From the NCBI GenBank assembly GCA_002286715.1, contig NSJX01000001.1, positions 2,865,354 through 2,929,353 of the forward strand: DNA of 64,000 nucleotides, written 5' to 3'. Of the stretch, positions 1 to 64,000 are shown piece after piece (position 1 is the stretch's first letter; the number at the start of each line of letters is the position of its first letter). The translations under genes were made by a program, and so were the position numbers. Below the pieces are notes generated by a model. It was given only the letters and a program-made list of their open reading frames with translations, had not been told where the DNA came from and did not search any database. The stretch comes from Dentipellis sp. KUC8613. Lineage: Eukaryota > Basidiomycota > Agaricomycetes > Russulales > Hericiaceae.

Positions 1-1
1 A

Positions 2-3000
2 TTTGCATACGTTGTAGGGTGTATTGCCGCTGGGAAGAAGCCCTTCAGACTCGATGACTTGAATGTCTTGCTCGGTCTACGCGACGATTGCTATAACGAG
101 GTCCATCTTCCCGGCTCGGAGCCGTTCTCCATGGAGGGTGCAAGGCAGTTCATTTCATCAATCAGATCTCTTTTCTCTACGAGCTCTCCGTCTCTCGGTG
201 CCAATGGCCCGCTGCGTTTGGTGCATACCTCGCTCTTCGAATTTCTGACGGACAAGAAACGTTGCCCGGGTTTCTGCATTGATCTGCCCTACTGGAACCT
301 GGTGATCGCCATCCAGTGTGTGAAGACGCTCAACGAACGATTGGATGTAGAGATTTCGAACTCCGGTCAGCTGCGCCAGGACAGTATGGCAAAAGGACTT
401 ACGATCAGTGGTGCACTGCGCTATGCTTGCCAATTCTTCGTTCGACACATCAGCGATCTCGAGGACCGCCATGATAATATGTTGGTGTCTCAAATGACGG
501 TCTTTCTATCCAAGCGACTCCTAAGGTGGATCGAAACGATGACCGCACTGGGCCTCGAATGGCTGGAAAACCTAGAGATCCTAGTCACATCTTACAGCAT
601 GCCGCCGGAGTATAAACTTCTTGCTCAGACAACTACAGTAGAGGAAAAACTGGCTGCGATTGCTTCTATTGTAGGAGAAAGTGTCAAGCAGTTACCTAGC
701 GCTGGGACGTCTGGAGACGAGCCCGACGGCCCAGAGAATTTGTCTCCTGAAACATCGATTCTCTCTGCATCTACCTATGATTACGATCCCTCAGCCCTGT
801 ACGAGTACGTGGCGCCCTTTGATTCACGTAGCGACATATTTATGGATTGGAGCTACAATCCGGAGTCCACAAACCCACGTATGCCCACACGAAGCGAGGA
901 CGTGAGTGGAGTGGAGCAGGGAGCACAGGCTGAACCGATGACGGAGATCGACGAACACCAGATGCGGACAGCACAGGGAGGAGTGCAAGGTTCAGAAAGA
1001 ACGGTAGGTAGCAAGAACTTGTCGGAGCTCGAAGGTAGTCACTAATGAGATCCAGAGTGCTGCGTCCCCCGCCGCCCTTCTCGCTGCCGACATGTTTGTT
1101 CTGGATCCGTCGGTGATAGCGCGTGGGGCGGGACCCTCTTCTGTCCAAGAACCGGTAATCGAATTTGGTCCAGAAGATCTACGGCATCAATATGACAGCA
1201 TTCCTGAAGGTGAAACTCCTCTGCGTAAAGCTGAGGTAGTTGACACGGAGGAGCATGCACAAGAGCCGGGGTCCATAATCAGAATGCCGATACTCCCTCC
1301 TGGGGATAGATCCATTTCTAGAATGCAAGTCAGTGGCGAAAGTGAGTTACTCCCTTTGTGTATACGTGAGATGTTTTAAAAAGGGTCGGACACCTCCAGC
1401 GCGCAGCCCTTCTAGCGCGCAGCATACTCTGACTGGACCTCCTCCAAGCCTGACCGTGGAGTCGCACGATCTAGATTTCGCTTTTGACGCAGATGAAACC
1501 AAATATTTGGAGAGCTTGTGGCTTGGCGAACAATCCCCCAAAACCCAGACGCCGCAGCCTGCCGCCGAACCGGACAACTCAGAGGATGAAGCCATGATGG
1601 CTGCCAAACAAGCGGCCCGCGTCCGCTCAGAACAGGTTCCAATTTTACAGGACCGTAAGTCGTTTCCTGAAGGCTTTGACTACTTTCTCACATACCTTCG
1701 AAGCTCGTCCCCCTACCAACATCATACGTCCCCCAGGCCACCATGAGGTCCTCCAATTTTATTCTCAGACGGGTATCTTCAGGTTCCGGGAGCAGACATC
1801 GCAGCATGGACAACAACCGGGGCTCGTGACCGATGCTGTGACTGACAACATGGAAGAACGGGATCAACGTACGGCGTCGCAATATGTAGATGAGCAAGGT
1901 GACACGGATAGCAATCGGCGTCAAGAAGAAGGTGAGCACCGTGTCTGTTCCCTATTCCTTCTCTTTTTAATGGGACGTTTTCCGACACGGACGCTGTAGC
2001 GACTACTCTCGTCGACTCACCTGCACCCTCTTCCGACTACTCTCTTGCTTGCTCTCCAGAGAGGTCGGAAATTATGGCACCGAGTCATTCGAAAGTCGAT
2101 GCGTGGTTCAGAATGAGTAATATACTCGAAAGCCAATACTATAGATACGAAAGCGCGCAAAGGGTGCGAGGTTTGCATCACCACTCCCCTTCGCTACTGA
2201 TGTCTATCACAGAGCATCGAAGCCGCCGTCACGATGGCGATAGAGGGTATCAAATTGGTCGATGGAGAGGCGTGTCGCCCAATATTTGAGGACAGCGCTT
2301 TCGTCCTGTTGGAGATCTGGTATGCTCTAGAGAAGCTCGATGTGCGTAGCAAAATTCGACTGGTTGGATTGAACTAACGAAACATGGGTGATAGGACCCT
2401 CAATACAGCTTTCTGGAGTTAGCAACACGCTGCGCGGACGTCCTGCGTGTAGCATACGAACTGTATGACCAGAGTACCATCGTGACGAGCTCGATGACGG
2501 AGGCAGCAGACAGTCTATTTCAGTGGGTCTCTCCTTGTCTAGTATTTGCGCCCTTCGTTAATTCTGCGCAGGTGTTTCTCGCAAATCCGTGAGATGTTCA
2601 TCCTCAAACGGAGACAACAGCCTTTTGTCCATTACGACCCTGGAGACGAATACATTCCATCCTGCTCCGAAAGGCTGTTGCAGATCACGCAGTCTCTCCA
2701 GGTATGTGGCATCGTCGACTACGTCTTCCACTCACTTCATCTCATAGCGTGTTGGGTGACTTCTTTGTTTTGATGCAGATTTTCACCCAGCTCCAGCGGC
2801 ACGACAGATTTTCGAGCACGCGGCAAGCGCTGCTGGACATGCAAGGTCTTGGGATGTCCAATGCGGACACTCAAGAAAGACTCCGAGCGTTAGCGCGGAA
2901 GCTTCTGGCTGGCAGGGACGGCAACGGCGCGGATTCTGGCGCACTGATGGGAGGCTCTCCTGACGATGTCGCGTCAGTTTTACGCAGCGTCATGGAGTCC

Positions 3001-4040
3001 GAAACACAGGAGGGCATAAAACCGCGCGCAGGCGTACGAGTGATCTCCAAGCATGATGTCGACGCCATGCAGAAGATTATGGACCATGCTGCGGATCTTT
3101 ACAGAGGCACCTGGAGCTCACGCACAGTCGCCATCAGGATGCTACCGTCGTCCGCTCTGTCTCGGGATCGCTTCGAGACCGTCACCGACAAGTGGTGGAA
3201 GCTCTCCGATCCCAACGTCCTGCCGCTTCTCGGCGTATCAGACCCAACGGACCCGGACTCAGCGTACACTGTCACCCCGTACTGCGAGCGAGGAAATCTC
3301 GTGCAATATCTCAGGAGCACGCCGGAGCTAGGCGATGCGGATATTCTGCAGATGATGACAGACATCGCGTCGGGGTTGGAGTACTTGCATGAGAAGGGAA
3401 TCGCACATGGGAATCTTCAGGTATGTGCGAAGGTCCCTTGCTCTTCATCGCGAGTGGAGTGCTGAATCGAAGTAGGGGAAAAACGTGCTGGTAGAAAGTG
3501 ACCTCAATTGTCTCATCGGGGGCTTCTTTCACAGTAGCTTCGCAAATCCCGCAGAGGCGAGCGAAGGCGAGAATTCTAGCCTCCGGTCCGGTACGTCAAT
3601 TGCTATAACGCTCATTATTACCTACCCACAACGCTGATTGACTCCGGAGAAATGACCATGTGGTACTCCCCCGAGATCTTAGCAAGCGGCGATGCATTCA
3701 CGCCGCAAGGAGATATGTACGCCTTCGCAATAGTCTGTACGGAGATCTTGACGAAGGGAGTGCCGTTCTCGCCGGAGCCTTCCCCCTTGGACACAGCGCT
3801 CACCATCGTCCGTGGTACGTGACATTTTCTTCCGACAAGGCAGCGCACTTATGTTGAGCCGCGCTCGCAGGGGAACACCGGCGCCCCGCGCTGCCACCCA
3901 GTGGCCTTTTAGACGGAGGGTTAAAGGACGTGATTGACATATGCTGGGCCGACGCTCCCGGGACACGCCCTGCCTCTGGAGAGGTTAGAAACATGCTGCG
4001 GGACATCTGGGACAAGCTGGGATACGACGGGGCCGAATAA
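2..4040 (+). CDS. NLR-pseudokinase paralogue A (5' end outside window)
   Basis: The window opens inside a long coding exon (frame starting at base 2). It encodes the C-terminal part of a NACHT protein, with the Agaricomycete NACHT signature 'LVHTSLFEFLTD' near 215-255 and 'SGALRYACQFFVRHI' near 405-450. The NACHT exon ends at a donor near 1002. Linker exons follow (about 1055-1940), then the exon with AWFR (2060-2155), a helical-bundle region (2210-2870) and a kinase fold (3040-4040). Kinase landmarks seen: 'VAIRM' in place of VAIK, 'HEKGIAHGN' in place of HRD, 'CLIGGFF' in place of DFG, then 'MWYSPEI', 'MYAFAIV' and 'ICWADAPGTRP'. The catalytic Lys and both Asp residues are absent, so it is called a pseudokinase. 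Introns are 50-70 bp and interrupt the kinase just after HGNLQ, as in B-D. The stop at 4038-4040 is supported by alignment to B. The function, sensing coupled to a signalling or death module, is inferred. The closest relative in the window is B. Confidence 0.8.
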
Positions 4041-4715
4041 GGAAGCCAGTTTCTTGATTACATCGCGGTAAGCAATTGGAGTTGTTAGTAGTATGCACAC
4101 CCGTGGTCATCGGAATCGAGTCGTACGTAGTCGCCAATTTGACCTAACGTGTACGTTAGTAGTTAGTGTCTACACCAAAATTGTAATCACCAAGTGAGAT
4201 GTACATAGCAATATTTGGTTATGTGTGCGGTACCCGGAGTAAGTAGTCATCGTTGGGCGCAGAGCAAATCGGCAAGCGATCGGCAACCATCGTCGTGCAC
4301 GCGTCCCCGGTCAAAAGTACATGGATCCAAAAGCTTGTTACGACTATGTGTGGGACGGAGGTACAAGTCAAAGTCGGCGCGACCGTGCAACGGATTGACA
4401 CTAAAAAAATTGAAATCCATGTTTTTCTTATCCAGCGTATGTCCGGTACCCGTGGGAAAAACGCTGCACCATATTGAAGCTCCAAGTTTCCTCGGAAGGA
4501 GTTGGAATTTCCAGCAAATTGTGAGCTGGAATCACAATATCTTCAGCTTGCTCTCAAACTTGCTATAGCACATCAGGATTCCTCAAAATCAGCAGACAAA
4601 TGTCTCAAGGTAGTCAGGGCCAATGCGGGCGTCACTTGCCTTCAGTGGCTGTACCTGCGCGCCAACCGGTGTAGGGCACTGTGACTGTCCATTTCGTTGA
4701 CTTTCTTACTCTTGC
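4041..4715 (+). other. Intergenic region between paralogues A and B
   Basis: I see no convincing gene here. The open frames lack splice or family support. The stretch must hold the terminator of A and the promoter of B. No clear TATA box is visible close to the B start. Confidence 0.5.
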
Positions 4716-7700
4716 ATGGACGAGGAAGAAAGGTGCGCTCTCAGGAGGAGTTTATGCGATGGCTTATAACTTACCATGGGTTCATCACAGAGTCATCGAT
4801 CTCACAAGTGCGTATACAATCTGGTTCCAGGCACTCGATGATCTTACGATCATACCCGTGTATGCGTGTGGACCGTCCTGCCAGTCATTCGGGCCCGTGA
4901 TTTGCCTCCTCCGCGACTATGGACCTCTTTACTGTCGTTTGTTTTGGTAGCGCCAGGGGGCAGAGTCTTGTTCCGTACAGACGCGGTCGGTGGGCGGAAC
5001 CCAACGTGGAATGAAGTCTTCAATATCAGGTAAAGCTTCCAGTGCTTGCGGATCCGAGGAATTCTCAGCGTTATCTCTCCATCCCTTTAGGCATGCAATC
5101 CTGTCACCTACAATTCGGCTGCAAGTCTTTCATAGTCCGAACTCTTCCGAGATGGTTCTATTAGGAGAAGCGAACGTTCTTGTCGATGCTCTGTTACGCG
5201 ATGAAGTAAATGGTGTGTTCAAGTAACTATTTCGTTATGTATCCCTTGGATGAGGCTGACGATAGTGTTATCCAACTGTAGAGATTCGGTGCAGATTGGC
5301 GAAACCGGGACTGAGGCTTCGTCGAAATCGCGGCGAGCTATTTATCTCTGGAAATGTCCGTATCAATGTAGCCGGAGTTTCCTCCCCTGAGCGCCCAAGT
5401 CTTTCTGCTTCTGGGGAATCAGAAGGCGATATACAAGCCCCTGGAGGTATGTGCACGTTCTTATGACCGCACGTAGTACGACTCTGAGAGGCTCATATTT
5501 AGCAGGCGGCGGCGCGTCATCTTTGCATTCGAGCCATCCTGCAGCGTCTGGGCTTGGGCCTCCCCCGGGCCTGTTCCAAACCCTTGCCACTCATCTAAAT
5601 CCTGCGTCGTTACCATCAATCGAGTCCGATTCTGCAACGTTGTCTGTAGCACTTGGTCAAGCAGAGACCTGTGTGAGCACCCTATCAGCTCCTTCATTAC
5701 TGAAAACGGCCAGTTCTTCCACGGAAGGCTCGGACAGTGGCACGAGCAGTGACTTGTTGCATACCGCCGGCGATGTCTTGTCTAATATACTCGAGAGGAT
5801 AGAGCGAATTGGCGACGTATTTGCTGAGGTAAGAAATTTCCGATTACCCTTGGCGATAGCATTGGTACATAAACTACAGGTTCATCCATACGCGAAATTA
5901 GCTTGGGTAGTTCTCAGCAGTGGCTACAAGGTTCGAGCGTCGGTTTCGTCTTTCTGCGTTCCCGTTGATAGCCTCGATTGCATAGATATTGAAGGCACAA
6001 GTAGATCGTGACGACCGAGTGCGAAACCTCTGGTGCACGGTCCAGGACGTTGTCGCATTCTTCGATGACGTAAAAGAGCAGCCCGCGAAGGCGACCTACT
6101 TACAGAAGGTAGTAGCGGACGTCGTGAAACAGATCTACGAATGCTGCCAATTCCTGAGGAAATATGCAGACCACGGGTTTGCGGGCAAGTAAAATTATCT
6201 GAGTCACTGGTAAATGTGCTCATTGGGTATAGGTCGCACTTTTCGAAATACGCTGAGCCTGCATAAGGATGATGCCTTGCAGCTTTTGATCGACTCGTTC
6301 CAAACGCTCAAGGAGCAGCTTAGCCGTGGTGTTAGTCTCGACAACTGGAAATGCCTCCGGGCCCTCGGCGACGATCTTGGCGAAATGAAAGACCAAAGTA
6401 CGTTCTGTGCCCTGACAGTTTAGGTGAACAGGATTTACTCAATTCGGTATATTGCAGTTCAAGAACTCTGGTTGTATACGCTGATTGAAGGTCAAGCGAC
6501 CATTGTTGAATGCGATACTACCCGAGGATGCCTTCCTGGGACCCGCACAAAGATGATTAACGACATTACGGGGTGGATCCACGATACGTCGCGCGGACGT
6601 GTTCTCTGGCTTTCGGGCCCTGTCGGGACCGGAAAATCGAGTGTCGCAAATAGCATTGCCGGGCTTCTGAAGGGAATGGGTCGTCTTGGCGCTAGCTACC
6701 GATTTGACAAACAGGTCGATCCATCGGCGTTCTTCCGCCAGATTGCATACCAGCTGGCGCGGATAGACAAGTCCGTCAAGGACACCATGCTCTCTGTGCT
6801 GACTCAGAGGGGCGATATTGCGTCTGCGGCCCTACCTGACCAGGCGATGAGGATTGTTGTACGGCCTCTTCATACTGTGGATCTTGTTGGCCCCGTGGTG
6901 ATTGTCATCGACGCATTGGATGAGATCAGGCACCGCGATTCACGCATCCGAGACGACATCCTTGCCTTCTTCTCGAACAAAGACTTCGCTCTCCCGGACT
7001 ATGTGAAGATTCTCATCACCAGCCGGGACAACCCTCACGTACGTTTGCATCTGCAGACACGAGGTGGGTACGAAACTCTCAGCATCGACGACTACGACGA
7101 CACTCCCGCCGATATCTGCCTTTTTGTCCGGCGCCGCCTGAGCGAGATTAAAACCCTCGCAGGTATCGCACGTGGTTGGCCTCCCGTCGGGGCAGACCGA
7201 AAGCTGGCAGAACGAGCTGGGCGACAATTCCAATGGGCATCTATAACTTGCCAGTTCATTGCGGAGAGTCCTCGCTCTCGGTTGGCTTTAGTGTTGTCTT
7301 CCAATGCCATCACGCACGATGGAACACGTCAGCTCGATGCGTTGTACAACTCGATTATACAATCCGCGTACGAAGCCAGGGGCTCTGACCGAAGCTACGT
7401 ATCGGAATTTAGATACGTTGTCGGGTGCATCACTGCCGGAAAAATCCCTTTCAGAACGGATGACTTGAACAGTTTGCTTGATCTAGAGGACGACTGCTAT
7501 AGCCAAGTCCAGCTGCCTGATCGGAAATCGTTCTATATGGAGGGCGCAGCACAGCTTCTTTCATCGGTCCGCCCCCTATTCTCCTCGACCACCACGACTC
7601 ATGGGCGTCCCGGCCCGCTGCATCTGGTGCACACCTCCCTGTTCGAGTTCCTAACGGACAGCGACCGTTGCGCGAACTTTTATATCGATCTGTCTTACTG

Positions 7701-10700
7701 GAATCTGGTGCTCGCTATCCAGTGTGTGAAGACGCTTAACGTGGAACTTGATGTGGAGGACAGCACTGGTCAGTCAAGGCAGAGCAATATTCTGACAGCT
7801 CGACCAGTCAGCGGGGCGTTACGCTATGCTTGTCAATTCTTTGCGCGACACATCAGCGAGCTTGAGAACCGTCAACACTACATGCTCATGTCTCAAATGA
7901 ATCTCTTTCTATCCAAGAGATTGTTCAGGTGGATCGAATTGATGCTTTCGCTCGGCTTCGAATGGATGGAAAGCTTAAATATCCTCACTGCGTCTTATGA
8001 CATGCCCGCGGAATACGAGCTTATCGCCAAGACGACCACCGCGGAGGAAAAAATAGCCGTGATAGCCTCTATTGTGGGCGAAGGTGTCAAACACTTGATT
8101 GACACTTCGCTAATTGCCGACGAGGAGGGCAAAAAGGCTAAACGGTATCATCTCGACTTGGAAGCGGAAGTAGATTCAGCTTCTGACGAGGAAACGGGGA
8201 TAGAGGGGCGTGATGAATCAGTGAGAACTGTAGGTGGCATTACAATTTTTTGACTGGCGGGGCGGAGGCTGATTGTATCTTGAAGATTGTTCCCAGCACG
8301 TCGTTCGACACAACATTCACCAAGGAGTCAACCGACGATTCATCAGCATCGCGGGTTCCTCTTCGGCCCAGCCGTCCTGCTTTGTCCAGTGACATGGACT
8401 CGCCGATGCCAATGCGGATTGGTCGCGTGTATTTCGCGACCTATCATCATTCGCCTACGAATTCGGATACATATCCGGAGGACGACCGTAGAAGCGAAGC
8501 GAACGTGGGGCGTAGGGGGCAGGAGGCCCGAGAAAAGCCTGTCCAGGATGCTCAGGAGCAGCCGGCCGTAGTGAGCGGCTCCACCTTCCCAGATTTTAGA
8601 CAAACGCTGATTGATCACAGAAAGCTGTACATTCTCAACTTTCACGAGGAGAGCTTAGTGTGTCTTCCCGGCCTTTACTGCCTCTTCATCCTCCAGACTT
8701 GCGGCGTACATCTTCGCCCCCGTTGGAGGATGCATGGATACCCCCTCCCGATTGGAGAGTTAACACGGCTTTTGAAGACACATTCCAGTATGAGGATGCA
8801 TTCTTGATTGATCCGCAACAGCCACTGTCCGAGGCAGACGATGCAGAGCATCAACTAGTATCGGACTCCAAATCGGCTAAACATGGCACCACGAGACCGA
8901 GGCCTGTAGTACGCAAAGAATGTAAGTGTCAAGGCACTTTGTTGGTTCCTTTTCGCGCGAAGCGGCTTGATCTAAATAATCTCCACAGCGCAAGCCCATG
9001 ACTCTACAAGCGACATCGAGTCTGGGGCCGAATCTCCCTCACGTCTGACCCTGGAGGAAGAGGATCTGCTACTATATGGCCCGACGGAACGCGAAGAACC
9101 AGAGGAAACCATGTCTGAAGTTCTACCGAGCAGCACAGCAGAGCAAGGACAGAGTATATCAAGTCGGAAGCAAGGAGTGGCTCCGCTTTATAGAAGCCTG
9201 AGAGAAAGCTTTACCAGCTACCAGCCTGAGGATGATGGTCAGCGTTCGTTTCCCTCATTTGCTCGAACTGTAGTCCGTGGGAAATTTTCTGACGAGTGCG
9301 ACATTTTTTCATAGATCTTTTTGACTTGGGTGAATCGTCTGGTGGTGCTTGGGAAGAGCCAACGCAGACAACTGATTCAAAGCCGCAATTCACATTGCAA
9401 GGGTCAGGACCCAACAAACTCTTCGCTTGGTTCAGAACGGGGAGAATCCCCAAAAGCCAGCATGTTAAGTACGCAAATGCACAAAAGGTATGGGTCGCGC
9501 CTTACCCTTCCGGCACGCCGCTCATAACTGTCACAGAATATCGAAGAGGTTATCACGCTCGCAATGGAGAATATTGAAAAAGACGATAAACAAGGCTCCA
9601 AGCCCGCTATATTCTCGGACGCAGCTATTCATTTAATGGAAATCTGGGATGCATTGAGGCGGCTTGACGTGAGTTTTCACAATTTTGGTGGCATACGGAG
9701 CCAAATTGACGAGTCATTTACCATAGGATCCACGTTATAAATATTTAGAGCTGACGATGCGTTGCACGGACGTGCTACAGGTAGCGTGCGAGCTGTATGA
9801 TCAAGGACCCACCGTCACCGATATCATGGAGGAAGCCGCCGAGAGCCTACTGGAGTGAGCGGCAATGTCTTTATCTCGAGCCCCCTTCCTATACTCATGC
9901 AACGCAGATGTTTTTGGCACATCCGGGAACTGCTAGCAAAGGAGAGGAAAGCGACTGCCACAAGGCGGTCTTCCAGATACAATCAAACGGAGAGACTGAT
10001 CATACCTTTTTCTGAGAGGCTGTCGCAGATTATGCAGTCGTTCCAGGTGTGTGGTGCCGTCCATCACGTTTTTCGCTTCATTGATTGTATGACTTCCTCA
10101 CGCTGGTATAGATCTCCACCCAGCTTCAGCGGCACGAGGTTTTTCTCGGCACGCGGCAGACACTGCTGGACCTCCAGGATCTGAAAGCGTCGGACGAAGA
10201 CACCCAAGAGCGAGTCCGAGCACTGGCGGAGAGGCTTCTAGCCGGCAGGAACGACGACGACAATCCGGGCTTGATAACTGAACCCTCTTCCGACGAGATA
10301 GCGTCGATCCTACGCAGTGTCACGAAGGGCGGCGAAGCAACAGTAAGCACAACGAAGAATATCAAAGCGCATGCAGGTGTGCGGGTTATCGCCAAGGGTA
10401 GCATCGGCGCCATCCACAGCATTGCGGGGGACACAATGGACCTTCACAAGGGCATCTGGGACTCACGCACAGTTGCCATCAGGATGTTCTTACCCTCCAC
10501 TAGTATGTCCCGGGACCGCTTCAAGCTGATCACCGACAAGTGGTGGAAGCTCTCCGACCCCAACATCCTCCCGCTCCTCGGCGTGTCGGACCCAGCCGAC
10601 GCGGATAGCATGTACACCATCACTCCGTACTGCGAGCAGGGGAACCTCGTGCAGTATCTTAGGAGTACACCTGATCTAAACGAGGCGGATATGCTACAGA

Positions 10701-11435
10701 TGATGATAGACATTGCGTCCGGGGTGGAGTACTTGCATGAGAAGGGAATCGCACACGGAAACATTCAGGTATGCACGCTAGTGCTGTCGTTGTCGTCGAG
10801 AATGAGATACTAAGCCCGCGCAGGGAGTGAATATACTGGTAGACGACGACCTCAACTGTCTAATCGGCGGCTTCTACCACAGCAGCCTTGCAATCTCAGC
10901 AGAGGCAAGCGAAAGAGAGAAGCACGGACTGGTTGAAAGTACGTTCGCTGCTTTAGCACTCATCATTTCTTCGCGTCATTGACTGGCTCCGAAGGGATGG
11001 CCATGTGGTACTCCCCCGAGGTCATAAGGAGCGCCGTCCGGTACACGTCGCAAGGAGACGTGTACTCCTTCGCCATAGTCCGCGCGGAGATCCTGACCGA
11101 GGGGGCGCCGTTCTCGCCGGACCCATTGGACCCGTCTGAATCCCCCCTGCTCAGGTTGCTCGACAGAATGCTTTCCGTTGTCCGTAGTACGTATCAGCTT
11201 CTTCCGACAAGTTATAGGGTTATGCTGAGCCGTGCTTGCAGGAGAGGACCAGCGCCCCGTGTTGCCGCGCACGGCTCTTCTCGACGGAGGGCTAAAGGAC
11301 GTGATTGACGCGTGCTGGGCCGAGGCTCCCGAGGCACGTCCTACCTCCGGAGAGGCGAGAAACATGCTGCGGGACGTCTGGGACAAGCTGGGGTACGATG
11401 ATGCCGAATGGGGAGAACGGGTGCTGGATTTTTGA
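4716..11435 (+). CDS. NLR-pseudokinase paralogue B: C2-NACHT-helical bundle-pseudokinase
   Basis: Complete gene of about 1.8-1.9 thousand residues and roughly 20 exons. The start is set by a 17-nt micro-exon (4716-4732) and a second 17-nt exon (4791-4807) that together encode MDEEERVIDLT; C and D share this arrangement. Domains in order: C2-like (to about residue 115, with 'GGRNPTWNEVFNI' and 'IRLQVFHSPNSSEM'), a Ser/Thr-rich spacer, a helical NACHT-associated module ('VHPYAKLAWVVLSSGYK', 'DRDDRVRNLW'), and NACHT in the exon from about 6458 to 8235 with Walker A 'GPVGTGKSS', Walker B 'VVIVIDALDEI' and 'ILITSRD'. An acidic or polar linker follows (8270-9240), then 'AWFRTGRIPKSQHVKYANAQK' minus its last residues, an MLKL-N-domain-like helical bundle (9537-10270) and a pseudokinase (10370-11435: 'VAIRMF', 'GIAHGN', 'CLIGGFY', 'MWYSPEV', 'DVYSFAI'). 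Walker motifs are intact, so ATP-driven switching is plausible, while kinase catalysis is not. Linker exon edges are the least certain part. Role as an intracellular immune or self/non-self receptor is inferred from NLR families. Confidence 0.85.
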
Positions 11436-11960
11436 TCATGTTGTGGATGGACAAACAAGCTCCAGGTTTCAATCATTGGATGGAGATGTTGCGTGTATGG
11501 GAGCTGCTGGACATCTTCCATACAGCCGTGGTGGCCGGACCTCCTCGATGGTAGGTTGATTTACGAGAGGCACCAGTTATGGTCAATCAGTTCGACGTCT
11601 GGCGGGACAGGCAGTGGTATATGTCTGCAACAAAGGTGTAACAGAACACGGAGACTGTGCGTGAACACAGGTGGGATATGCGGAGTAGTCGATTGTATGT
11701 ACGTAGAGTAAGTATGCTAAGAGTGAGGCCGCGGAGGTAGTGCGCAGATGTGCAAGTGTTCGGGTACACGGACATAGAGGTGCAATAACTGGCAAAGTCT
11801 AGGAAGGAGGAGTTCGGGTCGAGCTCAGGTGTGGAGGATAGGGAGAGAGCGAGAGGATGAGGGAGGGGGAGGCAACGCGATACATATCAAACCCATACAT
11901 ACATACATATATACACCTGTCCGCCTCCGCGCTCCGTATGTCACCGCGCTGGCCAGTGGC
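11436..11960 (+). other. Convergent intergenic region
   Basis: This lies between the 3' ends of paralogue B and the methyltransferase gene. It holds a short alternating purine-pyrimidine run (catacatacatatatacac, about 11896-11915). I see no gene. Confidence 0.5.
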
Positions 11961-13281
11961 TCAGTCGTCGTCCTCACGGACGTCCTTCTCTATTGACGGG
12001 GCTGCGCGGTCAGCAACGAAGATGTTGCCGTTTTTGACGTTCATGAAAGTGTACTGTGGAACGAGTTAGTCAAGCCCAGGAGTGCCGAAAATAGGGAGAA
12101 AACACACTTCTACGAGCTCTGCACCCACACCACGGTTGTAGTTCGCGTACACCAGGTTGATCTCCCGACTCGTCGCACGCATGCCCGCACGCTCTAGACG
12201 TTCCCAAAGAGCCAACAGATCGTAGAAGGGACGATCCCACAGGTGCAGCTCGATGATCATCTGGCCGACTGGAAGCGTGCCGTCCTCTGCCGCGCCGAGG
12301 AACGACCGCAGCGTGTCAAACTCCCACCCCTCGATGTCCACCTTGAGCACGTCGATATGCATGTGTCCGTTCATGCGCATGAGCGACTGGATCGTGTACA
12401 TCTTCGGCTCGTCACCCGGCGCGAGCTGCTCGCGGCCCGCGACGACCCACGGCTTGAAGTGCGTGCGGGCCTTGAGGCTGCGGTCGTCCCAGTACTCGCG
12501 CTCCTCGCCCGCGGTGCCCGTCTCGGTGTCCTCGATCCCCGGCGCGCTGGAGTAGAACTCGGGAAGCAGGGGGTCCGCAAAGAGCCGGAAGAACTCGCTC
12601 GCGTGCGGGCGTGTGACCTCGTCGCCGAAGCCTTTCGTCGTGAAGTCGTATGCCCAGACCTGGCAGTGTCGCGTACGTGCGAGCAGCTCGGCCTCGAAGG
12701 ATGCGGAAGCGGCGCTGCCGATGGAGTAGACGATGCAGTCGGGTTTCTCTTGCAGACGGTCAATACCACAGAGCCATTTGCCGCCATCTCCGAGGGCGCC
12801 GATGCGCTCGACGGTGTGCGGGCATGAGAACGCGGGAGGGAAGAAGTCCCCTTCACAGCTGCTGTCAGCTCGAGCAACGGCTATGAAGACCGGTATACGT
12901 ACACACTGTGTAGGCGGGCCATGGAGCCTTGTCAGGCGGGAAGCTGTGAAGCGTAAGCGCAGTCAGTTATCGCAAGCGGGAACCGTCCTACATCCTGTAT
13001 ACTCACGACACGATTTCCCTTGGATTGGGCCCAAACTTTCTGATGAGCCCCTCTCTCCGTTTGACCATCTTCTGGTATACCCTCTCTGACCTCTTCACGC
13101 GTGCCGTCAAGCTGTTGTCGACCTGAACGATGCCATTGTGCAGCGCGTCCGGCGCGACGTATGTCGACTCCGAGTAGGGGTACGGCGAACCAGGAAGGAG
13201 GAAAAAGAAGGCGGTTACGAGAAGAACACCAAGTATTATGGTGTACCGTGGGTGGCGGGCGGGAATGAGGGCCATGGCCAT
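11961..13281 (-). CDS. METTL24-like FkbM/Methyltransf_21 methyltransferase, type II membrane protein
   Basis: Predicted SAM-dependent methyltransferase of the METTL24 / Methyltransf_21 group, substrate unknown. The start at 13281 gives a short basic N-terminus followed by a single hydrophobic segment (about residues 13-30, 'YTIILGVLLVTAFFFLL'), so the enzyme probably sits in the Golgi or ER with a lumenal domain. The first exon ends near 13010. After further introns come 'GDGGKWLCGI', 'SIGSAASASFEAELL' (SAM-binding region) and 'HIDVLKVDIEGWEFDTLRS', which is the family's DxEGxE motif, then 'MIIELHLWD'. A last intron near 12056-12104 joins 'AELVE' to a conserved C-terminal exon (YTFMNVKNGNIFVADRA) and a stop at 11961. 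Reading through that donor instead would give a shorter, less family-like end. It is transcribed convergently with paralogue B. Family call is strong; localisation is inferred. Confidence 0.85.
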
Positions 13282-14615
13282 CGAGGAGAGGGCGCCGTCG
13301 TCGTCGTCGGTGTCGGTGAAGAGCTACGTTGGCGGCGGCGGACAAGGCGCCAACACCTTGGGAATTTCACTCGTGGGAACATTTCGCCTATTTCGGCCCG
13401 CGGGCCTTGAAGCTCGTCAGTTTCACTTACATATTTGCCCCTTCTCCGAACGTGTAGTCGTCCTTCATCTCGAGGTATTGGCGTATGATATTCACAACTG
13501 CAGGTTCATATAAACCCTCTCTCCAATGGAAAGGGGGTAACAAGACCGATCTCAGGATGTCAAAGTAGCTGAAGCGGACCTCATCTCATAACCTTCCTTG
13601 AAACTTCGGCGGGTGGAAAGCTATCCTAGGAAACACCGTACCAAACTCTTGGTGAGTGTCTCCTCCCGGTTAGCCTGTTTTGCATGCTCAAAGTCCGGGG
13701 AAAGAAGCTTTGAAGCATAGCTCGGGCACGCGTGAAGCTATTCTTGCTTTGGGTATTCCACTACTAACCCATTCTGCGGCACGTTTTTACCTTCCTGCTA
13801 CCTGGAAGATTAGCTGGATCCACGTGTAGTCAGAACCAGTAACAATCATCCGGTCTTTCGGTATAACATAGGATTCCGTCACGGTCTCCTATCGTGCACT
13901 GGAGTTTGGCTCCCCCCTCGCGGGACTGACCCTCAACCCTCTGGCCGTGTTCCTCTGCTTGAATTGCGTACGCAGATCCTCTTATGTGCGCCAACATGCG
14001 TCCAGCGGCCTCCTAATGAATGTCTGGCTATGAATCGACAAGATGCAAAACGCGGACGCTATAAATACCCTAATTCCGACATGGTATGTAAATGCCCTCT
14101 GCTCAGGTCTTCCGCTGCAATATACTACAGCCGAGGGTCAAATCATACGGAGTCTTCTTAGAGTCCTCTTGTGTATTCAAGCGCAAGAACACTTAGCACG
14201 AACTTATGGATGGATGTCTGCGTTGCTTCATTCCATGGTCCATGACTGGCTGGTATAGATCCCACTACCGTTACGGGCAGATGATGGTGGGCAGCAGATC
14301 TCAGAGCCCACCGCCGCATGAACGGCCTGTGGGGGGATGAGTGGTAGTCGGGGGTTGCTATGTTAGCTTGAGAGAAGTGAAGGAGCTGCTCTTGAGGTAC
14401 TTGAAATGACGTGTTAGAACGATATGCAGTTTGAATGAGATTTGTGAGGGTGCTCACTACGATGTCCGAAGAGGTAAATGATGAATGGATGCGTACTCGA
14501 CCTTGGCCACGAGCGATGCCCTCGGGCAGATGGAGCATGATTGATCTCGCGCTTGGGATTAACTTGCAGGCACGAAACACGTCTATTTGTGAGACAGTCA
14601 GGGTGTTCGCCGTGT
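13282..14615 (+). other. Intergenic region upstream of the methyltransferase
   Basis: It contains the presumed promoter of the minus-strand methyltransferase and the 3' flank of the MIC26/27 gene. Several open frames exist (for example 14158-14580, minus) but none has family or splice support. I see no further gene. Confidence 0.45.
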
Positions 14616-15713
14616 CTACACAAGCCGCTTGGGCTCCTCGTTCTGCGCCGGCTCCACCTTAGCCTCGACCACCTTGGCCTCCTCCTTCACCTCCTCCTTT
14701 GCATTCTCCAACACCGGCTCTGCCTTGCTCTCCACCACGCTGGCCACCTCCTTTGCCTTTGCCTCGACCTTCTCCACGACCTCCTTCGCCTTCGTCTCTA
14801 CCTTCGCCTCGAGCACCTTCACCTCCGCAAGCACCTCCTTCGAGGCCTCGCTGACCTTCCCCTCCGCCTCTAGTGCCGCCACCCGCCCCTTCCCAATCGC
14901 CTCGCCAACCTTCAGCCCCGTCGTCTCCTGCACGCGCCTCAGCGCATGGCCCACCGTCTCGCCCGCGTGCGCGCGGCCCTGCTCCCACGCCTCCTGCGCG
15001 CGCGCGACCGTCATGGCGAAGTGCGCGCGGCCGATCGCGTGCTTCTCCGCGAGGCCGGGCGTGTAGCGCTCCTCGAGCTCGCCCGCGTACGTGGCGACGT
15101 TGTGCGACGTCTTCGGGATGAACTGCTGCGCGGCGAGCACGAAGAGCGTCGGCGGCGCGAGGATGCGCAAAGGCAGCCCGCGCGTGCGCGTGAGGATGGA
15201 GCCGGAGAGCGCGGCGATGCCCGCGTAGAGGACGCCGGGCGTGAGGGGCTCGTCGGGTGCGACGAGGGACTTGACGCGGCCTGTGGTGGGTAAAGTTTTA
15301 TGATTAGAAGTTTTGCAAAGGAAAGGTGGGGGTAGGATACGCACTTTCTACGGCCTGCTCGATCCCAATCCACTTCCCGATGACACCCTGCACCTGCGAA
15401 TGCGTGTCATTGAACACCCGCGTCGCGGCCCGTCGCGCAATGCCAATTTGCCTTTCAAGTTCGGTGGGCGACTCGACAACGATGATGTCCTGGTCGGGTG
15501 CTGGGTAGATGGAGAGCTGTATTTGGGTCAGCACATGTGCCGCATGGGTAGACCGGCAAGATAATACCTTTTCGCGCTCAGAGTCGGGCAACGACACGGC
15601 GACGGCTGTCGCAGCCGCCAGGAGCGTTCTTCGGGGCTACACGTCACAGCAAAGCAGATCAGACGAATGCTTTAATAGAACAGGAAATTACATACCATGC
15701 GAGCCCAGGACAT
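14616..15713 (-). CDS. MICOS complex subunit MIC26/MIC27 (apolipoprotein O-like)
   Basis: Likely inner-mitochondrial-membrane subunit of the MICOS complex, which holds cristae junctions. The start MSWARM at 15713 is followed by an intron and then 'RRTLLAAATAVAVSLPDSE'. A second intron near 15530-15567 leads to 'LSIYPAPDQDIIVVESPTELERQIG', which is the ApoO-family entry block (only part shown in frame). Next come 'IGKWIGIEQAVE', an intron, and 'GVLYAGIAALSGSILTRTRGLPLRILAPPTLF' (two membrane-type segments). The C-terminal third is an Ala/Glu/Lys/Val-rich, strongly helical tail (KVEAKAKEV-type heptads, about 14650-14900). Tail composition produces many open frames on the opposite strand, which are shadows. 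MIC26 versus MIC27 cannot be separated by eye. Confidence 0.8.
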
Positions 15714-17109
15714 GATTTTGGGATGAGTTGGAGGAGGACAAGCTGGTCGCGTATGGGCGTTTCCGGTACGGTGGATTAGTCAGCAGGCTAGCCTCGCCGC
15801 TCGCAAGCCTCAGTCGCAGCGCCCCTCATCTCCTCCTCGAACCACGTCCACACAGTTTGTATCCTCCGATATATCCAGCTTCTATCAAACTTGGGTCTTG
15901 TGCGACTGAAATATCTTCTTTTCTTTTCTTCTTCCCGGTGCGTTCTCTCAGTCTATATTCCGTAACCCTTCCTTTCCATCCAGAATCAGCGGCAATGTCT
16001 CCACCCGATTCCTGACCGCTGCCATACACTGCACGGGAACGTAGAACAATACAGTATAAAAGGGCTTTGGGCACACATACTGCTACTACCGGCACGCTCG
16101 TAGGCGACTGCGGCGTCGGTCGTACGACTCGTATTCATCACTCGGACTCTGACTCTGTCTGCGCGATGCTACGGATGGAATATTTGCCTCGGGTTCTTGA
16201 TAAAAAGTACGTCCTCCTTTCAGTGGCACACCGAGGACGGTCAGGGGGGAAATGAAGACCACAGTAACTACGCGGATGCTCAGATGCATTGGACATATTC
16301 GATGCTACAGCATGAGCAAAAAAACGGTCAATCGTGTATATTTCACGTCTCCGAGCAGGACCCACTGCGATGATATAATGACGGCAAGTGAAGGATATCA
16401 TGTCTTCGGTGAAAATGATCTGATCTGCGCATCCAAAAAATGTCTAGACACGTCTTTATCAATGAAGACACGCACTCACAGCCTTTGTCTATGATGAGAG
16501 TCGAAGATCTAGTCGACGCTTTGCTCCTGCAAGGCCCGTAGACTAGAATATTCATACCCGCACGCTGCTCTAGCGCCTCACGGACGTGTCTGAGGCCTTC
16601 GGCAGAATAGCAGTGCAATGCGCGGAGGCCCACTGACCTTGGGACGGTCCAAGTGCAGACACAGTGCGTACGTGCAATGTGTCCTTCGCGCACCTCCCTT
16701 GTAGTGTGCTCTCATGATCGGCGTCTATCTGTGTCCTATATGTATGATGCGTCTCCCTTCGAATCACGACCTTGCTCAAACTGGACACGACCTTGCCGTT
16801 TCCAGAATTTTGCACGCTTACTCTCGCATTGACATTGGAGCTGCGCCAGTCAATCAGGCCAGATCCCTGGACCCCAAAAAACTTTGTGTCGACCTGCCAA
16901 CGTTGGGTTCCTTTGGGTAAGAAAACTTCGTCTGTTATTGAAGTCATCCCGCTGCTACGTGTTCTCAAACGTCCAGCCCCCGGTGAGGTCGAAAAATATT
17001 CATATTTTCGTCTCCACGCACTCTAACCCCCAACGGCCAAATCAGCCACAGGACCTGGTATCCTGCCACTCAGCTTCTCTCCAAACAATATCCACTGGCT
17101 CCCTGGTTC
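15714..17109 (+). other. Intergenic region
   Basis: It holds the promoter of the MIC26/27 gene (minus) and the 3' flank of the small secreted-protein gene. A TATA-like TATAAAAG at 16055-16062 on the plus strand has no recognisable gene after it. I see nothing else that can be supported. Confidence 0.4.
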
Positions 17110-17427
17110 TTATGCTCCAGTCGGCGCCGCGCTCGCCGTCTTCGCCGCCTCACTCAAAGCCTCCGCCAGCCCGGTGATCGTAACCGGGGTCGGGAGGGGG
17201 GCGGCCGGCGCGGTTGCCGGGATATGGATCGTGACGTCCTCGCCCGGCGGAAAAGTCTGCGTGCCGACGATCTGCGGCAGATCGAAGTGAATACCGGTGA
17301 CGGAGGCAGTGGGGTTTATTGAGGCGAAAGGGTTGACGCTTAGAGTGACGTCGGCGGGGACGGGCGCGGCGTGCGTTGGGAGGAGGATGAGAAGAGGGAT
17401 GAGGAATGCATGCGAGAGGGAAAGCAT
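17110..17427 (-). CDS. Small putative secreted protein
   Basis: A 105-residue single-exon frame. The N-terminus (MLSLSHAFLIPLLILLPTHA) has the shape of a signal peptide, with a likely cleavage after the THA-A region. The mature part is rich in Pro, Ala, Thr and Val, has no cysteine and carries no domain I recognise. Its size, the signal peptide and the absence of a known domain fit a small secreted or cell-wall-associated protein, but no function should be assigned. An in-frame spliced extension cannot be excluded. Confidence 0.5.
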   Translation of the reverse strand: MLSLSHAFLIPLLILLPTHAAPVPADVTLSVNPFASINPTASVTGIHFDLPQIVGTQTFPPGEDVTIHIPATAPAAPLPTPVTITGLAEALSEAAKTASAAPTGA

Positions 17428-18268
17428 GGTCGGCGTATGAAGCAGCGTGGAGGATGAAGATAGGAGTGGATATGTGACGACGGCCTAGAAGGGATGGTCA
17501 ACGTCAATAATCATATTAGGAGCTTGGAGGTACGTGGCCAGTCGTACTCACCCGCGACGTTGACGAATGAAATATCTCGCACAGCGATGCGGTATCCCTT
17601 ACGGGGTTCCCGTCCTTATATACAACAAGCAAGGTCGTTTCTACAGGACCCGGTAGCGTCCCCTTATGCTCCAGTGGGCTCCAACTACAACGCAATTGAA
17701 ACTGCTATGGATACACTTGGGTGCACAAATGATGCCTTCCACCACTGCCGACGAAGACCGCTCCTCGCTGAGCAGCTCACGTCGGAAAATAGACACCGTC
17801 GCATGGTCCCACATTGCGATTCAGGCCGGCCATCAAGCTTCGAGTTCAAGGTGCCTCGGTGTTCAAACCAACTCTGGGTCGTACAAACCCTTTTTGGGCG
17901 CGATCAGTACCGTGTTCATGATCGACAGCGGTACGCGACCGGCATCATGGATTTTACAACGCTACCTCATTTGACGTTTCCTGTAAACAGAGGTTTTGAG
18001 TTTCAGGCGATGCACGTCTGACCTCAAGGCCTCTCTTTGCATAAACTCCACGCTAGCGCTCCGGGCAGTTCGCAATGGTTCGGCGCACACAGAGGGGGTT
18101 GAATGCTGTCCTTGTGCTTACAACAGGTTCTCTGGTCTTTATAATCACTGTTCAGATCACAAAGCCGATTGCTGTGCTCGACGATATGGCAGGATCGACT
18201 TCTAAGGCGATAAAGCCGCGCGAGGCCGGTGGCGTGGTGTGATTGGTGAGCGCAAGAGTAAACGAGAG
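17428..18268 (+). other. Intergenic region before transposon block
   Basis: Open frames at 17494-18021 and 17666-17974 overlap in different frames and have no family features. I treat the stretch as non-coding, including the promoter of the small secreted-protein gene. Confidence 0.4.
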
Positions 18269-19544
18269 TGGATGACTTTCCGTAACTGTTTAGAAGTGAT
18301 TTTTCCTCTAAACATGATCTATCATTGCAGCTCCGATCGATTGAGAGGAATTGGGTCTAAACCGTAAGACCGTTGTTGGGGAGTTTAGAACTGATTTAGA
18401 GAACTTGGCAGACCGCTCGGCATCCTCGGCACGATTCCCAGGCACTTCCCCCGGATTATAGCGATGTAGTCGACGCCCGCGATGCGCGGCAGCCTTCACG
18501 CACTCCAGATATCGAATTTTGATACATGTCATTGTGATCATAGCTTGAGTATTCATAATTGTCGTATATACACTTGTCTGAGAGTAAAAAGGCGGGCAAA
18601 GAGCGATCACGCGTGCAGAACGTGGGGTGTATGGACTTTATTGAAGGAACATCTACTACTTGCCCTCGAACTTCGGGCGCACGAGGAGCAGTCAAGGCAG
18701 CGGAGCATCAGAATAGTCTGATATCTTTCGAGCATGGCATGACGCGACACGTAAATATTCAGTACAAACACGCACCGAAAACGACGAGGGAGTATGGGGG
18801 GCCGGAATGGAGACGGGTGCATCGAGGACATGGAGTAACGTCTCCGGCACTGAACACGCCGTAGTTGCTCAACACAGCATCCTGTAGCGAATGCTGAGCA
18901 GTCTGCAGCTCAAGCTGGACACGACAGGCATCGACCGTTGCATGCACTGCGAATCGGGCTGTCGCTGGTAGGCCTTGGGCTCGTGAGGGCTGGCGCGTGA
19001 CAGACGCGAGGGCGGATGGGGGATTGATAGATATAGGAGATGATACAGGGGGGAGCGGCGCAGTGACAGGGAGACGTTGGGGACTGGGCTCGACGTGAAC
19101 GAAAGGAGAAGTAATATGAAGTACTCACCTGTACGCGATCTTAGTCGCCCCACCGTTCCCCTCCCCCCAAATGCGACTGCGCCCTCGCAAACGAGAACGT
19201 TCTCGGTTCTTGGTGTGGGGCATTTCTTGCCTGCGTCGGGATCGCGAAGGGGTGGATTGGCACGGTGTCCGATGAGAGCGCGCTGCCTAGAATCGCTTGC
19301 GGGGTTAGTCAGCAAGCACCACATGGGCGTATACCATTCTGGGATGCCATTTCAGTCTCCGACGCGTTTAGAGGCAAGATTTAGGATAGAAAGGGGGGTC
19401 GACCCCCCTTTCTAAACAGCGCTGGATAGAGCGACCTACATCAGCTGCTGAGCTTGAAATCGACCTCCCGATCACAGATCTATCTCACATTTAGAGCAAG
19501 TTTAGATATTTAGAGGCCTCTAAATCGTTACGGAAAGTCATCCA
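18269..19544. mobile_element. Non-autonomous DNA transposon with terminal inverted repeats (element 1)
   Basis: The 18-base sequence TGGATGACTTTCCGTAAC at 18269-18286 occurs in perfect inverted orientation at 19527-19544. Both copies continue inward into related TTTAGA...TCTAAA motifs. The distance, about 1.3 kb, the lack of a recognisable transposase and the location next to a second inverted-repeat element suggest a MITE-like or decayed DNA transposon. Target-site duplication is unclear, so the outer edges may be off by a few bases. Internal frames (for example 18869-19324, minus) have no family features. Confidence 0.6.
19387..19414. repeat. Perfect 28-bp palindrome
   Basis: Two 14-base arms meet at the centre GTCGAC, with six G followed by six C around it. 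It lies inside element 1. A second perfect palindrome, ATTTAGAGGCCTCTAAAT, is found at about 19508-19525. Both can form hairpins and may belong to the subterminal structure of the transposon. Confidence 0.85.
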
Positions 19545-19712
19545 GTATCGAGGGCGTAGACAGGCAAGAGTAAGTCTGCGCAGGAATCCTTTACAGGGAG
19601 AGAGGTACGTCCAGTAATTTGTCGTCGAACGCCCTTGTTCAATTTGCGACAGGTTCGGGGATCGGTAGGAAGGATAGCGAACAGGCGGTCGCATGCGCTA
19701 GCTATCAATTTA

Positions 19713-20767
19713 TTGCCGTTTTCAGAAAAGTTGGCGGCATGTCGAAATCGACGCGCGTCAGCGATCTTCCCGCGTGTATCTTCCGAGCCTCATAGCACCA
19801 CAACGAGCCGTCTGATTTGAATGAAAATAATACGTCTGAGATCGTGTTGACGAGGGCTTTTGCGCCCCGCTATTTTCAAACAAATCTGTTGAGAACTGAG
19901 GAAGAACCATAAAGGCTGCTTGAAAATGCATATTTCGCTATAGGAGGCTTTACTAGGACACTACAGACTTCGGGGGAGTCGTAAAAATGGCCGGGGGTAT
20001 TGTTAGTTGTGCGCCCCATCGAAAAATTTGCGGAATTCGGTGCAGAAATGAGCGGGCAGCTACGGTGTCAGGGATGCCCGCACAGTGTCCGCATCGCATG
20101 GGCTGCTGTCACGAGGACCATTTGAATAGCACTGTCACATACGCATGGCTCATCTGGACATTTGTGATTCTGTTTTCTACCATGGTTCGTGGGAGACGAC
20201 TCTCCAATGACCTTTGAGAAGCCGTACTCACCTTGGCCCGAACCCTCAATGTCGGCACTATTGCAGAGCTTACAGGTTGCTCGGAACGGACAATCCAACA
20301 GATTGTGAATGCTTTCAGACGTCGCAGCAGGCCAGCTATGCAGGGGCATCTTGCTCATGAATTACGGGGAGCAAAGCAAAGTCTGACTGTGACAGCAGCC
20401 CTGCAACCCCGACACCGCAGCTGCCCGCTCATTTCTGCACCGAATTCCGCAAATTTTTCGATGGGGCGCACAACTAACAATACCCCCGGCCATTTTTACG
20501 ACTCCCCCGAAGTCTGTAGTGTCCTAGTAAAGCCTCCTATAGCGAAATATGCATTTTCAAGCAGCCTTTATGGTTCTTCCTCAGTTCTCAACGGATTTGT
20601 TTGAAAATAGCGGGGCGCAAAAGCCCTCGTCAACACGATCTCAGATGTATTATTTTCATTCGAATCGGATGGCTCGTTGTGGTGCTATGAGGCTCGGAAG
20701 ATACACGCGAGAAGATCGCTGACGCGCGTCGATTTCGACGCGCCGCCAACTTTTCTGAAAACAGCAA
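19713..20767. mobile_element. Foldback DNA transposon flanked by TA, long terminal inverted repeats (element 2)
   Basis: The left arm (19713 to about 20113) and right arm (about 20385-20767) are near-identical inverted copies of roughly 370-400 bp. They start TTGC(C/T)GTTTTCAGAAAAG and include shared blocks such as GGCCGGGGGTATTGTTAGT. The left arm has a small internal insertion relative to the right. Each end abuts the dinucleotide TA (19711-19712 and 20768-20769), as expected for a TA target-site duplication of the Tc1/mariner type. The central 270 bp carries a helix-turn-helix-like remnant. The arms are much longer than in classical mariner elements, so this is a foldback or MITE-like derivative. 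Confidence 0.85.
20233..20376 (+). pseudogene. Transposase HTH-domain remnant inside element 2
   Basis: The frame reads 'VGTIAELTGCSERTIQQIVN' followed by a basic stretch (FRRRSRP). This matches the pattern of the helix-turn-helix at the N-terminus of Tc1/mariner-like DDE transposases of basidiomycetes. After about 45 codons the frame runs into the right inverted arm and no DDE catalytic domain follows. I read it as the leftover of an internally deleted transposase. The call rests on a short motif only. Confidence 0.4.
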
Positions 20768-21130
20768 TAATATTCTCTCGATCTTCCACCATCCTTACTC
20801 GGAACGACACCATTCACTCACCAATTCGTATGTAAGACACGCGTCACAAATACTGCCTGGCACCTACAATGGACCGCCATTTCGCTGACGGACTTTCGGA
20901 TAACATACGCACGAAAGGGGTTTGTTACGCTCTTACCGCTCGCTAACGAGTATTCACGACACAGAACGGAGGATGACTACGACTGCGCCTACCCTCAGGC
21001 TCGATCGCGCTATGCAATATTTAGACCATCAACGACCAATATCCCAAACCTCTAGGGGTTGGACCGTGCTGTGAGGGACCGCAATCTAGGCTGGTCGCGC
21101 TGCGGAGGATGAATCTCGCCTCCGGGACCG
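20768..21130 (+). other. Intergenic region upstream of first Cupin_5 gene
   Basis: This is the promoter-side flank of the Cupin_5 gene. Apart from the TATA box that follows it I see no gene or repeat. Confidence 0.4.
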
Positions 21131-21138
21131 TATAAAAG
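21131..21138 (+). promoter_or_regulatory. TATA box of Cupin_5 gene 1
   Basis: TATAAAAG lies about 43 bases before the ATG at 21181, a spacing that implies a very short 5' leader. Confidence 0.55.
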
Positions 21139-21180
21139 CATCCGCCCGTCCCACATTTGACGCACTCCCCAGAATATACC

Positions 21181-21960
21181 ATGTCGAAGTATGCCTACTA
21201 CCCCTCGCCCAACGCGGAGCTTATCAGGGATCTGTCTCTTATGAGGCACCCGGAAGGAGGTACGTGTAGCTCCCGTATATTGCGTTTTGTCAGCGAGCGC
21301 TCACGATTTCTAGGATTTTTCGCTGAGACTGATAGACAAGAGGAAACCGTTCCGAGCCCGTTCGCAGGTGAGTGAGAAGAGGCAATGATACTTTTCTCTC
21401 TGCGCACGTCATAACCTAATACTCAGATAAACAACTGCGCTCACTCGCCACCTCAATATTCTACCTCTTGACATACGACGAGCCGAACGGGGTTATCCAC
21501 ATGAATAAGTCTGTGGTGAGTCATCCCTCGTCGGAGCTTGGCAGAGGGATTAGTCGCTGAAGATGTTATTGCGGTGTTTGTGACGCTCTGACGATCGCAG
21601 ACATACCATGTACTGCATCAAGGACGCGCGGAATACACACTTATCACCCCAGGCAACCCTCCACGTATCGAGCACGTCGTTATGGGCACGAACGTCGCTG
21701 CAGGAGAGCGGCGGCAGCTGATCGTTGGGACTGGCGTCTGGAAGATGTCCAAGATCCCGAAGGCCGACCTCGTCAGCGCGAAGAGTGCAGAGGAGAAGGC
21801 GCGGACGGGGTGTTTGATCACGGAGATCGTTACACCTGGATTTCACTGGGAAGATCACCAATTCCTGACGAAGGCGGGCTTGCAGGAGTTGTTCAAGGGG
21901 GTGCCAGGTGGCGAGGCCAAGATGCTGGAGCTCCTTCCGTATGTGAAGAAGTCGGCATAA
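21181..21960 (+). CDS. Cupin_5 (DUF985) family protein, copy 1
   Basis: A single-domain beta-barrel (RmlC-like) protein of about 190 residues and four introns of 50-65 bp. The start at 21181 gives MSKYAYYPSPNAELIRDLSL then 'RHPEGG', the opening block of the family. Exons continue with 'FFAETDRQEETVPSPF', 'RSLATSIFYLLTYDEPNGV', 'TYHVLHQGRAEYTLITP' and 'AGERRQLIVGTGVWKMS', and end with 'GCLITEIVTPGFHWEDHQF' and a helical C-terminus (stop at 21960). The family's biochemical role is not settled. His and Glu residues of the cupin motifs are present, so a small-molecule or metal-binding site is possible. A paralogue lies at 32971-33747 on the other strand with the same intron pattern. Confidence 0.85.
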
Positions 21961-22426
21961 CGCTGCTCAGTTGGTGCTATGTCATCCGGGGCGTTTGTTG
22001 TGTATGTTATGTTACGCCCTGTTAGGTCAGGACTCTAATAGATTTGCTTCTGTTGGGTTACGTTCAAGCCTTCGATGGTGAGTTTACGGGGAACCTCCGT
22101 GCTGTCTGCTCTCGCCGCGCGGTGCCGCGCTCTGATACTGTGAGCGACTCCCTGTCTTTGAACTCGCAGACATTCCTGCAGTCCGCCCGTAAGTCGTCAG
22201 GATGTGAGGATGACTGCGTCCCTGGAATAAGAACTAGATCAGAGGAAGAGGAGTCACACCAATGTGAGAACGTCATTCACAGAAGTTGATTGGTGGATGT
22301 CATGCTATTACCAGGTCAATTTGAAGACGTATTAGGCTCGGATTACCGTATAAATCAGACCGTCCGCATTCAAGCAGCACGAGCTTCAGAATTGAGGTAC
22401 GAGGATTTCTGCTGTGCCTCCAACAG
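21961..22426 (+). other. Intergenic region after Cupin_5 gene 1
   Basis: There are several splice-like signals and short open frames (22044-22289 and around 22315-22397) but no family match. A small unrecognised gene ending at 22585 may start here. Confidence 0.3.
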
Positions 22427-22585
22427 ATAAGATTGGCCGACGAACGTCTACATGTAGTGCGCCTCCCATGGCAGGATCAGATATATGGGCCGCCTCCGAT
22501 CCCATTCACTCCTCCGCCCCCACTCCACGGCCCGACTTGGTGTGCGCAGTGCAACAGTCGAGGCCATGTTGTCTCCCCTATTTGA
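22427..22585 (+). other. Possible terminal exon of a small gene with a CxxC...H motif
   Basis: After a plausible acceptor (CCAACAG) a 52-codon open frame encodes a Pro-rich segment (YGPPPIPFTPPPPLHGP) followed by 'WCAQCNSRGH' and a stop. The CxxCxxxGH pattern resembles a zinc-knuckle half. I could not join it cleanly to an upstream exon, so it may be a gene fragment or chance. Confidence 0.2.
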
Positions 22586-22663
22586 GGGGGTTGCAAGTAT
22601 CCGTGGGCGGTATGCAGATCGCCATGGCACCGAAAAATACCAGGTGGGATGATGCGCGGGGCG

Positions 22664-25610
22664 TTATGCGACCCGTATCCTCCTCGAGTTCGCGCTTGAA
22701 TTTCCTCGTGCTATCGCGAGGCGAGCCTCGATATCCGCTAGATCTGCCATAAGTTGCGTATAGCGCTGCCCCAGGGCTCCCAGCCCATCACGCCTCACCT
22801 CCGCTCCAGTATCCATCTCCGTCTCCGCCTCCAATTCCACCTCCAAATCATCATCAACCTCGTCAACTCCCTCGTCGACGTCCATATGCTCCCTCAAAGC
22901 ACGCTCCTGTGCCCCAAGCGTAAAACTCGCGCTCCTCTCCCTGCCCTTCCCCTTCTCCAACCGCCTGCGCTCCTCCCTGACCACACTGACATTCGCACTC
23001 TCCACACTCGGCTCAAACGCGCGCTGCAGCGCCACAACCGCCGCCGGCGAGCTCGAGCGGCGCATCCCCGTCCCAAGACCAGCACTCAGCGGCAGCCGCA
23101 ACGACCCCGTCCACGTGCCGGTGCCCGTCAACGCCGACGCGGTCGTCGGCGTCGCGCTGCGGCGCGAGAGCATCGACATCGCGGAGCCCGGGCGCGGACT
23201 CGGGCTGGGGCTCGGCGGCGCATCGCTCTCGCTCTCGTCCGTCTCACTCGGCGCGCCCGATCCCAGTCCCATCACCAGCCCACCGCTCAGGCTGAGGCTC
23301 GCGGACGCACTGGCACTGGCACTAGCGCTCATGCTCGCCTCGCTTCGCTCGAGCGCAAGGCGGCCCGCGAACGAGTACATGCCCGGCTCGATGTTGATCG
23401 GCGCGGGCACGAAGCGCAGTGATTTCGTCGTCCCCGTCCCCGGCCTCGCGGCCCCAGCGCGAGTTACGGTATCCACGCGGACGCCCCGCTCCACCGACGC
23501 AGAGCGCGGCGTGCGCCCCGCAGCGAGCACCTTCTTGCGCGCGCTGAGCCCGATGCAGTCGACGAGCTGCCGCATCGCCTCGCGGTCCGAGACGGCGCGG
23601 CGCGGTGCGGGCGTGCGGCGGAGCGTGCTTGCGCGCGGGAGCGTCGCGCCGGGCGTGCGGAGGGGCGTCGCGAAGGGCAGCGGGGCGCGGAAGGGCGTGC
23701 GCGTGGGAACAGGGAGGGTGAGCGCGCCGGAGGGGGAGGGGCCGAGCGGTGCGGGGAAGAGCGTGCGCAGGTTGGAGGCGCGCGGGGTTGCGTGCGGGTT
23801 GGTGAGCGGGTTGGTGGGGACAGCGAGGGTGGAGGGCGGTGAGGGCGTGTGGGTGGGCTCGGGCGCGGGGGGAGAGGAGGGGAAGGAGGAGACGGAGGGG
23901 CCCCAGGAGAAGCCGATGAAGAAGGAAGAGGCTTGATCGCGGAGGATGGAGCGGGAGGGACGCGGGGTGGGATGGAGGATTGAGAGGCCTGGTGAGCTGT
24001 TGGTTGTGTGGTTCGGCTCAGAGGGCTGGAAGAATGCAGAGAACGCGAAGCCGTTGGAGACGGATGCGGAGTGCGAGGATGTATGTGAGGTATCTTGGGA
24101 GCCAGGGTCGAGAGGCTGCGGCGGTCCGTTGTCCGCATATGTAAAGAGCGGCAGATGGAGGTCTTCGGGGCGAGGTTCTGCGCGTGATAGGTAAGGCTCA
24201 CATTCATGCGTGGAGAGATCACGACTTACGCCTTTGCAGCTCGTCCCAGCGGATGCCATCGAAGAAGGGATGATCTTGGATCTCCTTGACACCACCGTAT
24301 CCGAGACGCGTCGGGAAATCTGTAAGCAGTCTAGCATACAGTCATCAGCTATGTGCATTTTCGCGCCTTCGCATGCAATACCTGCGTAATAGATCTTGAA
24401 GCGCGTGCGATATAGGAAAGTCCTTTTTGAATTTCAGACTTTTCCGATGATCCATAATCTTGAGATACGTCGTCCTGATGTCCTTCGCGAAGAACGGCGC
24501 GACACCGTACGCCATCTCATAGAGCATGGCACCCATGCTCCACCAATCGGTCTCTACACCGTAACCGCCGGCATTCGGGTCCTCAATCGAAGGCTCCGGT
24601 TTCCCGTCGCCATCCTCATCTGACATTTCAAGCGCGACAATCGCAGCTTCATGTGCCTGCAGGATCTCGGGGGAGATATAGTCGCAGGTGCCACATGGTA
24701 CGAGGCAATGGCGGCGGGGGACGAGGCGCGCGCCGTCAGGGCCACGCGGAGGAAGGAGGGGCGCAGCGGAGCCGAAGTCAATCAGCTGCACGTGGGAAGT
24801 CTGCGTAAGAACGAAATTATGTGGCTTTACGTCGCTGCAGCCGGTCGCTCCGTGAGCCATACGCTGGAGGGTGCACGCTAGTGTGTTCACTTACCGGTGT
24901 ACGAAACCTTGCGCATGACACCACGCGAGGGCGCTGATGACCTGTGGAAACCACCAGCGTAGATCTTCTTCGAGTACACGCCCATCGTGCGGACTGGATT
25001 CCAGGACATCCCAGAGCGTGCCGCCTTCGGCGTAGTCCATCACGAGATTGAGGTGGGTTGGCGTCTGGAAGGCACAGAGAAGGTGAGGGGTCCAGACGGT
25101 ATCGGCGCGTAGGGCACTGAGGAGGATGTCGCGTTCGAGTTGAGGGTTGCATTGCTGGATGGAAGGGTGAGTGGGGAGTTGTGGCAGGAAGAGGGCAACA
25201 TACGTCGCGGGTCTTGAATGCGAATCGCTTCTCGATAGTCTTACGGACGTAAACGCGTCCGTCCAGATTGCATGTAACAACATCAATCTGGAGGTTGTTG
25301 AATTTGAAAGCCCAGAACAATGGAAAACGGCAGGCGTACCACAGCGAATTGGCCGTACTCGAGTGTACCAACGATGGTAAGGTCCTTGTCCGTGAATCGA
25401 AGAGAATCAATCTCCACGGTTTTAGCTGTACCAATACGTCAATGCACCTTCCAAAGCGACATACGAGTACGCACAAGTCTTCCCAATAACCGACTGGCCG
25501 TGCAAGATGCGATCAAGCGCCAGCCCTTCTGCATCCTCGTCTGCCTCGCTGCCGAGTAGCTCGTCGAGACGAGCTTTGCGTTTCTTCCAAGATTTTGAAG
25601 ACGTAGACAT
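22664..25610 (-). CDS. AGC-family serine/threonine protein kinase with long Ser/Pro-rich C-terminal region
   Basis: Predicted active Ser/Thr kinase. The start at 25610 gives MSTSSKSWKKRKARLDELLG. Further exons encode 'VEIDSLRFTDKDLTIVGTLE', 'CNLDGRVYVRKTIEKRFAF' (VAIK-equivalent Lys), 'HLNLVMDYAEGGTLWDVLE', 'FVHR' joined across an intron to 'DVKPHNFVL' (intact HRD), 'QLIDFGSAAPL' (intact DFG), 'CGTCDYISPEIL' and 'VETDWWSMGAMLYEMAYG'. An acidic insert (EDGDGKPEPSIEDPNAGG) sits in the activation region. The last exons hold the AGC C-tail-like motif 'SFFIGFSWGPS', then about 370 residues rich in Ser, Pro, Ala and Arg (probably disordered) and a final helical stretch ending at 22664. The layout resembles the NDR/DMPK/ROCK branch of AGC kinases, but orthology to a named kinase is not claimed. 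Confidence 0.8.
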
Positions 25611-26501
25611 TCATGGGGTACACTTTTGTATCAGAGAGGCTGCGGTATCGATACAATTGGGCGATTGCTTGGATTCGAAATCTGTCAACGTTCTGTTGAA
25701 GTCAGACGACGAACTGGTGCTACAATATGCGTACTGGTGTCACGTTAGATGTTAATCTACACTATGTGATGAAGATGCGTTCAGGTTAGCATAGAGAGTG
25801 TAAGACAAGCCTGCTTGTGAGGTGCGGAAAGCGTGAGGCAACTGCGAGTTCAAGGCACTGGTTAACCAGGCGAGCAGGTGGCTGTGACGGTCGTGACAGA
25901 CGCGTGATGATCTGTAACAAATCGCGTGACAGACGCGTCCGTGACAGACTCTCACCAACACTACGATCATCCCCATACCGGCGAGGGCTAAGATCAGGCT
26001 GAGACTTGAACAACTCTTCGCTGCATATTTCTTCTCCTCAGCTGCGGCCGTCTCTAATCTTCCACCTATTGTCCCGCCGGATCAATGTCTTCGCTTAATG
26101 AAACGGTGGCTGTGTCTTCCCGGTATAATCAGCGAAGTGCCCTCCGCCCAAGGCCGAGGAACGGATGCAATAGCACCGACGAACTCTTACTTATAATTCA
26201 GTCGTGAGTACCTTACGCGCGCACTCCGGCCGTGATGCCCATCTACAAAAAATAACACTCGGTCTAAAGCCAACGAGGCCTTCTGCTCTCACGAACAGCG
26301 TCTATTTCTCCCGGCGGATTCCATGTCTTTCTCAGCGCACCATACCCGCTCTTGCAGATCCCCCACGCTCATGCCCGCTGACCAGCATATGCACCTTCCC
26401 GCTGCCCCCCGGATTTCGCCATTGTAGATGGCAGACGCCCTCCGCCACAGGATGCCGAGCGACGTTCGCCTGGCACTGCAGGCACAGGCAGTGAGCTACA
26501 G
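25611..26501 (+). other. Divergent promoter region between AGC kinase and DUF6533 gene
   Basis: It contains the 5' flanks of two divergently transcribed genes and the GTGACAGACGCGT repeats annotated separately. First exons of the DUF6533 gene probably lie in its right part but could not be fixed. Confidence 0.4.
25892..25948. repeat. Tandem GTGACAGACGCGT motifs
   Basis: CGTGACAGACGCGT occurs at 25892-25905 and again at about 25925-25938, the second followed by CCGTGACAGA. The core ACGCGT equals the MCB element bound by MBF-type factors in yeasts. An extended copy recurs in opposite orientation at 32751-32775 and a partial one at 18993-19008. It may be a shared operator or a dispersed repeat. 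Confidence 0.6.
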
Positions 26502-27882
26502 CGACAGTGCGTCTGGGTCTCACTTTGTGTGCGCGCCCGCTTACCCTCCGCGAAGTCGCATCTGCAGCAGTGATCACATACGACGTTATCACGACTGTCT
26601 CGGATCAGGTGTGTTCCCTGCATATGCATTGAGCGCCCCGGGAATGACGCTCAGCGGCACCTGGTTCTGCCGTCAGATTGACTTCTTGCAGAGGTACTGC
26701 ATATGCATCACGGCGGAGATTCCAGTCTGTCATTGACGTGTCTATAATTGCAGCATAGGCAGGACGTACCTGCGCATTGGCTACGTTCTCGTCCGTTACC
26801 TTCCATGGCTGGCACAGATGTAAGTGACAGCTCGCCCTATCAGGACGCCCCGCTGACCCGGGCGTGTAGTGGTTTCCTTCCGCTCGACGTGGAGGGCGTG
26901 AACCGGCCCCATTGGTCGAGCACCGACTGCCGCGTATGGGGCGGCACGCAGGTCAGCATGATGCAATTTCTGATAACCACCGTCGATGCAATTCAGATGC
27001 TGAGAAGTGCGTTTCTCCCTGCGTCTCTCTTCCTGGGTCTGACTTTTCTATTCGGTGTATTTTTGGACGGCGTCAGTCTACGTTCTCTTTCGACGGCACA
27101 CATATCTCTTGTTCGCCCTCTACATCACATACACCGCCGAGGTCCTCATTGTCTGCGTCATCCTGGGCATCAGCTTCCACCATACAGGGGTGGATCAAGA
27201 TTGCGTCGTGACGAGACTCCCACGCCTCATGATGGCGTACTGGTATGCCGTCGCCTCTTGTCTCCCGCAGAGCATGATACCATCCACCTGCAGGCTCACA
27301 CCACTGATATTCCAAACCATTCTCTTCGTGCTGACGCTGTGCAAGTTCCTAGCGGCATGCCGCGATGGGTGGGCGCACAAGCCCGTCGTGAGGCTGTTTA
27401 TCACGGACGGAATTTGGGCGTTTATGATTTTATTCTGTATGTATTTCAGTACCGTCCCCCCACGTATGACTGACCTACACCACGCAGTCTCGATGCTTCT
27501 TAACTTCGTACTCTCATACACACAACACGGACCCTACGCTGCAATTAGTTTCAGGTGCGTCGACCCCATCCCCATCCGTATTTCGTATCTCATTCGCCGG
27601 CTCGTCGGTGCTTATCCATACCGGTTGACAGATGGCTTTTAACTGTATTATCATTCACCGTGCGCTCCGCTTCTCGTCTCTGCATCTACGTATCCTCACC
27701 TCCCCTCCACCGGGATCCAGGGAACTCGCCTCCTCAACAACCCCCGCCGGGTGCTCTGCAGCAGCGAGCCCGAGCCGGAACCCGAGACGTCGCAAGTCGC
27801 GTCAATGCCCAAGCCGGAAGCAGAGGTCGAGCTCGACACGCTCTTCGACATGCACATGTCGAACCAGCGCCCCTGCGTCTAG
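26502..27882 (+). CDS. DUF6533-domain seven-helix membrane protein (5' end unresolved)
   Basis: Agaricomycete-specific type of integral membrane protein, receptor-like in shape, function unknown. Seen in order: 'AAVITYDVITTVSDQ' (26560-26605), which is the family's VYD..LT..DE block, then 'YLRIGYVLVRYLPWLAQM' across small introns (26690-26820). Next are 'CRVWGGTQVSMMQFLITTVD', 'VYVLFRRHTYLLFALYITYT' followed by more membrane helix (27077-27180), 'MMAYWYAVASCLPQSM', 'PLIFQTILFVLTLCKFLAAC', 'RLFITDGIWAFMILF' and 'VSMLLNFVLS'. A last exon begins GTRLLNNPRRVLCSS and ends NQRPCV with a stop at 27880-27882. The fully assembled protein has about six or seven hydrophobic segments. The initiator Met lies in an unresolved exon upstream of 26502, so the coordinate given is the first supported coding base. 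Confidence 0.7.
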
Positions 27883-28559
27883 CTCAATATGTTTACGACA
27901 CTTATACGCGAGCCTGTGCATCGTTCGCGGGTCTACGGCAGGCTACGCGCGCTGTATATGCATGACTGATCACGAACTACGATGACTAGAACATATTGTA
28001 TGTACGTGCATGATGGCATACATGATCCATTGCATGCATGCAGATGCAAATTGAATGCTGTAACGGACTCATTCAGGAAGCGGAATAATGTGCTTGGTTC
28101 AGGCGGCGGCGCGGGCCATGCCTCCGCATACCTCCGACCCTGCAGGCGCAGATCCTTCGAAGGACATCTAGCTACCATATCCGACGCAGCCGAGCACCGG
28201 GACCTGGTCGCTGGTCGCTGGTCAGCTTGAACAGCGGCTGGTCCGTGTGATCTGCAAAATATCTTCCTTCTGAAATAGATCCGAGTATCTGTATTTAATT
28301 TACACTAATGAAATCCGGGAACCCTGCCCAACCCAACCCTATCATGTGCATTAATCCTATCCGTAGTTACCTCCTTATGCACATGCCGATCTGCGCCACT
28401 AAGTCCTTCTACGTATCATCTTCGGGAACATCTAATATAGCTCAAAATCATCAATCTGTATATTGCAACGACTGCAAAGGCACCGCAAAACACTACACTA
28501 CTGTACACACAATTTGATTCTTCCTATCTCAAGTGCCAGCACCATATCCGCCCATCAAT
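27883..28559 (+). other. Convergent intergenic region
   Basis: This is the stretch between the 3' ends of the DUF6533 gene and reductase 1. It is AT-richer than its neighbours. I see no gene. Confidence 0.5.
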
Positions 28560-29876
28560 TCAAGCCGTGTCGACCTTCGCGACCATCTTCGCTCCGCTGG
28601 ACTGCAATTTGGCCACCTTCTCTAACGCGGCCGGAATCCCAGCCAACCCGCCCGGCACAGCCTCCCACTTGTTCGGCTGTCAGACTTTCGTCAGCACCAC
28701 AAAGTTTCAAAAACGAAGAGACGAAAGCACGCACCCGCAGCCTCCCATCCGCCAAAAACGCCTCCAAACCCGCATACATCTTATCCGCCCACTCACGCCC
28801 CGCCGCCTGCTCGTCCATATAATTCACCGCGCCCCACACGAACGCAATGCGGCGCCCGTTGTCGAGCACGACATTCGGCTCGCCCACGACGGGCGCGCGC
28901 ACGAGCGCGAGCGTGCCGCCCGCGCCGGTGAGCCCCCACGCCGCGCGCTGCGTCTCCTCGTTCGCGATGGCGTCGAACACGAGCGGGAACGGCGCGCTCG
29001 TGATCTTGGCGACGGCCTCGGGCAGCGCGGCGTACGGCGTCGTGTGGTAGTCGATGAGGTGCGTCGCCCCTGCTGCGCGGACGTATGCCTCGTTGTGTGC
29101 GGAGGCTGTTGCGATGATCGGGTTGAAGCCGGAGAGCTTGAGGAACTGCAGCGCTGTGAGGAGGTTAGTGTGGCCGAAGTTGGAGAGGGAAGATGGCGTG
29201 CGCACCGAATTGCCCGACCGAGCTAGACCCGCCGAAGACGATCACAGGCTGGTCTTTGTACTTTCCCAGGCCCTCTTCCGTCCACGGAGCGGTGAGTGCC
29301 GCGCCGCCGCGAGGACCGTGTGGACCGTAGAGTGCGAGTCCAGCGGTCATGAGGCAGAGGGGCATGGTCGAAGCCGCCTCCAAGGAAATCGCGGCGGGGA
29401 TCTAGTTCGCGGACGGTCATCACGACTATGGATTGGTAACCGGAGATGGGTTGGCATACCTTGTAAGTCCGCTTCGCGTTTATGAGTACATACTGCTGGA
29501 ATGTGCCGTGGTCGAGGGTAAACTTGAGGCGTTCGAATGACCTGCCACGCCAGAGAGCACAGTCGTCAGTCCCCAATTCCCTGCTACGCTGATAAGCGGA
29601 GAGTAATTGAACTCACACTCGGTCGTCCTTCGCCGGCCCGGTGCCCTCTACGCCCTCCCCGAGAGCCTCGATAGTTCCCGCAGCATCACATCCTGCAATC
29701 GCAGGATACTCCGTGATCGCAAACCCATAGAGGCCAATCGCATAGTCGATCGGGTTCAAAGCGGTCGCAGCGAGCTTGACGAGGACCTCTCCCGGACCCG
29801 GCGTCGGAATCGGGCGTTCCACGACCGTAAAGGGAGCGCCCTTGGCGGTAAGAATCAGGGCTTTCTGTGAGGCCAT
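28560..29876 (-). CDS. Medium-chain dehydrogenase/reductase (zinc-independent, quinone/enoyl-reductase type), array copy 1
   Basis: NADPH-type MDR of about 350 residues in five or six exons. The start MASQKALILTAKGAPF at 29876 is followed by '[20 protein letters not shown]' (GroES-like fold) and 'AGCDAAGTIEALGEG'. The second exon holds 'FTLDHGTFQQYVLINAKR'. Then come '[17 protein letters not shown]', the nucleotide-binding loop '[11 protein letters not shown]', and '[20 protein letters not shown]'. The C-terminal exon ends 'KVAKLQSSGAKMVAKVDTA' with the stop at 28560-28562. No catalytic-zinc Cys/His set is visible, which fits the ToxD/CipB-like trans-enoyl-reductase group common in fungi. The substrate cannot be read from sequence. 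It is the first of five same-strand paralogues with shared intron positions. Confidence 0.85.
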
Positions 29877-30589
29877 GGTTCAAGAGTGTGTTGTTGGTGT
29901 GATGGATGGGTTGATGAACTCGGATTTGGGTGGCAAATTGGTGAGATGCAAGGGCGTTATAAAGGCTCGCACGGCTGGAGGAATCCATGTCGTAAACGAT
30001 ACATCCGCCTCAGGGGTAGGAACGGATGCGGAGTAGATGTGGCCGGACTGCGTCCATCGAGCATCATGCATCATGGATTCTGAGCACTGGCCGGAGGATT
30101 GCGTATACTCTGCGGCTGTTAGGACACCGCGGGAGTGCGTCGCCGTCGAGCTGATGAATAAGCGATTGACTAACCAGTCTGCAGTAACAATAGTGCTAGA
30201 CACGCATAGAGGATGACTGGATAGATGACATGTTGATATGAGGGCGTTCAATATTCGGAGCGGATGTCCTCTGTATAGATATCAACACCAGGACAAGACA
30301 GTTCGAGGCGCAGGGCGACGAGAGCCTCAACAGGATCGAGATGTGGCGGCGGCGCGGTACTGAGTCGCGGCAAGGTGCGCACCGACAACATGGCCCTGTT
30401 TTCTACACTTGCCCGCTTTGCCGTAATCTCTCAGATCTAGCAAAACGTATACCGGAAACCTTGCCTGTGCGGCGAGAAAATATTCTGCCCACTCTTAGGA
30501 GGCACCACTGTCTGATATCTAGCGGCATGAATTTATAATTACACGAGCTCTTCGGATACTGGCTTCGGCGGTCTGAAGCTCAAACAGGT
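29877..30589 (-). other. Promoter and spacer upstream of reductase 1
   Basis: A TTTATAA box on the minus strand lies at about 29958-29964, some 80 bases before the ATG. I see no gene in the rest of the stretch. Confidence 0.4.
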
Positions 30590-31861
30590 TCGTCGACCCT
30601 CGCAACCATTTTCGCCCCGCTCACCTGCAACTTGACCACCTTCTCTAACGCTTCCGAAATCCCACCCAATTCTCCGCTCACGCTCTGCCATCGATTTGGC
30701 TACCCGACCCAACCCAACAGAAACCCAATCAACCCTCTTGCTATTCCTAGAAAAGAGAAGATATATCACACACCTTTACTCGGCCATCCAAAATATACTC
30801 CTGCAATCCCGCGTACATTCCATCCGCCCACTTGCGCCCTGCCTCCTCTTCATCCATGAAATTCACCGCAGGCCACACATACGCGATCCGCCGGCCACCC
30901 TCTAGTTCCACACCCGCCTCGCCCACAACCGGCTGGCGCACCATGACAAGAGCACCTCCTGGCGCAGTGAGCTCCCATGCGGCCCGCTGCGTATCATCGT
31001 GCGCAATGGCGTCGAAGACAATGGGCAGCGGAGTGCTCGTGATGTGCGCGACGGCGCCGGCCAGTGCGTCGTACGGCGTCGTATGGTAGTCGATGAGATG
31101 TGTCGCGCCCGCTACACGGACGTACGCCTCATTGTGCGCTGACGCGGTCGCGATAATCGGGTTGAACCCGGAGAGCTTGAGCATTTGGAGCGCGAACTGC
31201 CCGACAGAGCCCGACCCGCCGATGACGAGCGCGGGCTGATCCTTGTATTTTCCCAGTCCACCTTCTTGCCAGGGCGCTGTGAGCGCCACGCCGCCGCGCG
31301 GGGCGTAGGGGGCGTAGAGCCCGATTGCTGCCGTTGTGAGGCAGAGAGGGAAAGTGGCGGCTTGTTCGAAGGACAGAGTATCCGGGATCTAGGGATGGTT
31401 TATTGATTTTGAAGGTCGCTCCGTAACATGATTATAGGTACGAAAGAATAGCGTTACTTTGTAAGTGCGCTTCGCATTTATGAGGGCATATTGCTGAAAC
31501 GTCCCGTAGTCAGACGCGAACTTGAGGCGTTCAAATAATCTGCAATTGGTGAAACTCCCAATCTATTCTAGTCGGTAGGGAACCATACGAGCTGTACTCA
31601 CATGCTATCTCCTTTTTGCAACTTGTCACTATCTACGCCCTCTCCGAGCGCCTCGACAGTCCCTGCACCGTCAATTCCGAGGACGGCCGGAAACACATCG
31701 AGCCTGAATCCCTGAACGCCCATTTTGTGGTCGATTGGATTCAGCGCGGCAGCAGCCATCTTGACAAGGACATCTCCTGGAATGGGTGAAGGGATCGGAC
31801 GCGTGATTACTTTGAAAGGGGCACCTTTGGTTTCGACAAGCAACGCCTTCTGGGTGGCCAT
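30590..31861 (-). CDS. Medium-chain dehydrogenase/reductase, array copy 2
   Basis: Paralogue of copy 1 with the same exon plan. The start at 31861 gives MATQKALLVETKGAPFKVIT, then 'PIPGDVLVKMAAAALNPIDH' and 'GIDGAGTVEALGEGV'. The central exon is fused through 'LVIGGSGSVGQFALQMLKLS', so the intron that splits this point in copies 1, 3, 4 and 5 is absent or lost here. 'YVRVAGATHLIDYHTTPY' follows, and the last exon ends '[13 protein letters not shown]' (stop 30590-30592). A short TATA-like ATATAA/CTATAA signal lies about 50 bases upstream of the ATG. Substrate unknown. Confidence 0.85.
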
Positions 31862-32970
31862 GGCTGAATGTTGTGACTGATGAAACTGGAACGAAAGATA
31901 AGCAGGGGTGTTATAGGCTCGATACCGTCGGAATGGTGCTCTATACCGTCGGGTGGGAGCGTTCGGAGGGTATTATCTCGCTCATTGTTGCTGAGGAAGG
32001 TAGGCGTTAACTTTCGGATATAGGGGGTATCGCAGATAGATTGCCAAGGCCCCCACTGCACTACCCGAGTTTTCGAGTCCTCCAAACTTCCCATTGCCCA
32101 TCGTTGAATGGCATTTACCGGCCTATTTGTTTCAAAGCTAGGTTGCCTGACTAAGCCCAGGCGGAGCTGCTGCAGAGCAAGGTTATTAGCACGACACATC
32201 GGTATGAGTAAGCTTAAAATGAGTCATATTGATGATGCAGTCACTAGGCTGGGCACTTGGGTGTCGATAGTAGTGCGACGAGCCGTAGACCACAGAGTGT
32301 ACAGTTTGATAGGTGGGACGGGGGGGAGGGCGATGAGTCCATGGCGATGCTGTCACGACATTGACACATATGTTTACTGACCGGCGGCTGGAGGGCTGAT
32401 TTGTATCGACCGTGTTCTCCGCAAAAAAAAAAAAAAAAAGATACACTGACCTTATACTGACCCGAACCAATGAGCCACTCCTCCTTCGTACGAATAGTAG
32501 GCAGAAATCTCGCCAATAATGCATTTCCTATGGCCAGAAAAGGGTCTCCGAGGCGTTAATAATCCATGTGGACGAGGTGGTTCGCTGCGTATGGCGAGAG
32601 CTATGAAATGGAGACGAAAACGACGGATTCTGACGCAAGCACGAATCGCTGAATATGTGATTTCACAGAACATCGGCAGGTGAACGTAGGACGACGTGAA
32701 GGATCATTCAAGTTCGAGTGGCCCGACCCGACGCGCGTAGCCTTGAGCCCGTGTCACGGACGCGTCTGTCACGCGTTTGTTACATGGTGTGACGAAGGAG
32801 TCACGTCTCTTTATCGGAGCCAACAGCGCTTTCAATTCCTGCACCTCCTCGAGACACTAACAAGGTTCTCTTGACGCTGGCAGAGACTTTGGCAGAGATT
32901 CATTGAACAGAAAGTATGTCTATCTAAAAACGAAGATCCGGCATCGTTTCAACCAGGAGATTCGTTACCG
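31862..32970 (-). other. Intergenic region between reductase 2 and Cupin_5 gene 2
   Basis: It contains the reductase 2 promoter, a 17-base A run (32423-32439) and the GTCACGGACGCGT repeat at 32751-32775. I see no gene. Confidence 0.45.
32751..32775. repeat. Inverted copy of the GTGACAGACGCGT repeat
   Basis: GTCACGGACGCGTCTGTCAC and flanking bases match, in reverse orientation, the motif at about 25924-25948 over about 24 bases. The following TTTGTTAC is also shared. It sits between reductase 2 and Cupin_5 gene 2. Confidence 0.65.
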
Positions 32971-33747
32971 TCACACAGACTTCTTCACATACGGGAGAAA
33001 TTCCAGCATTTTCACTTCACCGCCCAACACTCCCTGAAACAGTTCCCGCAGCCCCGACTTCTTCAAGAATTGATGATCCTCCCAGACGAATCCGGGAGTG
33101 ACGACCTCGGTGATCAGACACCCGGTGTGCTCTTTCTCCTCCTCGCTTTTCGCACTGACCAGGTCAACCTTCGGGATCCTCGACATCTTCCAGATGCCAG
33201 TGCCGACTACGAGCTGCCGCCGCTCACCTGCGGCGTCACCCATGATGACGCGCTCGATCCGTGAGGGATTGCCTGGTGTGATGAGTATATACTCCGCGCG
33301 TCCGTGGTGGAGGACATGGTACGTCTGCAATCGTCGAAGCGTCATAAATCGTGTCAGCCGATCTATTGCCTGTCATTTTACCATGGCTACTTACCACGGA
33401 CTTATTCATGAGAAAGACACTGCTGGGTTCATCATACGTCAATAGGTAGAAAATCGAAGTGGCGATTGGGCGCAGTCTGCCATCTGGTCGGATGCGTCTC
33501 AATCAATAGATCGGAGCGGGGACGAAGTGAGGACGGATGCACTTGCATACGCTCACCAGCATGCGGACTAGGAACAAGTTCTTTTCGACGGTCAGTTTCA
33601 ATGAAGTATCCTGGCATAGATGTCTTTAACGTTCATGAACAGTTAAATCGTTATTAAAAGCTCCTCACCCCCTTCCGGATGCTTCGTCAACGAAAGAGAC
33701 TTGATAAGCTCGGCGTTGGTCGAAGGGTAATGGGTGTAGCTCGACAT
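32971..33747 (-). CDS. Cupin_5 (DUF985) family protein, copy 2
   Basis: Paralogue of the gene at 21181-21960, on the opposite strand and inserted within the reductase array. The start at 33747 gives MSSYTHYPSTNAELIKSLSL and 'KHPEGG'. Exons continue 'YFIETDRKELVPSPHA', 'RPIATSIFYLLTYDEPSSV', 'TYHVLHHGRAEYILITP' and 'AGERRQLVVGTGIWKMS', and end with 'TPGFVWEDHQFLKKSGL' and a stop at 32971. All four intron positions match copy 1, so the two genes arose by duplication after the introns were in place. Role unknown beyond the cupin fold. Confidence 0.85.
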
Positions 33748-34614
33748 GATACGCTCAGGAGGGAGGTGCAACGGTTATGGGCTCAATAGCTGCGGATGCT
33801 CTTTATGTCATTCCTCGGTGAGACATCTCCACAATGACAGTACCAGAAGCCCTCTGACATTATCTTGTTCATATTCACAGCACGTCGTCTCTGTAACCTG
33901 GCGAGTGGCTATCCTTAATTTGCCATTCCAATATCATGCGTCACGATAAGCTACAGTTCGAATCCCAAGCCAGTCGCAAGCACGACCATGTGCCACACAA
34001 CATCGTTCCCATTGTGCGACTCGAAAATCCGGACGAAAAAAAAAATGCAGTCCATTACCGTTTCCGGTATGTCGAATACGCTATCCGAAGAACATTGTCG
34101 TAATATTGCTCTAGTCCTCCTCGACAATTCACCACCAGGCCCGCATGTACGTCATATCGCCAGGAAATTGCCGTTCATCCATTCAAAAATGGCAAAGAGC
34201 GGACTGTGAGTGATTTTTTTCCGGTGTGACGCCTGTTGAACACGGGACAGTTCTTCTGTACGCAGAAGCCTGGATGCCCAAAATTATGAGAAGCAAGTAA
34301 GGTCGACGAAGGATCTGCTGGTGTCTCAAGCGAGCCGGGTTCGTAGCGAGACAGGAGGCGAGTACTAGGACACTTCTAGCTAACGACAAGCTCCATCAAG
34401 ACGCTTACATCCCGCACGAACCATCTCACCAACATCGCCTTCCTCCAAATTCTCAATCACATGCGCCATGGACAAAGAACGCATGGCATGTCGCCGAGTT
34501 ACGATAGCCGACGAAATCGAGCAGCAGGAAACAGGGACAACCATGACGCTTAGGTGGAAGTAATGCAAACAACATAACTAATATCAATAAATATTTTCAT
34601 AGCCTCCTGTACAA
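33748..34614 (-). other. Intergenic region upstream of Cupin_5 gene 2
   Basis: Promoter of Cupin_5 gene 2 and 3' flank of reductase 3. A GTTCGAATCCC string near 33956 resembles a tRNA T-loop but no cloverleaf can be formed around it. I see no gene. Confidence 0.45.
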
Positions 34615-35878
34615 TCATGCATCAAGCCTCGCGACCATCTTCGCACCGCTGACCTGCAACTTGCCTACCTTCTCCACCGCCTCTGATACCCCAGCCAACC
34701 CGCCTTCCACGGCCTGCCACTTGTTCGGCTACGAAACCCATCGTAAGCTCCTTCCGTCTCTACCTGAAGAAGAAATGAGGACGCACTCGCAGATGTCCAT
34801 CCGCCAAAAACACATCCAACCCCGCATACATCCCATCTGCCCACTTTCGACCTTCTTCCTCTCTATCCAACACATTCACCACGCCCCACACGTACTCTAC
34901 CCGCCGCCCTCCCTCGAGCTCGGTGTCCACTTGCCCTACTACAGAATCACGCACAGTAACGAGCGTCCCCTTCGGGCCAAGGAGCGCCCACCCCGCGCGC
35001 TGCGTGTCCTCGAATCCAATCGCATCAAACACAATCGAGAACGGCGCGCTCGTGATCTGCGCTACAACGCCAGCCAACTCGGCATACGGCGTCTTGTGGT
35101 AATCAACAACGTGCGTCGCCCCCGCCGCGCGCACGTACGCCTCGTTGTGCGCGGACGCGGTGGTGATGATCGGGCTGAACCCGGAGAGCTTGAGGAGCTG
35201 CAGCACGAACTGCCCGACGGAGCTCGAGCCGCCGAGGACGAGCACGGGCTGGTCTTTGTACTTCCCGAGGCCGCCGTCCAGCCAAGGCCCGGTCAGTGCA
35301 GCGCCGCCGCGTGGGCCGTGGGGTGCGTATAGCCCGATTGCAGCGGTCGCGAGGCAGAGGGGCATTGTCGATGCCTCTTCGAAGGACAGGGCGGCGGGGA
35401 TCTAGGCGTGATGAGGTTCAATCTCAAGTTCTCACCGTTTGGCTGGTGAGAACCCTGTGAAGCAGGCAATGCGCACCTTGTAGGTCCTATTTGCCTTAAT
35501 GAGCGCATATTGCTGGAAGGTGCCGTACTCGGTCGTGAACTGGAGGCGCTCAAAGGCTCTGCCGCGCTAGATTTCAGTGTCTCGTTCGTCGAACAGTACG
35601 CATGGAGCTGAGGCTCACACCCGGTCGCCCTTCGCCCGTCCAGTACCCTCTACGCCTTCCCCGACAGCCTCGACGATCCCCGCGCCATCACACCCCGCAA
35701 CAGTCGGGAACTCCTCGATTGCGAGCCCGACAAGTTGTATGAAGTAGTCGAGCGGGTTAAGCGCGGTGGCGACGAGTTTGACGAGGACTTCTCCGGGGCC
35801 TGGTGTAGGGATCGGGCGCGTGACGAGAGTGAAAGGGGCGCCTTTCGCCGGGAGAAGCAGCGTCTTTTGAGTGGCCAT
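34615..35878 (-). CDS. Medium-chain dehydrogenase/reductase, array copy 3
   Basis: Same architecture as copies 1 and 2. The start at 35878 gives [20 protein letters not shown], then '[20 protein letters not shown]' and '[16 protein letters not shown]'. The second exon has '[18 protein letters not shown]'-like sequence (not all checked base by base). The central exon reads '[20 protein letters not shown]' without an intron, as in copy 2. '[18 protein letters not shown]' follows, and the end '[14 protein letters not shown]' precedes the stop at 34615-34617. TTATAAGG-type sequence at 35931-35938 may be its TATA box. Zinc ligands are not visible. Confidence 0.85.
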
Positions 35879-36449
35879 GGTCGACTACGGGTCTACTGTT
35901 GGGAAGTGCGTGATCTGGATGTTCAGAGCGTTATAAGGCGTCCGCACAAGCCTAGGGCAGAGTGACATCACGGATAGAAGGTGGATAATATATAACAGAC
36001 GGAAAGCGGAGGACCGCCAAGTTACACATCCTAATACATGAGTAAGCGGATGAAGTGATTACTAATGAGGTCTGGCGTCTGCTAGAAAGATATTTAGACC
36101 GAAGAATGGTATTATCAGTGAAATGCCGTTGTATGGACCATGTTGCAGATACCGATGAAGATAGTTTGAGAGGGAGGAATAATGGGAGGACGGCCGCGTG
36201 CAATGCCGTGCACGTTCTTACTGCGCCGATAGGATGGCGCGTCTCCAGAGGAATACGTGGGGCCATTGTGCGACAACATTCACCAACGCACGTCTCTCGT
36301 AAGTCACAAAATAGCGGTGAACTCACTTTTCGTGTACCCTGACCGTCCGCCGGTTTTTACCCAAAAGAAAGAACGGCCGGCCAATTCTGCACAACCATTC
36401 AAACGAATGGAGATGACAGATACATGACAGCTTTATATGCTATGTTCCA
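35879..36449 (-). other. Intergenic region between reductases 3 and 4
   Basis: Promoter of reductase 3, with the CCTTATAA-like box about 55 bases before the ATG. I see no gene. Confidence 0.45.
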
Positions 36450-37787
36450 TTAAGGCGTGTCGTCGATCCTGGCTACTGCCTTGCCCCCGCTCATCTGCAA
36501 CTTGCCCACCTTCTCCGCTGCATCCGGCACGCCCGCCAACCCACTCTTCACAAGCTCCCACTTATTCGGCTGCAACACGCAATCAGCATCCGCATTCAAA
36601 AAATATCGGATGCGGAAGATGAATTCACATACCTTGAGTGCCCCCTCCGCCAAAAGCGCCGATACCCCCGCATACATCTTGTCTCCCCACGGCCGCGTAG
36701 CATCCTCCTTATCCAAAAACGTCACGCCGCCCCATATATCAAAAATATATCTCCCTCCCGCCTGCTCCACCCTTGGCTTGCCTACGACGGGCGCGCGGAC
36801 GCTCATGAACGACCCCCCAGGCCCAGTGACCGCCCACCCCGCGCGCTGCGTCTCGTCCAGCCCGATCGCATCGTACACGACCCCGATCGGCGCGCTCGTG
36901 ATCCCCGCGATCGCCTCGGGGAGCTTGGCATACGGCGTCGTCTTGTAGTCGATAAAATGCGTCGCGCCCGCCGCGCGCACGTACGCCTCGTTATGCGCGG
37001 ACGCGGTAGATATAATTGGGTCGAAGCCGGAGAGTTTGAGGAGCTGGATGGCTAGGATCCGGGGCAGCGTACGGTGAGCGTGTACGTATACACCAAGCAC
37101 CGTATGTGACATGCATACCGAATTGACCAACGGAACTCGACCCGGCGATGACGAGCGCCGGCTGGCCCGTATACTTCCCCAACCCACCTTCCTCCCAAGG
37201 GGCAGTAAGACCCGCACCGCCATGTTCGGTGCGAGGGGCGTAGAGGCCCATTGTGGCGGTCCCGAATCCAAGAGGAATCGTCACGGCTTCTTCGAAGCTC
37301 AAGAAATCCGGGAGCTAGAGTGTACGAGGGTGAGGTTGTTTAACGTTGTGTCGCCATAGCTCAAGCGATGCATACTACTGACCCTGTACACCCGCTTCGC
37401 CTTGATGAGCGCGTACTGCTGGAATGTGCAATTGTTAGGTTTGAAGTCGATGCACTGGAACAGGCTGCCCGAGTCGCGGCATGGCGCCCCACGATCAGCA
37501 CAAGACACTCAAAATTACAATGCAACGCACACACGATCGCCTTTCTTCAACACCCCACCCGACGCTTCGCCGATCGCCTCGACGGTGCCTGCGCCGTCGT
37601 TCCCCGCGACGGCCGGGAACTCTTCGAGCCCGAACCCGACGAGCTGCATGTAGTAGTCGACTGGGTTGATCGCAACTGCCGATAGCTTGACGAGGACCTC
37701 ATCAGCGCCCGGGCTGGGGATGAGGCGCGTGCCGAGGGTGAAGGGCGCGCCTTTGCTGTGAAGGAGGAGTGCTTTCTGTGTGGCCAT
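36450..37787 (-). CDS. Medium-chain dehydrogenase/reductase, array copy 4
   Basis: The start at 37787 gives MATQKALLLHSKGAPFTLGT, then 'VLVKLSAVAINPVDYYMQLV' and 'AGNDGAGTVEAIGEA'. The second exon contains '[17 protein letters not shown]'. The central part reads '[12 protein letters not shown]', interrupted by an intron before '[20 protein letters not shown]', and '[18 protein letters not shown]' follows. The last exon ends 'LQMSGGKAVARIDDTP' with the stop at 36450. It groups with copy 5 in the 'SLFQC' second exon and in FIDYK/FVDYK. Substrate not deducible. Confidence 0.85.
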
Positions 37788-38667
37788 GGTGGAGATGTGG
37801 AAGCCACCAGGCGGGCGGCATACTTATAATCCAATGTGGAGGGCGCAGTGGAGTACATAAACATAGGATGCGCAATCAGCGCGACACGCCGTTGGACGAT
37901 ATCTTCCGTCGCGTTCATGCAACAGGCACGAACGTCTGCTGGGATACGCTCAGGTCTCGAATCATCGCGGGCGATAAGTGGATGGTTGTTGGGCCCGCCG
38001 CAGGTGTTCTGTGTCCATTGTCCATTATCCATTGCTCAAATGTTGCGATCTCTGCAGGCCCATCGTGAATCTGAGTAAGCCGCCGACGCTTGCGTATGCC
38101 CTTGAGTGAGTTTCAAGTCGGTCATCACGCCCACGCTGATGAACGAGCGGCGTCTTCTCCCCTTATGACGCGTCTACGTCTGGTGCGGTCAGGGGCTCAA
38201 GCTAGCTGCATAGGTAGGGAGCGTCAATATGCAGCATATGACGCCCAGACAAGTGATGCAGATACCTGACGATGCCGCATTGTTGAAAGTGCACACGACC
38301 CGAGAGCGTGGCTCGTCCCCGGCCTTGCGGAACCTACGTGGAACACGCCCGTATCAGCGCAATACTGCATCCCTAAAAGTCTGTCAGAAGACTCAGAACG
38401 TTGAGTGAAATTACAGAGCAGCATAGCGTATCGTGGACGGCGGTTTCACTGCAAAAACATCATCCCAGGTTCCGGACGAGGATCCAAAGCACTCCACTGC
38501 CGGCGCCCCGAATAACACAGCTCCTGCCCGAAGACAGAACGATCTTCACATGTCGACGTTTATGGCACTGCTCTGTTCACTGTTTCAGATAGACTAACCG
38601 AAACGGGAATTCCACAACTAACATACATGTTTCTTTCCAAAAGGCCTCTTCGACGGTGGAGACTCGC
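37788..38667 (-). other. Intergenic region between reductases 4 and 5
   Basis: Promoter of reductase 4, with a GATTATAAG box about 37 bases before the ATG. The rest shows no gene. Confidence 0.45.
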
Positions 38668-40077
38668 TTCAAGGTGTCTCATCTATCCTTGCGACAATCT
38701 TCACGCCGCTGACCTGCAACGTGCCCACCTTCTCCACCATATCCGGGATCCCACCCAACCCGCCATCCACAGCCCGCCAACGATTCGGCTTCCCAAGCCA
38801 AGATTAATCAGCACCCAGTCCGGCGCCAAACAAAAAGTACAAAACCCACCTTGAGCTTTCCTTCCGCCAAAAGCATCTCAATGCCCGCATACATCCCATC
38901 CGCCCACTTCCGCCCAGCCTCCTCCTTATCCAAAAGCGTCACGGCGCCCCACACCCACACGACCTGCCGCCCCCGATCCAGCTCCACGTCCGCCTCCCGA
39001 ACGACAGGCTCGCTCACACACACGAGCGCACCCCCGTCTCCGAGCAGGCCCCACCCCGCGCGCTGCGTCTCCTCCGACCCAATGGCATCATACACCACCG
39101 CCACCGGTGCACCCGCAATGCGCGCGACAGCAGACGCAAGCTCGCCATACGGCGTCACCTTGTAGTCGACGAAATGCGTCGCGCCCGCCGCGCGCACGTA
39201 CGCCTCGTTGTGCGCAGACGCAGTGGCGATGACCGGGCTGAACCCAGACAGCCTGAGGAGCTGGAGCGCTACACATTAAACCCAGCAGGGCACGCGCATT
39301 GCCCGCGTCGGAGTCAGTACCACATGACGATGGTGTGCACCCAGCGGCGCGTCAGTCACTGGTACGCACCGAATTGCCCGACGGAGCTCGAGCCCCCGAT
39401 GACGAGCGCGGGCGCAGGCCGGCCCTCGTGCTGTGACTTCCGCATCCCGCCCGCCTCCCAGGGCGCGCCGAGCGCGGCGCCGCCGCGCGGGGTGCCGCGC
39501 GGGCCGTAGAGCCCGATTGCGGCGGTCGCGAGCGCGAGCGGGAACGTCGCTGCCTCTTCGAACGAGAGCGAGTCGGGCATCTGGAGCGGACACACGCGCG
39601 TCAGGACCGTAGCAGCGGCGCGGGTGGCAGTGGAAGCAGAAAGATCAAGGCACCCTGTAGATCCGCGACGCGCCCACGAGCGCGTACTGCTGAAATGTGC
39701 CGTGGTCGGGCGTGAAGCTGTAGCACTGGAACAGGCTGCCTTGCCCGTGCCAGTACCACGCGGTGCCCAGCCGATCTGCTCAACGAGCGTCTTGGATGTG
39801 GAAAGCTGGCGACTCACACGCGATCGCCCTTGTTCGGGTGCCCTTTCGAGTTCTCGACGCCGTCGCCGAGCGCCTCGACGGTGCCTGCGCCATCGCTCCC
39901 CGTGACGGCGGGGTACTCGTCTAGTGCGGCCCCTAGGTGGCGCATGTAGTAGTCAGCTGGGTTCAAGGCGGCAACAGCGACCTTCACGAGGATCTCTCCA
40001 GGGCCCGGGTTGGGGATCGGGCGCGTGCCCAGCGTGAAAGGGGCGCCTTTGGATGGGAGGAGTAGTGCTTTCTGCAT
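38668..40077 (-). CDS. Medium-chain dehydrogenase/reductase, array copy 5
   Basis: The start at 40077 gives MQKALLLPSKGAPFTLGT, two residues shorter than the other copies. It continues 'NPGPGEILVKVAVAALNPAD' and 'TGSDGAGTVEALGDGV'. The second exon holds '[18 protein letters not shown]'. The central exon has a local insert between the GGAAL block and the nucleotide loop (RKSQHEGRPAP) and reads '[13 protein letters not shown]' before an intron. '[18 protein letters not shown]' follows. The end is 'LQVSGVKIVARIDETP' with the stop at 38668-38670. It is the most GC-rich copy and the first in transcription order. Same family and same uncertainty about substrate. Confidence 0.85.
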
Positions 40078-40588
40078 GGCTGTTTTCGACGAGTGAGTGC
40101 ATCCAGGATTGCCAGGTAATATACTGAAAGTATTGAGGTCGTGAGAGCTGTTCAGAAGACATCGCTTGGCTACTCATGAAGAACGCATCCACGGGGCCTC
40201 GTGCGACGGACATAAGGTGGATGAGGCCCGCCGGGGCGCACGTAGCCATTGACGATTGACCGACGGAAGGCAATACCCATTGGCGGCCACTGCGGATCCT
40301 TCGTCGATAGCCCCTGCCACTTCCTTAGTAAGATCGACACTATGCTTGCCGTCGGGTAATTGTTGTCTGACGGCGGCAACATATGCCAGAGTGGTTCCAG
40401 TCATGGGTCCGCTAGAAAGAGCGGACAATAATGATAACGATACCAGGCCGATACGCATAATTACAGACTCAGAGAAGACGGGTGGTTATACCGAGTACTT
40501 CACCTTCAGAGAGGTGTAGAAGAGGGATACGAGTGCAGCTGCAACCTGTTTTCGAAGTGTCCTGGACTGCGCCACCTACGTACATTGC
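40078..40588 (-). other. Intergenic region upstream of reductase 5
   Basis: Promoter of reductase 5 (TATATTA-like box about 45 bases before the ATG) and 3' flank of the SDR gene. I see no gene. Confidence 0.45.
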
Positions 40589-41885
40589 CTACGCAGAACT
40601 CTCGTTCGCTGCCATCCGCGCCTCGAACGCGTCGACCTGCTCCTCCAGCCACGTCCACAGCTCTTTCCCGAGTGCCGGGTCGAGCGCTACGTCCTTCATC
40701 TCCCCCTCTCGAGCCCAGGGAACGAAGTACTATAACACGATAACATGACTATGAGTACTGCCTAAATAGATGGCACGTGTGGGGACATACCTTTCCATTG
40801 ACGGCCGCGTCAGGATGTGTAGCAGCATACACAGACGTGAGCGCGCCCATCTCAATCGGGTAGTTAATGATGCGCTGCCCAAATACGCGTTAGCCATCCG
40901 ACGTTCCAGTCAGACCACGGGCCAAGCCTGCCCAACGCACCAGCACGACCTTCATCGCCCAGCTGTCCACATGCCTCCCCAGATCCGAGTCCAGCGCGCC
41001 CGGGTTGATCGCGACCGACACGACCTCGCCGCCCTCGCCCTCGCCCTCCTTCTTGCGCGCGTCCTCCCGTCGCGCCATCTCCGCCGCACACACGAAGTTG
41101 CCGAGCTTGCTCTGCATGTACGCCGTCGTGCGCGGCATGCGCAGGCGCGCGGGCGCATCGCGCAGCGTGTTGAAGTCGATCGTGGGCACCATGAAGCCCG
41201 CGGTGGACCCGACGGTGATGATGCGCGCGGGCGCGGCGGGGTGCGCCGCGGACGTGCGCCGGAGGACGGGCAGGAGCAGTTTCGTGAAGTAGAACGGCCC
41301 GAGGACGTTGGTCCCGAAGGAGAGGTCGTAGCCGTCCTTTGTGAGCTGCTCGATGGGGGGCATGAGCACGCCGCTGCACGCACGGATCATCGTTAGCCTG
41401 GCCCTGCAAGACAACGAAGAGACTCACGCGTTGTTGATAAGTACATCCAGAGTCTTCTCCTTCCTGTGATAATCCAAAGTCACACTAGGGAGGGATATGA
41501 GCAAAGGAACAACCAAACGCACTCGATAAACTCGTTCGCCGCGCGCCGCACCGACGCCAAATCCGCAAGATCAAGCTGCAAGAACCGCGCTTCATGCCCC
41601 GTCTTCTCCTTCAAATCCTCAATCGCAGCACGCCCCTTCGTCTCGTCGCGCGCCGCGAGGTAAACAGTCGCATTGTGCCGCAGCAGGCCCTGCAGTGAGG
41701 TGCATGTTAGAGAGGCACGTAGAGTGCGGAAGCAAACAACGCACCTCCACTGTAACCTTTCCAACACCGGTGTTACCGCCAGTGACCAAGAAGACCTTTC
41801 CCGTCAGGTCCGGGACGTCGCGCTCGATGTCAAACCTGGATGCAGGCGGGAAGTTGTCACGCCAGGTCGATAGAATTCCGCCCAT
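40589..41885 (-). CDS. Short-chain dehydrogenase/reductase (retinol-dehydrogenase/WWOX-like)
   Basis: NAD(P)-dependent oxidoreductase of about 320 residues in six or so exons. I chose the start at 41885 ([18 protein letters not shown]) over the upstream in-frame Met because it matches the family's usual N-terminus. The Rossmann motif '[17 protein letters not shown]' is followed by '[20 protein letters not shown]' and '[20 protein letters not shown]', then 'DVLINNA' across an intron. 'ATTVGSTAG'-type Ser strand and '[19 protein letters not shown]' supply the Ser and YxxxK catalytic residues. The last exons read '[19 protein letters not shown]' and end in a helical tail with a stop at 40589-40591. 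It lies next to the reductase array and shares its strand. Substrate unknown. Confidence 0.85.
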
Positions 41886-42505
41886 GTCGATAACACAGAC
41901 CTTCAAGTTATATCTCGAGTTACACGAGTATCGGAGGCCACACAGCGTCTGCTGCTCGTGAGAATGGAGTTAGGAAAGGGGAAAAGGGGCGAAAGAAGAC
42001 GAGCGGAGCGTGCATCCTGCGTGTCTCAGGTTTTATTGCTTCGACCAGATGGAGGATCCGAGTGAAAGATAACCTTAGGATTATTATTGATCAAATGGCC
42101 TGTGCAGGCGCTTACTCTATCCGTCTTGTTCGGCGGACGCTCTGCATCTGGAGCGGCCCGTCCTGGTGCGCTGGTACCGCATGGTGGACGGCGCATGGAG
42201 CGCGAGTGAGCAAGTGTGAAAGGCCTGTTCAACAACGCGCTAGCTTCAGCTTGAGCTACGAACCCATTTTATCCAAGCCAAAGTCTAACTGGCATCCGCC
42301 TAGTTTCCGTCGCTGTCCTCGATAAGGCAGACCCATCTTCCTCATTGCACTCGACGTCGCCTAGCCGTAAGCGCGCCAGAAGAGCCGAACAAGCACGCGT
42401 GCTACGGTATCAGGTGAAACCATTACATTCATTATAATAAGCGGTGGCCAGGCAGCATTTGTAGCAAACAACAACGTCCGGAGCTACTGCGTACCGACTC
42501 TAAAT
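41886..42505 (-). other. Intergenic region between SDR and lipoamide dehydrogenase genes
   Basis: SDR promoter and 3' flank of the lipoamide dehydrogenase gene. I see no gene. Confidence 0.45.
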
Positions 42506-44342
<1,837 letters not shown>

Positions 44343-44753
44343 GGTGAAGGAAGGAGGAAGAGTGACGGACCTCGGGCTCGAACGGACTTTGACCAATACC
44401 GCCATTACGTAACGCACGTGACCCTGACACGCGTCGCCCGCTCAGTGCGGCGTTGTCCTTCGGCCAGCTCGAATTACTCTACTACTCACTTCAGCCAGAA
44501 GGATTGGTACATTTCGACCAGTCAGACATTCAAATTCTAGTATGAATTTCGTCTTCATTTGTTACCGCAAGCCCCACAGGATCAAGATTATCTCAAGGCA
44601 CGTTCAGGACTACTCGTAAAAGATTGGGTTCTAGCGCTATCTGGGCTGTCAGTGGGAATGTTTGTGTGCAGGCGTCATTATTAACTTCGGTCTCTGTGTG
44701 GCGTTGTTTTCCGAGGATGCCGATATCTTCAGCTTGTTTATCCCGTTGACTTT
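44343..44753. other. Divergent promoter region between lipoamide dehydrogenase gene and paralogue C
   Basis: About 410 bases shared by two divergent starts. I see no TATA box I would commit to and no gene. Confidence 0.45.
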
Positions 44754-47700
44754 ATGGAGCTGGAGGAAAGGTGCGTACACATATCGCGCTCATAAAACTT
44801 CCGACGTCCCCTCGCAGGCTGATGATATATCTCCAGGGTCATCGATCTTAGGAGTAAGTACAAGGTCGATATGTTTATTTCAGCGATCTCACCGCGAGGC
44901 TTGCGTGCACGTGTTGGCGATCAGTTATTCGAGCCCGCGATCTACCCAGGTCGCGACCATGGACCTTTTCCGTTAAGTCCTTCGTCCTGGTCACACAAGG
45001 AGGCAAGCAGCTCTTCCATACGGAGACTGTCAGCGGGCCAAATCCGGAATGGAACCAGCTCTTTGTCGTCAGGTAACGTTGCCAGGTTGTGCAGAGGCAA
45101 TTGATTGTCATATCTTCCCGTTCTTAGATCTCCGAGCGTTTTGTCCTCGATTCGTCTGCAGGTGTTTCATAGTTCGAATTCTTCTGAACGGATATTGTTG
45201 GGAGAGACGGACGTACTTGTGGACGCCTTGCTGCGTGATGAGGTGAACGGTATGTCGTTCCGCGCAGTGCTTCATCTGCATCTGGTTTGACGATATGCTG
45301 CTCTCGACAGAAGTCCGATGTCAACTCAAAAAATCTGGGATGAAGTTCCGCCGGAATCGCGGCGAGCTCTTCGTCTCAGGGAAGGTTCACATTGACCTCA
45401 CTGAGACACCTCAATCCGAAGTTCCTAGCATTCATGTTTCGCTTGAGCCAGGGAGCGATTCGGAGGGGCAGGGAGGTAATATCACTTCCGGTCACGCCGC
45501 ATGATGCCGTTCTGACTTCATTTCTAGAAGTCTCTTCGAACCCCGGAGCAAGTAACTCCGCCATAGAGCTTGGTTCTCCTTCCAGTGTATCTTTCGTTGC
45601 CCCTTCCCCGTCAAGCCCTGTTTCAGAACCACTGTTCGAATCGGAGTCTTCAAGACTGTCTGTGGCTGTCGACCAGGCGGAGGCCAGCGTCAGCACTTTG
45701 TCGGCACCTGCGCTACTCGAAAAGGCCGGCTCCTCCATGGACCGTATTGAAGGCGTTTCCGAGAGTGACCCGTTGCAAGACATAGATGATGTCTTGTCCG
45801 ATGTCCTCGATGGCATAGTACACATTGGAGATATGTTTGCGGAGGTGTGACATTCTCATCTTTATATCGCATGAAAATAGTTCCATTCTCATAAATCGCA
45901 GGTCCATCCGTACGCGAAATTGGCATGGTCAGTTTTGAGCGGGGGATACAAAGTAAGCAAACATCCTCTCGCTCTCGCACATGGTCGCTAATGACAATGC
46001 CCACCTCTCGTAGGTACTCAAGGGACAGGTCGAACGCGACGACAGAGTCCGAAGGCTCTGGTCCGTGGTTCGGGACGTGATTGCGTTCTTCAAAGAAGTT
46101 CAGAAACAGCCCATCAAAGCAGGATACCTGCAGCAAGTCGCAGAAGATGTAGTCAAACAGATCTACGAATGTTGTCAATTCCTTCAGAAGTATGCCGAGC
46201 ACGGCTTCTCAGGTGAGTAAAGCCCTTGACAGTGCTACAAGCATGCTTATCTTATGGGTCGTAGTACGGGCTATAAAGAACACCTTTAGCACTAAAGATG
46301 AGGATGACATACAGGTTATGACCGGCTCGTTCCAGTCGTTGAAAGAGCAGCTCGGCCGAGGCGTTGGCCTCGAAAATTGGAAGGGCATCAGAGCTCTCGG
46401 CAATGACCTTGGCGAAACAAAGGATCAGCGTAGGTGTTTCGAATTGAGATCAAAATCATTTCTCCTAACTTTCTACCATTGCAGTCCAAGATATCTGGTT
46501 GTACACATTGATCGAAGGCCAATCCACCGTTGTCGAATGCGATACGAGTCGCGGATGCCTCCCTGGGACACGCACGAAGCTGATCAGCGACATCACAGAG
46601 TGGATCCACGACTCTTCTCGCAAACGCGTACTCTGGCTATCCGGCGCCGTAGGAACAGGAAAGTCAAGTGTCGCTAACACCATCGCCGGGCTTCTCAAAG
46701 GACTGGGCCGTCTCGGCGCCAGCTTCCGGTTCAACAAGCAGGCCGATCCGTCGGCTGTATTCCGGCATGTCGCGTACCAGCTGGCACGGATCGACAAGTC
46801 GGTGAAAGACGCAATGCTTGCCGCACTGAAGCAGAAGGGCGACATCGCCTCCGCACCGCTGTCCGACCAAGCCATGAGGGTCGTCGTGGAGCCTCTGCAG
46901 GCGGTAGACCTGGTCGGCCCCGTGGTGATCGTCATCGACGCGCTGGACGAGATGAATCACGACGATGCGCGTGCGCGAGAGGACATCCTCACCTTCTTCT
47001 CTAGTAAAGACTTTGCGCTCCCGAAGTACGTGAAGATATTCATCACCAGCCGGGACGACTCGCATGTGCACCTGCACCTGCAGACGCGCGGCGGGTGCGA
47101 GGCTCTGAGCATCGACGATTACCGGAACACGCCTGACGATATTTACTTGTTCATCCGGCACCGTCTAGACGAGATCCGTCAGTTTGCACGACTCGACGAT
47201 GGCTGGCCTCCTGCGGGCGCGGACCGGGAACTGGCAGACCGCGCAGACCGGCAATTCTTATGGGCGTACATCACATGTCAATTTATCGCGGAAAGCCCTC
47301 TCCCGAGACTCTCTACCGTCCTATCCGCCGGGAACGCCACGCACGGCGGGAGCCATCAGCTAGACACACTGTACGACTCTGTCATCCAGTCCGCGTCCGA
47401 AGCCAGAAGCAACTCTCCCGCCTACGTCTCCGAATTCGGATACGTCATGGGCTGTATCGCGGCGGGGAAGACCGCGTTCACACTCGAAGACCTGAACGAC
47501 CTGCTCGAGCTGCGCGACGACCGTTACTCCGAGGTCCACCTCCCGGGGCGGGAGACGTTCTCCATGGAAGGCGCGGCGCAGTTCGTGTCCTCCGTCCTCC
47601 CGCTGCTCCGCACGGTCGCCACGCACCAGGGCACGAGCAGCTTCTGCCTCGCACACACGTCCCTGTTCGAGTACCTCACGGACGCCACGCGGTGCAATAC

Positions 47701-50700
47701 GTTCCACATCGACTTGCCGTACCGCAACCTCATCCTCGCGATCCAGTGCGTGAAGACCCTCAACGTGCGACTCGACGAGGAGAGGCCAGCGACGGATCCG
47801 CTCGAGGACGACGCGCCTGCTCACATCAGCGGCGCGCTGCGATATGCGTGCCAGTTCTTCGTGCACCACATCAACGAGGCGCAGGACCGCCAGCACGACG
47901 CACTCGTGTCGGAGATTGCGCTGTTCACGTCCACGAAGCTGCTCCGGTGGATCGAGACCGCGACCGCGCTTGGGTTCGAGTGGATGGAGAGCATCGAGAC
48001 ACTGGTTTTGTACTACGACGTGCCGGCCAAGTTCAAGCGCCTGGTTGCAGCGACCCCGGAAGAGAAGGTGGCTATTATATATTCCATTGTGGAGAGCGGT
48101 GTCGACGAGAAGGAGGAAGAGGAGGACGAGGAGGACGAGGAAGGAGAGGAGGAAGAGGAGGAGGAAGAGGAGGAAGAGGAAGAGGAGGAAGAGGAAGAGA
48201 AGGAAGAGGAAGAGCAGGAGCTAGCGGATATGAAACCAGGGGTCGATAATGACGGTGAAAGTGGCGAATCTGAAGTCGAGACAGAAGACGCTGAGGTATG
48301 TGCTGCTGTTATTCTGCTATCCGACAAGGCTGAAAGTTGACTTGCTCCGTGCCCTTTGCTTCTTTGAGGCTGCATCGGGCATTTCTATCCCGGATGCTGG
48401 CACTGACGAGGATGACCAGGACACCGCCGACGAGCTGTCTCAGGCTGATGCAAGTGAAACGGAGTCCACCTCCGATTCCACCGATTCCCCGCCTGAGGGC
48501 GCCGAAGACGATGATGCGCGACCCGCAGCCGGGAAGACGAAGGCAAGCGTACAGAAGGAACAGCAGTCTGCCCGCAGCTCGAGGGACGCTAAGGACCGTC
48601 AGCAGCGGTCAAGATTGCCAAAGACACAGGATCCAGGACGTTCGGATGGTGCGTATCTCCACCTCCTTCGCTGTTCTGGGTTACCCCCATCAGGTCATTC
48701 TGATGAATCGTGTTCACGGTAGAGCCGCCTCGCGCTCGACGTCAAACCCATACTTCCAGGACCGCAACAAACACAGACCCAAAGCATCTTCGAGCCTGGT
48801 TCAAGAAGCGTGAGCTCACCGAAAGCGAATTCGCGAAGTACGAGGAAGTGCGCAAGGTACGACCCGAATTGAACCTCTACGCCCCACTTCTACTCAAATA
48901 CCCTGCGTATCTGTATCTTTAGATGATGATAAGCAGTATCGCGGCAGCGGCGGGCCGCAACGACGTTGGCGACCAGCGCAGCGCCGTCACGAGAGCTGCC
49001 GTGCGCCTCTCCGAGATCTGGCGCGCTCTCGAGCGGCTCTCCGTGCGTTGCGACAATTGCCACTCAACTTGAAAGCAGCTGATACGAGAGTGGCTGCAGG
49101 ATCCTGATCAAAAATTCCTGGAACTGACGGGGCGCTGCGCGCGCGTCCTGCGTACCATATGCAGGCATCACGCCGCCGACAGCCTCGTGCAGGAGGCGGC
49201 GCGCGGGCTGTCGCGGTGAGTCCAGCGATGTGCCGTATCTGTTGGCACAGCTGGTGTCACAGTTCTAACGGCGTGTATCTCCCAGATGTTTCAAAGAGAT
49301 CCGAAACTTTTTTGCCGAGGAAGGGCAAGCCAGAGTCGCCGAGCAACACAATCATCGCCGCGAAAACCACGAGCACAGGGCCCGTTTCTTCTCACAGCTA
49401 TCTCAAATCGCCCAGTCATTCAATGTGCGTTCTCTACTCCTCTAGCACGCATGCTCCGCATCTTACACCACGTGCATCTGCCTTGACTGCAGGCGTCCAC
49501 ATCGCGCACCCTGCAGATCAGGCTACAAAGCACACGGCAGACACTTCTCGAATTGCAGGCTCAGCCCGACGCGAACACCGACGCCAGCGCGCAAGAACAG
49601 TTCCGCGAACTGACGCGCAGGATCGTCGTCGGCCGGACGCTCGGTGCGCTCGACGTCGTGGCAGTGGACGTGGCAGTGGATGTGCGTGCGCCACGCACGA
49701 GCCACGGCAGCACTGGCCACACGCACTCGCATTCGCACACACATCACACCGGCCCGCGCACCATCGCGATGCGCGACCTGCGCCTCCGCGAGACGCTCGC
49801 GCGGGGCGTGCGAGGGGGCACGTGGGTCCCCGCGGGCAAGGCGGTCGCAGTCAAGGCGGTGCGGTCGCAACGCGCCCTGAGCGCGCTCCTGCACCGGTGG
49901 TGGCAGCTCGCGGACCCGAATGTGCTGCGGCTGCTCGGCGTCGTGCACGCACCGCACGCGCCGTTGCACACGGTCACGGTACTCTGCCGGCGCGGGAGCC
50001 TCGTGCGGTGCTTGCGGGACGCGCGGGACCTGCAGGAGCCAGATTTGCTGCAGATGATGTGTGATGTTGCCGCGGGGCTGGAGTATTTGCATGGGAAGGG
50101 TATTGCGCATGGCAATCTTCAGGTAAGTCATGTATGCTGCACCTTCTGGGTTGTGATGCGATGCGTTTGGTGTCTACGGTGCAGGGCGAGAATGTGCTCG
50201 TCCAGGGCGACTTCAATTGCGTCATAGGCGGCTTCATGCACAGCGGGCTGGCCGCCACCTCAGAAAGGGACGATTCATGCCAATACGCCCTTCAAGGTAC
50301 GTTCGCTAGCTCCGTAGACTGCGCCGTTCGCTTCTCTCTGTGATAACACTCGTCATAGACCGCATGCTCGCATGGTATGCGCCGGAGGTATTGGGCGGGG
50401 GTGACCCATTCCGCCGGAAGGCGGACATGTACTCGTTCGCGATGGTGTGCGTGGAGATTCTTCGGCGCGGCGGTGCGCCTTGGCCGCGCGCCTCCAGGCA
50501 GGCCATGCGCGCCAATGTGCTCGGTACGACATTTTTGTTCCCCCCACACAATGTATGAGTTGTACTTGTACTCATTGATTTCGTAGAAAAACACAAGCGG
50601 CCACACCTTGATGCTAGCGATTTGCTGAATGGCGGGCTCAAGAAATTGATCAAGGCGTGTTGGTCGTCGGACCGCGCGGCACGCCCGACAGCTCGACGTG

Positions 50701-50756
50701 CTAAGACCCGTTTGTATACGATTCAAGACGAGTTGGGCTATGAAAGTGAGCAGTAA
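44754..50756 (+). CDS. NLR-pseudokinase paralogue C: C2-NACHT-acidic linker-helical bundle-pseudokinase
   Basis: Complete gene. A 17-nt first exon (44754-44770) and a 17-nt second exon spell MELEERVIDLR, followed by 'IIRARDLPRSRPWTF' and 'GPNPEWNQLFVV' of the C2-like domain. Next come 'IRLQVFHSSNSSERILLGE', a Ser-rich spacer, and the helical module ('VHPYAKLAWSVLSGGYK', 'ERDDRVRRLW'). NACHT carries 'GAVGTGKSSVAN', 'VVIVIDALDEM' and 'IFITSRD'. The NACHT exon continues into an unbroken acidic tract, the most extreme linker of the family (48107-48222). Then 'HLRAWFKKRELTESEFAKY', the helical bundle ('WRALERLS', 'FLELTGRCARVLRTI', 'CFKEIRNFF', 'FFSQLSQIAQSFN', 'RLQSTRQTLLELQ') and a pseudokinase: 'VAVKAV' keeps the Lys, but 'GIAHGN' and 'CVIGGFM' replace HRD and DFG. 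A His-rich stretch (HGSTGHTHSHSHTHHTG) precedes the N-lobe. Stop at 50754-50756. Confidence 0.87.
48107..48222 (+). repeat. GAG/GAA microsatellite coding for poly-Glu in paralogue C
   Basis: About 115 bases of nearly pure GAG, GAA and GAC codons give roughly 38 residues of Glu with some Asp, in the linker between NACHT and the helical bundle. Slippage could change linker length between strains while keeping the frame if units change by three. Confidence 0.9.
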
Positions 50757-51702
50757 GACGAGGTCGCATGCTTTTGTTACAAACGTTATGCCGCGAACTT
50801 GCATACTATAATTGAGGGTGCTCGAGCTCTCCTGCCGGAGAAGGATGATCGCAAACACCTTGCTGTTACTTTTCCGCTGAGCTGCTGACACCCGGAGCGT
50901 CATGTACACGGTATAGATGAACACTGCTCTTCAGGCAGTCACCTGGATCAGTTGACTGGAACACATATCTCTCCCCAGGCCTGCGCTGCGACCCCTATGC
51001 AGCAAAGACTGGCGTGACTCTGCAGTAGCCAGTTTTTGCAGTAGGACCGCTATGAGCAAGCTTTACAGAGCAGACATGAGCCCTAGCACTGACTCATGAT
51101 TTACAGTTTTCCGCCAGCACCCATCGGTGAGGGTGATCTTGAATACCTCAGCAAGCCTCGCCCGATTATCCACCGAATTGCATTTCGACACGGGACATTC
51201 ACTCGTAGATATGTGCGGTCTTGCGGCCTTCAATGCGCCCAACCCTACACTTCGTACGGGAGCATCTGGAGGGCATTCTTAGTATCGAGAAGTTGGCACC
51301 CATCTCTCAGATCACGCTCTGGGAGATAGTGGTCTCCGAGATAGTCGGGACGAGTTGGTTATGATTCATACTTGAATGCCCCCTGGGGGGTCGCAGGATT
51401 GGCAGCATCGAGGGATCCTCGCCGAGTAGCGCAGTGCCACGTGCGCCGGTAGATACTTGCTAGGCGCCGTCGCGGCTGCGTCAGCTGCGCGCGAGGAAGT
51501 TAGACGCATGTTGTATTCCATTTTTTTGTGCAATGTCGACATATGCGATATCCGCGATAGTGATACAAAACATACAGTAGAAGTACATCCATCCATAAAT
51601 CATACATAATGCACGATCCTAGATAAACACTCAAAATCAGCGACCATTCCAAGCCTCAAACCGACTCACCAAATACATCCCCCTCCACGCTCACCCGCCC
51701 CC
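50757..51702 (+). other. Intergenic region after paralogue C
   Basis: The first 100 bases (to about 50860) are duplicated in inverted orientation at 53990-54076, with the shared string GGTGCTCGAGCTCTCC. I see no further gene. Confidence 0.5.
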
Positions 51703-53705
51703 CTATTCACCCCCCTCCCAAGCCCCCTCCCAGCCCAACCCACTCCGATCCCACGCGCCCTCCTCCCCGCCCTCGCCCACGCCCACCCACCCCATACGGT
51801 CCACCAGCACGCCCGCGGCCCTCACGAACACGCTCCCGTCCAGCGCCCGCGCGCCCACATGCGTCTCCCGTCCCTCACGGTCGACCGCGCCGATGACCGC
51901 GCCCGCAGGCACGCACGCGTACCGCTGCGCGCCGGCGTACAGCGCGCGGAGCGCCTTGACGGTGTGCGCGTCGCGCGCGGGGAGGACGTGCGCGAGGAGC
52001 GCGGGCCACGGGTTCGTGTGTGAGGGGTGCGCGGGGTCGCCGAGCGCGCCGGGTGTCGGCGTCGTGTTGGCTCGTCTCCCCTTTCCTTGCCCATCCGCAT
52101 CCGCATCCGCATCCCCTTCTCCATCCCCTCCTCCGTCTCTTTCCCCTTCTCCTGCTCCAGCCCCGTTTACAGAGGCGCGCCGCGACGGCGGCAGCGGCAC
52201 GTCCGTGTACCCCATGAGCAGCGCACAGTCCACGCGCGGGCGGCCGCGGAGGAGCACATACGCGAGCACGACGGCGAGGTGCGCCGTAAGCAGCTGCGCA
52301 CGGGCGGCGGGCGCGCGCAGCGGCTCGGCGAGCGCGGGCACGAAGTGTGCGCTCGTGAGCATGTGCATGAGGAAGAAGTCGAGGCGCGGCGTGCGCCCTG
52401 GCTTCCCGGTGCCCGCGAAGAGGAGCGTGGCGACGAAGAGGAGCTCCTCGGCGCGCGCCGCGAGCTCGGCAGGCGTCAGGTCGGGGAAGTACGACCATGA
52501 GGCGGCGAGGCGGCGGATCGAGGCGGTGCGCGCGGGTGTGAGGGCGTCCCGTCGGCGTTTGGAGAGGAGCGCGGTGGGGTCGTAGGGGAGGACGGGTTCG
52601 AGGGTGTCCGAGTCGTACATTTGGCGGAGGAGGGAGAGGATGGGTACGCCGCGCGGAGAGGGAGAGGGAGAGGGGGTGTGCCCGTTGGAGGGTGCAGGTT
52701 GGGGATGGGTGGAGGGGGTGTCCTCGGGGCTGTTCCAGGGGAAGAGGTCGGGTTGGAAGGGTTCGTGAACGGCAGTTTGGGCGAGAGCTGGAGAGTGGGG
52801 TACGCGTCAGGTTAGCCACGAAAATATGAAGAATCACAGTACTTGCCTTGTGCGATCATGGCGTCACTGTTGAACTCCAGCGCATACTGGTAGCGTTTCA
52901 GGTGTCAGTCAGCACACGGCAATGTGGCACTCACGCCCATCTGGATCAAAGGGTGCACGCTATCGTAGGTGTGAACAGTGTGAAGTCATGCGGCTGGAGC
53001 GGCACGTACGCGCCAGCGACGAAGCGCTCAAGCATATGCGCGCCATCCCTGTTTGCCTGGCTGGAGAAGACGTAGTGTTCATACGCCTCTTTCCCACCGA
53101 GGCGCTTGACTTCGTGGGTAAAGAAGGTGGCCAAGTTGGCGTAATATCTGTGGTGAAAGGCGTCAGTGAAAATATTCTCCCGGACTCTCGGAGTGCCGGC
53201 AAGCTGCAAAATCAGTCTATGTATGCGAGATACATATATTTCGAGCGCATATAGATCACCCTGCCTCGATGCTTCGAGATGTAAGGCTCACGAACGTACT
53301 TGTCTTGCCCGAGAAATTGAGTCCAGTTCCTTTCGTCTATCTTCACGTCCTGTACGTGAATAGTCTGCTTCTTTATATCGTCGGTATGTACGTCGAGCAA
53401 TTCACGCTGCTCTGCATCGAAAATGGCCTGCAGCAGCGCTGGGGGCGCGCCAAGGTCATAAGCCGCGAGCAGGCTACATTCTCGCCATCAGACTGTCTAT
53501 TCAGAGCAGTGAGAACGTAGAGTACGCACTGATGGCTGAGATGATTGTGGAAGCCAAGACCATAGAGACAATGATGGGCTTCGCGATCCTCCTCGAGAAG
53601 CCGCTCAACCAGGCGCTTGGATTCAGGGCTGGCTCCGGGGAAGGAGAGCGCATCCTTGTGAATGGTCTGTGAGATGCCCGCGAAGACCTTGGGCAAGTCG
53701 GCCAT
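51703..53705 (-). CDS. Questin-oxidase-like protein (DUF4243)
   Basis: Member of the family that includes the questin oxidase of fungal anthraquinone pathways, a Baeyer-Villiger-type role; the substrate here is unknown. The start MADLPKVFAGISQTIHKDAL at 53705 is followed by 'YGLGFHNHLSHH' across an intron, the family's HNH..H block. Next come 'FDAEQRELLDVHTDDIKKQT', 'RNWTQFLGQDKYVREPYISK', 'NLATFFTHEVKRLGGKEAYE', 'YVFSSQANRDGAHMLERFVA', and 'HPLIQMGYALEFNSDAMIAQ'-like exons. The last exon (51703-52620) has 'KYDHEAA'-side helices and two low-complexity insertions rich in Gly, Asp, Glu and Lys near 52080-52150. The family's exon order is clear; small exon edges are approximate. No polyketide synthase lies nearby. 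Confidence 0.8.
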
Positions 53706-53989
53706 GGTGGACGTGGGGCGAAGGACAGAGAGAGCGCGGGAGAATGTGGGGAGGGGTTCACAAGACTATGTATCTGTGACTAGTGCTGACGCGCTTGTGA
53801 TGAGTCAACGCTGGTCGATCGCAAGCTCGTCTTTCAACTCCGCGAACTCTTAGTCTCACCAATATTCTCCCTCACTTCCACAGCGACGGTACAATAGACC
53901 TCACCAGCATCGCTGACCACATGCGCCGCTCTACTTGAATTCGTGCTCAGAGAGGACACTTTTGATGTCGCCATTCCTCCAACCACTAG

Positions 53990-54480
53990 GCAAGAGAGTG
54001 CTCGCGACCATCCTGTTCCGGCGGGAGAGCTCGAGCACCTTCTTCAATATTGACTCCATGTCTGAATCCGCCGCACTTACTGTTCACTGTCGTCGCCCAG
54101 TTTGTCTTGAATCCCATGCAAAGGGATCCTAGCGCGTCCAGCAGTCGAGCGGGTCGAGCGGTCCTCCGACCAGCACGCCTTGATCAGTTTCTTGAGCCCG
54201 CCATTCAGCAAATCGCTTCGCGCAAGGTGTGGGCGTTTGCGCTTTTCTATGAGAGTAGTTAGCACGATACGTATACTGGGTATGCGTACCGAGCACATTA
54301 CTGCGCACGGCCTGCCGGGATGCTCGCGGCCAAGGCACACCGCCGCACTATACGTACTGCAGAATCTCCACGCATACCATCGCAAACGAGTACAAGTTCG
54401 CCTTGCATCGGAAGGGAAAACTGCCGCCCAATACTTTTGGCACGTACCATGCAAGCATACAGTCTATGACGCGTCAACCT
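53990..54480 (-). pseudogene. Inverted partial duplicate of paralogue C 3' end (pseudokinase C-lobe)
   Basis: Read on the minus strand, this stretch matches the last two exons of paralogue C, their intron and about 90 bases of its 3' flank. Homologous landmarks are 'FAMVCVEIL', 'PWPRASRQA', 'LLNGGLKKLIKACW' and a terminal 'SEQ' stop (54077-54079). Between 'VCVEIL' and 'GGVPW' an extra 9 bases introduce an in-frame TAG. No N-lobe, NACHT or C2 sequence accompanies it. It lies beyond the 5' end of the questin-oxidase-like gene (51703-53705), while copy C lies beyond its 3' end, and it points toward copy C, so a local inverted duplication is likely. Confidence 0.85.
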
Positions 54481-54644
54481 TTGCCCACGACGGCGCCTAG
54501 CACCGTCACCTGCCCCGTCTCGTGCTTCTTCTTCTCACAAGCAGCGACCCTGAGTGCATTCGAGCGCGACGTATATATACCCAGGGACTCCCTGCTTCTT
54601 GTCTCTTCTTCTGCGGTAGATGCTGTGTTGCGCACCAGACAGTT

Positions 54645-56211
54645 ATGCCCGTGAATCTAACTCCATCCAACACCGATCCGCGCCCGTTCAAGGTCGCAGC
54701 TGTGCAGGCCGAGCCGTACGTCCCCTTCTACCAAAGTCACGCCGGGACACCCATCGGTGTAGATCTGACACTGGCGGCGCGGACGCGGATGCAGTGCGTG
54801 GCTCGACCTCGATGCGGGGATCGCCAAAATTGTTAACATCATCCATGAAGCGGGGCGTCGGGGCGCGAGGCTCGTGGGGTTCCCGGAGCTGTTTATCCCT
54901 GGTACGCTCGCTTCATTCTCGGTTCGGCTTGCATTTCCCCCAATCGAGGCGATAATGCTTGATCCTGACCCGCGCGAGAACAGGCTACCCCTGGACGATG
55001 ATGTGCAACTCCTTCGTCGACTGCCAGGACATCCTCCTGCGCTATGCTGCGAATGCGCTCGCAGTGCACTCGCCGCAGATGGAGAGGGTGTGTGCAGCGG
55101 CGCGCGAGGCGGGCGTGTGGGTCGTGTTGGGGTTTGCGGAGCGCGCGGGGGCGGGGATGTTCATGGTGAGCGAATCGTGCTTGTATCTCGGGCTATGAGC
55201 GATAATTATATTGGTGGGGATGGCAGTCGCAGGTTATCATCTCGTCTGAGTGCGTCGTGCAGCATGATAGTTAGAGTGGGTGGGTGGGCTGAGGCAGGAT
55301 AATGGGTATAGCGGCGCGATTGCGAATCACAGACGCAAGGTGAAGGTAACGCACTATGAGAAGACGATATTCAGCGATGGAGAGGGTACGCATATACCTC
55401 AATTCTCGTTCGCATACCTTTGGCTACGACGCTGCTCATAATCTGGTCGCAGGGAACACGATCCACAACGTCGTGCAGACGCCCTTCGGCCGGCTTGGCG
55501 CGCTCAACTGCTGGGAGCACCTGCAGGTACGCCCCCTTACCACCTCACGCTCTCCATTCTACTCACATCCCTTTCTGATGAATGATACTCCTATCCCCAC
55601 CCACCCACCCCCACTTAGCCCGCGCTAAAAATCCACTTCTACGCACAAACCCCACAACTCTTCGTCGGCGGCTGGCCGCCCGCGTTCACGCCGGGCATTA
55701 ATGGCGCGCCCTTCAGCGTCTCTGCGCCCTGCTTCTCCGCGTGCAGCCGCGCCGTTGCGATGGAGGGCGGGTGCATCGGCGTCGTGTGCAGCCAGGTTGT
55801 GAGTGAGCGCAGCGCGGAGGTGATGCGGATTGCGGAGTTCCCGTGGTTCGAGGGCGCGATTCCCGGGGGCGGGTTCGCTGCGGTGCGTCGCGTCGGTCTG
55901 TGGGATCAGCTTGGGCTGATGTTGTTTTGTTTTATTTTTTAAAGGTGTATGGACCGGATGGAGCGTTGCTGGGGAGCGCGAAGGAGGCGGGGGTGGAGGA
56001 GATTGTGGTGGTAGAGGTGGCGCTGGATATGGTGGGCAAGGCGAAGATGATGTATGATGTGATGGGGACCGAGTGAGTGCCATGCACTTGTTATGATGGT
56101 TTTTCGTCGGTGGCTGATTGAATGGCGGTGGTGACATATAGCTCGCGGCATGATTTGATGCATCTGGTCGCGAATGGGTCAGGGTACAATGTGGTGGAGT
56201 ATGAGAAGTGA
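54645..56211 (+). CDS. Nitrilase (carbon-nitrogen hydrolase family)
   Basis: Probable cytosolic nitrilase converting organic nitriles to acids, or a related hydrolase; cyanide hydratase is an alternative. The start MPVNLTPSNTDPRPFKVAAV at 54645 is spliced after 'AVQAEP' to 'AWLDLDAGIAKIVNII'. Catalytic triad candidates: Glu in 'LVGFPELFIPG', Lys in 'HRRKVKVTHYEKTIF', Cys in 'LGALNCWEHLQ'. Further exons read 'YPWTMMCNSFVDCQDILLRY', 'VCAAAREAGVWVVLGFAER', 'ALKIHFYAQTPQLFVGGWPP', 'GGGFAA' joined to 'VYGPDGALLGS', and 'SRHDLMHLVANGSGYNVVEY', with a stop at 56209-56211. Four or five introns of 60-90 bases are supported by the continuous family order. Substrate range cannot be read by eye. Confidence 0.85.
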
Positions 56212-56702
56212 AAGGTTAGTTGTGTTCGTTGGTGTTGTAAAAAGTAAGGTGTGAGGTGTACGATATGCGGTATTTCGCTGACTTCCGAAGTCCTTGGCGA
56301 CTCTTCGCAAATCTGGAATGTCATAAATGATCAGAATGGGTTACTGTGGACAGTATCTGGATCTTTTACGGTCGGTGTTAGTGAATGGTGATAATCGCGG
56401 GCTTCAGAAGCCGTGGGAAAGTTGACGGTTCACTTCAGCGAATAGTAAACAAAGTCTGACTGTTACTCGACACTGCCACCGAGCCAAGTCGCTAGTTCAT
56501 TACTTCGTGTCCGTTGTCTATTATCTCTCCAGACAGGCTTCCTCAGTCCTGATATCTAAAATTACGTCCTGGAGCGTCTAATGCCTGTGCTAAAGTTTCC
56601 TTTAGTGGCCGCTTGCGCGTCCGCGTGTCGAAGCTGACCGCAGGGCAAATACAGGGTTCAGGGTTCGCGCCAGCGGACTAGTCTCTACGTTCGTGTCCCT
56701 CT
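56212..56702 (+). other. Intergenic region before paralogue D
   Basis: Nitrilase terminator and paralogue D promoter. I see no gene or strong repeat. Confidence 0.45.
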
Positions 56703-59700
56703 ATGAAAGAGGACAGGTACGTTTCATTCTGATCTCCAAATGCGACCCTGAGCACGGCTTACGATCTGCGATACACCCGCAATAGGCTCATCGATCTCAA
56801 AAGTAAGTCTTGGTTCAAGTCCTCCTCGGGTAACTCAATTCATATATGCGGATCGGCGATGTTGACAGTTATCAGGGGTCGAGACATACGCTCTTCGTGG
56901 CGATGGAAGTCTTCAATGCGTTCGTTCGTCTTGGTGACACCGGGAGGGAAGCAGCTGTTCCGTACGGAGGCCGTCGGCGGGCAGAATCCAGAATGGAACG
57001 AGGTCTTCGTCATCAAGTGAAGTTGTCAAACTGTTTTTCTTTTTGCATAACTGATGAATATACTGCCTGCTGAAGACCTCCAAGCTTGTCGGCCACAGTC
57101 CGACTGCAGGTTTTTCGTAGCACAAACTCTTCCGAGATGGTTCTGTTAGGAGAGACAGACGTTCTCATCGATTCTCTTCTGCGCGATGAAGTGGACGGTA
57201 CGTGCTGTCGACTTCCCAACAATTCCCGCTCCCTATAGCTGTTGCGATGATCTGCAGAAGTCCGCTGCAGACTGGCGAAGCCTGGCGTCAAGATCCTTCG
57301 GAATCAAGGAGAAATATTCGTCTCGGGAAAGATCCATGTCGATGGACCCATCCCGCCTTCAGATGCGGGCCCGACGCTTTCAACTACCTTAGGATCGGCG
57401 GATGACTCATTGAGTATGTTCTCGAAAGGTATGGCTTGCCAGGGATCGCATTGCGTCGTACGACTCAGGTCTCAAATTTTCAGAGGCCGTATTTGTGTCG
57501 CGCCCGCATTCTCTCGTATCTCGAACTGCGCTTCGCGTGGAAGCCCCGGCCAAACCGCACCTGTCTGCATCTCCACCGCTGCCGGATGCCGAACCTTCGC
57601 AACCGTCGACCGCGTTGCTCAATCAAGCTGCAGATAGCGTTGGCGCTCTTTCGGCACCTCCGTTACTCGAAAAACTCGGCTCATCTACGGGTGGCGTTGC
57701 CACTGATGATGTCTTTTCTCAAATCTTGGAAGGCATGGTGCATTTAGGCGATGCATTCGCGGACGTGCGGTTGCATTGTTCATTCCACGACACCAGATGT
57801 TGACCGTGGGTTGCCAGGTTTACCCCTACGCAAAAATTGCCTGTGTCGTTCTGAGCAGTGGGTACAAGGCCCGTATCTATCTATTCTCATTCGATGCCGC
57901 ATTTCACGACCATTCTCACAGGCACTTAAGAGGCAAGTGGAGCGCGATAGCAGAGTTCGAGACCTCTGGAATACAGTCCAGGACGTCGTCACGTTCCTCG
58001 ATGATGCCAAGACGGAGCTTGGTGAAGCGGAATATCTGAAACAAGTGGTGTCAGACGTGTTGAAGCAGATTTATGAAAGCTGCCAGTTCGTTGTGAAATA
58101 TGCAAGACACGGCTTCGCAGGTAATCGTTGTCTTGCATTTTTTGCGCAATTCTCATTTGCTGCAGGAAGGACTCTTCTTAACACCTTGAATCCCAGCAGT
58201 GACGATACCATCCGGCTCCTCACCGACTCGTTTCTGACGTTGAAGGAGCAGCTAGTCCGAGGCGTCAGCCTCGAGAACTGGAAGGCTATCAGATTGCTCG
58301 GAAACGACCTTGGCGAAGCAAAAGACCAAAGTGGGTTCTTCACGTCAGTGTCTCTTCGGTCTCATTCTAACTTGTGGTTGAGTCCAAGACATCTGGCTGT
58401 ATACGTTGATCGAAGGCCAATCGAACGTCGTTGAGTGTGACACCAGCCGTGGATGCCTCCCTGGAACGCGCACGAAGCTCATCAACGATATCACCGAGTG
58501 GATCCATGATCCTTCGCGTGGCCGTGTACTCTGGCTATCTGGTGCCGTCGGTACGGGGAAGTCGAGCGTCGCCAACACAATCTCTGGACTTCTAAAGGGC
58601 TTGGGCCGTCTCGGTGCTAGCTTCCGGTTCGACAGACAGCTGGATCCATCTGCAGTTTTCCGACAGATCGCATATCAGCTAGCACGAATAGACCCATCGG
58701 TAAAGGACGCAATACTCTCAGTCTTGAAGCAGAAGGGCGATATCGCATCTGCGCCGCTATCCGACCAGGCTATGAGAGTCGTCGTGGAGCCTTTGCGGAC
58801 GGTGGACTTGGTTGGACCTATCGTGATCGTAGTCGATGCGCTGGACGAGATCAATCATGCCGACCTACGTGTTCGCGATGACATCCTCAGCTTCTTCTCG
58901 AACGAGGACTTTGCGCTTCCCGAGTTCATGAAAGTCCTCATCACCAGTCGAGACGACCCACACATCCATCTGCATCTGCAGACGCGCGGAAAATTTGAGG
59001 CGCTGAGGATTGATGACTACGAGGACACCCCTGCCGACATACTCTTTTTCATCCAGCACCGTCTAAGTGAAATTCGCACTCTGGCAGAGATCGCCAAAAG
59101 CTGGCCTCCCGTCGGCGCCGATAGAAGACTCGCAGAGCGTGCCGACAAACACTTCATATGGGCACATATCACATGTCAATTCATTGCGGAGAGCCCCCGA
59201 TCCAGATTGCCCCTCATCTTGTCCACGAAGGCTTCTTCTCACGACGGAAGTCGTCATCTTGACGTCCTTTACGACTCTGTGCTTCGAGCTGCATTCGAGA
59301 CGAGGAACCGCAATCCGAAGTATCTTTCTGAGTTCAAATACGTCGTTGGCTGCATCGCTGTTGGGCGGAAGAGCTTCAGACTCGGGGACCTCAACGACAT
59401 GCTCGGTCTGCGTGACGACTGTTATCGCGAGATTCGCTTACCTGGCTGGAAGCCCTTCTCCATGGAGGGCGCGGAGCAGCTCGTCTCATCTGTACGCTGC
59501 CTGTTCCACGAGACGATAATGCCGAAGGGAAGCAACGTCGGCAGCTTCCGCTTAATCCATACTTCCCTCTTCGAATTTCTTTCCGACGAGGAGCGCTGCC
59601 GCGACTTCCATATCGATTTGCCCTATTGGAACCTTATACTTGCCATCCAATGCGTAAAGATCCTCAACAGGCGGTTAGACGTAGAGATCCCCGGCGATTC

Positions 59701-62511
59701 GGATCAGTCGTATGAAGACGATTCACTGGGGGGTCTGCCGGTCAGCGGTGCATTACGCTACGCCTGTCAGTACTTCGCACACCACATCAGCGACGCCTCG
59801 GACCACCACAATAATCTGCTTGTGTTGGAAATCACATCGTTCAGCTCCACAAAATTGCTGCGTTGGATCAAGACAGCAAGTAATCTCCGGCTTGAATGGA
59901 TGGAGAGCCTCGATATTCTCCTTGCGTTGTATGATCTTCCTCAGAAATTCAAGTCGCTTGGAACGGCTACAGCCGAAGAACGACAGTATTCAATTGCCCT
60001 CATGATGGATGAGAGTCTGGACCGGCTTTCTGGTATGGAATTGACTGTCGATAAGGGAGAAAGCCGATTGCGAGGACGTTATAGCAGTGAGTGACTACCC
60101 TTGTTGTCGTGCATTGAGTATCTGAGCTCTGAACATCTCCAGTGATTGCCTCAGATGTCGCTCTCGATGCTTCGGCTCCAGATAGACTTCGTCCTTGGTT
60201 TAGGGCGAGAGAGGTAGCTCAGAGCTCGAGCGGGAATTATACATATGTGCACAGGGTGCGGGCCGTCGACCACTTACCTAGAGCCATCCTGATGTCCGTT
60301 TCAGATCATCGAGCATACGGTGGCGTCAGTAATGCACGATACCGACTTGTCCGATGCGGCTTTTCTTCTGCTGGGTATCTGGGACGCCCTGGAGAACCTT
60401 TTCGTGAGTAACGATGAGCTTGACTAGATTATAGCAAATTGACGGGGCAAATATGTCAGGACCCTCGCCAGCGATACTTGGAGCTGACAAGACATTGTAC
60501 ACAAATCTTGCAGAAGGTGTCGAAATTGTATCTTCGGGGCTCCACCGTCAACAAGTTCTTGTATGAAGCCGCCAATAATCTGCTTCGGTGAGTGCGCTTA
60601 CTAGGTACCTAGCCATTCTCTAAGCTTACGTCCCGTAGATGTCTTGAAGAAATTCATGCAGTATATATTCGGGAAGGAAAGATGACCCACGCGCAACAGG
60701 CGAACCGACAGCCCGAAATGAAAGGAAAAATAGCCAGTTATGCGAAGAAGTTATCGAATATCTCGCGATCCTTCCAGGTTCGTGTCGTCATGAATGGTGT
60801 TCTTCAAATCCGTTGACTCATGATATGTGGCAATCCGTTTGTCCTGAAGACTCATATGAGGCTTCAAAGCACGCGCGAAGCGCTACTCAATTTACAGGAT
60901 CTAGATGATTATGAGGCCTATATGCAGATTCACGAGCTGGCAAAGCGAGTCCTCACGAGCCAAGAAGATGACAATGTCGAGTTTGGGATCGACACAAACT
61001 TCCGCCACAACCTCACCTCGCTCCTTCGCCGCATTACAGAAGGAGCCGTATCCGGCGGAGCTAATTCTGGTCTGCAAGTTATCACTAGATACGATCTCGA
61101 TATAGGCAAGGTGCTTTCGAGAAGTGCCGACAACACTGTATACAGGGCCGTATGGCGCGATCTGGATGAACCGGTCGCTTTGAAGGTGTTTTCGGACACT
61201 GCTGTCTCCCGCAGACACTTCGGGACTATTGTCAAAACGTGGTGGAGGCTCTCCGATCCCAATGTGATACAGCTCTTAGGTGTCTCTGCCGCGACAGATC
61301 TGGATGTGCTGTATACTGTCGTTCCGTACTGTAAACTGGGGAATCTTGTCCAGTACTTGAAGAGTATGCCCGAACATGTGGAGACAGATCTACTTTGGAT
61401 GACGCACGATGTCATCTCGGGACTTGAATATCTGCACGAGAAGGGCATCGTGCACGGGAACCTCCAGGTACGTGTGCTCCGCTGCTACACGCCGACGGGA
61501 GAATTGACGTTATCTAGAGTGAGAATGTATTGGTCACGGACGACTACACCTGCCTTCTCTCGGGATTTGGTGATGGTCTTGCATTCGTGTCTTCGGCATC
61601 TAGTCAAAACAGGGCGCCGTACATCTTACGAGGTAATAATTTCGAGGAGCACTCATCAAGCGACCCGCTGACGTATTTCACAGATAAAATGCTCGGATGG
61701 TATGCTCCGGAGGTTTTAGAAGGAGACCATCCATTCAGACGAGAGGCGGATGTATACGCGTTCGCTATGGTTTGTGTGGAAATAGTCAAAGGCGGGATCC
61801 CGCCTTGGCCGCCGTTCTCCAGAGACATGATGCACGCCACAGTATGCGGTACGTAGTCAAGCTTTTCTTGTTTACTGACATAGTTACGCCGCAGAAATTC
61901 TACGGCATAACTATGAATAGATTGATTCATGCCTATGCTGATTGGTACTTCTAGTGAAGCGAAGACGTCCACGACTACCACCCTCTACCTTCCTGGAGGA
62001 CAAATTAAAGGGTGTAATTAGGGCATGCTGGGCGTACGATTGCAAGGCCCGCCCAAATGCGAGCAATGCTAGAAGTCTCTTGCGGGATGTCCTGGATGAA
62101 TTAGAACATGCAGATGCGGAACAAGAACAGCCTGATTTCGAAGAGGCAGTGTATCAGGGTGAGGCCGATGAGCATGAGGAGTACACGGGCGAGGAATATG
62201 TGGGCGAGGAATATGTGGGCGAGGAATACGCCAGTGAGGAATACGCGGGCGAGGAATACACGGGCGAGGAATACACGGGCGAGGGATCTGAAGACGACGA
62301 AGGTGAAGGAGAGGAATACACAGGAGAGGATGACGATGCGCCAGGAGAGGAAAGCGGAGACGAGGACGAGGACGAGGATGAGGACAGCTCAAACGAGACA
62401 GATCACGGAACGGTATTGAACGACGGTGCCGCAGAGGATAGCCGGACTATTACAACTTATGACGGATCTACTAGTAGTGCTCACTCTACGTATTATCAGT
62501 GGAATGAATGA
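56703..62511 (+). CDS. NLR-pseudokinase paralogue D: C2-NACHT-helical bundle-pseudokinase with EEYxG tail
   Basis: Complete gene. The 14-nt first exon (56703-56716) and a 17-nt second exon give MKEDRLIDLK, then 'IIRGRDIRSSWRWKSSMRSF', 'GQNPEWNEVFVI' and 'VRLQVFRSTNSSEMVLLGET' of the C2-like domain. Next: spacer, helical module ('VYPYAKIACVVLSSGYK', 'ERDSRVRDLW', 'FVVKYARHGFAG') and NACHT ('GAVGTGKSS', 'IVIVVDALDEI', 'VLITSRD', 'LIHTSLFEFLSDEERC'). The linker is short here. 'RLRPWFRAREVAQSSSGNYT' opens the helical bundle (about 60200-60900). The kinase fold keeps 'VALKVF' but has 'GIVHGN' and 'CLLSGFG', so HRD and DFG Asp are lost; 'GWYAPEVL' and 'DVYAFAMV' remain. After the C-lobe the protein continues for about 120 residues with seven five-residue EEYxG repeats and a Glu/Asp-rich tail not found in A-C. 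Stop at 62509-62511. Confidence 0.87.
62176..62280 (+). repeat. Seven-unit 15-bp coding minisatellite (EEYxG) in paralogue D
   Basis: Units of 15 bases starting GAGGA(A/G)TA encode EEYTG, EEYVG, EEYVG, EEYAS, EEYAG, EEYTG and EEYTG in a row, followed by an imperfect EEYTG after a short gap. The repeated Tyr in an acidic setting could be a phosphorylation or binding array; that is a guess. Confidence 0.95.
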
Positions 62512-62742
62512 ATGTCGAGTACGACGTGCCTGACAATCGTGAACTGCCTTCAGCTCTGCATGCAAGGTGATCATGGTGACAATGAACCGGTGGATTATCA
62601 CAACCATGAATTTCGGAGAATGAAGAGTACTGGGGGTTAACTGCATGCTCAAGCTGCAGAGATGCGCACGCTAGTCATCGGCTATAGAAACAGGAGAAGC
62701 GAGAGAATCCTGGTATCACGAACATTCCAACGCCGTTCGTTT
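62512..62742. other. Short convergent spacer
   Basis: Shared 3' flank of paralogue D and the minus-strand kinase fragment; nothing else seen. Confidence 0.4.
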
Positions 62743-63240
62743 TCATTCACTTTCTCTCTGCTGCTGAACATGCGCAACATCATCAGCGATTTGATGGAAG
62801 GGCGGCCGATGCGAGGGGTCTTGATGCCAACATGCATCTAGAATGTTTCGCAACCGTCCTTCTCCAATGTCCCTGTCCGAAGGCAGCGGTGGTCTTTGGT
62901 GTCCGACTTGGTTCAGAGCAAGAAATCAGCAGTTCCTTGGGATGAAGATGAATTATACTAACCTAGGACCGAATGGAGAACAGCATCGTCATCTAGAAGT
63001 GGCCAAGGTAGTCCGCCTTGTGAAAGAATCTCGACGCAGACAATGGCATATGCATAAACATCAGTCTCCTTGGTCATGAGACTTCGATTCTGCATTCGCT
63101 CTGGGGCTTGCCACCGCAGAGTTCTGCCTGAGTTGTAATCAGTATCAACAGCATGGACAGCAGTCAACTAATACTGTGTCACGTACGGGCAGCCGGTATT
63201 TGAGAAATTTTTGAAGCTTCGGATTTTATCTTACTTTCCC
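62743..63240 (-). pseudogene. Kinase C-lobe fragment truncated by a retrotransposon LTR
   Basis: Minus-strand exons encode 'RTLRWQAPERMQNRSLMTKE', 'DVYAYAIVCVEILSQGGLPW', then after an intron (about 62908-62963) 'RPPLPSDRDIGEGRLRNILD' and 'ACWHQDPSHRPPFHQIADDV' with a stop at 62743-62745. These are the activation-segment end, APE helix and C-lobe of a TKL-type kinase. The catalytic loop and N-lobe are missing: the frame ends within 100 bases of the LTR edge at 63248. The gene could be interrupted by the insertion with its 5' half beyond the window, or be a dead fragment. Whether it was an active or pseudokinase cannot be seen. Confidence 0.7.
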
Positions 63241-63247
63241 CGAAATC

Positions 63248-63783
63248 TGTAATGACGAAACTGTCAAGACTGATGCTGAGACGACTAGAGAACCACCCAA
63301 GTCACCGACCGGACCGGGTATGAGAGTGAGTGAGGCGGACGAGAGTGCCGACAAGGTCAAGAACGCAGTGCAGCTGGTATTGCCAGGTACTGTCAAGGGT
63401 GCTGGAATGGGAACACGAGTTGCCACCCAAGTCACCACAACAACAACCAAGAGAGACTGAGGGGAGAGTGACAGACGAGTGCAGCGCAGAGGCAGGTGTA
63501 TTCCAGCTACCTATGGGGTACAGACGAAGAGGACAGTCTAGGGAATCAGCTACTGGGGCATGGACTATATGTGACAGGAGAAACTAGTGGGTCGCGAGAG
63601 TAAAGTAGTCCGAACAGGGAAACAATGGGATGATGCGATGATGGTGCGATCTGGTGGGAAAAAGGAATGGGAATCACATGGGAAGGTATGCTGTGCACTG
63701 GGGACCTGGCTCTTGCACTGCAGTAGGACTCCGGGCCTTGATGGCCTGGACCAAGTCCAGCAAAAATGGAACGACCCGTAACA
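63248..63783 (-). repeat. 3' LTR of a Ty3/gypsy retrotransposon
   Basis: On the minus strand it begins TGTTACGGGTCG (63783) and ends CGTCATTACA (63248), so it has TG...CA ends and is 536 bp long. A polypurine tract lies directly before it. The partner LTR is outside the window, so identity and age cannot be judged. Confidence 0.8.
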
Positions 63784-64000
63784 TCACCCCCTCTTTATGG
63801 TGCGCTTGCACCTGGAGCGCATGGTCAGCATAGACAGCGTCAAGGTAGAAGAGACCACGTAAGTTTGGAGGGCGTGCTGCCTTTGGATGAGCCTTGTAGA
63901 AGTCGGTGATGGCACCTTTGGCATTGCTGAGACTTGTGCGCGGAAGCCACTGGTTCTCTGTGTCCGAATATCCTACCCATTTGACAAGGTACTCAATGCC
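63674..64000 (-). CDS. Ty3/gypsy polyprotein C-terminus with integrase chromodomain (partial)
   Basis: From the window edge the frame reads 'EYLVKWVGYSDTENQWLPRT' followed by 'DFYKAHP', the aromatic-cage chromodomain carried at the end of the integrase in chromoviruses, then an 'RGL'/'GGV'-like end block. The frame runs about 110 bases into the LTR and stops at 63674-63676, a common arrangement. Protease, reverse transcriptase and integrase core lie outside the window. Confidence 0.85.
   Translation of the reverse strand, partial: GIEYLVKWVGYSDTENQWLPRTSLSNAKGAITDFYKAHPKAARPPNLRGLFYLDAVYADHALQVQAHHKEGVMLRVVPFLLDLVQAIKARSPTAVQEPGPQCTAYLPM
63784..63797 (-). other. Polypurine tract of the gypsy element
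   Basis: TAAAGAGGGGGTGA on the minus strand directly abuts the LTR start TGTTAC. It is the expected primer site for plus-strand DNA synthesis. Confidence 0.7.

Follow-up and report, generated by a model that had tools for sequence, protein, structure and literature searches.

A family of C2-NACHT proteins in Hericiaceae with a probable MLKL-type helical bundle and a kinase fold lacking catalytic aspartates at the C-terminus

Animals make the NLR-type sensor and MLKL as two distinct proteins, the latter comprising a helical bundle, following helices and a kinase fold that lacks both the catalytic Asp and the Asp of DFG. MLKL is a pseudokinase (PMC12881547). In NLRs the N-terminus provides the output and the C-terminus serves as the sensor (PMC12258605). 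HeLo, Goodbye and MLKL-type domains are often built into the N-terminus of fungal NLRs as ‘all-in-one’ proteins, according to the passages concerned in PMC9815663 and PMC12881547, which does not agree with the premise of the original prediction that signalling by such receptors usually runs through a HeLo or amyloid protein separate from them. Basidiomycete NLRs with an N-terminal BaMLKL, HeLo or Goodbye domain combine an MLKL-type bundle with NACHT in one protein; the published bundles have an extra N-terminal helix and a short helix between helices 3 and 4, and the passages that deal with them describe no kinase behind the bundle (PMC9815663). HELL-domain proteins carry a bundle with a kinase or pseudokinase, with no NACHT mentioned in the sentence that names them (PMC12881547). 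Kinases at the C-terminus are found on NLRs of Sordariales, where they resemble CHK2/PRD-4 and have been proposed as integrated decoys (PMC12258605). Basidiomycete C2-NACHT NLRs have an N-terminal C2 domain, a central NACHT and C-terminal repeats (PMC4986451).

The proteins described here have the N-terminal C2 and central NACHT of the last group, with an MLKL-type module instead of the repeats. As in the BaMLKL-type receptors, bundle and NACHT share one polypeptide, but the bundle is C-terminal and is followed by a pseudokinase; it is this position, together with the attached pseudokinase, that is unusual. The Sordariales receptors share with them a C-terminal kinase and the idea of a decoy, whereas the kinase here belongs to a dead MLKL-type module that includes a bundle. 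Animal MLKL (PDB 4btf) is similar in its bundle, following helices and a kinase fold that has neither catalytic nor DFG Asp; it differs in that it stands alone, lacking both NACHT and C2, and its direct sequence match is not significant. Fungal NLRs with an MLKL-type bundle at the N-terminus, HELL proteins with a kinase and NLRs that end in a kinase have each been published already, as far as the cited portions of these papers go (PMC9815663, PMC12881547, PMC12258605). The combination of C2, NACHT, MLKL_N bundle and pseudokinase was not found in those portions, nor among the open-access papers listed on combinations of NLRs, MLKL, kinases and fungi and on kinase expansions. No literature on Dentipellis together with NACHT was found.

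The window analysed is a stretch of 64,000 nucleotides from Dentipellis sp. KUC8613. It lies at a contig end in a genome of 34 Mb. Four copies of the gene family, A to D, are present, copy A being cut by the edge of the window.

2..4040, plus strand: copy A, 3’ part, its start outside the window
4716..11435, plus strand: copy B, whole gene, with C2, helical region, NACHT, linker, MLKL_N-like bundle and pseudokinase (splice model, Pfam)
44754..50756, plus strand: copy C, modelled as 1625 aa (splice model, Pfam)
56703..about 62511, plus strand: copy D, deposited as one protein of 1601 aa, DENSPDRAFT_792196 (P0019)

The limits originally assigned to copy B were correct, with an ATG at 4716 and a stop codon ending at 11435. 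In the splice model, 21 exons join into one uninterrupted open frame of 1836 aa; the 20 introns are all GT-AG except for one GC-AG intron with its donor at 6185. The following parts were distinguished in copy B.

4791..5212, plus strand: C2 domain, residues 8-98 (Pfam C2, 30.8 bits against a cut-off of 22)
5503..6397, plus strand: N-terminal helical region between C2 and NACHT, including the GC-AG intron 6185-6232
6458..8229, plus strand: NACHT exon (Pfam NPHP3_N)
6616-6642, plus strand: Walker A, GPVGTGKSS, in the NACHT exon
6895-6924, plus strand: Walker B, VVIVIDALDE, in the NACHT exon
8230..9415, plus strand: variable linker with predicted introns, the least certain part of the splice model
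9416..10240, plus strand: AWFR motif, MLKL_N-like four-helix bundle and the following helix in the brace position, ends approximate
9668..10112, plus strand: introns after 9668, 9854 and 10046 in phases 0, 2 and 0, homologous to introns of stand-alone MLKL_N kinases
10350..11435, plus strand: pseudokinase, start approximate (Pfam, motifs)
10754-10768, plus strand: HGNIQ in place of HRDLK, in the pseudokinase
10866-10874, plus strand: GGF in place of DFG, in the pseudokinase

The splice model and Pfam bore out the domain order first read from the letters: C2 (E 3.5e-7), helical region, NPHP3_N/NACHT (E 4.1e-21), disordered linker, second helical region and Tyr/Ser-Thr kinase (E 2.5e-32). No Pfam match above cut-off was obtained in the interval between NACHT and kinase of copy B. 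The NACHT is an NTPase domain with Walker A and Walker B, and NPHP3_N was likewise matched in copy C (E 2.9e-23). Pfam listed no WD40, TPR or ANK superstructure repeats in copy B, copy C or the Hericium homologue P0020; on that account, these proteins are better described as NLR-like receptors of atypical architecture than as canonical tripartite NLRs.

Copy B is predicted by its gene model to encode NACHT and kinase in one polypeptide, although its linker exons (8286-9487) are themselves a prediction. A protein search returned at least five proteins at E<=1e-30, of which three were one-piece proteins that combine C2, NPHP3_N and kinase, namely copy D (P0019, 1601 aa), P0001 from Dentipellis fragilis (1849 aa) and P0020 from Hericium alpestre (1414 aa). 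The other two were models in which copies A and B are split. It could be argued that NACHT and kinase belong to two adjacent genes, merged only by gene models. Deposited models of copy A (P0017, P0012) and copy B (P0018) indeed break off within the linker, as P0018 does at 8804, or begin only after the bundle, and copy C was not among the protein matches listed; the protein searches scored approximately 8,000 candidates each, and one of them also missed P0019. Because only about 8,000 candidates were scored, further fusions may exist. Against two genes stand the three one-piece deposits in three species and the same exon pattern in all four copies. In copy D, moreover, the stretch from the NACHT exon to the bundle region comprises one intron of 56 nt and some 14 residues, which leaves no space for a gene boundary. 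Copy D was read partly from the deposited P0019, and one donor near 57865 is not GT; unless that deposited model is wrong, the two-gene reading is already contradicted for this copy, and overall it is very improbable. As one-piece deposits exist for copy D, D. fragilis and H. alpestre, the fusion is, as judged from gene models, real and common to two genera, Dentipellis and Hericium, both of the Hericiaceae (Russulales). The single polypeptide originally proposed is in keeping with the gene models and with these three relatives.

Outside the fusions, the kinase part is matched best by at least six stand-alone MLKL_N (BaMLKL-type) kinases of this genome (L053-L056), and six were modelled. Weaker kinase matches (C45, C117, C61, C95, C143, C36 and C97) lie outside this set, C45 having been scanned for motifs only. 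One further model, K_L059m, was dropped as a questin oxidase-like neighbour and not a kinase. Past the catalytic loop, the gene models generated automatically for L053b, L054, L056a and L056b are approximate, and that of L054 misses some residues after helix 1. Pfam matched MLKL_N in the bundles of all six at E<=1; among the four scores listed, one was above the cut-off (33.5 versus 27 bits) and three were below it (14.3-15.5). Direct searches of the fused bundles with Pfam MLKL_N (PF22215) gave no match in any of six (0/5 for alignment A2 at E<=5 and none in P0020). Neither MLKL_N, HeLo nor RPW8 was listed by Pfam for the fused bundle, the scattered matches below cut-off being to unrelated families.

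Assignment of the fused bundle to the MLKL_N/basidiomycete MLKL-like superfamily therefore runs through the stand-alone kinases. When a profile of five fused regions was aligned with hhalign to a profile of the six stand-alone MLKL_N kinases, a score of 87 was obtained (probability 97.9, 131 columns). As controls, none of 100 column shuffles exceeded 22, a reversed profile gave 16.6 and the N-terminal helical region 16.2. Taken singly, the six fused sequences, Hericium included, scored 38-59 against the stand-alone profile. Introns of copy A and L053a fall at identical alignment columns (24, 67 and 114) in phases 0, 2 and 0, and a further intron lies directly after HGNxQ in all four fused copies of the window and directly after HGDLK in four of the six stand-alone models. 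The profile match and the shared introns are independent lines that point to a common ancestor for the entire module of bundle and kinase. On this evidence, the second helical region is probably a diverged MLKL_N-type four-helix bundle, approximately 20% identical to the stand-alone reference bundle. Its kinship with MLKL had been drawn from family knowledge in the original prediction, which quoted four strings from the helical region of copy C; all four are present in the copy C model (44754-50756). In copy B, the bundle call is based on the profile match, the shared introns and the AlphaFold2 prediction for its counterpart in copy D.

A second MLKL bundle in the N-terminal helical region was considered and rejected: there was no profile link between this region and the second helical region (probabilities 0.4 and 0.8). 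A family search assigned the N-terminal region to no known effector family.

Structure prediction of the copy D region with AlphaFold2 gave a mean pLDDT of 72 from an alignment of 12 rows, some of them single exons. Helices were predicted at 14-36, 40-55, 61-84, 90-114, 118-123, 125-164 and 168-187. In this order they are an additional helix at the N-terminus, then four long helices, of which the last two are separated by a short one, and finally the helix behind the bundle. The predicted arrangement appears to match the layout published for basidiomycete MLKL-like domains, as given in the relevant passages of PMC9815663. Foldseek returned 306 matches at E<=10 and none at E<=0.001, and MLKL was not among the 50 matches listed, nor among the 50 listed by VIA-align. 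A PDB profile search with alignment A2 retrieved nothing related; with A3, MLKL 4btf was third of three (E 2.4, weak), and with the joint profile A9 it was sixth of 12 weak matches (E 0.25, not significant). The five ranked above 4btf in the A9 search are, partly judging by their names, presumably designed bundles. A structure model of the Hericium bundle and pseudokinase was set aside at a mean pLDDT of 47.

The kinase fold of all six fused sequences (copies A, B, C and D, P0001 and P0020) has neither the catalytic nor the DFG Asp, as in MLKL, and carries H[GR]N[LI]Q and [GST]GF at these sites. The original prediction had read the loss of both residues correctly; they are missing from all four copies in the window. 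Arg replaces the VAIK lysine in A and B, copy B having VAIR; C, D, P0001 and P0020 retain the lysine. In contrast, the stand-alone relatives have HGDLK in six of six and DFG in five of six, with one NFG. From these alignments the captured module appears to have lost its catalytic residues, with HRD Asp changed to Asn, Lys to Gln and the DFG Asp lost. For the N-terminal part of the kinase, dN/dS was 0.32 at a dS of 0.77 in the A-B pair and 0.16-0.60 at dS above 1 in the other pairs with a defined dS, dS being undefined in 8 of 18 pairs. These values give a thin indication of constraint on the fused kinase, the module looking as if kept by selection.

The stand-alone kinases share with the fused proteins a homologous bundle, intron positions and phases, and a homologous kinase domain, and differ in having no NACHT and an HGDLK motif. 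They differ also in the residues ahead of helix 1, which number 48-49 as against 27-38 in the fused copies. All six fused copies are shorter by 10-22 residues where the stand-alone proteins have a hydrophobic stretch of the ‘LLQFAPVPGL’ type. Maximum hydropathy over 15 residues was 0.67-1.40 in fused and 1.27-2.12 in stand-alone sequences; as these ranges overlap, a loss of membrane activity in the fused copies is a guess. In a tree of the module, one branch with support 100/98 separates fused from stand-alone sequences, the Hericium row being long and of unsure placement and copy C of unusual composition. The topology is consistent with a single capture before the divergence of Dentipellis and Hericium.

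Taken together, these data suggest that the dead MLKL-type module of the C2-NACHT receptor may be an integrated decoy, or else a switch gated by phosphorylation or by a ligand, with a rough probability of 0.45. One feature of an integrated decoy is homology of the extra domain to a separate host protein, and the six stand-alone MLKL_N kinases are such homologues. A C2-NACHT receptor would have captured a bundle and kinase module at its C-terminal sensor end from the genome’s own MLKL_N-kinase family, and the captured copy would then have lost its catalytic residues and part of the hydrophobic stretch ahead of helix 1. The module may be altered by an invader able to bind or modify MLKL-type kinases, be it a virus, an effector of bacterial or fungal origin, or a non-self partner cell; alternatively, a live sister kinase may phosphorylate it. 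The altered module would free the NACHT ring, which would cluster the N-terminal C2 and helical domains at the membrane and so lead to cell death. Sensing by the module, membrane output and cell death are thus putative roles of the fused receptor. The decoy or switch is ranked first because the module sits at the sensor end and its hydrophobic stretch is shortened.

These two observations also weaken the original proposal of a membrane-acting effector in cis. In that reading, NACHT oligomerisation would cluster the C-terminal bundles, and the pseudokinase would restrain them until a trigger arrives, whereupon the membrane would be permeabilised. The order of bundle and pseudokinase is that of MLKL, the fused bundle is homologous to MLKL_N, the predicted helices of copy D fit a bundle and following helix, and 4btf appears among the A9 matches, albeit without significance. 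Loss of catalysis fits an executor equally well, since MLKL is itself a pseudokinase. In addition, L056a and L056b have WD40 repeats in an open exon that reaches the MLKL_N bundle, so that a sensor joined in cis to a live MLKL-type module does occur in this genome; for this reason the executor stays a strong contender. Set against it, in addition to the position of the module and the shortening in all six fused copies, is the failure of Pfam MLKL_N to match any fused bundle, and an executor in cis is accordingly considered possible but somewhat unlikely. A third arrangement would make the pseudokinase module a docking platform that ties the NLR to live MLKL_N kinases through contacts between bundles, the executor being activated in trans. 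The genome has at least six related stand-alone HGDLK kinases that could act as partners, and the fused copies retain the bundle core and kinase fold; the low identity between fused and stand-alone bundles speaks against such contacts, and docking is distinctly less likely than an executor in cis.

On balance, it is somewhat more likely than not that NLRs of these tooth fungi (Hericiaceae) either guard their own necroptosis-like machinery with a dead MLKL-type copy as bait for attackers, or carry the killer itself behind the NTPase. If this is true, in either form there would be a direct physical link in one protein between an NLR and an MLKL-type bundle with its pseudokinase. The natural fusion would mean that such parts have become joined in the course of fungal evolution, with live sister kinases in the same genome. 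Two questions can thereby be put to the test, namely whether the MLKL-type kinases of fungi act as executors that invaders target, and whether integrated decoys are used by fungal NLRs. For comparison, the dead modules in the fusions and their live stand-alone counterparts, with introns that can be traced between them, would form a ready, matched set.

The open frame of the copy B model depends on a GC-AG intron at window 6185-6232; the copy C and copy D models have a GT-AG intron there. A long glutamate run closes the NACHT exon of copy C (window about 48100-48300), and the C-terminus of copy D carries acidic repeats of the GEEY type (about 62150-62400).

Kinase fragments related to the bundle-kinase module were observed on the minus strand at window 54080-54581 and 62997-63113; the window scan revealed no bundle or NACHT matches adjoining either. 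A Pfam match was obtained for 4 of the 10 window frames scanned:

12069-12962, minus, methyltransferase
14619-15347, minus, apolipoprotein O-like
36453-37280, minus, zinc-binding dehydrogenase
51706-52806, minus, questin oxidase-like

Judged by these matches, the four are ordinary neighbours.

Elsewhere in the genome, locus L057 (G000:C143) harbours an additional C2-NACHT copy broken at about NACHT residue 270, with its halves on opposite strands:

2742-3569, minus, one part of the C2-NACHT copy
5743-8037, plus, the other part

The break appears as it would after an inversion, or else an assembly error. The bundle-kinase query yielded no match inside the 9.9 kb examined at this locus.

WD40 repeats were identified at locus L056 (G000:C27:319800-329700):

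1127-1915 and 5650-6477, WD40 repeats, open exon reaching the MLKL_N bundle

The WD40 exon and bundle are followed by a kinase retaining HGDLK, an arrangement possibly shared by locus L053 from 4322 onwards. As predicted from sequence, the L056 models are WD40-MLKL_N-kinase proteins and would represent a different type of sensor-MLKL fusion beside the C2-NACHT one.
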